The notes under the pieces are model-generated. The model saw only the letters and a program-made list of their open reading frames with translations. It had not been told where the DNA came from and did not search any database. A DNA stretch of 41,688 bases from a virus: the IMG/VR virus record IMGVR_UViG_3300042350_004008, positions 1 through 41,688 of that record; one strand, 5' to 3'. Made by a program: the position numbers and the translations under genes. Of the stretch, positions 1-41,688 are shown one piece after another. Within the stretch, counting starts at the first letter, position 1. Every line of letters starts with the position of its first letter.

Positions 1-129
1 GTAATGGCCTCCTAGTGGCTATAATACCAAGCTATTAGCCTGAGCCATACCCGGGTAACTAGGATATGGGTGGGTATGTATGGGTTATGCCAGGGGTATC
101 CTGGGTTATGGGTGGGTTGTTTGGGGGTT
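1..129 (-). promoter_or_regulatory. Leader of a gene starting just outside the window
   Basis: No gene is visible here. Read on the minus strand, this is the leader that follows the terminator at 130-162. It ends in a perfect AGGAGG ribosome-binding site (complement of 8-13), with seven bases left before the window edge, so a start codon is expected immediately beyond position 1. The stretch at 60-130 is built of irregular repeats of GGGT/GGGTTATG on the plus strand, unlike the leaders of the other units. No clear sigma-70 promoter was found. Confidence 0.5.
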
Positions 130-162
130 ATAAAAGAAATCCCCCGTAGGTTATACGGGGGA
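130..162 (-). terminator. Stem-loop terminator after the 173-aa gene
   Basis: The arms CCCCCGTA (141-148) and TACGGGGG (154-161) form a perfect 8-bp stem with a 5-base loop. On the minus strand the stem is followed by an interrupted U-rich tail (ATTTCTTTTATAA). It lies 18 bases past the stop of the gene at 180-701. Closely related stem-loops follow the other genes of this arm. Confidence 0.7.
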
Positions 163-179
163 AATGGAAGGGGATTGAG

Positions 180-701
180 TTATGGGAGCTTATTCCACAC
201 TCCATCACCCTTCAGGCGGAAGGTAGAGGTGACGTTTTGCTGCTTGCAGAACGCCTTCCACTTGGTGACCCAGTCCTCTTCTGCTGCCTTTGGGGATGTC
301 CCAGTACCCTTGACGGATACAGACAGCAGACCTCCAGTCAAGGTGTTCTTCTTGAACTGGGAGCTCAGGGTCAGGACGGTGGTACAATACCACCATCCAC
401 CATCGTCATGGGACGAAACGAACTTGAGCGCAGAGTCCATAATCCAAACATCCGGGTAGACCTTGTACTTGGCCATCATGGTATCCTCCAAGAGAGACAC
501 CTCGACCAAGTTGCGCCGATGGCGGTTTACTTCCTGCCACTCACCGTTGATGTACTGCTCAACACGGTAGTTACTGGGATTGCACCAGACCCGATAATAC
601 GCCGAGCTGGAGGAGAAGAACCTCAGGTCAACCAGCTGGAAGACCTGTGGAACCGCCGTTCGCGTCCCAAGAATGGTAACGCCACTGTTGTTACTAGCCA
701 T
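180..701 (-). CDS. Hypothetical protein, 173 aa
   Basis: I do not recognise this protein. The ATG at 701 is chosen because AGGATC lies six bases upstream; an in-frame TTG at 707 would overlap that ribosome-binding site. The product has no signal peptide or membrane segment. It is rich in aromatic residues and beta-forming stretches (for example YYRVWCNPSNYRVEQY and GGWWYCTTVLTLSS) and has a basic C-terminal part with WVTKWKAFCKQQ. The gene is a single unit: stem-loops flank it on both sides (783-815 and 130-162) and its own leader runs from 702 to 782. It follows the RNA polymerase gene and shares that gene's GC-rich composition, unlike the AT-rich virion genes. A role in early takeover or regulation is possible but not shown. 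Confidence 0.8.
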   Translation of the reverse strand: MASNNSGVTILGTRTAVPQVFQLVDLRFFSSSSAYYRVWCNPSNYRVEQYINGEWQEVNRHRRNLVEVSLLEDTMMAKYKVYPDVWIMDSALKFVSSHDDGGWWYCTTVLTLSSQFKKNTLTGGLLSVSVKGTGTSPKAAEEDWVTKWKAFCKQQNVTSTFRLKGDGVWNKLP

Positions 702-782
702 AAGCAAGATCCTAACAGTCAGGTTTTAGGGGTAGGTAATTTATAAACCTGTCAAATTCATTACCTTTGGGAATTAACCCAA

Positions 783-815
783 TGTAAATCCCCCCTAGGT
801 TTGATCCTAGGGGGG
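783..815 (-). terminator. Stem-loop terminator after the RNA polymerase gene
   Basis: A perfect 10-bp stem is formed by CCCCCCTAGG (790-799) and CCTAGGGGGG (806-815) with a 6-base loop. The minus-strand tail GGATTTACATT is only weakly U-rich. It begins 17 bases past the polymerase stop and is followed on the minus strand by the small inverted repeat GGGTTAATTCCC, as in the neighbouring units. Confidence 0.65.
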
Positions 816-831
816 AAGTGTCAGGGTGTGA

Positions 832-2706
832 TTAGCGGAAGAAGGTTCCTGCCAATGCCATGTACTCATCCTTGGCAACGGGTTCCTGGGAAACCAGGTT
901 ACCCATCACGCTACGGAAGGCGGTAAACAACTCACCGCGAGACTCCTCGTACATGGCCTCCACATAGGCATTCTCGCTACCAACGAAGGCGGAGGGGCGC
1001 ATGCCAATCATATCATGGCGATGACCCACAACGCCCTTGCCCAAGCTCCGAACAGCACGAAGCATGATCCGCGAGTCGGCCAGAGACACCAACCGCACCA
1101 GAGACCCGCTGGGGGTATCAATGCGGTTGAGCTCGCCCGTGCTGACAAACTTCCCGTCAACAACCTCGCCCTTGTAGAAGGGGGCAATGGTAGGCTGGAA
1201 CCGTCCACTGAGTCCCGCCGCCGTGAAGTAATCACGGTAACGGTGGGGAATGGTGAAGGACACGCTCGGGATATCCCGAAGGTTAGTTCGGGGATCCACA
1301 GGGAAGGCAGCCGTGTTCGGGGCCACGACATGGTGGTCTGCCATGATCCCCGCATAGGGGACAGTCATGCGACCCATGTTCTTGACCTGATCCTTGAAAG
1401 CGTCTGTGAAGTCGTACAACTTGGGATCGAAGTCACGGAACGCCGTAAGCGTAGCAGCATTCACAACATCTGCCAGCTCACGAATCTCATCATCAGACAT
1501 CCCGATGAGAACATCGCGGATCTGCGGGTTCAGGTTCTCCCGGTCAATGAACGCAGACTCAATCTCCCAAGGGAGAAGAGCATTGCCATCCTCATCGGAC
1601 AGCGTGGCGTTTTCGCCACGGATGAACGTACCGTGGACGAACCGCGAGGTGTAGGCCAGCGGAATTGCCGCCAGCTTTGCCCAAGTCCTTGAGCCCGTGT
1701 AGGCACGGATCTTGGGGTGAACCCACTCGGGCAGCTTGATGCCCTTGGCCACTGACTCGTAGATCTTCTGTCCACCCTGGATCTGCCGAATGGTATCGGA
1801 ACCCAGAGCCGTGGCTTCAATGACGATGCCACTGGACATCTGATCCTTGGTCAGGAACCCCGTAGTCCATCCAGTCTCCAGGGCCTCATGGATGTCCATG
1901 CAGCTCTGGATAAAGCCCAGAAGGTTTCGCTTCTTCTGGCTAACCGAACGAACGCCGCCCTTGGGATTGAGGCCAAACGACACAGCCTCCTCAAAGGAAG
2001 TACCGACACCCGCAACAACTTCCGGGGTAACATTGTACTCCTTGCAGATGTGTGGGATCCACACCTTCTGCACGAACTCCAAGGACACCTTCTCAGGTGT
2101 GGACAGGCGCATCATTGCAAACCCGTCCCCACTCTGAAAGGTAGGAATGGTGTGGCAGTTCATCGCGCCGTAGTAACAACGTGACATGCGCTGATCGGTG
2201 TACTGAGTGTACCTCACCTCAGTATCCTTGCCAAGCTGGATCAAGCTATCCAGCTCCCATTCCTGGAGGTGCTCCATCAAGAAGCGATCACGAACAACAG
2301 TGATCATCTTCTTGCCCTGCTGCATGGTGTACGTCTTCTTGCCGTACCCATCAACCAAGGCCATCACGATGGGAAGCATCCGCTCATCGCGGACCCATGA
2401 TGGCGCAGAGAGAACGTCCATACCTTCAGCATGGCCCTCAGGGAGAGCCATGATCGGGCATGCGCTGATCATGTCAGCTGCGCTGGCCAAACGACGGACC
2501 AGCTCGACGCTCTTGCGGAGCTTGTTGCCTTCCTTGTACTCCACCAACTCAATGGTGTAGCACCCTGACGCGACGAGGTGACCGAGCACCTTGCCGCACA
2601 CGGTCCAGTCAGAAGGGTCCTGACCTTGGGAGATCAGGTTAGACTGGACGGTCCGCGCCAGACCGTGGATGGTAAGACGCGGTTGACCAACGAAAGGAAT
2701 CTTCAT
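832..2706 (-). CDS. Compact, divergent single-subunit (T7-like) RNA polymerase, 624 aa
   Basis: Probably a DNA-directed RNA polymerase of the T7/N4 single-subunit family. Landmarks, in order: a degenerate T/DxxGR motif (D171-QRMS-R176, then C-Y-Y); motif A (D288-QMSS-G293-I, like T7 D537-GSCS-G542-I); the following helix KIYESVAKGI, matching T7 DIYGIVAKKV; motif B R340-xxx-K344-x7-Y352, exactly the spacing of T7 R627/K631/Y639; and motif C H564-D565-xx-G, like T7 HDSFG. The R176 to D288 distance is 112 residues, the same as R425 to D537 in T7. The family's usual length is about 800-900 residues, so most of the N-terminal promoter-binding domain is missing, as in the two-subunit N4 RNAP II. 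The residue after the motif B tyrosine is Thr, not Gly. The start at 2706 has AAAGGA eight bases upstream. The gene has a long structured leader and its own terminator. The assignment rests on motifs and spacing, not on a database match. Confidence 0.75.
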   Translation of the reverse strand: MKIPFVGQPRLTIHGLARTVQSNLISQGQDPSDWTVCGKVLGHLVASGCYTIELVEYKEGNKLRKSVELVRRLASAADMISACPIMALPEGHAEGMDVLSAPSWVRDERMLPIVMALVDGYGKKTYTMQQGKKMITVVRDRFLMEHLQEWELDSLIQLGKDTEVRYTQYTDQRMSRCYYGAMNCHTIPTFQSGDGFAMMRLSTPEKVSLEFVQKVWIPHICKEYNVTPEVVAGVGTSFEEAVSFGLNPKGGVRSVSQKKRNLLGFIQSCMDIHEALETGWTTGFLTKDQMSSGIVIEATALGSDTIRQIQGGQKIYESVAKGIKLPEWVHPKIRAYTGSRTWAKLAAIPLAYTSRFVHGTFIRGENATLSDEDGNALLPWEIESAFIDRENLNPQIRDVLIGMSDDEIRELADVVNAATLTAFRDFDPKLYDFTDAFKDQVKNMGRMTVPYAGIMADHHVVAPNTAAFPVDPRTNLRDIPSVSFTIPHRYRDYFTAAGLSGRFQPTIAPFYKGEVVDGKFVSTGELNRIDTPSGSLVRLVSLADSRIMLRAVRSLGKGVVGHRHDMIGMRPSAFVGSENAYVEAMYEESRGELFTAFRSVMGNLVSQEPVAKDEYMALAGTFFR

Positions 2707-2972
2707 CGTATCAATCCTTTGGGCATAGCCCTTGGTTCTGTCCTTAAGTAGTGACAGCCTCTACACCCAGATCGTTTCTGGGATTTTCCGGCTTAGCACC
2801 AACCACATAACTACAATGCTAAGTAGTTCTTGTACATCCCTTGTACATTACTTCCGTGTACAAATGGAAGGGTGGATCAACTAGGTCCACCTGGTGGGAG
2901 TAGTATATTTAGTCTCCTCTACTCCCAGGACTCCACTTATAGCGGGAGAAAACTTGGGTTACATCCAACCCA
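2707..2972 (-). promoter_or_regulatory. Long structured leader of the RNA polymerase gene
   Basis: This is the main part of the only gene-free stretch longer than 300 bases (2707-3026, which also holds the terminator at 2973-3005). On the minus strand it opens with the inverted repeat GGGTT-N6-AACCC (2956-2971), then an 8-bp hairpin with arms GGGAGTAG and CTACTCCC (2896-2926), three TGTACA sites (2830-2862), a hairpin CCCAGA-N5-TCTGGG (2766-2782), and a small GGGC-TAT-GCCC hairpin just before the ribosome-binding site. No open reading frame of note is present. The length and structure suggest control of polymerase expression. Confidence 0.55.
2830..2862. repeat. Triplet of TGTACA operator-like sites
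   Basis: The palindromic hexamer TGTACA occurs at 2831-2836, 2842-2847 and 2857-2862. The first two lie in a direct repeat TTGTACAT with an 11-bp period, which places them on the same face of the helix. They lie about 125-155 bases before the polymerase start codon. They look like a cooperative binding site for a repressor or activator; the protein is unknown. Confidence 0.5.
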
Positions 2973-3005
2973 TAAAAAACTTCCCCAGGTGTTACCCTGG
3001 GGAAG
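2973..3005 (-). terminator. Intrinsic terminator after the 75-aa gene
   Basis: A perfect 10-bp stem is formed by CTTCCCCAGG (2980-2989) and CCTGGGGAAG (2996-3005), followed on the minus strand by an uninterrupted run of six Ts (complement of 2974-2979). This is a canonical rho-independent terminator, separating the 75-aa gene from the polymerase leader. Confidence 0.85.
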
Positions 3006-3026
3006 CGAACTTGCGCCGTTTGGTTT

Positions 3027-3254
3027 TCAGCTAATTGTCACAGTCATCTCGCCATGCGACCACCGATACTCCTTGAGGATGTACCCCACAACCTCAGCCA
3101 GCATGAATTCCGAGCGGCTATCACAGAAACCCAGCCCCAAATCGTGGCGGGTGACCGCTTGTCCGTCGTAGCTCATGCTGACCTTGATCGTCGGTTCACC
3201 GCTGTTCGGAAGTGCCGGAAGGATCGCAACGGTTTGAATCTTGATCGTAGCCAT
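3027..3254 (-). CDS. Small hypothetical protein, 75 aa
   Basis: I do not recognise this protein. The ATG at 3254 is well supported by AAGGAGTAAG upstream. The product is soluble, mixed alpha/beta, with the two ends predicted as strands (MATIKIQTVAIL and GEMTVTIS). The closing TVT-type strand resembles the strand at the end of the paralogous proteins at 3685-3951 and 4279-4521 and the TVTIT strand of the 45-aa protein at 4064-4201, so the small proteins of this arm may share a fold; this is weak. It is a single-gene unit with its own leader (3255-3323) and terminator (2973-3005), directly before the polymerase unit. An early host-takeover role is possible but unproven. Confidence 0.75.
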   Translation of the reverse strand: MATIKIQTVAILPALPNSGEPTIKVSMSYDGQAVTRHDLGLGFCDSRSEFMLAEVVGYILKEYRWSHGEMTVTIS

Positions 3255-3323
3255 ACTAACTTACTCCTTTGCAAGACAGCCCCTAAGACTGTAGGGACCT
3301 AACAGAGGTAGCATATGCTACCC
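3255..3323 (-). promoter_or_regulatory. Leader with 16-bp perfect palindrome, copy 1
   Basis: Immediately after the terminator at 3324-3356 (minus strand) comes the perfect palindrome GGTAGCATATGCTACC (3307-3322), then a conserved tract with CTCTGTTAGGTCC, then the ribosome-binding site. A sister copy is at 3576-3642, with an identical palindrome and most of the tract conserved. Two conserved copies, each placed between a terminator and a gene, point to a promoter or an RNA-processing site. Confidence 0.6.
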
Positions 3324-3356
3324 ATAAAAAACACCCCCCGGATTTCTCCGGGGGAT
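3324..3356 (-). terminator. Intrinsic terminator after the 55-aa gene
   Basis: The arms CCCCCGGA (3335-3342) and TCCGGGGG (3347-3354) pair perfectly across a 4-base loop. On the minus strand they are followed by GTGTTTTTT, giving six Ts (complement of 3326-3331). This is a canonical rho-independent terminator. Confidence 0.82.
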
Positions 3357-3357
3357 G

Positions 3358-3403
3358 CTTCGGGCAAGCCATTAATCACATCTTACCCGAAGGCGGCTTG
3401 CCC
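3358..3403 (-). repeat. Overlapping nested inverted repeats in the 3' UTR
   Basis: Two inverted repeats overlap: CTTCGGG (3358-3364) with CCCGAAG (3386-3392), and GGGCAAGCC (3362-3370) with GGCTTGCCC (3395-3403). Their left arms share three bases, so the full stems cannot both form. They fill the gap between the 55-aa stop codon and its terminator. Alternative RNA folds affecting termination or mRNA stability are possible. Confidence 0.45.
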
Positions 3404-3407
3404 CTTG

Positions 3408-3575
3408 TTACGAAACAGGAACCGTAGTCAAACGCTGGGTCGTGACGGTCTGCCACGACATTCCCGCACACCCGACCGCGTCCACGGCTTCCTGTTCAGA
3501 ACGGTAAAAGACAGGGAGGTTGTTGTAGTACACAACAAACCAGCCGTGGGGAAGTGCGACAATGGTAATAACCAT
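3408..3575 (-). CDS. Small hypothetical protein, 55 aa
   Basis: I do not recognise this protein. The frame is open upstream to 3644, but the upstream part overlaps the palindrome and leader. The ATG at 3575 follows AGGAG at a normal distance, so it is taken as the start. The product begins with a hydrophobic beta-like stretch (MVITIVALPHGWFVVYYNN) and ends with a polar tail; there is no convincing membrane segment. The pattern VVYYNNLPVFYRSEQEA, a strand pair followed by a helix, resembles small phage proteins of unknown function. It is a single-gene unit with the conserved palindromic leader upstream (3576-3642) and nested hairpins plus a terminator downstream. Confidence 0.7.
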   Translation of the reverse strand: MVITIVALPHGWFVVYYNNLPVFYRSEQEAVDAVGCAGMSWQTVTTQRLTTVPVS

Positions 3576-3642
3576 TACATATCTCCTAACAAGTTTGGCC
3601 CTTGAGACTGCAAGGACCTGACAGAGGTAGCATATGCTACCC
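3576..3642 (-). promoter_or_regulatory. Leader with 16-bp perfect palindrome, copy 2
   Basis: The palindrome GGTAGCATATGCTACC (3626-3641) directly follows the stem-loop at 3643-3675. It is followed by CTCTGTCAGGTCC and a partly conserved tract, then AGGAG and the start at 3575. It matches the leader at 3255-3323 over more than 40 bases with a few differences, whereas the genes that the two leaders serve are unrelated. The shared part is therefore likely to be functional control DNA. Confidence 0.6.
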
Positions 3643-3675
3643 ATAAAGAAATCCCCCAGGGATTAACCTGGGGGA
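3643..3675 (-). terminator. Stem-loop terminator after the 88-aa gene
   Basis: The arms CCCCCAGG (3653-3660) and CCTGGGGG (3667-3674) pair across a 6-base loop. The minus-strand tail is ATTTCTTTATGGG, an interrupted U-tract. The same stem, loop and tail recur at 4026-4058, so this is a repeated module. Confidence 0.7.
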
Positions 3676-3684
3676 AGGGAGGGA

Positions 3685-3951
3685 TTACTCCGCCGTAGGA
3701 TCGTGGAGTGACGAGGCGTACAGCACTTCGTACGGCGACTTCAGCACCGTCAAGGTGACCGTGCTGTTATCCTCCGAACGAATGGCCGTGGCCATCAAGG
3801 TTCCGTTACCGTACAACTCCCAGCAATGGTCGCTGCATTCATATGTAGCGTCAAACAAGCGATGCAGGACCTTTGTAAAGTCTGTCTCTCGGACTGGAGT
3901 GGGATCCCACTCAAATCCGCGGAGGAACTTGTACTGGATGTTATCGTACAT
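3685..3951 (-). CDS. Small hypothetical protein, 88 aa, paralogue of the 80-aa protein
   Basis: I do not recognise the family, but this protein is clearly paralogous to the one at 4279-4521. Both carry an aromatic N-terminal segment, an LF(D/N)A patch, a WEL(Y/W) motif, and a closing RSED-x-x-TVTLTV-x-K strand, with a short gap in between. The paralogue has a C-terminal stop soon after this strand, whereas this copy adds about 15 residues. The start is placed at the ATG at 3951 because AGAAAG sits upstream in the same relative place as in the paralogue's leader; an ATG seven codons further upstream (3972) lies inside the conserved leader repeat. There is no membrane segment. It is a single-gene unit in the GC-rich arm. 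Confidence 0.75.
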   Translation of the reverse strand: MYDNIQYKFLRGFEWDPTPVRETDFTKVLHRLFDATYECSDHCWELYGNGTLMATAIRSEDNSTVTLTVLKSPYEVLYASSLHDPTAE

Positions 3952-3955
3952 GGCC

Positions 3956-4024
3956 AAATCTTTCTGGTCCATAGGACCTAGAGTTCACTGAACCCCAGTG
4001 ATAGGGATAGGTAGAAAGTCTACC
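3956..4024 (-). promoter_or_regulatory. 59-bp leader repeat, copy 1, with palindrome
   Basis: Positions 3956-4014 match 4527-4585 at all but three of 59 positions. On the minus strand the element starts next to the hairpin GGTAGA-AAG-TCTACC (4010-4024), includes CTATCCCTATCACTGGGG and AGGTCCTAT, and ends at the ribosome-binding site. The element follows a terminator and precedes a gene, so a promoter is the simplest reading. The hexamer AGGTCC is shared with the palindromic leaders at 3255-3323 and 3576-3642. Confidence 0.65.
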
Positions 4025-4025
4025 C

Positions 4026-4058
4026 ATAAAGAAATCCCCCAGGGATTAACCTGGGGGA
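4026..4058 (-). terminator. Stem-loop terminator after the 45-aa gene
   Basis: The arms CCCCCAGG (4036-4043) and CCTGGGGG (4050-4057) form the stem, with the same GATTAA loop and ATTTCTTTATGGG minus-strand tail as the module at 3643-3675. It starts six bases past the stop codon of the 45-aa gene. Confidence 0.7.
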
Positions 4059-4063
4059 CTTGG

Positions 4064-4201
4064 TCACCACGGGTTGCCAATAATGGCAAGGGGCTGATGA
4101 TCAGCGATCAACTTAGCCTTTGCTGCATCTTGACTATTTGCCGTGATGGTCACGGTAACTTCGTTACCATGACGATCCACAATCCTGAAGTTATACTTCA
4201 T
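4064..4201 (-). CDS. Small hypothetical protein, 45 aa
   Basis: This short gene has a strong ribosome-binding site (AAAGGAGATTCCAC before the ATG at 4201) and ends at TGA (4064-4066) just before a terminator. The product begins MKYNFRIVDRHGNEVTVTIT and continues with a helical ANSQDAAKAKLIADH segment. That is a beta hairpin followed by a helix, a layout seen in many small phage proteins of unknown function. The TVTIT strand resembles the TVTLTV strand of its two larger neighbours. Unlike those genes, its leader is only 27 bases long and consists of GGGTATATACCC plus the ribosome-binding site. Confidence 0.72.
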   Translation of the reverse strand: MKYNFRIVDRHGNEVTVTITANSQDAAKAKLIADHQPLAIIGNPW

Positions 4202-4217
4202 GTGGAATCTCCTTTCT

Positions 4218-4229
4218 GGGTATATACCC
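4218..4229. repeat. 12-bp perfect palindrome between terminator and 45-aa gene
   Basis: GGGTATATACCC lies directly after the terminator stem at 4240-4263 on the minus strand and directly before the ribosome-binding site of the 45-aa gene. It occupies the same position as the palindromes at 3307-3322, 3626-3641 and 4010-4024 but has a different core. No longer promoter-like tract is present here. Confidence 0.6.
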
Positions 4230-4263
4230 ATAAAGAAATCCCCCTAGGATTTCTCCTAGGGGG
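4229..4263 (-). terminator. Stem-loop terminator after the 80-aa gene
   Basis: A perfect 10-bp stem is formed by CCCCCTAGGA (4240-4249) and TCCTAGGGGG (4254-4263) with a 4-base loop, followed on the minus strand by ATTTCTTTATGGG. It lies 16 bases past the stop of the gene at 4279-4521. Confidence 0.72.
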
Positions 4264-4278
4264 AATGTGGTTCAGTAC

Positions 4279-4521
4279 TTAGCTGTTGTACTTAACAACT
4301 GTCAGAGTGACTGTAAGGTCGTCTTCGCTACGACACGCATAAGCGATACGCACACCATCACCACCGAGCTCATCGCGCTCCCACAGCTCCCAGTTGCGAT
4401 CCGGACGGAAGAATGCTGCGTTAAACAACCACAAAAAAGCTTCGTACTGACTCTCTGTATTGAGTGGGTGGTATTCCCGCTTCTGTCCGTGGATGTAAGA
4501 GTATCGGGTTTGATTTGCCAC
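4279..4521 (-). CDS. Small hypothetical protein, 80 aa, paralogue of the 88-aa protein
   Basis: This protein is paralogous to the one at 3685-3951 (shared LFNA/LFDA, WELW/WELY, and the RSED-x-x-TVTLTV-x-K ending). The start is a GTG at 4521: AGAAAGG lies eight bases upstream, at the end of a 59-bp leader repeat shared with the paralogue. The protein is rich in aromatic and charged residues and lacks signal or membrane segments. An extra GDG-containing insert separates the WELW motif from the final strands. It is the first gene after the strong terminator that closes the virion operon. Function is unknown; tandem duplication of both gene and leader implies selection for dose or diversification. 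Confidence 0.75.
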   Translation of the reverse strand: MANQTRYSYIHGQKREYHPLNTESQYEAFLWLFNAAFFRPDRNWELWERDELGGDGVRIAYACRSEDDLTVTLTVVKYNS

Positions 4522-4526
4522 AGTAC

Positions 4527-4595
4527 AAACCTTTCTGGTCTATAGGACCTAGAGTTCACTGAGCCCCAGTGATAGGGATAGGTAGGGAATCTACC
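4527..4595 (-). promoter_or_regulatory. 59-bp leader repeat, copy 2, with inverted repeat
   Basis: Positions 4527-4585 match 3956-4014 with three differences. The end next to the terminator carries GGTAG-N5-CTACC (4581-4595), a variant of the hairpin in copy 1. It lies between the strong terminator at 4600-4637 and the GTG start at 4521, the expected place for the first promoter of the GC-rich arm. Confidence 0.65.
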
Positions 4596-4599
4596 TGGG

Positions 4600-4637
4600 A
4601 AAAAAACAACCAGAGAATTATTAGTTCTCTGGTTGTA
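4600..4637 (-). terminator. Strong intrinsic terminator closing the virion operon
   Basis: On the minus strand the arms ACAACCAGAGAA and TTCTCTGGTTGT pair perfectly over 12 bp across a 7-base loop and are followed by a run of seven Ts. It lies about 90 bases past the stop of the 4055-aa gene. Unlike the GGGGG-type stems downstream, this stem is of mixed composition. It separates the AT-rich virion operon from the GC-rich arm. Confidence 0.92.
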
Positions 4638-4695
4638 GTGTAGGTGGTTGGGGGGTAAGGGGGGATTGCATCCCTCCACGTCGTACCATAGCCCC

Positions 4696-4709
4696 TCAGA
4701 AATTTCTGA
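4696..4709. repeat. 14-bp perfect palindrome at the composition boundary
   Basis: TCAGAAATTTCTGA is a perfect 14-bp palindrome flanked by CCCC on both sides of the plus strand. It sits 14 bases past the stop of the giant gene, close to where base composition changes. It could be an operator or a recombination or processing site; nothing in the sequence decides. Confidence 0.45.
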
Positions 4710-4722
4710 CCCCTAAGTCGAT

Positions 4723-7700
4723 TTACCTCAGCGAGTCAGGAGCTTTAATAGGAGTTGTAGCTTGTTCTTCTAAGGAAGGTTCTTTTGTTTTCTTAGCAGG
4801 AGGCACTGGTTGTACTACTTGCTGTGTTACTTCGTTTGGAGGTAGAGTTACAATTGGATTGTTCTCTTTTATCTTAGGAAGTCTATTTAGATTTTCTATT
4901 TGTTTATTAATCATATCTGTGTAGTATGAACCAAACAATTCTTTTAGTTGTGCATCCAGTATATTATTCATTGTGCCTGGATTGCTGTAATCAAAGTAAT
5001 ATCCTACAGCACTTTCTATTGGTGATGCTACTGGTTTACCATTAGATAGTGTTGTTTTTGGTTTTGATGTTCTTTGAGAAATAGCATTATTAACTGGCTT
5101 GCTTTGGTTGATTGCTGTATTAACAATACTGCGAACCCCTGGTGTTAGGTACTGTAATCCACCCATCCAAACAGCTTCAGCTGCTTCTGTTCCTGAATCA
5201 GCATTTACAAGTTTATTTGTATTGATGGATAGAGACTTTAGCATTTGAGTAAAGGCAGTTAAACCAAGTGGACTTAGTAGGTTTAGTGGTTGTGCCTTTT
5301 CTCCAGCAACATTCTTTCCGATAAACTGAGCAACTTCCAAAATAGCATTACCACTAAGAGTAAACATGGGGTTTCTTGTTGCCATGTTTAAAATCATAAG
5401 CATTGTCTTTTTGGATGGTTGTCCCTTTAGTAATCGCTCTAGTTCATCACCAGACAAGAAACCGCTGGCAATGGCTAAGAATGTTTGATACATGATATCA
5501 AGCATGGTTTGTGTAACAAGTAATAGAACTGTCTTGTGCAAGCCAATTCTAGAACTGTTTCTTAGCATTACTTGTGAACCAAATAGAACACCATAAGATC
5601 TCCATAGAGAATACAGTTTGCTTAGTGGATGATCATCATTAATAGCATCCATTGCTGTTGAAGACACCATACCAAGTCTGATGTATTGGTCAATAAACTT
5701 ATCTATGGAACCAACGGCTCTAAATAACATATTTCTATCTAAAGATACAGATCCTACAGCAAGTCCCCAATCTACTGGTAAACTTAATACAGCTTGTGTT
5801 AGTTCTGATGTTGATAGTTTCTTAAGATTAAAGTTGTTTACTAAGAACTTAAGAGCTGCAATATTTCCTGTTTCAAAAATACCAGCGGCTTTCATTCTTG
5901 TAATAGCTTCAGCTGATGGTAGGTTTCTGACTCCCATTTCCTTTAGTCGTTCAACCAATTTGTAGTAACCATCTAGGTTACCTGTATCAAAAGACTCATC
6001 AACCAGAATAGTTTGTATCTCTTCTAGATTGTTTGTCAGCAGTTGATTGAATAACGTAGTAGTAGCCATTCTACCAGAAGCTGCTTTAGCTGCTACTGAT
6101 GTTGTCATATTGAGTGTTTGGAATATACTTAAAACTCTTTTTCCAAGATTCTTGGCTGTCTTTGAAGAATCAGTAGAGCCATATAGATCTCTCCAAGTGG
6201 CAACATAAGTATTGTTTGAGTCCCAAATAATTTCTGCAAAGTCTGCAAAGTCTCCCCGTAGTTGTGTAAATCTCCAAGCATCTGTTGCAGTCTTTAAACC
6301 CATGCTTGCCATAAATCTAAAGTAGTTACCATAATACTTTAAAACATCCCCAGACATTAATGGAGATGCCATAGCTGTACCTAATGCACCCATAGTAGAA
6401 TCAATTAGTAACCCAGCTGCAACCTGGTTTGTACCCCAGACTGTTTCTGCGGCTGTTCTAAAAATACCAATTGTTGGTTCTACCATACTGCTCTGTGAGT
6501 TATCAAGTGTTTGCTTAATATTCCACATATACATGTACTTATGCTTTAAAGCCTTTAGTGCATTCTTTAGTAGATTAACTTGTTTTTGTGTAAGCTGTAC
6601 TTGTCTTCTTTCACCTGTTGTTGGATCTACAGAGAACTGGTAATAGAAAGCTTGTCCGTTTGGTCTTTCTCCTTGAGTAACAATACTCTCTAGTATATTA
6701 ACTAGCTTCAAGAAATCCATACCACGGATTCCAGTAAGTTCATAGATCAATGATTGAGATACAGCTTGCTGACCTAAACCCTTCTCTAAACTAGAAATAA
6801 TAGATGAAAGATCTCTACTGAAACCAGCCCTAACTATTTCTTGTTCTGCGGGTGTTAATACAGAAGAAGTAAATACATCATTAATAGTTGGGTTAAGTCC
6901 ATCTTCATAAACAATAGCTGATGAATTACCCATAGTATTAATAAAGTCTTGAGCAAGGTAATCGGTTAAGCTTCTATTCTCCATATCTAGAATTGATTTT
7001 TCTGATTTGATTCTAATTGGAGAAAGTCTGCTATTCATAATTTGAATTTTAGAAGCATACCCAGGTTTACCAATGCCATCACTGCGTAATGCTTCAATAA
7101 TATTATTACGAATTGCATTAACATTATCTGCACTGATGTTGGAGTTATATCTCTGTAGTAACGATGTTAGTGTTGTGCCAGTAGCAGAAGCATTTCTAAG
7201 AAGTTCTTTATAACCCTGTAGTAAAACGCCAGCAGCTATTTTGCCTTCACCAGAAGTTAAGGAAGTAGCACTGAGTCTAGACTTTAGTGCTAGTATCTTA
7301 GATGCCATATCTGTACTGGTTCTATCCATACCAGCAGCGTAGTTTAAGATAACCTTAAACATAATACCTTCTAGTGAATTTTCATTTGTTGTTCCATTAA
7401 TGTTCTTTTCAATAAACGCTAAGAATGGTTGATTGTGATCTACTTTAGTTGATTCTAAAGTTGTAATTGCCGGTAAAGCATCAGACATAAAGAAAACAAC
7501 GGGATGAATAAAATCATTAGTAACTAATTCATTAGTAAGTTTATGTCTTATTACTTTCTTTAATGCATTCTTAAAGTTTCTTTGTCTTTGTTTTATTTCT
7601 GCTGTATTACCTTGGAACTGTTCTGCATCAAGTTTAAATGCTAAGAATGATGGGTTAAACGATCTTCTCGCATCCTTTAATCCTGACTCAGTAAATAGGA

Positions 7701-10700
7701 TATGCAATTGTTCTGCGGATTTCTTGTAAACCTTTGCAAAAGATTCGATTGCTTTCTTTTCTTCTTCAGAGAACTTATTGTCAATTGTTCCATTAACAAG
7801 GAAGTTAAAGGCTTCAACAACCATGCTATTGGCTTTATCTAGACCATTAACAACACTAGAGAATTCCTTGATAAGTTCATTTCTAGCTGTAGCTACTGCC
7901 CGTACAAACAACTTTGTTTTATACATGTTTTGCCTAATACCGTTTAATCCGGTATTGGTTTCAAAGTAAGCCTCTGTTGTTTGCGAGTCTGCATCAAGTA
8001 GATTAGCCAATGAAGCAATCATTCCGATTGGTGAGTTGTAAGTCAATTCACTTTGGTTTGATCCTAACCCAAAGAATATACTTGAAACAATATACTGCAT
8101 TTCTTGGATTCTTTCATTAACTCTAGCTGAGTCATCCTGCATAGAAGATCCAGTTAACAGTGTAGCAATTCGTCTTGCAAGGTAAGCAGCAGTACCTCGG
8201 CTATCTACACGCTTACCTCTGAAATCAGATAGCTTGCGTATAATGTGGTCTACAACAATTAGTTCTTCTTCTGGAGTTTCTGGCTGAGCAAACTCTACAC
8301 CAGGTAACCCAAGGCTTTGACCTCTTCTTCTAAGAGTTTCAAGAACACTGTAGTATTGGAAATCCTCAACACCAAGACTATCTTGTCGATTGATGTACAG
8401 ATCTCTAATGGCAACAAGTCTAGCTTGAATCCTTGCATACTCTTCGCTATTTACTTCTACTTCGTTTAATCGTTGAGTTAGTTCCGCATATTCACTCATT
8501 GTTTGGAACTCTTCTTCAGTCATTGGATGATATGTAGAAGCATCATAGATAATGTAGTTATCTAAATCAGTATCATTTAGATTGGTAAGTAGTTCTGTTT
8601 TTGGTTCAGCCGTTAGTTCAAAGAACTGTTCAAAAACCTTATTTAGTTTCTCTACAGGTCTGTTGTACTTAGGTGTTCTACTAATTTCATTAAAGAAGGT
8701 TGATACAGATTCTACAAAGTCTGCAATAGCACTGAATGTTCTCTTAAACCAACCAGTAATCTTTCTTGATTCTGAGTAATTATAAATACTCTTAAGAGCT
8801 TTGGGATTAGCTTTATCGCCAAGAACCTTTTGTGTTAGTAAGAATGAACCCCAGAAAACCAAAGCTTCTTCTGGATTATTTTCATAGTGTGATACCATTA
8901 AATCAATATCAGACTGTACTATAGATGAACCCTGGAATGCTTGTTGTACTAACAAGCCAATTACTTCTTTACCACGATCTGATCTTAGTGTTTCAATGGC
9001 TTCTTCGTAAGCAATTGGATTACGCTGCTTAGCAATCTCAACACTAATGTGAGATAGCTCATGGCTGAATGTTTCAACTATTTTTTCAATTGGTTGATTC
9101 TTTAAAACGCTAGCCGCTTTTTCTGGATTTTTCTTGAATATGATCTGAATCTGACCACCGACAATTCGCATCTTAGCCAATCTATTTAGATTAGTATCTA
9201 AACTAATTGTAATGTTTGAGGCAAGTTCTGGGTGTCTAGTTAGTATAAATCCCATGAATGATCTATACAGCTCTTCAGATACAGAATCCAAATCAAGTTG
9301 TTTAATCTGTGAATTAATTCTTTCACCTTCTCGTCCAAACCGAGTAACAAATGAAACTTCAGAAGCAAAGCTTTCTAATGTATCTTCTGCTTTTGCTTCA
9401 TATCCCGATAGGTCGAATAAACCCTTGACTTTGTGGTATTCTAAAGCTTCAGCAAATGCTACTCTTGCTTCTTCCTGTTTTGACATAGGAATACCTCTAG
9501 ATAACATAAAGTCTGCTAGGTAATTATTTGATGCCGTTTCAACAGCTTCGGTAGTTGCATCTAACCGTTGTAGATAACTCTTGGCTTCATAATACAAAGT
9601 ATTCTTTGGTGGATTTACAATAGTTAAATACTCTTGTTTAATCTCTAAAAGTTGATCGGTATAGATATCCAGTTTAGCAGTAGACATGTCTTCCCGTCTA
9701 AATACATTACTAATTAGTGCCTTTACTGTATTACGATCTACAGTTGGGTTTTCAATAACATACTTTAATACAGGCACAAGATCTCTGAATGCTGGATTAT
9801 TTTTTAGGAGTGTATTAAATTTCTTAAGTGATTTGCGTTGACCTCTTTGCTCTGCTTTATTAATGGCTCTCTTTAGTACCATTAGCAAACCCATTTCATA
9901 GGCTTTTAGTTGCACTGACTCTTTACCTAAAGATGGTATTAAAGCAATAGGTGTTTCAACTAAATACTTAATTGAATCTGTAATTGCGTAGTTAACTCCA
10001 TATCTAGAATCATATAAACCAGCATCAAGAGAATAGAATGGAACATTACTTTCTTTATGTAGCTCATCTAGAATAGTTGCTTCATCAGCTGCTAGATCTC
10101 TATTACCATTATAATATTCTAAAGTTTCTTTTAGCTTAGCTAACTCTAGTCTTGACTTTCTTTCACCAATGCTTCTATTTGTTTGGACTGCTAGTTCTGC
10201 TTGTTGGAATACAACAGAGTTACGCAAAGCAAGTAATAACTGATCAAGCATATCTGGAGTAAAAGCATACTTTGTATTACCATCTGTAACATATAGTTGA
10301 TTTTGATCTCCAAGTGCTGTATGTAGATTCTGACCTGGTTTAATCTTAGTATCAACAGTAGCAATTTCAAGTGTTGAAGAATTATTATAAGCTGTATAGT
10401 TTAAATAGAATCCGGCAGTAGATAGATCTACATTTTTAAATGTAGGATGCTGTCGAACATAGTTCATAACATCCATCATTCTACTTACAGGAATGCTTTC
10501 TGGAATTACAAACCCATCAGGCCCAGACTCAACATCACCAATAAATCCATTGTTTACAGCAAACTCAGTAATAACTGGCTTAATCTTTTCTAAGTTAAAG
10601 ATTAAGAAAATTAAGTTTACAGCATCATGTGCCTGTACAGTAATGGGTAATCTTCTAGTGTCTTTTGCATATGTTGTATCATCACCAGCAACTCTAGTTC

Positions 10701-13700
10701 TAGGTGAAACAACCAATCCAAACTCAAGAGGTTCAAGCTGTTTTGAGTTCTTGCTTATAACACGAAGAAGATCAAAATAAGACATAAACATCTTACCCCC
10801 AACCTTTCTTCCTTTTAACATACGAGGATTAAATCCACCGTAATATGAGAAGTCTAGTTGAGTAAGGGGCTTACCAGTTGTATTGTGTTGGAATTCAATA
10901 AGATCAAAAATAGATCCTAAGTATCCTGACATTGATGAGTTAAAGTCTTCTATGAACTTTATTGGGTTTGTATCATAAGAAGGAAGTTGTCTAAATTTTC
11001 TAGTAAGTCTATAGCTGGCTTTTCTATAAGATAAGAAAATATACTGTAGTGATGCCCAGTCTTCATTCCCAGGTTGAATGAGGTGTTCAAACCCATTGTC
11101 AACAGCAAACTTAGTCAACTTGCTTTGTAGTTTAGCTTTTTCAAATACTAGCTTGCTTTGTTCATCTATAGCCCCAGACAACAGAGAAATAGGTACTGGG
11201 ATTCTATTGATATATGGTAGCTTGTTTGGGTTAACTGTATGCCGCCAACCTAAAGCTTTTTCTGGGATAATATCAGCAATGCTTGTTGGCTTTTCTTTTC
11301 TCTTCTTAACTTCTTTTACCCAAGCTGCGTTTTGTCTATCTATTCTTGTCTTTAGGCTAAGTTCAGCAAGGCTATAAATAGGCAAGTCAGTAATATCAAA
11401 TCTAGCCATCTTTGGTCTAAAAGCAAATACACCCTTTAGTGTTGACTCTTCATTAAATGATTCAGATGGGTTGTTTACTGTATTGTTATATGACCCAAGG
11501 AATCTTTGAGATTGCTCAACCAACAATCCTCTTTTCTTTCTGGCTTCTAGTTCTTTTTTGGCAGCTTCAATTTTATTTCTTGCATCTTCAAAAGCCAATG
11601 TTCCTTCTGATGTGGTTAAATCTGGGAACCCAGCAAGTTCTTCTGCTGTTTGTCTGGCTAGGTCTTTAAGTTCCTTTTCTCTTCTCTTCTTTCGTTCAAG
11701 TGCAACTCTTTCAAGTTTTGAAGATTGTTTCCATGTTTCCATGAAAGAAGTAACTGTTTCAGAAGCTTTAGCATCATAGTCAGATGCCATATATTCGTTA
11801 GCAAGTCTTAACTCAAAGTTTTGTAATACTAGTTGTAGAATGTATCTTCTAGCTGCATCCTCTCCTTGAGAGTTAGCCAGATCAAGGAATCTATACTTAT
11901 CAATATCATACATTCCGCTTTCACTAACATCACCACTTTCCATAGCTCTAGGAGTCTGTACTTGAGAGTATTCAGGACCCTGGTAGCTAATAGGAGTAAA
12001 CTCGGTGTACAAACGACCACCAGCCAAATCTCTTGATACAGCTTGGAAGAAAGCGTAGTTACCTGTATTACCTAAGTATTCACTAACAGGTGTATCAAAT
12101 CTATTCCAAGCTTCATTTACTATCTGTTCTCGTAATTTAAGCGGGGTTCTATTTAATGCATTAATAGCAACCAGTACAGCATTTTCTTTATAAGCTTCTG
12201 GTTCCATGCCCATTAAAGTATAGAACTCCATCTTATCTTTTAGCGTTGCTAGCCGCCCACCTTTGCTTCTAATAAATGCTCTACCATCGTTAATTTTCTT
12301 TGCCCACTTTTCATATAGCCTTCTTTTATTTTCTCTGATTCTATCTTCTAGTGGTACGTTTAATTGTGTTTCATCAATTGGCTTAGTTAACATTCTAGCA
12401 GCAATATCTATGCGTGTTCTAATTAGCTCATTGACATTATCTAGATCAATAATACCAGCAGCAAAATTAGGATTAGACGTGGCTAGTGCTTTAAGGGTTT
12501 CATGGAATCTATGCTTTCCATCTTTATCCATATACAGTTGATTATACCACGAAGCTAATCTATTTTTTAGATCATTTCGTAAAGGAGTATCAATACCAAT
12601 TGTACTATCAATTAAACTAATTAATCCAGTAACACCAGACAAGTTAGCTTTTTCTAATAGGAAGTTAATATCCCCATTAGTAATATCCTGACCGATTTCT
12701 AAATCTTTTAGTTTATCAAAGATAGCTTGACCAATGGATGGGTTACCACCTTCGTATAGCCTTGGTAGTACAGCTACTTTAAAGAAGGCTCTAAGGTCTG
12801 TAATATGGGTTGAAAGTAGGTTATTCCATTTTGTTAGTGATCTAAGTTCTTGTTCTTCATTAGCATCTAGTTTTCTACCAGAGGCTGTTATAGCTTCTTT
12901 CTTTGCACTTAACTTTTCAAACCTAGCTTTAACACTATCAAATGTTTTTTCTGCTACTTGATTATAAAAGTCAGAGTCTGCTTTGCTATCAGAAGTTGAT
13001 TTAAACCAAGCATCGTATTGTAGCTTTTCTAAAAGTTTAGCTGGTGCTTGCTTTGATGTTCCTGCTTCATAGGCTAAAGCTAACATTAACATGTGGTGAA
13101 CACCGTTAAAGTCAAAGTCAAAGTAATCAATTTTGCGTCTAGCAAGTTTACCTTCTTGTTCTAACTTAACGGTATTTTCAATGGATGTATCAATTGCTTG
13201 GCTAGTTAAACCATAAGTTTGATACCAAGCTAATTGCGCTAATAGCTGTCCATTAATTAAAGCCGCAGCAGACCAAGCACCAGGTGATGCTCTATTTTCC
13301 TTAAACTTTAGTGGCTTATCTGAGTTTATATCTGTAACAATTTCTGTTTCAAAGAAGAAGGAGTCATGTACAACAGCTGCTCCAACTACAGGAAGATCTA
13401 GTAAAGCCTCTAAAGTTCTTTCTATTGTCTCATCCATTGTTGGTAGTTGATTAAACAACCGTCTATTATTAATACTAGGAGTAACTTGAGGAATAATAGA
13501 TGTAACAGATCTAGATAAAACCTCTACTCTAGACGCATACTCGCCAACCGATAGCTGTCTTAATCGTTCTCTAATCTGGTCTTCAGTAAGCCCTGCATAC
13601 CGATCTGGATTTAAGATATGCTCAACTCTTTGCTTTAATCTCCAGTCATTATATGTTTCTTCTAGTTGTCTAATAGAAATAGGAGAAAACATAGATATGC

Positions 13701-16700
13701 TATCTCTAGTAGGTATTTGATACTTTAGGGATTCTGTAACCTGATCTGCTTTTTCTCGTATTTCAGCTACTACAGATGTTGGAGTATTTCCTCTTTCAAG
13801 ATCATCTATTACAAGTTTATTTATAGATCCATCTTTTCTACCAAGTACTAACTGAGCAATTGCATAGCCAACATTAAAGGCTGGTGAGTAGTCTACAGAT
13901 CCATCACCAAAGTTAGCAATAGATGTTGCACCTACTCTTGGAAGAATGTATTCGTTAATAAAGGATGTTACATAACTATTAAAAGACTCATTTGCATTAA
14001 TTTCTCTAAATTCATTATTAGTGAATTCTTGAATCTTTTGAATAGCCTTTGTTTCCATAGTTTTTTCACTTTGGAAATCACCTTTGATATCTAAGAAGAA
14101 AGCCTTAAAAGCATTAATTACTTCTGTTTCATACTCTAGGCTAGTATCTAAATAGGTTGGAACACCCTCTGAGATGTTTAAAATAAATCTAGGTGTTTCA
14201 GATCCATCATTCATTATATCTACTTTAGCTTTTACACCCGCTTCTTTTTGTCTTCGTAAGAACTTTACTCTATTAACCAATACTTCTAGTTCTTGTTTGG
14301 TTGCTCTCTTTGAAGCTTCTGTTATAGCTTCAGCTAGGTTAGTAGTATCAGCGTCTGCTTGTAAAGCTAGTACTAAAGCTAGAGTAAGTTGCTGTTCTAC
14401 CTTATTTGTATTAAACTTAACACTTGATGTTTCTGCCTGACCTCGACTAAATCCAGACAGTGTTGTTGTGGCGGTTCTTATTAAACCAGGATTATTAAAT
14501 CCAGAGAACAATGCAGAGAAATTAAATCCATTGTTTCCATGCTGTCCACTTAAAATCCAAGTTTGAACTGGTGAGTTTAAGGTTATAGCAGCAGATGTTT
14601 TACCTTCACTTCTAACATCGACATTTAAAGTAGTGCCTTCTTTAGCTCTAATTTCTCCAATAATGTCAATTACTAATTGAGCATCACCCCTAGCATAGAT
14701 ATTTAAATTATCAAGTTCAGCTTGTGTAGTTGCATTTAAAAGTTGTTCTACTACATTAGTACCAGTTACTTTAGTTGTTTCTCCAGTTCGTAGGGTTCCT
14801 TTACCACGACCTAATACAGCTTGAGATAGGTTATTTAGGTTTAGTTTTGTATTCTGAGTAACTTCTATTGATGTCATTAAATCAAAAGATCTAAGGGCTA
14901 TTCTACCTAGTTTTAAAGAATAGTCTAAATCAATTTCATCTAGATATTCAGATAGCCAAACAAAGTCTGCGCCTAGTAGATTAAAACCAACAACCTTCCA
15001 ACCTTGGTTTTGCATGGCTTCTAATACATCAATTATTTCTTTTACATCATCTTTAGTAAACTCTTTAAAGCTACCAATAGTACCTCTGGTTGATTGCTCT
15101 GCTAGTTTCTGTAGTCTTGGATCAATGTTCGGTACTTGGCTATGTTCAATTGTAGCCATATAGATTTTACCGGTTTTACGATCAATCTCTAGGTCAAATG
15201 AAATTAGTTTAGACCAATCTCCATTAAACTCATCTTTAAAATCTGGAAGAGCATCAAGTGTTTCTCTGTCAAAGTTTAAAATATCAAAGGCACTTACTAG
15301 TGGTTCTGGTAATGTTTCTGATGGATTGGTAACAGATGTATCCCTTGTAATGGTTCTTTCTTCTTGAATAGCATCCGCAAAGAAAATATTTGGATTAATA
15401 CCACCAATATTATTTCCAAACAAAGCTCTAACAACATCTGCTGAAATAACTTCAGAAAACTGTGGCAAAGCTTTAAGTCTTTCTAGTCTTTCTAAAGCAG
15501 CCTTAAGTTGTATAAACAAATCTTTAAAAGAAGTTTTTTCAATAAACTCTTTTGCTCTTTGTTCTCTAGAGTTTAGGTTATCTAACGATACTTCTTGATT
15601 GCTGGCTTCTCTATCAAAAACCGTATTATTGTCTACATCGTCAATATTAAGACCAGATCCCATTTTAGATTTGGCTAATTCTTCTTCAAGCTTTAGTTCT
15701 TCTTGAGAACTTAACTCTAGAATAGACTTACCATTTGATAATGCCTGGTCTAATCCTAGTCTTTGAATCTTTGTAAATATCTTTCCAATCTCTAAATCCG
15801 TTAGTTTAGTACTACCAGTAAGATATTTTAGTCGTTTTTTTGATAGTGACTTGTTAATTATATTCTGAAGATCTGGTGTAATATCCCCCAAAACAGCAAG
15901 AAGGGTGGCATAGTTTACTTCGCCCTTAGCTTCTTTTCTGATTAGATTTAAAAGATCTTTAAGTGTTTTTATTACTTCAATATTTTGTTTTGCTATTAAG
16001 AACGCAGCTCTAGATGTATCTTTAATATCGGTTGTATTTAAAATATCTTGTATACTGTTAACAAGGAAAGTACTCTGAGCTTCTTGGTCCGCTTGTAAAG
16101 ACTTTAGTTCTTCAAGTAAACTTAATGAAAAATCTGAAGTATCCTTTTTTAGTTTTCTGATTAACTTAGATCCAAACAACTCTTTTGTTTTATTTTTTAT
16201 TTTTTCTGTTAGTTCTTTAATGTCTTCTTTAAGTGCTTGTTTTTCACCAACATCTGTAATAGCTTTTAGTCTACCAATGAGTTTAAATTTTTCCTCTTTT
16301 AGCTTTAAAAGATCTGGATCATTTAAGATTTCAACTTCAGGTAGTAATCTCAAAGCTTCAAAAATTGCTCCCATCTTAGCTCTTTGAGATCTTACACCAG
16401 TACGTCTTATATACTTACCGATGTTTTTATTGTTTGTTTCAGCTCTTTCTACTCTCTTTAAGAGGTTAGTAACAAACTCCAATTCCTTGGTTTTATTGTC
16501 TCTACGGAACTTTTCTTTAAGTTTCTTTAACTGTTCTTTTAATTCAGTCCTTTCAGAAAACTTAAGCTTCTGTGCTGGAACAAGTTTATTATCCCTGTTA
16601 GCCTGTAGTTTTCCCACTAGTAAAAAGAAAGTTTCAATATCAGAATCTGCAATAGCGTCTATATTCTTAGCTCTTCTAAATTTAGTTACTAGTTCACCAA

Positions 16701-16890
16701 GCTTTTTTTGGTCATCTGCTGTAAATAAGGTTTCACTTAGGAAGTCTGTAACAGCTTTGACTGACTCTTCATTCTCAATAGTCTTTTGAAATGCTTTTAC
16801 CTGAGCATCAATTTGGTCAGCTGTTAATTTAGTTGTTTCAGAAAGATACTTTCTGATTTGGTTTAAAACCTCAATACTGCAAATTGGCAT
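4723..16890 (-). CDS. Giant multidomain virion protein, 4055 aa: exonuclease, RNA-polymerase-like palm, HExxH
   Basis: Last gene of the ejected-protein block, in the place of T7 gene 16 but three times longer. Residues 1-450 are mostly charged helix. Residues about 560-765 look like a DEDDy 3'-5' exonuclease: D566-L-E568, N637-x4-D642, Y732-xxx-D736. Residues 1141-1385 carry polymerase-like motifs: NNR-R1144-LF, H1175-D1176-S-F, D1258-xxxx-G1263-V-H-H, DFYNQVAEK near 1309, and R1367-xxx-K1371-x7-Y1379. H2610-E-L-S-H2614 is a zinc-metallopeptidase motif. A hydrophobic stretch lies near 3785-3812, and the C-terminus is Pro/Lys-rich. The start follows AAGGAG. Large phage proteins that enter the cell with DNA (N4 virion RNA polymerase, polyvalent proteins) are the closest known concept. 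That it is a virion protein is inferred from its place. No lytic transglycosylase motif was seen. The gene is certain; domain calls are moderate. Confidence 0.85.
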   Translation of the reverse strand: MPICSIEVLNQIRKYLSETTKLTADQIDAQVKAFQKTIENEESVKAVTDFLSETLFTADDQKKLGELVTKFRRAKNIDAIADSDIETFFLLVGKLQANRDNKLVPAQKLKFSERTELKEQLKKLKEKFRRDNKTKELEFVTNLLKRVERAETNNKNIGKYIRRTGVRSQRAKMGAIFEALRLLPEVEILNDPDLLKLKEEKFKLIGRLKAITDVGEKQALKEDIKELTEKIKNKTKELFGSKLIRKLKKDTSDFSLSLLEELKSLQADQEAQSTFLVNSIQDILNTTDIKDTSRAAFLIAKQNIEVIKTLKDLLNLIRKEAKGEVNYATLLAVLGDITPDLQNIINKSLSKKRLKYLTGSTKLTDLEIGKIFTKIQRLGLDQALSNGKSILELSSQEELKLEEELAKSKMGSGLNIDDVDNNTVFDREASNQEVSLDNLNSREQRAKEFIEKTSFKDLFIQLKAALERLERLKALPQFSEVISADVVRALFGNNIGGINPNIFFADAIQEERTITRDTSVTNPSETLPEPLVSAFDILNFDRETLDALPDFKDEFNGDWSKLISFDLEIDRKTGKIYMATIEHSQVPNIDPRLQKLAEQSTRGTIGSFKEFTKDDVKEIIDVLEAMQNQGWKVVGFNLLGADFVWLSEYLDEIDLDYSLKLGRIALRSFDLMTSIEVTQNTKLNLNNLSQAVLGRGKGTLRTGETTKVTGTNVVEQLLNATTQAELDNLNIYARGDAQLVIDIIGEIRAKEGTTLNVDVRSEGKTSAAITLNSPVQTWILSGQHGNNGFNFSALFSGFNNPGLIRTATTTLSGFSRGQAETSSVKFNTNKVEQQLTLALVLALQADADTTNLAEAITEASKRATKQELEVLVNRVKFLRRQKEAGVKAKVDIMNDGSETPRFILNISEGVPTYLDTSLEYETEVINAFKAFFLDIKGDFQSEKTMETKAIQKIQEFTNNEFREINANESFNSYVTSFINEYILPRVGATSIANFGDGSVDYSPAFNVGYAIAQLVLGRKDGSINKLVIDDLERGNTPTSVVAEIREKADQVTESLKYQIPTRDSISMFSPISIRQLEETYNDWRLKQRVEHILNPDRYAGLTEDQIRERLRQLSVGEYASRVEVLSRSVTSIIPQVTPSINNRRLFNQLPTMDETIERTLEALLDLPVVGAAVVHDSFFFETEIVTDINSDKPLKFKENRASPGAWSAAALINGQLLAQLAWYQTYGLTSQAIDTSIENTVKLEQEGKLARRKIDYFDFDFNGVHHMLMLALAYEAGTSKQAPAKLLEKLQYDAWFKSTSDSKADSDFYNQVAEKTFDSVKARFEKLSAKKEAITASGRKLDANEEQELRSLTKWNNLLSTHITDLRAFFKVAVLPRLYEGGNPSIGQAIFDKLKDLEIGQDITNGDINFLLEKANLSGVTGLISLIDSTIGIDTPLRNDLKNRLASWYNQLYMDKDGKHRFHETLKALATSNPNFAAGIIDLDNVNELIRTRIDIAARMLTKPIDETQLNVPLEDRIRENKRRLYEKWAKKINDGRAFIRSKGGRLATLKDKMEFYTLMGMEPEAYKENAVLVAINALNRTPLKLREQIVNEAWNRFDTPVSEYLGNTGNYAFFQAVSRDLAGGRLYTEFTPISYQGPEYSQVQTPRAMESGDVSESGMYDIDKYRFLDLANSQGEDAARRYILQLVLQNFELRLANEYMASDYDAKASETVTSFMETWKQSSKLERVALERKKRREKELKDLARQTAEELAGFPDLTTSEGTLAFEDARNKIEAAKKELEARKKRGLLVEQSQRFLGSYNNTVNNPSESFNEESTLKGVFAFRPKMARFDITDLPIYSLAELSLKTRIDRQNAAWVKEVKKRKEKPTSIADIIPEKALGWRHTVNPNKLPYINRIPVPISLLSGAIDEQSKLVFEKAKLQSKLTKFAVDNGFEHLIQPGNEDWASLQYIFLSYRKASYRLTRKFRQLPSYDTNPIKFIEDFNSSMSGYLGSIFDLIEFQHNTTGKPLTQLDFSYYGGFNPRMLKGRKVGGKMFMSYFDLLRVISKNSKQLEPLEFGLVVSPRTRVAGDDTTYAKDTRRLPITVQAHDAVNLIFLIFNLEKIKPVITEFAVNNGFIGDVESGPDGFVIPESIPVSRMMDVMNYVRQHPTFKNVDLSTAGFYLNYTAYNNSSTLEIATVDTKIKPGQNLHTALGDQNQLYVTDGNTKYAFTPDMLDQLLLALRNSVVFQQAELAVQTNRSIGERKSRLELAKLKETLEYYNGNRDLAADEATILDELHKESNVPFYSLDAGLYDSRYGVNYAITDSIKYLVETPIALIPSLGKESVQLKAYEMGLLMVLKRAINKAEQRGQRKSLKKFNTLLKNNPAFRDLVPVLKYVIENPTVDRNTVKALISNVFRREDMSTAKLDIYTDQLLEIKQEYLTIVNPPKNTLYYEAKSYLQRLDATTEAVETASNNYLADFMLSRGIPMSKQEEARVAFAEALEYHKVKGLFDLSGYEAKAEDTLESFASEVSFVTRFGREGERINSQIKQLDLDSVSEELYRSFMGFILTRHPELASNITISLDTNLNRLAKMRIVGGQIQIIFKKNPEKAASVLKNQPIEKIVETFSHELSHISVEIAKQRNPIAYEEAIETLRSDRGKEVIGLLVQQAFQGSSIVQSDIDLMVSHYENNPEEALVFWGSFLLTQKVLGDKANPKALKSIYNYSESRKITGWFKRTFSAIADFVESVSTFFNEISRTPKYNRPVEKLNKVFEQFFELTAEPKTELLTNLNDTDLDNYIIYDASTYHPMTEEEFQTMSEYAELTQRLNEVEVNSEEYARIQARLVAIRDLYINRQDSLGVEDFQYYSVLETLRRRGQSLGLPGVEFAQPETPEEELIVVDHIIRKLSDFRGKRVDSRGTAAYLARRIATLLTGSSMQDDSARVNERIQEMQYIVSSIFFGLGSNQSELTYNSPIGMIASLANLLDADSQTTEAYFETNTGLNGIRQNMYKTKLFVRAVATARNELIKEFSSVVNGLDKANSMVVEAFNFLVNGTIDNKFSEEEKKAIESFAKVYKKSAEQLHILFTESGLKDARRSFNPSFLAFKLDAEQFQGNTAEIKQRQRNFKNALKKVIRHKLTNELVTNDFIHPVVFFMSDALPAITTLESTKVDHNQPFLAFIEKNINGTTNENSLEGIMFKVILNYAAGMDRTSTDMASKILALKSRLSATSLTSGEGKIAAGVLLQGYKELLRNASATGTTLTSLLQRYNSNISADNVNAIRNNIIEALRSDGIGKPGYASKIQIMNSRLSPIRIKSEKSILDMENRSLTDYLAQDFINTMGNSSAIVYEDGLNPTINDVFTSSVLTPAEQEIVRAGFSRDLSSIISSLEKGLGQQAVSQSLIYELTGIRGMDFLKLVNILESIVTQGERPNGQAFYYQFSVDPTTGERRQVQLTQKQVNLLKNALKALKHKYMYMWNIKQTLDNSQSSMVEPTIGIFRTAAETVWGTNQVAAGLLIDSTMGALGTAMASPLMSGDVLKYYGNYFRFMASMGLKTATDAWRFTQLRGDFADFAEIIWDSNNTYVATWRDLYGSTDSSKTAKNLGKRVLSIFQTLNMTTSVAAKAASGRMATTTLFNQLLTNNLEEIQTILVDESFDTGNLDGYYKLVERLKEMGVRNLPSAEAITRMKAAGIFETGNIAALKFLVNNFNLKKLSTSELTQAVLSLPVDWGLAVGSVSLDRNMLFRAVGSIDKFIDQYIRLGMVSSTAMDAINDDHPLSKLYSLWRSYGVLFGSQVMLRNSSRIGLHKTVLLLVTQTMLDIMYQTFLAIASGFLSGDELERLLKGQPSKKTMLMILNMATRNPMFTLSGNAILEVAQFIGKNVAGEKAQPLNLLSPLGLTAFTQMLKSLSINTNKLVNADSGTEAAEAVWMGGLQYLTPGVRSIVNTAINQSKPVNNAISQRTSKPKTTLSNGKPVASPIESAVGYYFDYSNPGTMNNILDAQLKELFGSYYTDMINKQIENLNRLPKIKENNPIVTLPPNEVTQQVVQPVPPAKKTKEPSLEEQATTPIKAPDSLR
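9049..9063 (-). other. HExxH zinc-metallopeptidase motif in the giant protein
   Basis: Residues 2610-2614 read HELSH within the context VETFSHELSHISVEIA, a helix typical of zincins. The glutamate at 2618 could be a third ligand, but its spacing does not clearly fit one named zincin group. Such motifs are common in large phage virion and polyvalent proteins, where self-processing or cleavage of host proteins has been proposed. Confidence 0.55.
12736..13470 (-). other. RNA-polymerase-like palm region of the giant protein (residues about 1141-1385)
   Basis: Motif A-like D1258-F-D-F-N-G1263-V-H-H parallels T7 D537-GSCS-G542-I-Q-H. The next helix, DFYNQVAEK, parallels T7 DIYGIVAKK. Motif B R1367-xxx-K1371-x7-Y1379 has the exact family spacing, and the A to B distance of 109 is close to that of T7 (90). 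A possible T/DxxGR equivalent, R1144, lies 114 residues before D1258 (112 in T7). The best motif C candidate, VVHDSFFFE, lies at 1175-1176, before motif A. A second H-D (2088-2089) is some 700 residues after motif B. Confidence 0.5.
14596..15213 (-). other. DEDDy 3'-5' exonuclease-like domain of the giant protein (residues about 560-765)
   Basis: All three exonuclease motifs are present in order: SFDLEID (D566, E568), GFNLLGADFVWL (N637, D642) and YARGDAQLV (Y732, D736). The Tyr four residues before the last Asp marks the DEDDy subtype found in proofreading exonucleases of DNA polymerases and in RNase D-type enzymes. Spacing is normal for a 170-200 residue domain. Confidence 0.7.
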
Positions 16891-16900
16891 TTATATCTCC

Positions 16901-19546
16901 TTACTTACAAGCGTCTTTAAATTTAGAAAGAATGTCATTGAATACGGATACTTCCTCTACTGTACCAAAGTCATTTAGAACAGCAATAGGACTATCTAGT
17001 TTTGGTTTATCAACAACAGGAGCAGCCTCTGGTTCGGTTTCTGGAGCAGCTTTTGGAGCAGCCTCAGTAGCCTCTGGAGCAGCCTCAGCAGCCTCTGGAG
17101 CAGCCTCTGGAGCAGCCTCAGCAGCCTCTGGAGCAGCCTTACTAGCGCGTTCTTCTGCTACCATTTTATCAAAATCTGCTTCGGCCTTGTCAATATCAAA
17201 CTTTGTTGCGGTTTCCTCTGCTACCATTTTATCAAAATCTGCTTCGGCCTTGTCAATATCAAAAGCTGCTTCGGCCTTGTCGATATCTATATCCGTGGTT
17301 GAAGGTAGTGATTCGGTTTCAGCAATTCTTTCTGCTAAGTCAATATTTACACCATCGGCTAATCCAGAATCGTCTATTACCGCTTCTCCAATTGCATCTA
17401 CAATTTCTGCTCTACTTTCTTCTGATATACCAGATAATCCTTCTTTTAGTTCTTCATCTGTTACAACATCTGAACTAGTATTTCTAGACTCAACCAATGG
17501 TAGATCGGCTAATAAAGTTTTAGTTCTTTCGGTTATTTTTGTTTTGTATTCTTGAAACTTTTCAAGATTTACCGCGCTATTAATTGCTTCTTCAACTACT
17601 TGTTCACTAGCTTCTGGATCAATATTTAATACATCAGTTAAGAAACTTTCTCTTAGAATCTTTTCCCACAAAACTTCAAACTGCGGTTTAACATCAATAC
17701 CCCTAGAATAAAGTGCTGATAATAAATGATTAGCAACATAGATATCGTAGTCTAAATCAGTTAAAGTATTATCTGTTTTTTTCTTTTCATCGAACTTTTT
17801 TCTAGCTTCTTCAATAACACCAACAGTATATTCTGGAGATAATGACTTAACCCCTAATCCCCAAAGAGCAGCACTAAGTGTTGGGAATGTTTTTGTATCT
17901 TTACTTAGTAACTTAATCTTCATTAACGAAGAAAAAGCCAAAACAGAATCTAAATGCTGCTGGGCTTCTAACCCGGTCATATCATCCCAGGCTTGATCTG
18001 GATTTAACAACCTAGCGGATAAAGCCAAAGAATCTTTTACACTAGAGGGAAGGGTATCTATAACTGATTTTGCAAGCTTACCTGCTTTTTCGTGTGTAAG
18101 TTCATTTACTTTAGATACAATAAAACTACCACTCCTACCAACAGCTCCAATACCACCACCTAAACCTAGTTCACCTACAATTTCCATAACAATATCATGT
18201 CCTAGGTTTTCTGCACTAAACTGATAATCTGATTCCGAGTTTAATCTATTTACTTGGTTAGCTACATTATACAAAGCACCAGTTACAACCCCAGTAGCAA
18301 CGCTTGATGCAGTAAAGTATCCTAGTTTAGATGCAGTAGAAGCACCAGGTGTAAATAAATACTTAGCTGGAATGTTGTGAGGCAGCCAAGACATTGTTTT
18401 ATTACTCCATCGCTGTGTATGCATAGCAAGAGTAGCAGCAGCTTTGGCTGTTTTATACGCCCTAGATCCAACAGGGGCCATACGCATGGCTATAAAAGCA
18501 CCAGTAGCTGTACCACCAGATAGTACCGTCAATCCCGCTGTAGCAGCCATATCAAAGGGAGCGTCCGCAGAAGCAAAAGAATCTCTAACAAGTGGTATTA
18601 AAGTGGTATTAAGAGTTTTACTTATATCCCCCATATACTTTAGATCAACTTCAGCTGTTCTTCTTAAATTTACCTGATCAATATGATCACCAATTCGCTC
18701 AAAGAAATTAAAATCATCTCTAGTAGATCTTAGTGTATCTGGATTAAACCCACTTTGGAGTAACCAAGAAGAAATTTCTGGGTGATAGTCTGAATATAAC
18801 TCCCAAGCTTTTTGAGGATTCCAGTTTTTAGCAACTGGTGCAGACTCAGCTACATCTAATGGGTCTTTACCAAAGTAGTTTTCATATAGATTAAGAGCAG
18901 CCGTTACTCCCCAAGTTGTGGGATTCCATCCATACTGTGACCAGTTAGCAAAAGCCCCATCTTTACCATACTGAGCAAAACTTTCTAGTTCTTTTTCTGC
19001 TTGTTTTCTTTCTTCTGGCGTAAGGAATATATGTTTATCTCGTACTTGATCAAAGAATCCTTCAGAAACTAACCCTTTAGCTAACATTCTATTTGCAACT
19101 GCGGATTGGCTGTGTCTTTCTGGAGCCAGAATACCCTTAAGACTATCCCTATTTCTTCCAGATACATACAATGCTTCGTCAAAAGCTTGTTGTCCCCATT
19201 CATACCTACCTGTATAAGTATTTAAGAAAGGACCACCTTGAAAGTTATTATATCCTCTTCTTTTTATTTCGTCTTCTGTAGCTAGTAACCTTAGATCAGA
19301 AGCTTCTTCAAACTTTTCTTGTGCTTTTTTACTTTCATCAAAAATTCTTGATCTTTGCTCTTTTTCTTTTTCCTTAGCAGTTGAAATTTCATCAAATATT
19401 TCTTGCTCTACAAAAGGTAAAATTGATAAACCATTTAAATACTTTTGTCTTATCTCTTCATCTTTTCTAATTGGGTTTCCATTTTCATCTTGACCGACTG
19501 AAGGAAATAATAAACTAGCATAATCTATACCAGGGTTAATTGCCAT
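16901..19546 (-). CDS. Probable internal virion protein, 881 aa, with Ala/Glu repeat tail
   Basis: I do not recognise a named family. The gene lies between the gp15-like 1490-aa gene and the giant gene, so it most likely encodes another internal or ejected protein. The start at 19546 follows GGAGGTGAAGA, and its ATG overlaps the previous stop (TAATG). The N-terminal third is charged helix and the middle contains two hydrophobic Gly/Ala stretches (about 332-356 and 408-428), which could insert into a membrane during ejection. From about residue 770 a low-complexity tail contains two copies of a 21-residue unit (FDIDKAEADFDKMVAEE) and then AAPEA-type repeats. Such a tail may act as a flexible linker. 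The gene is certain; the role comes from position only. Confidence 0.75.
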   Translation of the reverse strand: MAINPGIDYASLLFPSVGQDENGNPIRKDEEIRQKYLNGLSILPFVEQEIFDEISTAKEKEKEQRSRIFDESKKAQEKFEEASDLRLLATEDEIKRRGYNNFQGGPFLNTYTGRYEWGQQAFDEALYVSGRNRDSLKGILAPERHSQSAVANRMLAKGLVSEGFFDQVRDKHIFLTPEERKQAEKELESFAQYGKDGAFANWSQYGWNPTTWGVTAALNLYENYFGKDPLDVAESAPVAKNWNPQKAWELYSDYHPEISSWLLQSGFNPDTLRSTRDDFNFFERIGDHIDQVNLRRTAEVDLKYMGDISKTLNTTLIPLVRDSFASADAPFDMAATAGLTVLSGGTATGAFIAMRMAPVGSRAYKTAKAAATLAMHTQRWSNKTMSWLPHNIPAKYLFTPGASTASKLGYFTASSVATGVVTGALYNVANQVNRLNSESDYQFSAENLGHDIVMEIVGELGLGGGIGAVGRSGSFIVSKVNELTHEKAGKLAKSVIDTLPSSVKDSLALSARLLNPDQAWDDMTGLEAQQHLDSVLAFSSLMKIKLLSKDTKTFPTLSAALWGLGVKSLSPEYTVGVIEEARKKFDEKKKTDNTLTDLDYDIYVANHLLSALYSRGIDVKPQFEVLWEKILRESFLTDVLNIDPEASEQVVEEAINSAVNLEKFQEYKTKITERTKTLLADLPLVESRNTSSDVVTDEELKEGLSGISEESRAEIVDAIGEAVIDDSGLADGVNIDLAERIAETESLPSTTDIDIDKAEAAFDIDKAEADFDKMVAEETATKFDIDKAEADFDKMVAEERASKAAPEAAEAAPEAAPEAAEAAPEATEAAPKAAPETEPEAAPVVDKPKLDSPIAVLNDFGTVEEVSVFNDILSKFKDACK
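17040..17300 (-). repeat. Coding tandem repeats (63-bp unit and AAPEA repeats)
   Basis: A 47-bp identical block occurs at 17154-17200 and 17217-17263, a 63-bp period equal to 21 codons, with a third partial copy ending near 17287. Next to it, 17047-17140 is an imperfect array of GCAGCCTCTGGA/GCAGCCTCAGCA units encoding AAPEA-type peptides. The array is GC-rich inside an AT-rich gene and is likely to vary in copy number between relatives. Confidence 0.8.
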
Positions 19547-22500
19547 TATTCTTCACCTCCAGTTAAAAACCCATAACTATACTTTATACGACCCCAAAGA
19601 TTTTCATCTTTTTCTTTTAAAGACTTAATCCAGTCAAACTGCTCAGTTAAGTAATTCCGATCTTCAAACGATTTAATAGGAAAAAACTCTGGTCTAAGTT
19701 TAATATTCAAAGACCTTCTTGAACTATTCTCGTTAATAGGATCCGTACCAATAGCAGCAAACTGACTAATCGTTCCATTATCATCTAATTGGAAATGCGC
19801 TTTTCTGGATGATGCCATAATAGCCTGGTTATTATCATACAACCAAGATGGTAATCTATAATTAGGAATCTGTTGTGAAATAGTATGTAAAACATAAGCA
19901 TTAGTTTTATAAATTGGATCACTAGATAGTCTTTGTTTATCTTGAATACTAGTAACAACAGACGCAATATCTTGTCTGGACTTTGTTGATGTAGTATCAA
20001 TACCAGCTGAAGCTAATTCTGATTCTACAAAAGTAGTTAAACTTTCTACTTCCCACTTTTCTTTTTGTGGGACAAAGAAATAAGTTAAGATACCGACAGA
20101 TTCTTTGCCACTTACCGAAGGCAATACTATAGTATCATCCCAAATCATACCTTCTTTAATGACTTCTTCTCTACCAGTACTATCAAATATTGCCGGAGGA
20201 ACAAGACCAAAAGCTTGTATGGTTTTAAATACTCTTTCCTTGTTTTCTGCATCTGGTTGGAAAATACGAACTCCAACATTACCAGAAACCATTTCGTTTA
20301 TACCACTAGTTTCTACTGCCTGTCGATAGTCAACCAGAGGAATTCCTCTTTCTTGATTAAGAACAAACCCAACGGCATTAAACCCATCTAATACTTTTTG
20401 TAAATCTACCTTGCCACCTCTATTATAATCATTTAAATTATATTCTACACCAGATAAGAAATCATTTAATCCGCCAGTGGCAGATAGCTGTGCAGCTAGT
20501 ATTTCAAACTGTAACAAAGGATCGCCAGCACCTGCGGATTGAAGTGCAGTTATATCATCTACCATACCAGGCTTACTAGAATCCCATAGGGTATCTTCGG
20601 CTCTTCCACCAAACTCAGTCATTAAGAATTGTTTGGTATTAGCATCATATGGTAAAAGTTGGTTTTCTCCAGTACCATAATTTCCGGTTGCAACTGCAAG
20701 CATTGATAGTAAGTTATCAAACTTTTGCTGAGGTGATGAGCCAGGAACATAATAAACCTTTTCTACCCTCGCTAGAATATTATCTCTTCTTGTGTTATAA
20801 TCCCACTCTTGTCCTTCTTCTGCTCTTGCTCTAGCATCGAGTGGTGTTCCAAACCCAACTAATGGATCTAGAAGTTTAGATGTACTTGGAGGCATACCAT
20901 TTACTCCAGGTAATCCGGTAGAAGCTTTTGGATTCAATAGACTAACAGCACCACTAAACATAAATCGCATCATATTTGATACGGTTTTATTGTAGTCATC
21001 CTCTTCTGCTTGATAAGATGCTAGTTGATCATTTGAAATATTTAAATAAGCACCAGATGGATTCATAACTTTATAAGCACCAGTTTTTGCATCTGGACTG
21101 TTTGTTAAAAGGTTGTATCCAGATAGCCATCTAGCTGCTGGAATATAATTTTCAGCACCACCAGAAAGTTCTCTTTGTAAAATAGTATTTCTAGCTATAT
21201 TAAAAGACGCAACATCAAAAGCATTGCCACTTTTTAAAACTTGAGTACGCGCTCTTTGATTAACTCCAGACATATATGCCATTAATACATAATAAGCTTG
21301 TTTACCATCTTCTGTTTTTAACATATCAGGAACAGTAGCACCGCTATCCCTAGCAATAGAAAGAACTTCAAAGTGTTTCTTTAATGTTGTTCTTACATTT
21401 TCTTCATTAAACAAACCCCTTGAAAACGAGAAAGAAAGTCTATACCATTTCTTTAATTCTTCAGGATCTTCTAATCCAGCTTCTGTTGCATTAAATGAAA
21501 TATTATCTAAATTATTATCCGCAGAGTATAAAGAAAGAAATGAAGTATCTTTCCAAAACAAATCAGAATTATCTGTATTTGCTGTCCAGTAATAAAATTC
21601 TTCGTTTAGGTTTAAAAAAGATTCTTTCCACTTTTTGTACAAATCAAGTTGAGCTTGTTGTTTTTCTGGTTTAGAGCCAAGATAAACTTCTGGATTTCTT
21701 GCAATTTCTTCATCTAAAAGTACGCCAACAGCATATCTTTTAGCTTGCTTTTCTAATCTTGATAGAGCAGCCTTGTATTGTATAAAGTTTATGTTGCCTT
21801 CTTTTAATCCTACTTGTAATTCTTCCTGCCTCTTTACTAAATATGAAGTAACCTGAGACATTACTTCTTCAGGGAATGGAATTGTTTCGCCATTTATTGT
21901 TTGTCCGGTTGGAATTTGAAATAATAATCCACTATTTTTTGGTCTGTCATAAACCAAAGCTTCGCCAATTTGTGATATTTTTAATGATAGTTGATTACCT
22001 TCGGTTGTTTTTGTAGCAAACTCAAATGCAGATTGATTCTGTGCCACAGGGTTTGTAGATACTCCTTCTAAAATCGTTTTAGCATCTCCCTCAGTACTAA
22101 AGTATCCAGGTAATCCTGATCCACTTCCACTATCAGCAGCAGACTTAGCCCAAGAATATATTTTTTGTAGTTCCTTTTTTGCAGCTGCATTCATTGTTGC
22201 CCACTTTGGATCTGCATTTTTTTCCTGAACATAAGCTATTGCAGAATCAATATCTCTAATTCTACCATATCTAGATTCAATAGAAGCAGCAACTCCTGGA
22301 TCAATATCTTCGTTTCGTTGTACAGCTAACCATAGTCTATAGTCTTGGGATGGTAATCCAAGAGAAGCCCAGACTATGGGTCCTGTACCTTCGTTTAGTA
22401 ACTCTTGACCTAGACCCAAATCATCAAATCCGGCTACTACTTGCTGATTATAAGAACCAGCTTTTGCTGTAAATGCATTAGGATTATTGGTTGAAATGAG

Positions 22501-24018
22501 ATTCTTAAAGTAAGAACCAAAGACTGGTAATTGATTTGGAGAAACTATTGTTTGTGGTAATGCTTCACTTCCAGAAGCATTTAATACGGCTTTTTTATTT
22601 AAGTGTTGAGAAAATTCATTATTTTCGTTTAAAGAATATTTAAGATGTTCTTTAGTTTTTTCTTCAAACTCAAAAGGATATGCATTAGTTTCAAATACAC
22701 CACTTAGTGATGTAAGTTCAGCTTCTTCTATACCAAGTAAACCAGATGAAGCAAGCCACTGTCTTATAGTTGGGCTACCGTTTTTCCATGCTTCCTTAAC
22801 TACATCTAAAAAGTAAGTAGATGTTTCTTCTTCACTCCAGTTATTCTTTTTAGCTGTTGCAGTAACAGACTTTAGTAAGCTACCAACAACCTTAGCTTGT
22901 GTTTCTGGTGTTTGATTGTTTGCAGAAGTAACTAACATTGGACTAATAACTTCCCTAACAGCAGCTGTTGGATTGGTTGGAAGACCCTGCAAAGCTATTT
23001 TCTGCATTTGCTGTTCTTGAGTAGAAGATTCCCAAGCAGCCTTTTCTAAAACAATCTTTGGCATTAACTGACCATGAAGCCTAAGCGCAGCAGCCCTAGC
23101 TTTTTCATTTCTCTCTTCAAAATAAGAATCTTGAATTGATCCAGGAACCTTAGGTCCAGACCCAGTTACTCCGCTGAATAATGCAGCATCTAAATAATCA
23201 ACCGTAGGTGTTTCAATATATCTTTCAGCTACTTCTATTTGGTTTTCTAACTCTTGCTTTGATGCTGGATCTTTTGCGTTTTCTCGTAATAAAGCTATAG
23301 CTTGTTGGTTTCCTGTTTTTGAAGCAAGGACAGCCTGAGCTACGGTTAAGAAACTATTAGATTGAGATTCAATTACAAGGTTGTCTGTTACAGTGTTTAA
23401 ATCTGTAATATGCTTAGCACTTTGACCAAGTAAAGTAATTCTTGCATTAACAGCATTTGGTAATTCAGAACTAATGTAATACTTAAACCGCTCGTCGTAT
23501 AGCTCTAATCTCTGATCTGGACTAAGTGTTGCCGCCTCTTCTTGAAAGTTTGCAAACTTTTGATCAAACAAATCATTAGCAAGTGGATTTTTATCAAACC
23601 AATCTTTCATTACCTTAGCACCAAATACTCTATTTGAGTTTTGATTTGGTACATTAGACTCTAACCATTCTTGAGTTTTATTTACTTTTTCTTCGTCAGA
23701 TAGAGTTAGATCATTACTGATTTTAGACGCTGGCCCATCTGGACTTTCCCACTCGGCTAAAAACTTTTGTCTTTTACCTTCATCTACTACCGCTTGGTAC
23801 TGAACTAGGTTTTGAGTTGTTCCAACAACACCACCAGCAATCATAGAAAGACTTTCAAACAAAGATTCTTGCGATGACTTGCCAACATATAGAGGACCAG
23901 TTCCTACTCTATACTCACCACCAATTCTTTCACCCTGCTTTTCTACACTGCCAGGGGTAACTGATAAGTTTAAACTATTAGAATCTTGAAACTGTAGTAA
24001 TCTAGGATCAGTAGCCAT
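19546..24018 (-). CDS. gp15-like internal virion protein, 1490 aa
   Basis: By gene order (after a gp14-like gene and before the largest ejected protein) this is the probable counterpart of T7 gp15, though twice as long (T7 gp15 is 747 aa). The start is placed at the ATG at 24018: GGAGGAGATTA precedes it. The frame is open a few codons upstream through a TTG, but that extension would contain the ribosome-binding site. The sequence is mostly soluble alpha-helical with many Asn, Gln and Ser residues and no clear signal or membrane segment. I see no catalytic motif and no lytic transglycosylase signature. The next gene starts inside its stop (TAATG), so translation is coupled. The role is known only from context. 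Confidence 0.75.
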   Translation of the reverse strand: MATDPRLLQFQDSNSLNLSVTPGSVEKQGERIGGEYRVGTGPLYVGKSSQESLFESLSMIAGGVVGTTQNLVQYQAVVDEGKRQKFLAEWESPDGPASKISNDLTLSDEEKVNKTQEWLESNVPNQNSNRVFGAKVMKDWFDKNPLANDLFDQKFANFQEEAATLSPDQRLELYDERFKYYISSELPNAVNARITLLGQSAKHITDLNTVTDNLVIESQSNSFLTVAQAVLASKTGNQQAIALLRENAKDPASKQELENQIEVAERYIETPTVDYLDAALFSGVTGSGPKVPGSIQDSYFEERNEKARAAALRLHGQLMPKIVLEKAAWESSTQEQQMQKIALQGLPTNPTAAVREVISPMLVTSANNQTPETQAKVVGSLLKSVTATAKKNNWSEEETSTYFLDVVKEAWKNGSPTIRQWLASSGLLGIEEAELTSLSGVFETNAYPFEFEEKTKEHLKYSLNENNEFSQHLNKKAVLNASGSEALPQTIVSPNQLPVFGSYFKNLISTNNPNAFTAKAGSYNQQVVAGFDDLGLGQELLNEGTGPIVWASLGLPSQDYRLWLAVQRNEDIDPGVAASIESRYGRIRDIDSAIAYVQEKNADPKWATMNAAAKKELQKIYSWAKSAADSGSGSGLPGYFSTEGDAKTILEGVSTNPVAQNQSAFEFATKTTEGNQLSLKISQIGEALVYDRPKNSGLLFQIPTGQTINGETIPFPEEVMSQVTSYLVKRQEELQVGLKEGNINFIQYKAALSRLEKQAKRYAVGVLLDEEIARNPEVYLGSKPEKQQAQLDLYKKWKESFLNLNEEFYYWTANTDNSDLFWKDTSFLSLYSADNNLDNISFNATEAGLEDPEELKKWYRLSFSFSRGLFNEENVRTTLKKHFEVLSIARDSGATVPDMLKTEDGKQAYYVLMAYMSGVNQRARTQVLKSGNAFDVASFNIARNTILQRELSGGAENYIPAARWLSGYNLLTNSPDAKTGAYKVMNPSGAYLNISNDQLASYQAEEDDYNKTVSNMMRFMFSGAVSLLNPKASTGLPGVNGMPPSTSKLLDPLVGFGTPLDARARAEEGQEWDYNTRRDNILARVEKVYYVPGSSPQQKFDNLLSMLAVATGNYGTGENQLLPYDANTKQFLMTEFGGRAEDTLWDSSKPGMVDDITALQSAGAGDPLLQFEILAAQLSATGGLNDFLSGVEYNLNDYNRGGKVDLQKVLDGFNAVGFVLNQERGIPLVDYRQAVETSGINEMVSGNVGVRIFQPDAENKERVFKTIQAFGLVPPAIFDSTGREEVIKEGMIWDDTIVLPSVSGKESVGILTYFFVPQKEKWEVESLTTFVESELASAGIDTTSTKSRQDIASVVTSIQDKQRLSSDPIYKTNAYVLHTISQQIPNYRLPSWLYDNNQAIMASSRKAHFQLDDNGTISQFAAIGTDPINENSSRRSLNIKLRPEFFPIKSFEDRNYLTEQFDWIKSLKEKDENLWGRIKYSYGFLTGGEE

Positions 24019-24019
24019 A

Positions 24020-24751
24020 TTAATCTCCTCCAAACATGTTTACAAAACTTTGACCAGTCATTGCACCAGAAACACCACCCATAACACCAGAAACAATACC
24101 ACCAATAAGGGGTGCTTTTGTATCTTCTGGGATTGGAGGAGGATTAAATCCTTGAATGTTAGGCATGAATGTATTAAATGTCTTTTCATTAAGGATATTC
24201 TTTTCTTGGGTTCTAATATTCTTTAGACCCTGAGCGTATTCAAGTTCTTGGTTTTTATTAGCCTGCATTAAAGCATTGGCTTGTGCTGTAATCATAGATA
24301 ACGTAGAACCAGACCTAGCAGATAAACCCCTAGCTCCAGCTGAAGACATGAGGGTTGCTCGTTGACTCATGGCTAGATTTGAGGTTTCTCTTTTCTTGGT
24401 ATTATTCATAGCTTGCAAAGCTTGAGTAGCATCATACCTATACTCAAAAGCTTTTTGATTAATTTGATTGTTTCTTTTTAACTGGTTTTCAAACTGCTTA
24501 AGGGTATCTAGTTGAGACTTTGCATTGTTCCAAGCAGTTTGAGCACTTTCTTTAGCCCATTTATTTGTTGCTTCCGCATTTCTGCGATCTGCTGCTGCTG
24601 ATTGAGCCATGCCACCCATGATACCTTGGGCTAGTCCCATTCCTGCCATTACTAATGGAAAAAATGCAACATTGATTTCTACATTTGTTTCAGTTAACAC
24701 CAATAATAAAGTTACAATTATACAAGCTAATATTTCTTTTACCATCCCCAT
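24020..24751 (-). CDS. gp14-like internal virion protein, 243 aa
   Basis: Probably the counterpart of T7 gp14, the first internal core protein, which inserts into the outer membrane during ejection. The protein has a hydrophobic N-terminus (EILACIIVTLLLVL), a Gly/Met/Ala-rich segment (MAGMGLAQGIMGGM), a long Ala/Gln/Asn-rich helical middle and a Gly-rich C-terminus with VSGVMGGVSGAMTG. This layout is common in the gp14-type proteins of podoviruses. The start at 24751 overlaps the terminase stop by 13 bases and has GAGG five bases upstream; an ATG two codons further on is an alternative. Its last codons contain the ribosome-binding site of the next gene. Confidence 0.7.
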   Translation of the reverse strand: MGMVKEILACIIVTLLLVLTETNVEINVAFFPLVMAGMGLAQGIMGGMAQSAAADRRNAEATNKWAKESAQTAWNNAKSQLDTLKQFENQLKRNNQINQKAFEYRYDATQALQAMNNTKKRETSNLAMSQRATLMSSAGARGLSARSGSTLSMITAQANALMQANKNQELEYAQGLKNIRTQEKNILNEKTFNTFMPNIQGFNPPPIPEDTKAPLIGGIVSGVMGGVSGAMTGQSFVNMFGGD

Positions 24752-26400
24752 TGATTCCTCGCTTTTTTAGGTTTAGCATTACTAGCTATTATCTTTAGTG
24801 CTCCACTATTTGGAACATAGTCACCAGCCCTAAAGTTATTAGCCCAGTCATTAATTCTTTTTTCCCATGTTTTCTTTTCAATATCTTGAATTGTTTTCTT
24901 TGTATCTACTACCATATGATCTTTGTAAAAATCTACGGCAGAAGCCAAAGAATCAACTCTATCATCATGCTTTAAAGCACCACGACCACGGTGTAATCTT
25001 GTAATCTGCATTTGATTTTCTTCATCACGGATTGCTTTTCTAGCAATTACCAATCTATGCATAGACATAACAGGTTCTAGCGTTTCTATAATTCTTAATT
25101 CCTTTTGACCTGTTACTTTAAATTCTTCAATTCCAACCTTACCACACCTATCGGTAATAAAAGGAGTTAAAACTTTAGTAAATAAACCATCACCAAAGTT
25201 AGCTTCAACTCTTATAAGTGGTATGTTGTATTCATTTACAATTTTTGCTATCCTTGTTAAGGTAGCATCATCATATCCACCATCAATACCTAGTAGCTCA
25301 TGTATATAAATTATACCGCCCAATACAGATGAAACGCATATACCAGTTTTATCAGTACCCCTACCGGATGGGTCTATACTCATATGCATATGTTGGTATG
25401 GCATAAAATTATGAGAAATATGCATAGGTTCTGGTATTAAATCCCCAGAAATACCAAACATAGGGATTCCAGAAAGTGGATTTTGACCCTGCCAAATAAC
25501 CCTATCTGGGCCTACTTGAGGATCTACATCCATAACTATAAGGTCCCGTAACTTAAGCGGATATCTATCAGCATCAGCTAGACTTGTAATTAGGCGGTAC
25601 TGGAGGGCATAAGCACTAGGCCCCATTTTAGCCTGTCTAGCGGCTAGCTCGGCTCGGTCGAACCGTTCGGGCTGTGTTGCATCCCCTGGCTCTATATTGA
25701 GCTCTAGGACCCAGGAAGCCACATCCTCGACCTCATGTGGTACGGTAGGATTTGGCATCTCTGCTGGGTACTTAATCATGGGATAAGAACCCTTAAGGAC
25801 ATTGTAAATAGAGTCCTGATAATGGGGTGTACCTAGGAAGATAACTCTAGATGGTTTATTACGAATAGATTCAAGTTCGTTTAACTTCTTTAATAGGTTC
25901 TCTTTACCTATTGGAGTCTCGTTCTTACCAGCAATCTCAATGTCATCTAAGATGATACGATCAGCGTGAAGACCTGTAATCTGCCCTGTAATACCTCTGG
26001 CAGCGCAGCTTAAGTCCTGTGTAAACTTGGTTCTAATGGCTACATTAAAACCAAGGGCATTGTCCTTATCTGTATCTCCGGGGATTAGATGTACACAATA
26101 AGGAACAACAGATAAAATTTTTCTAGCCTGAGAAACAAAGTCAATGGCTTTGCCCTGAGTATTAGACAGTACAAGGAAAGTACAGTTGGGGTTTTTTAAC
26201 CACTCCCAACTAGCCAAGCAAGCGGTAATGGTAGACTTACCAGTACCACGGCCTGCCGCAATAATCTGATCATCGGGACCTTCTTGTATCTGTCTGGCTA
26301 ACTCATATTGGATTCGTGTTGGTTCTCCCAGTCCAAGATGTTTAAAACAAAAGTATAAGTGATTCCTAAAATCGTCAGTTACTTCCTGGGGAACACGCAT
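24739..26400 (-). CDS. Terminase large subunit, T7 gp19-like, 553 aa
   Basis: ATPase and nuclease that packages DNA into the prohead. The N-terminal ATPase has Walker A AGRGTGKST (49-57) and Walker B IILDDIE (149-155). The nuclease half has the acidic sites in MSIDPSGRGTD (D343), VEANFGDG (E399, D404) and LKHDDRVDSLASAV (D479, D480, D483). Length and motif layout fit T7 gp19 (586 aa). The start at 26400 follows AGGAG. It follows the probable small terminase directly, as in T7, but comes before the internal virion genes rather than at the end of the late block. Around 25590-25740 the coding DNA is much richer in GC than the rest of the gene. Confidence 0.95.
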   Translation of the reverse strand: MRVPQEVTDDFRNHLYFCFKHLGLGEPTRIQYELARQIQEGPDDQIIAAGRGTGKSTITACLASWEWLKNPNCTFLVLSNTQGKAIDFVSQARKILSVVPYCVHLIPGDTDKDNALGFNVAIRTKFTQDLSCAARGITGQITGLHADRIILDDIEIAGKNETPIGKENLLKKLNELESIRNKPSRVIFLGTPHYQDSIYNVLKGSYPMIKYPAEMPNPTVPHEVEDVASWVLELNIEPGDATQPERFDRAELAARQAKMGPSAYALQYRLITSLADADRYPLKLRDLIVMDVDPQVGPDRVIWQGQNPLSGIPMFGISGDLIPEPMHISHNFMPYQHMHMSIDPSGRGTDKTGICVSSVLGGIIYIHELLGIDGGYDDATLTRIAKIVNEYNIPLIRVEANFGDGLFTKVLTPFITDRCGKVGIEEFKVTGQKELRIIETLEPVMSMHRLVIARKAIRDEENQMQITRLHRGRGALKHDDRVDSLASAVDFYKDHMVVDTKKTIQDIEKKTWEKRINDWANNFRAGDYVPNSGALKIIASNAKPKKARNQWGW

Positions 26401-26412
26401 CCTTATCTCCTA

Positions 26413-26634
26413 TTAATAAGCAGCTTTATTCATCTTAAATGGTGCTGCATTTTTCATGGCTAGTTCTACGGCTTCAATAGACTCGCTAGGAATCTTATTG
26501 ACCTGATCCTTATGATCACTAAGGATACCGCGAACTACGGTATAAAAACCAGGAGTACACTTAGCCTCATCGCCAAAGTCAGCAATTAAACGGCTAATTA
26601 GCAGCTCCTGTAGCTTGCTAAGTTGATCTTTCAT
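26413..26634 (-). CDS. Probable terminase small subunit, 73 aa
   Basis: The 73-residue protein directly precedes the large terminase, the usual place of the small subunit (T7 gp18, 89 aa). It is soluble and helical, with an N-terminal LSKLQELLISRLIADFGDE helix, a short PGFYTVVRGILSDH segment and a basic tail (KMNKAAY). This is the general pattern of the small T7-type small subunits. The start is placed at the ATG at 26634. The frame extends to 26709, but that hydrophobic extension is read out of frame from the coding sequence of the separate 33-aa gene upstream. The ribosome-binding site is weak, and translation is probably coupled to the upstream stop two bases away. Confidence 0.65.
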   Translation of the reverse strand: MKDQLSKLQELLISRLIADFGDEAKCTPGFYTVVRGILSDHKDQVNKIPSESIEAVELAMKNAAPFKMNKAAY

Positions 26635-26635
26635 A

Positions 26636-26737
26636 TTACTTGCTACCAAACTTGCTGATTGGGAAGATGTGACCAAGAACATAACCAACAACAAAAGCCA
26701 TACCAGCAAACCAAAGACTACCTAAAAATGATTCCAT
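26636..26737 (-). CDS. 33-aa single-pass membrane protein (holin candidate)
   Basis: This short gene begins at the ATG at 26737, with AAGGAG seven bases upstream, and ends at TAA (26636-26638) one base before the next ATG. The product is one hydrophobic helix (about residues 5-24, containing FAGMAFVVGYVLGHIF) with a short basic tail. It lies in the lysis and packaging interval between the tail fibre and the terminase, where T7 carries its holin (gp17.5), and follows the lipoprotein gene directly. Small size and a single membrane helix would fit a pinholin or a lysis accessory protein. The gene is well supported; the function is a guess. Confidence 0.6.
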   Translation of the reverse strand: MESFLGSLWFAGMAFVVGYVLGHIFPISKFGSK

Positions 26738-26738
26738 G

Positions 26739-27284
26739 TTATTTCTCCTTACTTAATTTAGTATAAGCTGCATCAAAAGCTTTATCAGATGCCCGTAGTG
26801 CAGCAACCATTTCCCTAGGGGTAACTGGATCAGACTCATCTAGCGTTTTCTTAGCTAGCTCAGCCTGCTCTAGTTTAGCTTTAGGAATAAATAAACCTAA
26901 AGAATAGAATATACTCTTAAGTAATGATCCTAACCCAGTATACCATAGTATAAAACATATAGCTATAATACTAAGTGCTACCATTATATAAGATAATAAA
27001 CTAGCCCACCAAGGAACCTCGTCTTCTACTTTAGTTAACGAAACTAATGTAGACTTTGTCAAACCAACTATAGTATCTTGTTCATCTATTCCAGCCGAGC
27101 ATTCAGACTGGATCGATGCAACATCTATAACCTTGGTTTTTGTGGCTTCATCAATCCTAGTGAATCTTTCTTTAGATGATTGGGCTAAGGTTGATACTTC
27201 ATTAGCATCCTTAGCAATCTGGGCAGTGGGTGATTTACAGCCTACAATAAATAATAAACAAAAAAGTAATATTAATCTATTCAT
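26739..27284 (-). CDS. Lipoprotein with membrane anchor, spanin-like, 181 aa
   Basis: The N-terminus is a lipoprotein signal with lipobox IVGC (C16). A helical Ser/Thr/Glu-rich region follows (17-90), then a strong membrane helix at about 93-117 and a C-terminal helical, probably cytoplasmic tail with PVTPREMVAALRASD. A lipid anchor at one end and a membrane helix at the other is the architecture of unimolecular spanins, such as T1 gp11, which join the outer and inner membranes at the end of lysis. The roughly 65-residue tail after the helix is longer than usual, so a different envelope role is possible. It overlaps the previous stop (TAATG) and lies where T7-type phages carry Rz/Rz1-like genes. 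Confidence 0.6.
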   Translation of the reverse strand: MNRLILLFCLLFIVGCKSPTAQIAKDANEVSTLAQSSKERFTRIDEATKTKVIDVASIQSECSAGIDEQDTIVGLTKSTLVSLTKVEDEVPWWASLLSYIMVALSIIAICFILWYTGLGSLLKSIFYSLGLFIPKAKLEQAELAKKTLDESDPVTPREMVAALRASDKAFDAAYTKLSKEK

Positions 27285-27550
27285 TATCGCCTTCTTTCTA
27301 GCTCTACAACCCGTGATTTAAGATCGTCTAACATGGCTTTATGTGTGGCATCATTAGACGAGATTTGAATCTGGGCTTTAACTAGATCTTGGACAATAAC
27401 CTTTAGTTCAGATAGATCTTGATTTGTTTTATCTAGCAGCTGAGATCTTTTACCAATATCAATAAAAAATCCACCAACACCTAAACTAAGCACAAGTAAT
27501 TGAAACCATTGTAAAATATTATTATGAGATTCTTTTCTACGTTCCACCAT
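27284..27550 (-). CDS. Membrane-anchored coiled-coil protein, 88 aa
   Basis: A short basic N-terminus precedes one membrane helix (about 13-31, LQWFQLLVLSLGVGGFF) and a long heptad-patterned coiled coil (about 36-86). This matches the general plan of small phage proteins near the lysis genes (Rz-like i-spanins or XhlA-type membrane proteins). The start at 27550 follows AAGGAGTTAAC, and its stop overlaps the start of the lipoprotein gene, so the two are translationally coupled and may act together. If the neighbour is a complete u-spanin, this protein could be a holin partner instead. The gene is sure; the role is open. Confidence 0.65.
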   Translation of the reverse strand: MVERRKESHNNILQWFQLLVLSLGVGGFFIDIGKRSQLLDKTNQDLSELKVIVQDLVKAQIQISSNDATHKAMLDDLKSRVVELERRR

Positions 27551-27559
27551 GTTAACTCC

Positions 27560-30500
27560 TTAGTTTTCATCTATAACATTGCTATCAAATCCGTAGTATT
27601 GATAATCCCCGTTTAGTAGAGGTTGTAGTTGATTAGAGACTAATACAGAAAGTCTAATCCATAGATTACTTGGAATACCAGCTCTAACAAATTTAACAGC
27701 GCATTCATTTCTACCAGAAATCATTGGAGCAGTCATGGATGATGCCGTATTATTAACACCAGTACCTTCATGCGAATCAAACTGAGTAGATACAGCTGAG
27801 TTAACTAAGTTATCATATGTTACCATACTAGAAGAAGTTAGATAAGTCAAGCCACCAGTTAATAAGTTATTTTTAAAATCAATATCAGCAAAGTTCCAAG
27901 GACCTAAATCTTTATTTGTATCGTCATTAATAGATGTATATTCCGGTACATTGTTAGTTGCGGCATCTGGATGCCACTTTCTAAAGATTGAACAATATCC
28001 AATTGATTTAATTCTTGGTACTCTTATAACTAAAGTAATAATATACCTAACATCATTTGTAATTGGAGCACTTTCTAATGTTTCGTTTTTTATAAAAACT
28101 TTAATCTTAGAATAGTCATACCTAGAATTAACACGCATTACTTCTCTATCCTGCAATGAACTAAAATCCTTAAACACATTACTAAGCGTACTACCGTTAA
28201 CTGTAGTAGGACTATTTGAATTTGCAGAATCAGCTAAACCCCACTCAAGAATCGCGCTTGTTCTTAAAACCGGATCACCAGGCTGCACAATCTGTTCTGT
28301 AATATCCTTTTTAGCTACGATTCTAAATACATATTCATCCATTGGATCTGGAATAAAATTATGCGCTTCTGAAAATAGTTTATTAGCATCAATATTTAAT
28401 AGGTGTGTTCCCGAAGTACCAGCACCAAACGATGTACCATTTAATCCAGATGTTTCAATAGCTGTTCCACCTGAATTTGGAACTAGTTCATTTGGTCTAT
28501 AGGGCCACGGAACAAAAAACTTGCCTTCTTTGTTTGCTACAGATGCACCTACAGTGCCATCATTACTAACAGTAGTATTGATATAAGTTGTTGGAGGTAG
28601 ATTTTGAACCGATCTAAAATAGTTTGGAGTAGTAACAATAGCATTAGATGCTATTTGAGTTCCCCAAGTAATCCAATCTATACAGGCTTCATTAAAAGTA
28701 TTAACATTATACTGTCTATCTTCTGTTTCAATACCAGATAAACCCTGCCAAGCGTTTGTCCACTCCGTCCAAACAGAGTCTGCTTTCCAGTAATAGCTAC
28801 CTTGAACACCAAAAACACCAGAGAATAGAGTACCTCTTGCTAATCTTATAGAATCAAAACTTGCATCTGTTTTTGTATCTAGTCCGCCAAAGTATGGTCT
28901 GTAATAACCCTGGAATCTGACATTAGTTCTATCACCAGTTGCTGTTGCTCTTGAAATACCACCAGAAACTGGACTGTATGTTTTATCAGATAAAGCAAGA
29001 GCTGCTTTATTATAATAAATAATTTGTTCTGGTATTTTAAATGTTATTTGTTTATAAGCCTCTGATGTTTCAAGTCGTTTAAAGAATGTTTGATTCCATC
29101 CATTGTATTCTGCTTGAATAAGATCACCTTTTGCATACCTAACAAGTGTATCTCTCCACTTGGTGTTTGACATAGAAACACTACCGTTAAACTGCTCTAG
29201 TCTTCTTGTAGCAGCAAAAGCCAAATCACGCAAGCCAAGTAAATAATAATCCCTAGCAAATAAAGTTTGATTGTGAGATTCTGTTTCCATACCGATTGCA
29301 TTAATACTTGGCAAGATATCAATATGATCTACGGTATTACCAATTAAAGTATATGGAGAAGTGGTAGTATTTCTTAAAATTGGTATAAAAAGCGTTGTTG
29401 TTTTACATTCTGGAATACTTAAATAAAACGATTTAATATTTAAACCATAAAGTTTAGATGTAAATTCTAAAGATCTTATACATGCACTTGGCGAACCAGG
29501 TGTTGCATTAGCAGTACATGGTGAAGGCCCAAATAAAGTATACATGTCTCCACTAAAAAATGGATTTTCAATTTTATATCTATCAAGGCCGGTTTCTGTT
29601 ACACCGTTAACAACTACAGAAGCATTTGCTTGATAGTATAATGCTTTTGCTACCATGCCGTTAGCATCTTGTGTAGCTGAATCCCCACCTGGACTGGGGT
29701 AATATGCTATATCTATAGGCACATAACCCCAAGGAGAATACAATTCTCTAGGATGATCCCAGAAAGCAGTATCAAGACTTCTATCTGTACCCAATAAAGC
29801 ATACTGACTTTTTGGAACTGGTATGCCACCATAAGAAGAGGTATCTACGCCAACTTGACCAGTTTTATTTTGATTGGCATGCCATACAAACTTAACTTTA
29901 ATTGCATTTGGAGCACCGCAACCACTTGCAACTAAATCTGCAATATCTGTTTGTAGTCTTTGGAAGAATATTTCTGGATTTTCTCTTGGAGGACTTGATG
30001 GATTGCTTGGATTCTGGAGTGGAATCATGTTTTTAATCAACTTATATGTAGTTGGAGCATCAAGCAAAACCCAAGAGTTATTAATATTCTTAAAGGGTTT
30101 AATTAAAGTTACACTACTATAGTCTTCAGAGTCATCAAAGTCTGCCTGCTGAGCTGTTAGACCAGCAACGGATTTAACATAAGGAGTATTATTTAAACCT
30201 GATTCTGCTGTTGCTACTGATCTAGTTCTGTAAAAACATCTATCATAAAGAACCAGATTGTTTTCTGTTATATCTACTGTTGCTGCAGCATTAATAAGCT
30301 GCGGAGTTGGGCCACTATAAATTAAGATATCACCACTTTGTGGGTTACTAATAAATGCATCGTTTAATCCAATAGTGGTTCCAATAATTCTATCCCCTGT
30401 CCATACAAGTTTTTGACCAGGTTGTATGGTAGATAAATCAAATACAAGCGGTTCGATTCTGGCATTTGGTGCTCCAATTACAATAATACCATTATTTGAA

Positions 30501-31066
30501 AAAGCAATTTGAGTCCAGAATCCAGGATTTAATGGAGTTTGTCCTACTCCCGGATCAGTTACCGCATAATAGTAATTACCATTATATAAAACATAATCAC
30601 CAGTTGTGTAATCTGTTAATGCATTCCAGGTTGGGACTACAGCTGGAGGAAAGAAATAATGATTAAATGTTGATCCCTGAAACTCTTTTTCTTGAATAGT
30701 AAAAAGTAACTGGTGAAATGAAAGATTCAACTGTTCAGCGGTTAGTTTAGCACCTTCATTAAAAACAACAAGCATTTTTTCCCAAGGAGTAGAACGTCTA
30801 ATAACAACCTGACCAGTATTAACTGGAACCGTTAGTACAATATTTTTTGTTGTTGTATTAACAGTATAATTAGTACCCTGAATAAGTTGTGTTTCTACGG
30901 AAAGAGGGGTGGCCCGAGTAAATACCTTTAACTGAGCAGCCTCTTCAAACTCACAAATCCAATAAAGACTGTTGTAAGAATAGGTTGTTCCAGATCCAGA
31001 CCAAACCTTTTCAACCATATTTTCATATGATATTGTTGTTCCACTTGTATAACTATAACAGGGCAT
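27560..31066 (-). CDS. Tail fibre protein with T7 gp17-like N-terminal domain, 1168 aa
   Basis: Host-recognition tail fibre. Residues about 30-130 match the attachment domain of T7 gp17: a beta-rich segment with VVIRRSTPW, the FNEGAKLTAEQLN motif and a following LLFTIQEKEF helix. Residues 147-188 resemble a small carbohydrate-binding module (W-x4-DYTTGDYVLYNGNYYYA...FW), as in type 3 chitin-binding-like domains. The remaining 950 residues are beta- and Asn/Thr-rich, typical of a trimeric fibre; no tail-spike enzyme motif was found. It is about twice the length of T7 gp17 (553 aa). The start at 31066 follows AAGGAGAGAAC, ten bases past the tail tubular protein B gene. Confidence 0.85.
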   Translation of the reverse strand: MPCYSYTSGTTISYENMVEKVWSGSGTTYSYNSLYWICEFEEAAQLKVFTRATPLSVETQLIQGTNYTVNTTTKNIVLTVPVNTGQVVIRRSTPWEKMLVVFNEGAKLTAEQLNLSFHQLLFTIQEKEFQGSTFNHYFFPPAVVPTWNALTDYTTGDYVLYNGNYYYAVTDPGVGQTPLNPGFWTQIAFSNNGIIVIGAPNARIEPLVFDLSTIQPGQKLVWTGDRIIGTTIGLNDAFISNPQSGDILIYSGPTPQLINAAATVDITENNLVLYDRCFYRTRSVATAESGLNNTPYVKSVAGLTAQQADFDDSEDYSSVTLIKPFKNINNSWVLLDAPTTYKLIKNMIPLQNPSNPSSPPRENPEIFFQRLQTDIADLVASGCGAPNAIKVKFVWHANQNKTGQVGVDTSSYGGIPVPKSQYALLGTDRSLDTAFWDHPRELYSPWGYVPIDIAYYPSPGGDSATQDANGMVAKALYYQANASVVVNGVTETGLDRYKIENPFFSGDMYTLFGPSPCTANATPGSPSACIRSLEFTSKLYGLNIKSFYLSIPECKTTTLFIPILRNTTTSPYTLIGNTVDHIDILPSINAIGMETESHNQTLFARDYYLLGLRDLAFAATRRLEQFNGSVSMSNTKWRDTLVRYAKGDLIQAEYNGWNQTFFKRLETSEAYKQITFKIPEQIIYYNKAALALSDKTYSPVSGGISRATATGDRTNVRFQGYYRPYFGGLDTKTDASFDSIRLARGTLFSGVFGVQGSYYWKADSVWTEWTNAWQGLSGIETEDRQYNVNTFNEACIDWITWGTQIASNAIVTTPNYFRSVQNLPPTTYINTTVSNDGTVGASVANKEGKFFVPWPYRPNELVPNSGGTAIETSGLNGTSFGAGTSGTHLLNIDANKLFSEAHNFIPDPMDEYVFRIVAKKDITEQIVQPGDPVLRTSAILEWGLADSANSNSPTTVNGSTLSNVFKDFSSLQDREVMRVNSRYDYSKIKVFIKNETLESAPITNDVRYIITLVIRVPRIKSIGYCSIFRKWHPDAATNNVPEYTSINDDTNKDLGPWNFADIDFKNNLLTGGLTYLTSSSMVTYDNLVNSAVSTQFDSHEGTGVNNTASSMTAPMISGRNECAVKFVRAGIPSNLWIRLSVLVSNQLQPLLNGDYQYYGFDSNVIDEN

Positions 31067-31075
31067 GTTCTCTCC

Positions 31076-33880
31076 TTATTCTGCACTTGAGTTACGAATT
31101 CTAAAGTTACCCAAAATTTCAATGTTTGTAATGTTGCATGGCACTGGATATGAGCTTTGAATAAAGATCTTACAATCCTCAGAATAAGACAATACCTTTG
31201 TAAGGTGCTCACCAACAACATCGATTTTGAGTTGTGTATTTGTTGTTAATATACTATTTAAATCAAGAGGATAGAACGTAGTTTTTGTTTGGGGTCTACC
31301 CTTTCTCTGGATAACTATATCGTAGTTACCAGAATTATTATGTCTTGTAGTTAATCTCTTAAGATTTAAAACACCATCCATATAACTAGAAGAATTGTTT
31401 GGATCTTGTCTAAATACAATGGAAGATAACTCAACATTCATTTGATAAGATCTACCAACCCAAACTGGATATTCTCTTAAATCCCCAGCTACTTTAATGC
31501 TTGTATAATTTAAAGCATTAACCCACCTATCAGCACTTTCAATCTTATAAGGAGTAAATGCTGATGTTCCCCATTCATTAGCCTTGACTACATAATCCGT
31601 AGTTGGATCATAAAATGGTAAATTAATTGTTGTTTCGTTTGAAACACTTGAATAAACCATATAAGCAGCATCTAGTTTAATAAGCCAGTCTATCATTGGC
31701 GTAGTTACTGGTACTGTTTCTAGGGATACAAAATAAGCAGCCAATCTTTTATCTGCTGAAGCATTAGCGTTTGCTGGTCTTCTACTTACAACATAAAAGT
31801 CTTTTTCATATGCCTTTAATCCTACTACTTCATCTTGAGGAGATAGGATCCAACGGTGGAATGCATTTTGCATTGTTGTTTCTCGGTTGGTTCTAAAGGT
31901 ATGAAGATAGATATAGTTTGGATTTAATTCATCTACAGCAAAAATTGTATTAGTAGCAGACGATGCTGTAATTGTTTTTATGTCTTCTGGTAAATAGTTT
32001 CTACAATGATAGCTAATATCCTGAGATGTTGAAAACTCATCACCAAGGCTTCCACCGGATAAGAATATATAAGATTTACCCCTATCCATGAAAAATATAC
32101 TTGTTCCCATCATCTGTGGCATTGTTAGTTTAGATGTACTAAAGAACGATGTAGGTCTAAACTCAACATTAAATGCTGATATGTTTGTATCAATAGACCC
32201 ACCACGAAGTTCAAACTGTGATGATCCTGAACTTAAAACCAACATAACTTTTTGATATGGAACCATATGACTAATCTTATTATAAGAGCCAACGCTAGCT
32301 TCAATATCAATTGGATCAATATCAGTTAGATTATTTACATCATCAATCCACCAATTAAAGAAAGAATTTGTTCTACTAGCAATAACTGTATTAGTAGTAC
32401 CAACCCAAAGTCTGTTCTTCCAGATAGCCATTGCCTGAATCTTTTCTTTTCGTGTAAAAGCTTTTGGCCCTGGATTGTTAATTGAAGTACCAGACCTACG
32501 AGGAAATAGTGGCATGTGTTTTACTCGCCATTTTCCATCATTAGCTACATCTTTATAGATCATTATAGGCATTCTACGATGATCAAAGACTGTATTAGGT
32601 CCTTCTGATCTTACTCGTTCAAAGTATGGTGCCTTAGTATATCTTGTTGCTCTATAAAACCCAGCTGGAAAGGTTAAATATGGAGATCTTGCATTATATA
32701 TCTTACCAAGACCATATAAATTAGTATCTCTTTCTTCAGCTGGTAATGGAGAAGACCACTGATAGTTATCTCTTGTCCAATCAATTTGATTGCTTACATT
32801 AAGAGGTAACAATCTAGGATTATCATAGTAGTGATGTAGCGTTCTAACAGCATTCAATCCGTTTAAGTCTGTTATATCTGCTTGTACTTCACTCGCCGGA
32901 AACTGAGGTATTGCTTTAAAGTCTTCTTTACTTTGTCCTTCCTCAGTTTCTTCTTGTGTTTCTGGATCAATAGAAAAGTTAATATCATCTCTAACATTTT
33001 TCCAATAATAGGAACCAGATAAATTATCTTCTTGAATAGCTGGATTTGTAATTGTACCGAAATCTGGAATAGGTAGAGATACTTTATAATTTATTAAATC
33101 ACCGGAGTGTATAACTTGATTGTATTGAATATTAGAATAAAAGTTTTCAAAGTTATGTTCTTCTCCGTTACCACCTTCCCAGGGCAAGCAACCATCAGAC
33201 TCTGCATTAGAGTTATCAGGCAAAAAGTCAATAGGTATTAATCTATTCCATAGAATAATACCCACGTCGTAGTCAATACTACCAAATGTTTCTCTAATCT
33301 TGGTAGGTGCTACATTTGAAATTAAAGAGTTACAGATTCTATAACTACTGGTAATTGATTTATTACCATATGTTAGATACTCAAATATACCACGACTAAA
33401 TCCAGAAGAGTTTGGAATACCAGCATCATTATCAACAACTTCTTTAATCCACTCTGTTGGTTCAATTCTATATACAGTAACAAAGTCGGTTAAATTTATT
33501 TCAATAGTATTACCACCGCTAGTCCAAGTAAATGAATTACCAGCTAGAGGATCTATTGAATACCCAGCACGATTAATGATTATACAATACCTATTGTATC
33601 CATCAATATCTAAAAAATGAAAATACAAATTATCAGTTGAAAAGTTTGTATTAGCACCTGAGTTAAGGAAAGTTATTCTAGGTAGTGTATTTGGTATAGC
33701 TAAATACACAGGATCTACTGCTGTTTTAATAGCACTTAATGGGGGACGCTTTTCGACAGATTTTTCAAGAGTAACTAAACAATTATCAATGTTTTCTGCT
33801 TCTGTATTTAGTCGTTTTGATGGAGCTTGTCTGCCTACCCCGCCACTAAGTGATGATATAGCTACTCTTGCAAATGCCAT
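31076..33880 (-). CDS. Tail tubular protein B, T7 gp12-like, 934 aa
   Basis: Nozzle protein of the short tail. The N-terminus has the family hallmark: a SSLSGGVGRQAPSKR segment followed by a conserved cysteine and EKSVEKRPPL, which corresponds to the G-rich/RP motif at the start of T7 gp12. The rest is beta-rich. Length is a little above T7 gp12 (794 aa). The start at 33880 overlaps the stop of the tail tubular protein A gene (TAATG), the usual coupling of gp11 and gp12, and the fibre gene follows, as expected for proteins that assemble together. Confidence 0.9.
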   Translation of the reverse strand: MAFARVAISSLSGGVGRQAPSKRLNTEAENIDNCLVTLEKSVEKRPPLSAIKTAVDPVYLAIPNTLPRITFLNSGANTNFSTDNLYFHFLDIDGYNRYCIIINRAGYSIDPLAGNSFTWTSGGNTIEINLTDFVTVYRIEPTEWIKEVVDNDAGIPNSSGFSRGIFEYLTYGNKSITSSYRICNSLISNVAPTKIRETFGSIDYDVGIILWNRLIPIDFLPDNSNAESDGCLPWEGGNGEEHNFENFYSNIQYNQVIHSGDLINYKVSLPIPDFGTITNPAIQEDNLSGSYYWKNVRDDINFSIDPETQEETEEGQSKEDFKAIPQFPASEVQADITDLNGLNAVRTLHHYYDNPRLLPLNVSNQIDWTRDNYQWSSPLPAEERDTNLYGLGKIYNARSPYLTFPAGFYRATRYTKAPYFERVRSEGPNTVFDHRRMPIMIYKDVANDGKWRVKHMPLFPRRSGTSINNPGPKAFTRKEKIQAMAIWKNRLWVGTTNTVIASRTNSFFNWWIDDVNNLTDIDPIDIEASVGSYNKISHMVPYQKVMLVLSSGSSQFELRGGSIDTNISAFNVEFRPTSFFSTSKLTMPQMMGTSIFFMDRGKSYIFLSGGSLGDEFSTSQDISYHCRNYLPEDIKTITASSATNTIFAVDELNPNYIYLHTFRTNRETTMQNAFHRWILSPQDEVVGLKAYEKDFYVVSRRPANANASADKRLAAYFVSLETVPVTTPMIDWLIKLDAAYMVYSSVSNETTINLPFYDPTTDYVVKANEWGTSAFTPYKIESADRWVNALNYTSIKVAGDLREYPVWVGRSYQMNVELSSIVFRQDPNNSSSYMDGVLNLKRLTTRHNNSGNYDIVIQRKGRPQTKTTFYPLDLNSILTTNTQLKIDVVGEHLTKVLSYSEDCKIFIQSSYPVPCNITNIEILGNFRIRNSSAE

Positions 33881-34548
33881 TAGAACCTCGTTCTTGTAAA
33901 GTAAGGATCGTTACTTAGAATACCGCGCCGATCAACAGCAGCACCAGTGCCAGGATCACCATTAAAGATTGACCTGTTCTTCTTGAAGATATCTGCTGCC
34001 TTACCCTTTGCCATATGCATTTGCTCTCTTTCTCGCAGGATACGATCAAGCTCAGCATCGCCTTGGGTTACCATTTGATATTCTCTTGCTGCGGTTTCCA
34101 TAATACCTCTTTGTAATGCAGAATCAATATCATTCCATCCATATGGATTTAATGGATTAGAATTGTCTCCAAGCATTACAATTACTTCAATTTTTAATTC
34201 TTTAGTAAACACATCGGTCTGCTTGGTAATATTGTAGAGTCTAGTTGGACTGGACTTAATAGTTGTTTGGATCACCTCCCCCGTCGTAGTGTCGAACAGA
34301 GGCTCTACAACCTGAGCATAGCAAGCAGTATCTGGTAGAATTATTAAACCAGAACCATTCGGAGTATAAGTGTTTATAAATCTATTGTTTGCTACACCTC
34401 GCATGGTTGCCGTCTTGATGGCTTTTGTAAGAATAAACTGAGCAACACTGGTATCTACACCAGATTCCGCAGTTAATGAACTTACTATATGCTCACCAGA
34501 AGATAGTAACATGTGATTTATAGCGTCTGTGTAACTATACAACCCCAT
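33880..34548 (-). CDS. Tail tubular protein A, T7 gp11-like, 222 aa
   Basis: Adaptor protein that joins portal and nozzle. It has the usual layout: an N-terminal DAINHMLLSSGEHIVSSL helix region, a beta middle with arginine-flanked turns, and the conserved C-terminal helix AAREYQMVTQGDAELD followed by an Arg/Glu-rich helix. Length fits the family (T7 gp11 is 196 aa). The start at 34548 overlaps the stop of the 53-aa gene (TAATG), and its own stop overlaps the gp12-like start. Around 34260-34310 the coding DNA contains a short GC-rich patch. Confidence 0.9.
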   Translation of the reverse strand: MGLYSYTDAINHMLLSSGEHIVSSLTAESGVDTSVAQFILTKAIKTATMRGVANNRFINTYTPNGSGLIILPDTACYAQVVEPLFDTTTGEVIQTTIKSSPTRLYNITKQTDVFTKELKIEVIVMLGDNSNPLNPYGWNDIDSALQRGIMETAAREYQMVTQGDAELDRILREREQMHMAKGKAADIFKKNRSIFNGDPGTGAAVDRRGILSNDPYFTRTRF

Positions 34549-34709
34549 TACTTACCTTTCTGTTTGTAGGGTACTAACCTATTAAGTATTTCTTGGCGTT
34601 TAGCACAGCCACAACCAGGCTTTTGTTTAATACCAACAGCCTTAGTAAACTTTGCAACTGTGTCTCCAAGTCCTCTTGAAGCGTTTTGAATTGGATTAAA
34701 AGACTTCAT
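34548..34709 (-). CDS. Small protein with CGC motif and basic ends, 53 aa
   Basis: The start at 34709 follows GGGAGGATTAA, and the stop overlaps the tail tubular protein A start. The product has a helical N-terminal part (QNASRGLGDTVAKFTKAVG), a PGCGCAKRQEILNRL motif and a basic end (YKQKGK). Small proteins with a CxC pair and basic residues are common in the head-tail blocks of marine and other podoviruses, but I cannot name the family. It is the first gene after the terminator at 34727-34762, so it opens the tail transcript. Confidence 0.72.
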   Translation of the reverse strand: MKSFNPIQNASRGLGDTVAKFTKAVGIKQKPGCGCAKRQEILNRLVPYKQKGK

Positions 34710-34726
34710 TTAATCCTCCCTTCTAG

Positions 34727-34762
34727 AAAAAATATCTAGGGGATCTTTCGACCCCCTAGATA
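34727..34762 (-). terminator. Intrinsic terminator after the capsid gene
   Basis: A stem of at least nine base pairs (TATCTAGGGG with CCCCCTAGATA on the plus strand) is followed on the minus strand by ATTTTTT. Its place right after the major capsid gene mirrors the T7 late terminator after gene 10, which lets capsid mRNA exceed tail mRNA. Confidence 0.88.
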
Positions 34763-34790
34763 CGAATATTAAGTTAATTGAGATGTAGTA

Positions 34791-36119
34791 TCAGACTGTG
34801 TAGTTACCCTGGATAGCACCGCAGAGTTCTGGACGGAGTACACCAGCACCACCCATGATGCTAGCTACAGTAAAGAATGTACCTCTACGGACATCCTTAA
34901 CTGTCTCTACCTTCATACCCTGAAGTCTAAGTGAGCATACACCGCTGCGCTGCCAAATTAGAGCCTTAACTGGAGTAAGGACATCACTGGTATTGGCTAT
35001 ACCATCATTGGCAACAACGGTATCGTCATTACGAGTACCATTAAACCAGTTGAAGTTATACTTGGCATCACCTAGGTCACCAATAACACCAACATTACCA
35101 CCGTTAGATAGCTTACCAACTGAGCTAATAGTACCTCTGGTTGTGTTAGTTAGACCAGATTCAACCTTAGCGTGGTCAAGTTCACCAAGGTGATTGCTCT
35201 TGATGATCTTTACACCCATGTAATCTAGGCTTTCAGCAATGCCAAATAAACCATTGCTTAGACCAGTACCAAGACCGCCTGCTTCAGCAACGCCACCGAA
35301 GAATGGACGGCCAGCACCACCCTGTAGGCCGCTTGAATCACGGGCAATACCTAGAGCCCGGATGTCATGGAAAGCCTGTGGGGTAACTGCACAATAAACC
35401 TCACCCATAGTAGCGTCAATTTCAGCAAGACGTACCATGTATCGCTCTAAATACTCTAGGAGTAGTAGGGCGGCATCAGTACGATCACCTGAATCAGCAC
35501 CACGAAGACCCAATACGTTAAAGCGTGAGTCTGGGGGTAGGATTGAAGATGCACCACCGACGTTCATACCATTGTATTTATCTGAGAATGGTCTTCTAGC
35601 AACGGTAAAAGCACCTTGAGCAATCATGCAAGCAATCTGCTTATCACGAATGTAGCTTAGCTTTAGACCAGCTTGACGAGCAAGTTCTGATCTATAGTCC
35701 CACTGGGTAAGCATAAGGTGAATATCATCAAGTTCAAAGAATGAAGCCATTGGTCTTTGATCAAGTGAGATATCGAACCAACCTGGGTTGTCAATATCCT
35801 TTGAACCAATGAGCTCATCACCTGCATTCCAAACGCCAATGTGACCGACAGTACCAGTGATTGGGAATCTCTTGGTAGTGCCTGACTCAATGGTTTCAGT
35901 CATTACCATTGGTTCAAATACATTGTACTGATCGTAAGCATTTAGAACTTCACCGCTCCAAATTGGTAGCCAGTAATTAGCATTATCTGCACCAGAAACA
36001 TTGGGAGTGCCAGAAGATGTTGCTGGAGCACTGCCACCTTGTGGCCAGTTACCAATGTTAGCAACTACTGGAAAGATTGGATTAATATCACCATTACCTG
36101 AGACTGTATAATCTGCCAT
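34791..36119 (-). CDS. Major capsid protein, T7 gp10-like, 442 aa
   Basis: HK97-fold shell protein. The family N-terminal region is recognisable: IWSGEVLNAYDQYNVFEPMV, then a TIESGTTKRFPITGTVG strand pair as in T7 gp10, then LDQRPMASFFELDDIH with a helical spine. Length is close to T7 gp10A/10B (345/398 aa), with about 40 extra N-terminal residues rich in Gly, Asn and Pro. The start at 36119 follows AAGGAGAAAC. It is preceded by the scaffold gene and followed by a strong terminator. Base composition is more balanced than in the neighbouring AT-rich genes, as expected for a highly expressed gene. Confidence 0.93.
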   Translation of the reverse strand: MADYTVSGNGDINPIFPVVANIGNWPQGGSAPATSSGTPNVSGADNANYWLPIWSGEVLNAYDQYNVFEPMVMTETIESGTTKRFPITGTVGHIGVWNAGDELIGSKDIDNPGWFDISLDQRPMASFFELDDIHLMLTQWDYRSELARQAGLKLSYIRDKQIACMIAQGAFTVARRPFSDKYNGMNVGGASSILPPDSRFNVLGLRGADSGDRTDAALLLLEYLERYMVRLAEIDATMGEVYCAVTPQAFHDIRALGIARDSSGLQGGAGRPFFGGVAEAGGLGTGLSNGLFGIAESLDYMGVKIIKSNHLGELDHAKVESGLTNTTRGTISSVGKLSNGGNVGVIGDLGDAKYNFNWFNGTRNDDTVVANDGIANTSDVLTPVKALIWQRSGVCSLRLQGMKVETVKDVRRGTFFTVASIMGGAGVLRPELCGAIQGNYTV

Positions 36120-36152
36120 GTTTGTTTCTCCTTAAATTAGAAACTCTCTTTA

Positions 36153-36201
36153 ATAAAAAATAATAACTTAGGAGAAACCATTAGTTGTTCCGTGTCCTAA
36201 G
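36153..36201 (-). terminator. Possible terminator or processing stem between scaffold and capsid
   Basis: The 7-bp arms CTTAGGA (36167-36173) and TCCTAAG (36195-36201) enclose a 21-base loop and are followed on the minus strand by TTATTATTTTTTATT. The large loop makes strong termination doubtful; it may be a partial terminator or an mRNA-processing stem before the capsid ribosome-binding site. Confidence 0.4.
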
Positions 36202-36213
36202 GATTTTACGGAG

Positions 36214-37146
36214 TTAACGATTTCTGTAACCAAATCTACTGGTATTTACTAACATTTGCTCAACAGCCTTTCTAAAACCAGAGTCTGTTCTATAACGAGG
36301 GTCTGACAATGCAGCCTTTTGTTCCGCCATGTTTTTAAATACCTGTACTTGCTGTGGAACCTGTGATGGATTCACTCTATTTGGCAAAGCCTGCGGTTCC
36401 TGAGCCTTTGGCTTTTGCTGTGGTTGATTTGCTTCTACTCTAGCCCGAAGACCTAACAGCACATTTTTATATGCAGTTGTCTGTAATGCTCTATTGGTAG
36501 CTTCAATTTCTTCTTTAGTAAGATTTTCTTGAGCCCACTTGAACATTCGCTTGAGGTTATCACTGCCTCCGACAACCCCAGCCGCTTCGTCCCATGATTG
36601 CTTAGCTAATGCTTTACGACCACGGATCATTTGCTCAATTATAACATCATCAGCACCCATCTTTTCCTTAATTTCCTTACGGGTAGCAGCACTTACGGAA
36701 CCACTTGAGTCAATTTCCTTGCCCCACTTGGTCCAATCTTCTGCACTAACCTTGGTATTATTAAGTGTTGGTGGCTGTGATGCTGAATTGATTTTAAGAT
36801 CTTCAGGAATGCCAGATAAATCTTCTGGCTTTTCTGTACTAGAAGGTTCAACCTGCTGTGGTGCATTAAAGTTTGGATTTACTGTACCACCCTCAGCATA
36901 CTGCTTTTTCAAGGCAGCAACCTCCTGTCTTGCTTGAGTAAAACCTTTACGGGCTTCTACAAGGCTGTTAAACCAAGCGTCTGCATCTTTGAAATTAGAT
37001 GGTATCTTTTGACCCTGATCTTGAACATACTTGTTAAACATAGCACGTTCATGTGTAATAACAGGATCTTCTGATGGGCTTGTATTAACTAATTCAGGCT
37101 GAGTCTCGACAGGTTGAGATTGTTCAGCATTTGTGTTATCTAACAT
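36214..37146 (-). CDS. Scaffolding (capsid assembly) protein, T7 gp9-like, 310 aa
   Basis: Inner scaffold for prohead assembly. It is placed directly before the capsid gene, is highly charged and helical, has an acidic Gln/Pro/Glu-rich N-terminus, a coiled-coil-like middle (TQARQEVAALKKQYAEGG and later helices) and a basic C-terminal helix region ending SRFGYRNR, the part that binds capsid in this class. Length matches T7 gp9 (307 aa). The start at 37146 follows AAGGAGAG. Confidence 0.85.
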   Translation of the reverse strand: MLDNTNAEQSQPVETQPELVNTSPSEDPVITHERAMFNKYVQDQGQKIPSNFKDADAWFNSLVEARKGFTQARQEVAALKKQYAEGGTVNPNFNAPQQVEPSSTEKPEDLSGIPEDLKINSASQPPTLNNTKVSAEDWTKWGKEIDSSGSVSAATRKEIKEKMGADDVIIEQMIRGRKALAKQSWDEAAGVVGGSDNLKRMFKWAQENLTKEEIEATNRALQTTAYKNVLLGLRARVEANQPQQKPKAQEPQALPNRVNPSQVPQQVQVFKNMAEQKAALSDPRYRTDSGFRKAVEQMLVNTSRFGYRNR

Positions 37147-37174
37147 TTAAAACTCTCCTTACCAAGATTGTTGG

Positions 37175-37279
37175 TTATTTACGACCAGTCTTGGATTTTT
37201 TAATTAACTTTGGTTTATTACTATCTGGCTTTGGGCCAGTACGATTTTTAATATAATCTAAGTTAACCTTAGGCTTCAT
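37175..37279 (-). CDS. Tiny basic protein, 34 aa
   Basis: The ATG at 37279 overlaps the stop of the 80-aa gene (ATGA), so it is probably read by coupled re-initiation. The product begins MKPKVNLDYIKNRTGPKPDS and ends in a Lys/Arg-rich tail (KKSKTGRK), with no hydrophobic segment. It belongs with the other small basic proteins of this phage (35, 22 and 80 aa) in being near the head genes and ending in basic residues. It may bind nucleic acid or acidic scaffold surfaces; this is not shown. Confidence 0.65.
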   Translation of the reverse strand: MKPKVNLDYIKNRTGPKPDSNKPKLIKKSKTGRK

Positions 37280-37518
37280 CGCTTAAGGCCCTTAGCTTTT
37301 TGTTTCTTTTGAGCTGCGGCTTTAGCACCGCCTTCGGTCATAGACATACCACCAACTGTGCCACTGCCTGATACTCTCTGGAATGCTCCAGTAGATTGAG
37401 CTGCCATAGGTCCGTCTAATGACATCATATCACTACCAAGTTGGCTTTGAACACCAAGTTGATTTTGCATTCCTAATTTACTTACCATAGATTTCTTTTT
37501 AGTTAGTTTGTTTTTCAT
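37276..37518 (-). CDS. Small Gly/Met/Lys-rich protein, 80 aa
   Basis: I do not recognise this protein. It has a basic N-terminus (MKNKLTKKKSMVSK), a Gln/Gly/Met-rich low-complexity middle (QNQLGVQSQLGSDMM, SGSGTVGGMSM) and a basic C-terminus (KKQKAKGLKR). Short proteins of this type occur between head genes in many podoviruses. The start at 37518 has only a weak GTGAG upstream, which overlaps the stop of the preceding gene; coupling is likely. Its stop overlaps the next start. Confidence 0.65.
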   Translation of the reverse strand: MKNKLTKKKSMVSKLGMQNQLGVQSQLGSDMMSLDGPMAAQSTGAFQRVSGSGTVGGMSMTEGGAKAAAQKKQKAKGLKR

Positions 37519-37524
37519 TTTATC

Positions 37525-38907
37525 TCACTTCTTTAACTTGTTTACAATTATTTGACCAGTTTTATGATAATAGTATTCATCTAAATTTATTCCATCACTT
37601 CCATAGATAAAAGAAGAACCAATAGAATAACATTTAGAATTTTCTAAAACCGTACCAAAAGAAGCACCAATTACTGCTCCTTGAGATGATCCAACTGAAG
37701 TTAATTGATCACCAGTTGGTAAAAAATTAGAGGTAATAAAAAAACCACTTGAGGCATTATTTAAAACATTATTAACTGGACTAACTTTAAAGAATCCAGC
37801 ATCCCATGTTGGTGGATTTGGATCTGTATCATCTACTACAACAGGAGGAGATGTTGTACTTAAGTTAAACCAATTAGCTTGATAGCTTGGATTTGGAGTT
37901 ATAGAATATTTACCATCAGAACCAAGCAAGAAAGGAATAGTATTATCTTTATGTATTCTTATTTCATAGTACGGAATAGTTGAAATAGTTACCCCAACTA
38001 TACTGGGAGGAGTGTATTTAGAAATTGGAGTACCGCTTGATTCTCCTGTATCTATCCAGTGTGTAGTATCTGTAGGTAGTGTACCTACTGGCACAGAATT
38101 AGACTTGGCTCTATAAATTGTACCACTATAGTCAGCGTATTCACCATATTTATATCCATAAGAATTACTCCATGATACTGCTGTTGTTGCTTCTGTATAG
38201 TCTGCTTTTGTAAAAAATGGAGTTGTAGTATTAAAATTAACACCAGGATTTCCGCTATCTGCTACAAAACCATAAACCTCAACTTGGCAGTTGGTTGGTA
38301 AATTCCAAAAGGCGATACTATTTACAGCAATAGAAGTAACATCGTATGGTGCTGGCAGTGGATTTGGAATTGTAAGAGATAAGGCAAAACAAATATAGGT
38401 ATCACCACTTCCAGTATTTAAAACACGGCATCGACCATTTTCTAAAGGAGGTAGTAATCGAAAAGTTGAAGACTTTTGATATGAACTATCTGGCCATGAT
38501 GACCAATACGGAGTTTCACTAGATGCAATTTTTGTTTTATCTTCTTCTAGTTTTACTAGACCGTGGAAAGATACTACTTGACCGTTACCATTTATTTTAA
38601 AAAATTTATTTTGACCTGTAGTAGCAGCTAAAGTAACGAAGTTAAGGTCAAAAAGTGGTCGAATTATGGATAAAGACCCTAAAGCTAAATCATAACCAGA
38701 AGCTGCAAGTACAGGATCTACTAAACCACCACTTAAACTTGGTATTTCTGTTAAATCTATTGGAGTTGTTTTTAGTAAAGCTTCTAATTTAGTTTTATAA
38801 GATCCTCTTACAATATTAGTTGTAAATCTTTTTCTATTAGTTGGTGATATAAAAGTACCAGTAGATAAAGCATATGCTTGTTGTAATGTTATTTTTTTAG
38901 CTGACAT
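37525..38907 (-). CDS. Probable head or tail appendage protein, 460 aa, with carbohydrate-binding-like module
   Basis: I do not recognise the whole protein. It is beta-rich with many Thr, Ser, Asn and Pro residues, as in phage fibres and decorations. Residues about 245-289 (including KYGEYADYSGTIYRAKSN and then an HW pair) look like a small type 3 chitin-binding or CBM5/12-like module, a pattern also present in the tail fibre at residues 147-188. The basic C-terminus (IIVNKLKK) resembles that of the 672-aa neighbour (LIKKKLK), so the two may be used together. The start at 38907 follows AAGGAAA. The location before the scaffold gene is typical for head-associated proteins. Confidence 0.65.
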   Translation of the reverse strand: MSAKKITLQQAYALSTGTFISPTNRKRFTTNIVRGSYKTKLEALLKTTPIDLTEIPSLSGGLVDPVLAASGYDLALGSLSIIRPLFDLNFVTLAATTGQNKFFKINGNGQVVSFHGLVKLEEDKTKIASSETPYWSSWPDSSYQKSSTFRLLPPLENGRCRVLNTGSGDTYICFALSLTIPNPLPAPYDVTSIAVNSIAFWNLPTNCQVEVYGFVADSGNPGVNFNTTTPFFTKADYTEATTAVSWSNSYGYKYGEYADYSGTIYRAKSNSVPVGTLPTDTTHWIDTGESSGTPISKYTPPSIVGVTISTIPYYEIRIHKDNTIPFLLGSDGKYSITPNPSYQANWFNLSTTSPPVVVDDTDPNPPTWDAGFFKVSPVNNVLNNASSGFFITSNFLPTGDQLTSVGSSQGAVIGASFGTVLENSKCYSIGSSFIYGSDGINLDEYYYHKTGQIIVNKLKK

Positions 38908-38916
38908 ATGGTTTCC

Positions 38917-40935
38917 TTACTTTAATTTTTTCTTAATAAGTTTAGCCCCGGATCTGTGGAATTCCATATCTACCGGAGTAAGAACTCTGTCTTGTGTTAA
39001 GTTACCACCAAATCTAAATACACTTATTAGTGTGTTTGGATCAGATTGAAGGGGTATTAAATCTTTAGTTGTTGCTCTTCTAAATGTTATAATTGATAGT
39101 TTAAAATCTGAAGATATATCTGGTGGTATTTGCGGTCTTGAGTGTAGTTGCGGTATACCAACTGTTTCTTCAATAATATTATAACCTTTTCTATTAAAAC
39201 GATAAGTACTAGTTCCTAAATAAATTTCATTTTCATTTTCAAATGAAGTACCAAATGAAAATACATTTTCATTGGTAAATCTATCTTCAATCTTAAATCT
39301 TGTAAATGCTGGATTTGTTGTTACAAGGTTTACACCACTTCTAAGAGTAAATAATTGTTCGTTAGTGATTGGTGGTAATGACTCTTCTGGATTAGATACA
39401 TCATACCAATTAACACTAGTATCTACTATATCATCTGAGTAAATGTTTTTTTCTGGATCAGCTGATAAAAAACTTTCTGGAGTTATTTGCCAACTCTTAT
39501 CTCTTAGAATAAACTCAAGAACTTTTTTTTGATTTTCGTTTAAAACGGGAGCAGATCCCGTTGATAAGGTTGCAGTATATAAATGAGTTTCAAAAGTAGA
39601 AGTAACTGTTGATCCGTTTAATCCAGTAAATGTAGGATAATCAAAAGTTCCATTTACGTTTAAAGCGTTTGTTGTTCCACCAGAAAGTATACCTGTCAGT
39701 GGAAGTAAAATATTTGGTTGAGATCCATCGTTTCTATCAAAGTACCAGAAAACCAAAGAAGAAGAATCACCAACTTGTATTTGATTAAATTCATCGGTAT
39801 GTGTATACCATCCAGGTTTATTAGTCCAAGTTAATTCAGTTGGTTGTTGTTGTATTCCAAAAGCAATCTGATTATTATTTACATTAAAGTTAGCAAACGA
39901 TACCGCTGAATATCCTGTAAAAAAAGAACTTTGTATGAGTAAACAAGGAGATGCTTTTATTGTTCTGTTAGTATAATTTAACTGATGGTATGCAGAAGAA
40001 AACATATTTGTTTTCATAAACGGTATCTTTGGTTTAATAATATTAACAGGTATTTTAATTGTTTGAATAACTAACTCTAAAGTAAAACTTTGAAATGTTT
40101 CAAAAGGTACATCTAGTACATCTGTAATATCTAATCCAGGATTTTTTAAAGCAAACCAAAAAGGATAAGTAGTTACCGCCATTACTCCTACTTTAAATGC
40201 AGTAGCATAAGGATCTGTGCCACCGCCAGAAGCACCAACTTCTTGTGGAGTTCTTCTTTTTCTTGTCTGTCTATTGCCATTAGCATCAATAATATATGCC
40301 ACATCTCGCATTGGTGGATAGTGACCATTAAAAATCATATGCTGAGATGTTAACATATGAGCAATACGGCAACCCTTACCATTCCATCCTGTGTTTGGAG
40401 CATTGTTAACACGCCCTGTTGTAACAAGTCCGCTAAAGTGGTATGAATTCCACGGTGTTCCGGACATAAAAGATGCATTTTTACAGTTGGTTGCTGTTGG
40501 TATTTCGGTATTTGAAACATCATAGTTTAATAACTGATGTCTTGTTTCATTATAGTTTTCTTCTATAATACCACGGCCTTGAACAGTAATTCCTTGATTA
40601 TCTACATAAGAACTAAAGGGACCTGAAATAGTGGAAGATACTAAACTTCCTCCCAAAACCCTTACTTCATATCCTTGTTGAATAATCTGATTAGAAAATA
40701 CAATACCATTAGTCCCACCACCGAGTACCTGGAGAAAGAGAGTACCAGCACTTGATTTTGGTACTGGTATTATTTCATAGATTCTGCTTGCAGCTGTAAT
40801 TTGATCATTGTTTACAGGATTAAATACAGCGACTATATCTCCAACTGCAAAAGATGTTCTACTGTCTACTGGTATACCCCAGATTGCTCCAGTAGATCCG
40901 CCGTTAGGTCCTATAGTTTTTCTACAATGATACAT
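38917..40935 (-). CDS. Virion-associated protein with trypsin-like serine protease signature, 672 aa
   Basis: A putative chymotrypsin-fold protease domain occupies about residues 150-420. The expected catalytic residues are present in order: His in TSQHMIFNGHYPP (H205), Asp in DITDVLDV (D269, D272 or D275) and Ser in VGDSSSLVF (S391), which parallels the GDSGSPVF site of trypsin-like enzymes. The N-terminal 140 residues and the C-terminal 250 residues are beta- and Asn/Thr-rich, like structural or fibre domains, and the end is basic (LIKKKLK). The gene lies upstream of scaffold and capsid, where other phages keep a head protease, but T7-type phages normally have none. It could cleave virion proteins, itself, or host surface proteins, or be inactive. 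The start at 40935 follows AGGGG. Confidence 0.55.
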   Translation of the reverse strand: MYHCRKTIGPNGGSTGAIWGIPVDSRTSFAVGDIVAVFNPVNNDQITAASRIYEIIPVPKSSAGTLFLQVLGGGTNGIVFSNQIIQQGYEVRVLGGSLVSSTISGPFSSYVDNQGITVQGRGIIEENYNETRHQLLNYDVSNTEIPTATNCKNASFMSGTPWNSYHFSGLVTTGRVNNAPNTGWNGKGCRIAHMLTSQHMIFNGHYPPMRDVAYIIDANGNRQTRKRRTPQEVGASGGGTDPYATAFKVGVMAVTTYPFWFALKNPGLDITDVLDVPFETFQSFTLELVIQTIKIPVNIIKPKIPFMKTNMFSSAYHQLNYTNRTIKASPCLLIQSSFFTGYSAVSFANFNVNNNQIAFGIQQQPTELTWTNKPGWYTHTDEFNQIQVGDSSSLVFWYFDRNDGSQPNILLPLTGILSGGTTNALNVNGTFDYPTFTGLNGSTVTSTFETHLYTATLSTGSAPVLNENQKKVLEFILRDKSWQITPESFLSADPEKNIYSDDIVDTSVNWYDVSNPEESLPPITNEQLFTLRSGVNLVTTNPAFTRFKIEDRFTNENVFSFGTSFENENEIYLGTSTYRFNRKGYNIIEETVGIPQLHSRPQIPPDISSDFKLSIITFRRATTKDLIPLQSDPNTLISVFRFGGNLTQDRVLTPVDMEFHRSGAKLIKKKLK

Positions 40936-40950
40936 TTATTACCCCTTATA

Positions 40951-41208
40951 TTATACTCTTAGGAAAGTAGCGTGTGTCCATTCGCCGCTGGCACCACCAC
41001 TTAAGGCAGAATTACTTAGAGTAGTACCAGTAATTCCAATTGGAAGACCAGCTTGAACAACAAACTCTACGCCATCAATCTTTGCATGCAAGTGGGTTGC
41101 TGATTTAGATCCAGCAAGAATAAAATGAGTTGTTCCGGTTGGAATTGCTACGCTTGCACCAGCAGCAGAAAACCCAAGAACCTTAAATTTACCATTTACT
41201 GGTGTCAT
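40951..41208 (-). CDS. Small beta-rich protein, 85 aa
   Basis: I do not recognise this protein. It is Gly/Ala/Thr-rich with alternating strands (GKFKVLGFSAAGASVAIPTG, KIDGVEFVVQAG), no charge clusters and no membrane helix. Its size and beta character would suit a capsid decoration or appendage protein. The ATG at 41208 overlaps the stop of the 22-aa gene (ATGA), with GGAGG nine bases upstream within that gene. Confidence 0.68.
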   Translation of the reverse strand: MTPVNGKFKVLGFSAAGASVAIPTGTTHFILAGSKSATHLHAKIDGVEFVVQAGLPIGITGTTLSNSALSGGASGEWTHATFLRV

Positions 41209-41273
41209 TTCTTACCTCCGCAACCACAGGACATTTTCTTTACTTTTGCTTTCTTTGATTTCTTTTTAGCCAT
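41205..41273 (-). CDS. Tiny basic protein with CGC motif, 22 aa
   Basis: The 22-residue product begins MAKKKSKKAKVKKM and ends SCGCGGKK. Both ends are coupled: its ATG overlaps the previous stop (TAATG) and its stop overlaps the next ATG (ATGA), and its final codons hold the ribosome-binding site of the next gene. It may exist mainly to couple translation, or be a true nucleic-acid-binding or metal-binding peptide. The CGC motif recurs in the 53-aa protein at 34548-34709. Confidence 0.6.
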   Translation of the reverse strand: MAKKKSKKAKVKKMSCGCGGKK

Positions 41274-41509
41274 TACTTCTTTCCTTTCTTGGAAGACCCC
41301 CATCGTACTGGCTTAGAGCTTTTCTTAGCTTTGACACCCTTGGAGGTACATTGTGCTTTGGTTGGTCGGCAAGCGGGATAAGAGCCGCCAGAGCTGGCAG
41401 ATTTCCGACCACAGGGGCCACCAGTCTTGCAATTAATCCAACCCTTACCATTGTTCCGCTTGAACCAACCATGTAATCCGTACTTCTTTTCCTGAGAAAA
41501 GTCAGCCAT
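41273..41509 (-). CDS. Small Cys/Gly/Lys-rich protein, 78 aa (DUF5872-like)
   Basis: The core HGWFKRNNGKGWINCKTGG and PCGRKSASSGGSYPACRP, then CTSKG, is a pattern I recall from a small domain of unknown function (probably DUF5872) found in phages and large DNA viruses. Three cysteines and many Gly and Lys residues suggest a small metal- or disulphide-stabilised, nucleic-acid-binding fold. The C-terminus is basic (SSKKGKK). The start at 41509 overlaps the stop of the 35-aa gene (TAATG), and its own stop overlaps the next start. The family label is from memory and should be tested. Confidence 0.7.
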   Translation of the reverse strand: MADFSQEKKYGLHGWFKRNNGKGWINCKTGGPCGRKSASSGGSYPACRPTKAQCTSKGVKAKKSSKPVRWGSSKKGKK

Positions 41510-41616
41510 TACTTCATACCCTTTGTCATCTTCTTCCCAGTCTTCTTAGCAGCGGTCTTGGCCATAGCCTTGCCCTTAGCTGTGTATGGGAATGTCTTCT
41601 TACCTACCTTTGGCAT
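41509..41616 (-). CDS. Tiny Lys-rich protein beginning MPKVGKKTFPYTAKG, 35 aa
   Basis: The start at 41616 follows GGGAGGAAAG, which lies within the end of the preceding gene. The product is almost half Lys, Ala and Gly, with the opening MPKVGKKTFPYTAKGKA and a tail of AAKKTGKK type. I recall near-identical openings in tiny conserved proteins of many phages, located by the head genes, with no known function. The stop overlaps the next ATG (TAATG). Confidence 0.72.
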   Translation of the reverse strand: MPKVGKKTFPYTAKGKAMAKTAAKKTGKKMTKGMK

Positions 41617-41617
41617 A

Positions 41618-41688
41618 TTACTTTCCTCCCTTCTTGGTCTTATTGCCCCAGTTTTTGGCCCCTACCTTACGGCATTTGACCATTGCGC
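41618..41688 (-). CDS. C-terminal end of a Lys/Gly-rich protein (partial)
   Basis: The last 23 codons of a gene that probably runs in from beyond the window edge. The visible end includes MVKCRKVGAKNWGNKTKKGGK. A methionine at 41683 could be the start of a 21-aa peptide, but no ribosome-binding site can be judged at the edge, so a longer protein is equally likely. The stop lies one base before the next ATG, continuing the coupled run of basic proteins. Confidence 0.5.
   Translation of the reverse strand, partial: AMVKCRKVGAKNWGNKTKKGGK

Follow-up and report, generated by a model that had tools for sequence, protein, structure and literature searches.

An HExxH domain downstream of the polymerase has been described in the virion RNA polymerase (vRNAP) of phage N4 (PMC12633501), and an HExxH domain is also found in polyvalent proteins, for which self-processing has been proposed (PMC5512222). 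N4 RNAPII, which is formed of gp15 and gp16, is an example of a thumb/DxxGR part that can exist apart from motifs A, B and C (PMC4496689), while the RNA-dependent RNA polymerases (RdRps) of birnaviruses and permutotetraviruses have a palm in the order C-A-B (PMC3724706, PMC4666646). We found no permuted single-subunit RNA polymerase (ssRNAP) in the literature searched. A preliminary description of the locus examined here had noted an exonuclease, a polymerase-like region and a metallopeptidase motif in one 4055 amino acid (aa) chain of a T7-type podovirus, and had regarded this combination as unfamiliar. This holds for the exonuclease and the T7-type genome, but an RNA polymerase (RNAP) and an HExxH domain in one ejected chain are known from N4-type vRNAPs (PMC12633501, PMC5512222), and what is new in this giant protein is therefore its exonuclease, its T7-type host genome and, above all, its motif order of C-A-B-GR.

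The window, by which we mean the whole stretch of DNA analysed, is the 41,688-nt IMG/VR record IMGVR_UViG_3300042350_004008. As had been proposed, it belongs to a T7-type phage, with T7-like genes for the nozzle, tail tube, scaffold, gp10-like capsid, tail-fibre N-terminus and terminase large subunit. To the right of the capsid genes are proteins of 672 aa (38917–40935) and 460 aa (37525–38907), for which we detected no Pfam family or significant PHROG match. All genes and motifs located below are on the minus strand. The nozzle (tail tubular protein B; 31076–33880) matched PF25675 with an E-value of 3.7e-74 and the gp10-like major capsid protein (34791–36119) matched phrog_267 with an E-value of 1.5e-22, while the T7-type terminase large subunit (24739–26400) has many relatives, T7-type phages among them, all <60% identical and the best ~37%. 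Past the terminase the gene order is a 243-aa gp14-like protein, a 1495-aa protein, an 881-aa protein, the giant and a 624-aa protein. The last of these (832–2706) is a second ssRNAP of canonical order (D288-x4-G293, R340/K344/Y352, H564-D565), and its family aligned with the T7 RNAP family in hhalign with an E-value of 1.2e-22. This divergent gene recurs behind the giant in most relatives, besides a T7-like RNAP of ~812 aa elsewhere, and the phage group has two ordinary ssRNAPs of about 812 and about 624 aa. G+C content is 52–57% at positions 1–4700, compared with 32–45% in the rest of the window, and besides the 624-aa gene this part holds short ORFs only; a chimera was rejected as the reading of the higher G+C, since the 624-aa ORF also comes behind the giant in relatives. 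The contigs of the relatives are 62–70 kb and contain a canonical ~812-aa T7-like RNAP, DNA polymerase A, a primase-helicase, a ribonucleotide reductase-like gene and a portal, all absent from the window, with the canonical RNAP and the T7 nozzle both present in 9/9 relatives' records of >60 kb.

The ORF of the giant (4723–16890) is open throughout its 4055 aa, as previously reported without mention of the strand; it starts with ATG at 16890 and is preceded by a ribosome-binding site, AAGGAG (16897–16902). One direct search yielded two homologues with ~43% identity, after which we searched records sharing the canonical RNAP and ran three alignment-guided scans. This gave a family of about 25 homologues of 4.0–5.2 kaa, from uncultured T7-type phages and mostly 17–27% identical to the window protein in the polymerase region. 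A motif match in L010 was rejected as a chance antisense match within a tail gene. No homologues were detected by tblastn among 50,697 phage isolate records, nor relatives in a scan of bacterial and archaeal genomes that used two short patterns only, and the window giant itself had no informative match in Pfam, PHROGs, PDB sequences or the 50,697 phage records. Across homologues that are ~20–25% identical, about 100 residues are invariant over the whole chain, including D566, E568, D642, Y732 and D736 as well as D1258, G1263, K1371 and Y1379. The motifs named in the preliminary description all sit at the residues it gave (D566/E568, N637/D642, Y732/D736, D1258...G1263, DFYNQVAEK at 1307, R1367/K1371/Y1379 and HELSH at 2610) and are conserved in homologues beyond chance, although N637 and R1367 are not invariant and the HELSH site is EExxH in one clade. 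The C-terminal tail, ATTPIKAPDSLR (4726–4761), is present in most complete giants, where it recurs as ATxPIxAPxxL despite ~20% overall identity, and is a possible docking or packaging signal.

The DEDDy 3'-5' exonuclease domain (residues 555–760; 14611–15228) is supported by its conserved catalytic residues, with D566, E568, D642 and Y732 invariant and D736 at least 90% conserved in 15 sequences. Pfam RNase_H_2 matched 11/15 members (best E-value 9.9e-9) and DNA_pol_B_exo2 matched 8/15, with no match of either family to the window giant's own copy. In the 5.1–5.2 kaa giants L083 and L099, and probably L082 too, the exonuclease lies C-terminal of the polymerase at residues ~3310–3560. The offset from polymerase to exonuclease in L083 and L099 is ~800–1000 residues towards the C-terminus, and the domain is therefore a movable module with no fixed Klenow-like neighbour.

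The proposal of an RNA-polymerase-like enzyme also found support, and invariant columns, profile blocks and a fingers match all speak for its being ssRNAP-like; of its motifs the A-helix-B set had been recognised, but motif C (VHDS) and the GR block (~1626) had been missed. In 26 sequences only 9/731 columns of the polymerase region (residues ~985–1715) are invariant, namely G995, R1088, D1176, D1258, G1263, D1307, K1371, Y1379 and R1626. Unsupervised hhalign paired D1176, D1258, G1263, D1307, K1371, Y1379 and R1626 with T7 D812, D537, G542, D569, K631, Y639 and R425, respectively, and the same seven residues also pair with the corresponding N4 residues in a profile alignment. Motif C, VHDSFF (residues 1172–1180; 13351–13377), has VHDS (1174–1177) at its core and lies N-terminal of motif A, with D1176 invariant and H1175 at least 90% conserved in the 26 sequences. 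Motif A, D1258-x4-G1263-x-H1265 (residues 1255–1270; 13081–13128), is followed by D1307-F-Y1309 (12964–12972), which pairs with T7 D569-I-Y571, and by motif B, R1367-x3-K1371-x7-Y1379 (residues 1364–1383; 12742–12801), which pairs with T7 R627/K631/Y639. The thumb/xxGR block (residues 1566–1645; 11956–12195) comes last, and its R1626, which also pairs with N4 R1421, is invariant and the G usual, while the D/T of DxxGR/TxxGR is not conserved at its canonical spacing. The order was C-A-B-GR in every aligned member, whereas T7 and N4 have GR-A-B-C. A two-barrel (DxDxD) RNAP reading of the sequence FDFDFNG was rejected, as D1258 alone is conserved and D1260 is not.

Combined hhalign alignments with six artificial block orders did not tell these orders apart, and we therefore used single blocks and judged their scores against 100 column shuffles. 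Each ssRNAP profile block matched its own giant segment only, with motif C at 1156–1186, A-B at 1257–1400 and thumb/GR at 1558–1640. Scores for the ssRNAP blocks were 39.4 for GR, 35.5 for A-B and 22.9 for motif C, compared with shuffle maxima of 20.1, 17.0 and 14.7, respectively. Likewise, the N4 GR and A-B blocks scored 35.1 and 35.0 (shuffle maxima 24.8 and 18.7), while the N4 motif C block alone was not significant against the giant (11/100 shuffles). The window giant had no RNAP match in Pfam, including RNA_pol, or in PHROGs. Together, the invariant columns and profile blocks strongly support the central enzyme of the giant being a rearranged relative of the ssRNAPs.

We consider it unlikely that this fold is an inert relic, in which case the giant would be mainly a structural ejection or channel protein comparable to T7 gp16, or else a polyvalent protein for counter-defence. 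Its low cysteine content and the position of its gene behind gp14/15-like genes would fit such a role, and a third RNAP is less obviously necessary because the phage group already has two complete ssRNAPs elsewhere, but at ~20% identity the few invariant columns are the catalytic ones, and these are what decay would hit first.

AlphaFold (AF2) with only three sequences gave a pLDDT of 37 and was of no use, while the model of the polymerase region had a pLDDT of 62 and a pTM of 0.48, with confident finger helices. Using VIA-align, ranks 1–14 were all ssRNAPs with Z scores of 7.7–10.4, values that mostly helical models may also reach by chance. The fingers region matched T7 556–720 and the mitochondrial RNAP fingers (Z 10.4), and the best match begins at D1307, equivalent to T7 D569, in agreement with the sequence pairing. 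Foldseek of the model against the PDB and viral models returned nothing significant, and palm strands had a pLDDT <50. The fold comparison of residues 1100–1700, suggested earlier as a check, recovered ssRNAP fingers but not the palm itself, and thus did not refute the polymerase reading. Given the Z scores that chance may reach, the Foldseek outcome and the low palm pLDDT, that the rearranged motifs close an active site is something we can only infer.

In the Klenow layout a DEDDy exonuclease is followed by the palm, and both a motif B of RxxxK-x7-Y and the HD of motif C are common to Pol A and ssRNAP enzymes. The giant could thus be read as a virion DNA polymerase of Pol A type, with DEDDy proofreading, a Pol A palm and VHDS as a VHDE-like motif C; Klenow 1kfs was among the insignificant Foldseek matches, as was mitochondrial RNAP 7a8p. 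This appears very improbable to us. A motif A of D-x4-G-x-H and a separate xxGR block are RNAP features, the VIA-align Z scores of DNA pol gamma (4.5) and Pol theta (3.9) are below the range quoted above for ssRNAPs, the exonuclease of L083 and L099 lies far to the C-terminal side of the polymerase, and one relative has a T7-like DNA polymerase of its own (PF00476, E-value 2.3e-48). We hold an equally low opinion of a simply permuted ssRNAP of order A-B-C-GR, in which only the thumb/GR module would have moved and motif C would lie near D1428 (LIDSTIGI): the motif C profile has its second-best score (16.3) in segment 1401–1555 and D1428 is retained in most close relatives, but the profile scores 22.3 at 1146–1250, and a number of members have E, N or Q in place of D1428, which disfavours this site against the invariant D1176 with its H1175.

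C-terminal of the rearranged C-A-B-GR core, the giant contains a HELSH zincin-like helix (residues 2605–2618, with H2610, E2611 and H2614; 9037–9078), and the sequence NPEE (8866–8877) provides a candidate third ligand, E2675, which is near-invariant in 16 sequences. The helix block scored 28.4 with a shuffle maximum of 17.4, over 17 columns only. HExxH is likewise C-terminal of the polymerase in 11/11 N4-type vRNAPs examined. Within the giant family the site is HExxH in several clades, and with EExxH in one other, peptidase activity is no family-wide certainty.

The giant is the last gene in a gp14-15-16-like block. The 243-aa gp14-like internal virion protein (24020–24751) was recognised by weak matches (T7_gp14, E-value 0.27; phrog_805, E-value 0.0074), while the 1495-aa protein (19546–24033) and the 881-aa protein directly upstream of the giant (16901–19546) are gp15-like and gp16-like by position. 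With the TTG start used, the 1495-aa protein has no cysteine, and this protein, the 881-aa protein and the giant have just two in their combined 6431 aa, compared with zero in N4-type vRNAPs. These are Cys4 (16879–16881), the sole cysteine of the giant, and Cys880 (16907–16909), the sole cysteine of the 881-aa protein. In relatives with split genes the cysteine of the giant falls within residues 3–6 and that of the upstream product in the last 1–7 residues, where it is nearly always the only one. The giants of L083 and L099 carry part of the upstream protein family fused into their N-terminus (E-values 4e-16 and 1e-8, respectively) and have zero cysteines. A terminal cysteine pair that is present in split genes and absent where the genes are fused suggests a disulfide between Cys4 and Cys880 that tethers the N-terminus of the giant to the C-terminus of the 881-aa protein, and which would be superfluous in L083 and L099, where both form one chain. 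The position of the gene at the end of the block and the single cysteine of the giant support ejection, and the giant is probably a virion protein that leaves with the DNA.

On balance, we think it fairly likely that the giant is an ejection protein of a T7-type podovirus of ~65–70 kb, with an ssRNAP core rearranged to C-A-B-GR and an N4-like mechanism. Motif C would have moved to a place ahead of motif A, and the thumb/xxGR module to one behind motif B, which is plausible because the thumb/DxxGR part of N4 RNAPII is separable from A-B-C. The giant would enter the virion alongside the gp14/15/16-like proteins and exit via the tail with the DNA, probably disulfide-tied through its N-terminal Cys4 to Cys880 at the C-terminus of the 881-aa protein. 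Once inside the cell, its polymerase would transcribe the first phage genes, including that of the ordinary T7-like RNAP, as in N4, while the DEDDy domain may trim 3' ends of nucleic acid and the HExxH domain, in clades that keep it, may cut the long chain apart. We infer the enzyme activities, promoter use, virion location, ejection and disulfide from the patterns above, and a mode of action like that of the N4 virion RNAP by analogy.

A wider proposition seems to us evenly balanced, namely that T7-type phages have a family of injected ssRNAPs with a permuted C-A-B-GR core, possibly the first permuted-palm DNA-dependent RNAPs, together with a disulfide link between the giant and the upstream ejection protein in place of the peptide bond that sister phages retain through their gene fusion. 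If true, a permuted DNA-dependent RNAP would mean that the ssRNAP core can withstand rearrangement, and would allow a test of how such polymerases evolve and get packaged. The giant also joins the life styles of T7 and N4, as a T7-type virion apparently delivers its own RNAP, nuclease and peptidase, and the terminal cysteine pair, lost on fusion, provides a directly testable model for how ejection proteins are linked up to pass through a narrow tail.

Compared with known systems, phage polyvalent proteins resemble the giant in that a single delivered chain combines several enzyme domains with an HExxH peptidase (PMC5512222); for its DEDDy domain, the term 'DEDD' is absent from the text of that paper as searched and 'exonuclease' is mentioned once. 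Birnavirus and permutotetravirus RdRps, compared by motif order only, share the position of motif C before A and B, but are RNA-templated and have no GR block. N4 RNAPII has two subunits and the canonical order, whereas the giant is one chain with motif C first and the thumb/GR module last; a chain of gp15 length matched the giant model weakly (VIA-align Z 5.4–5.6). T7 and mitochondrial RNAPs share motifs A, B, C and GR and the fingers fold, but differ in motif order, and in the giant these are part of a giant chain. N4-type vRNAPs (Schitoviridae gp50) share a size of ~3–4 kaa, a near or complete lack of cysteine, a gene beside virion-protein genes, and an ssRNAP core with an HExxH domain and a large C-terminal part behind it (PMC12633501, PMC5512222), with no homology to the N4-like C-terminal region detected in the giant, and both phages are podoviruses of ~70 kb. 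Their order is GR-A-B-C where the giant has C-A-B-GR, and at their ExDGxxxG signature (PMC10654107) the motif A region of the giant reads FDFDFNG, so on these two tests we do not file it as an N4-type vRNAP; it also has the extra DEDDy exonuclease and T7-type structural genes. The N4-type vRNAP is the nearest known thing to the giant, without the giant being a member of that group.
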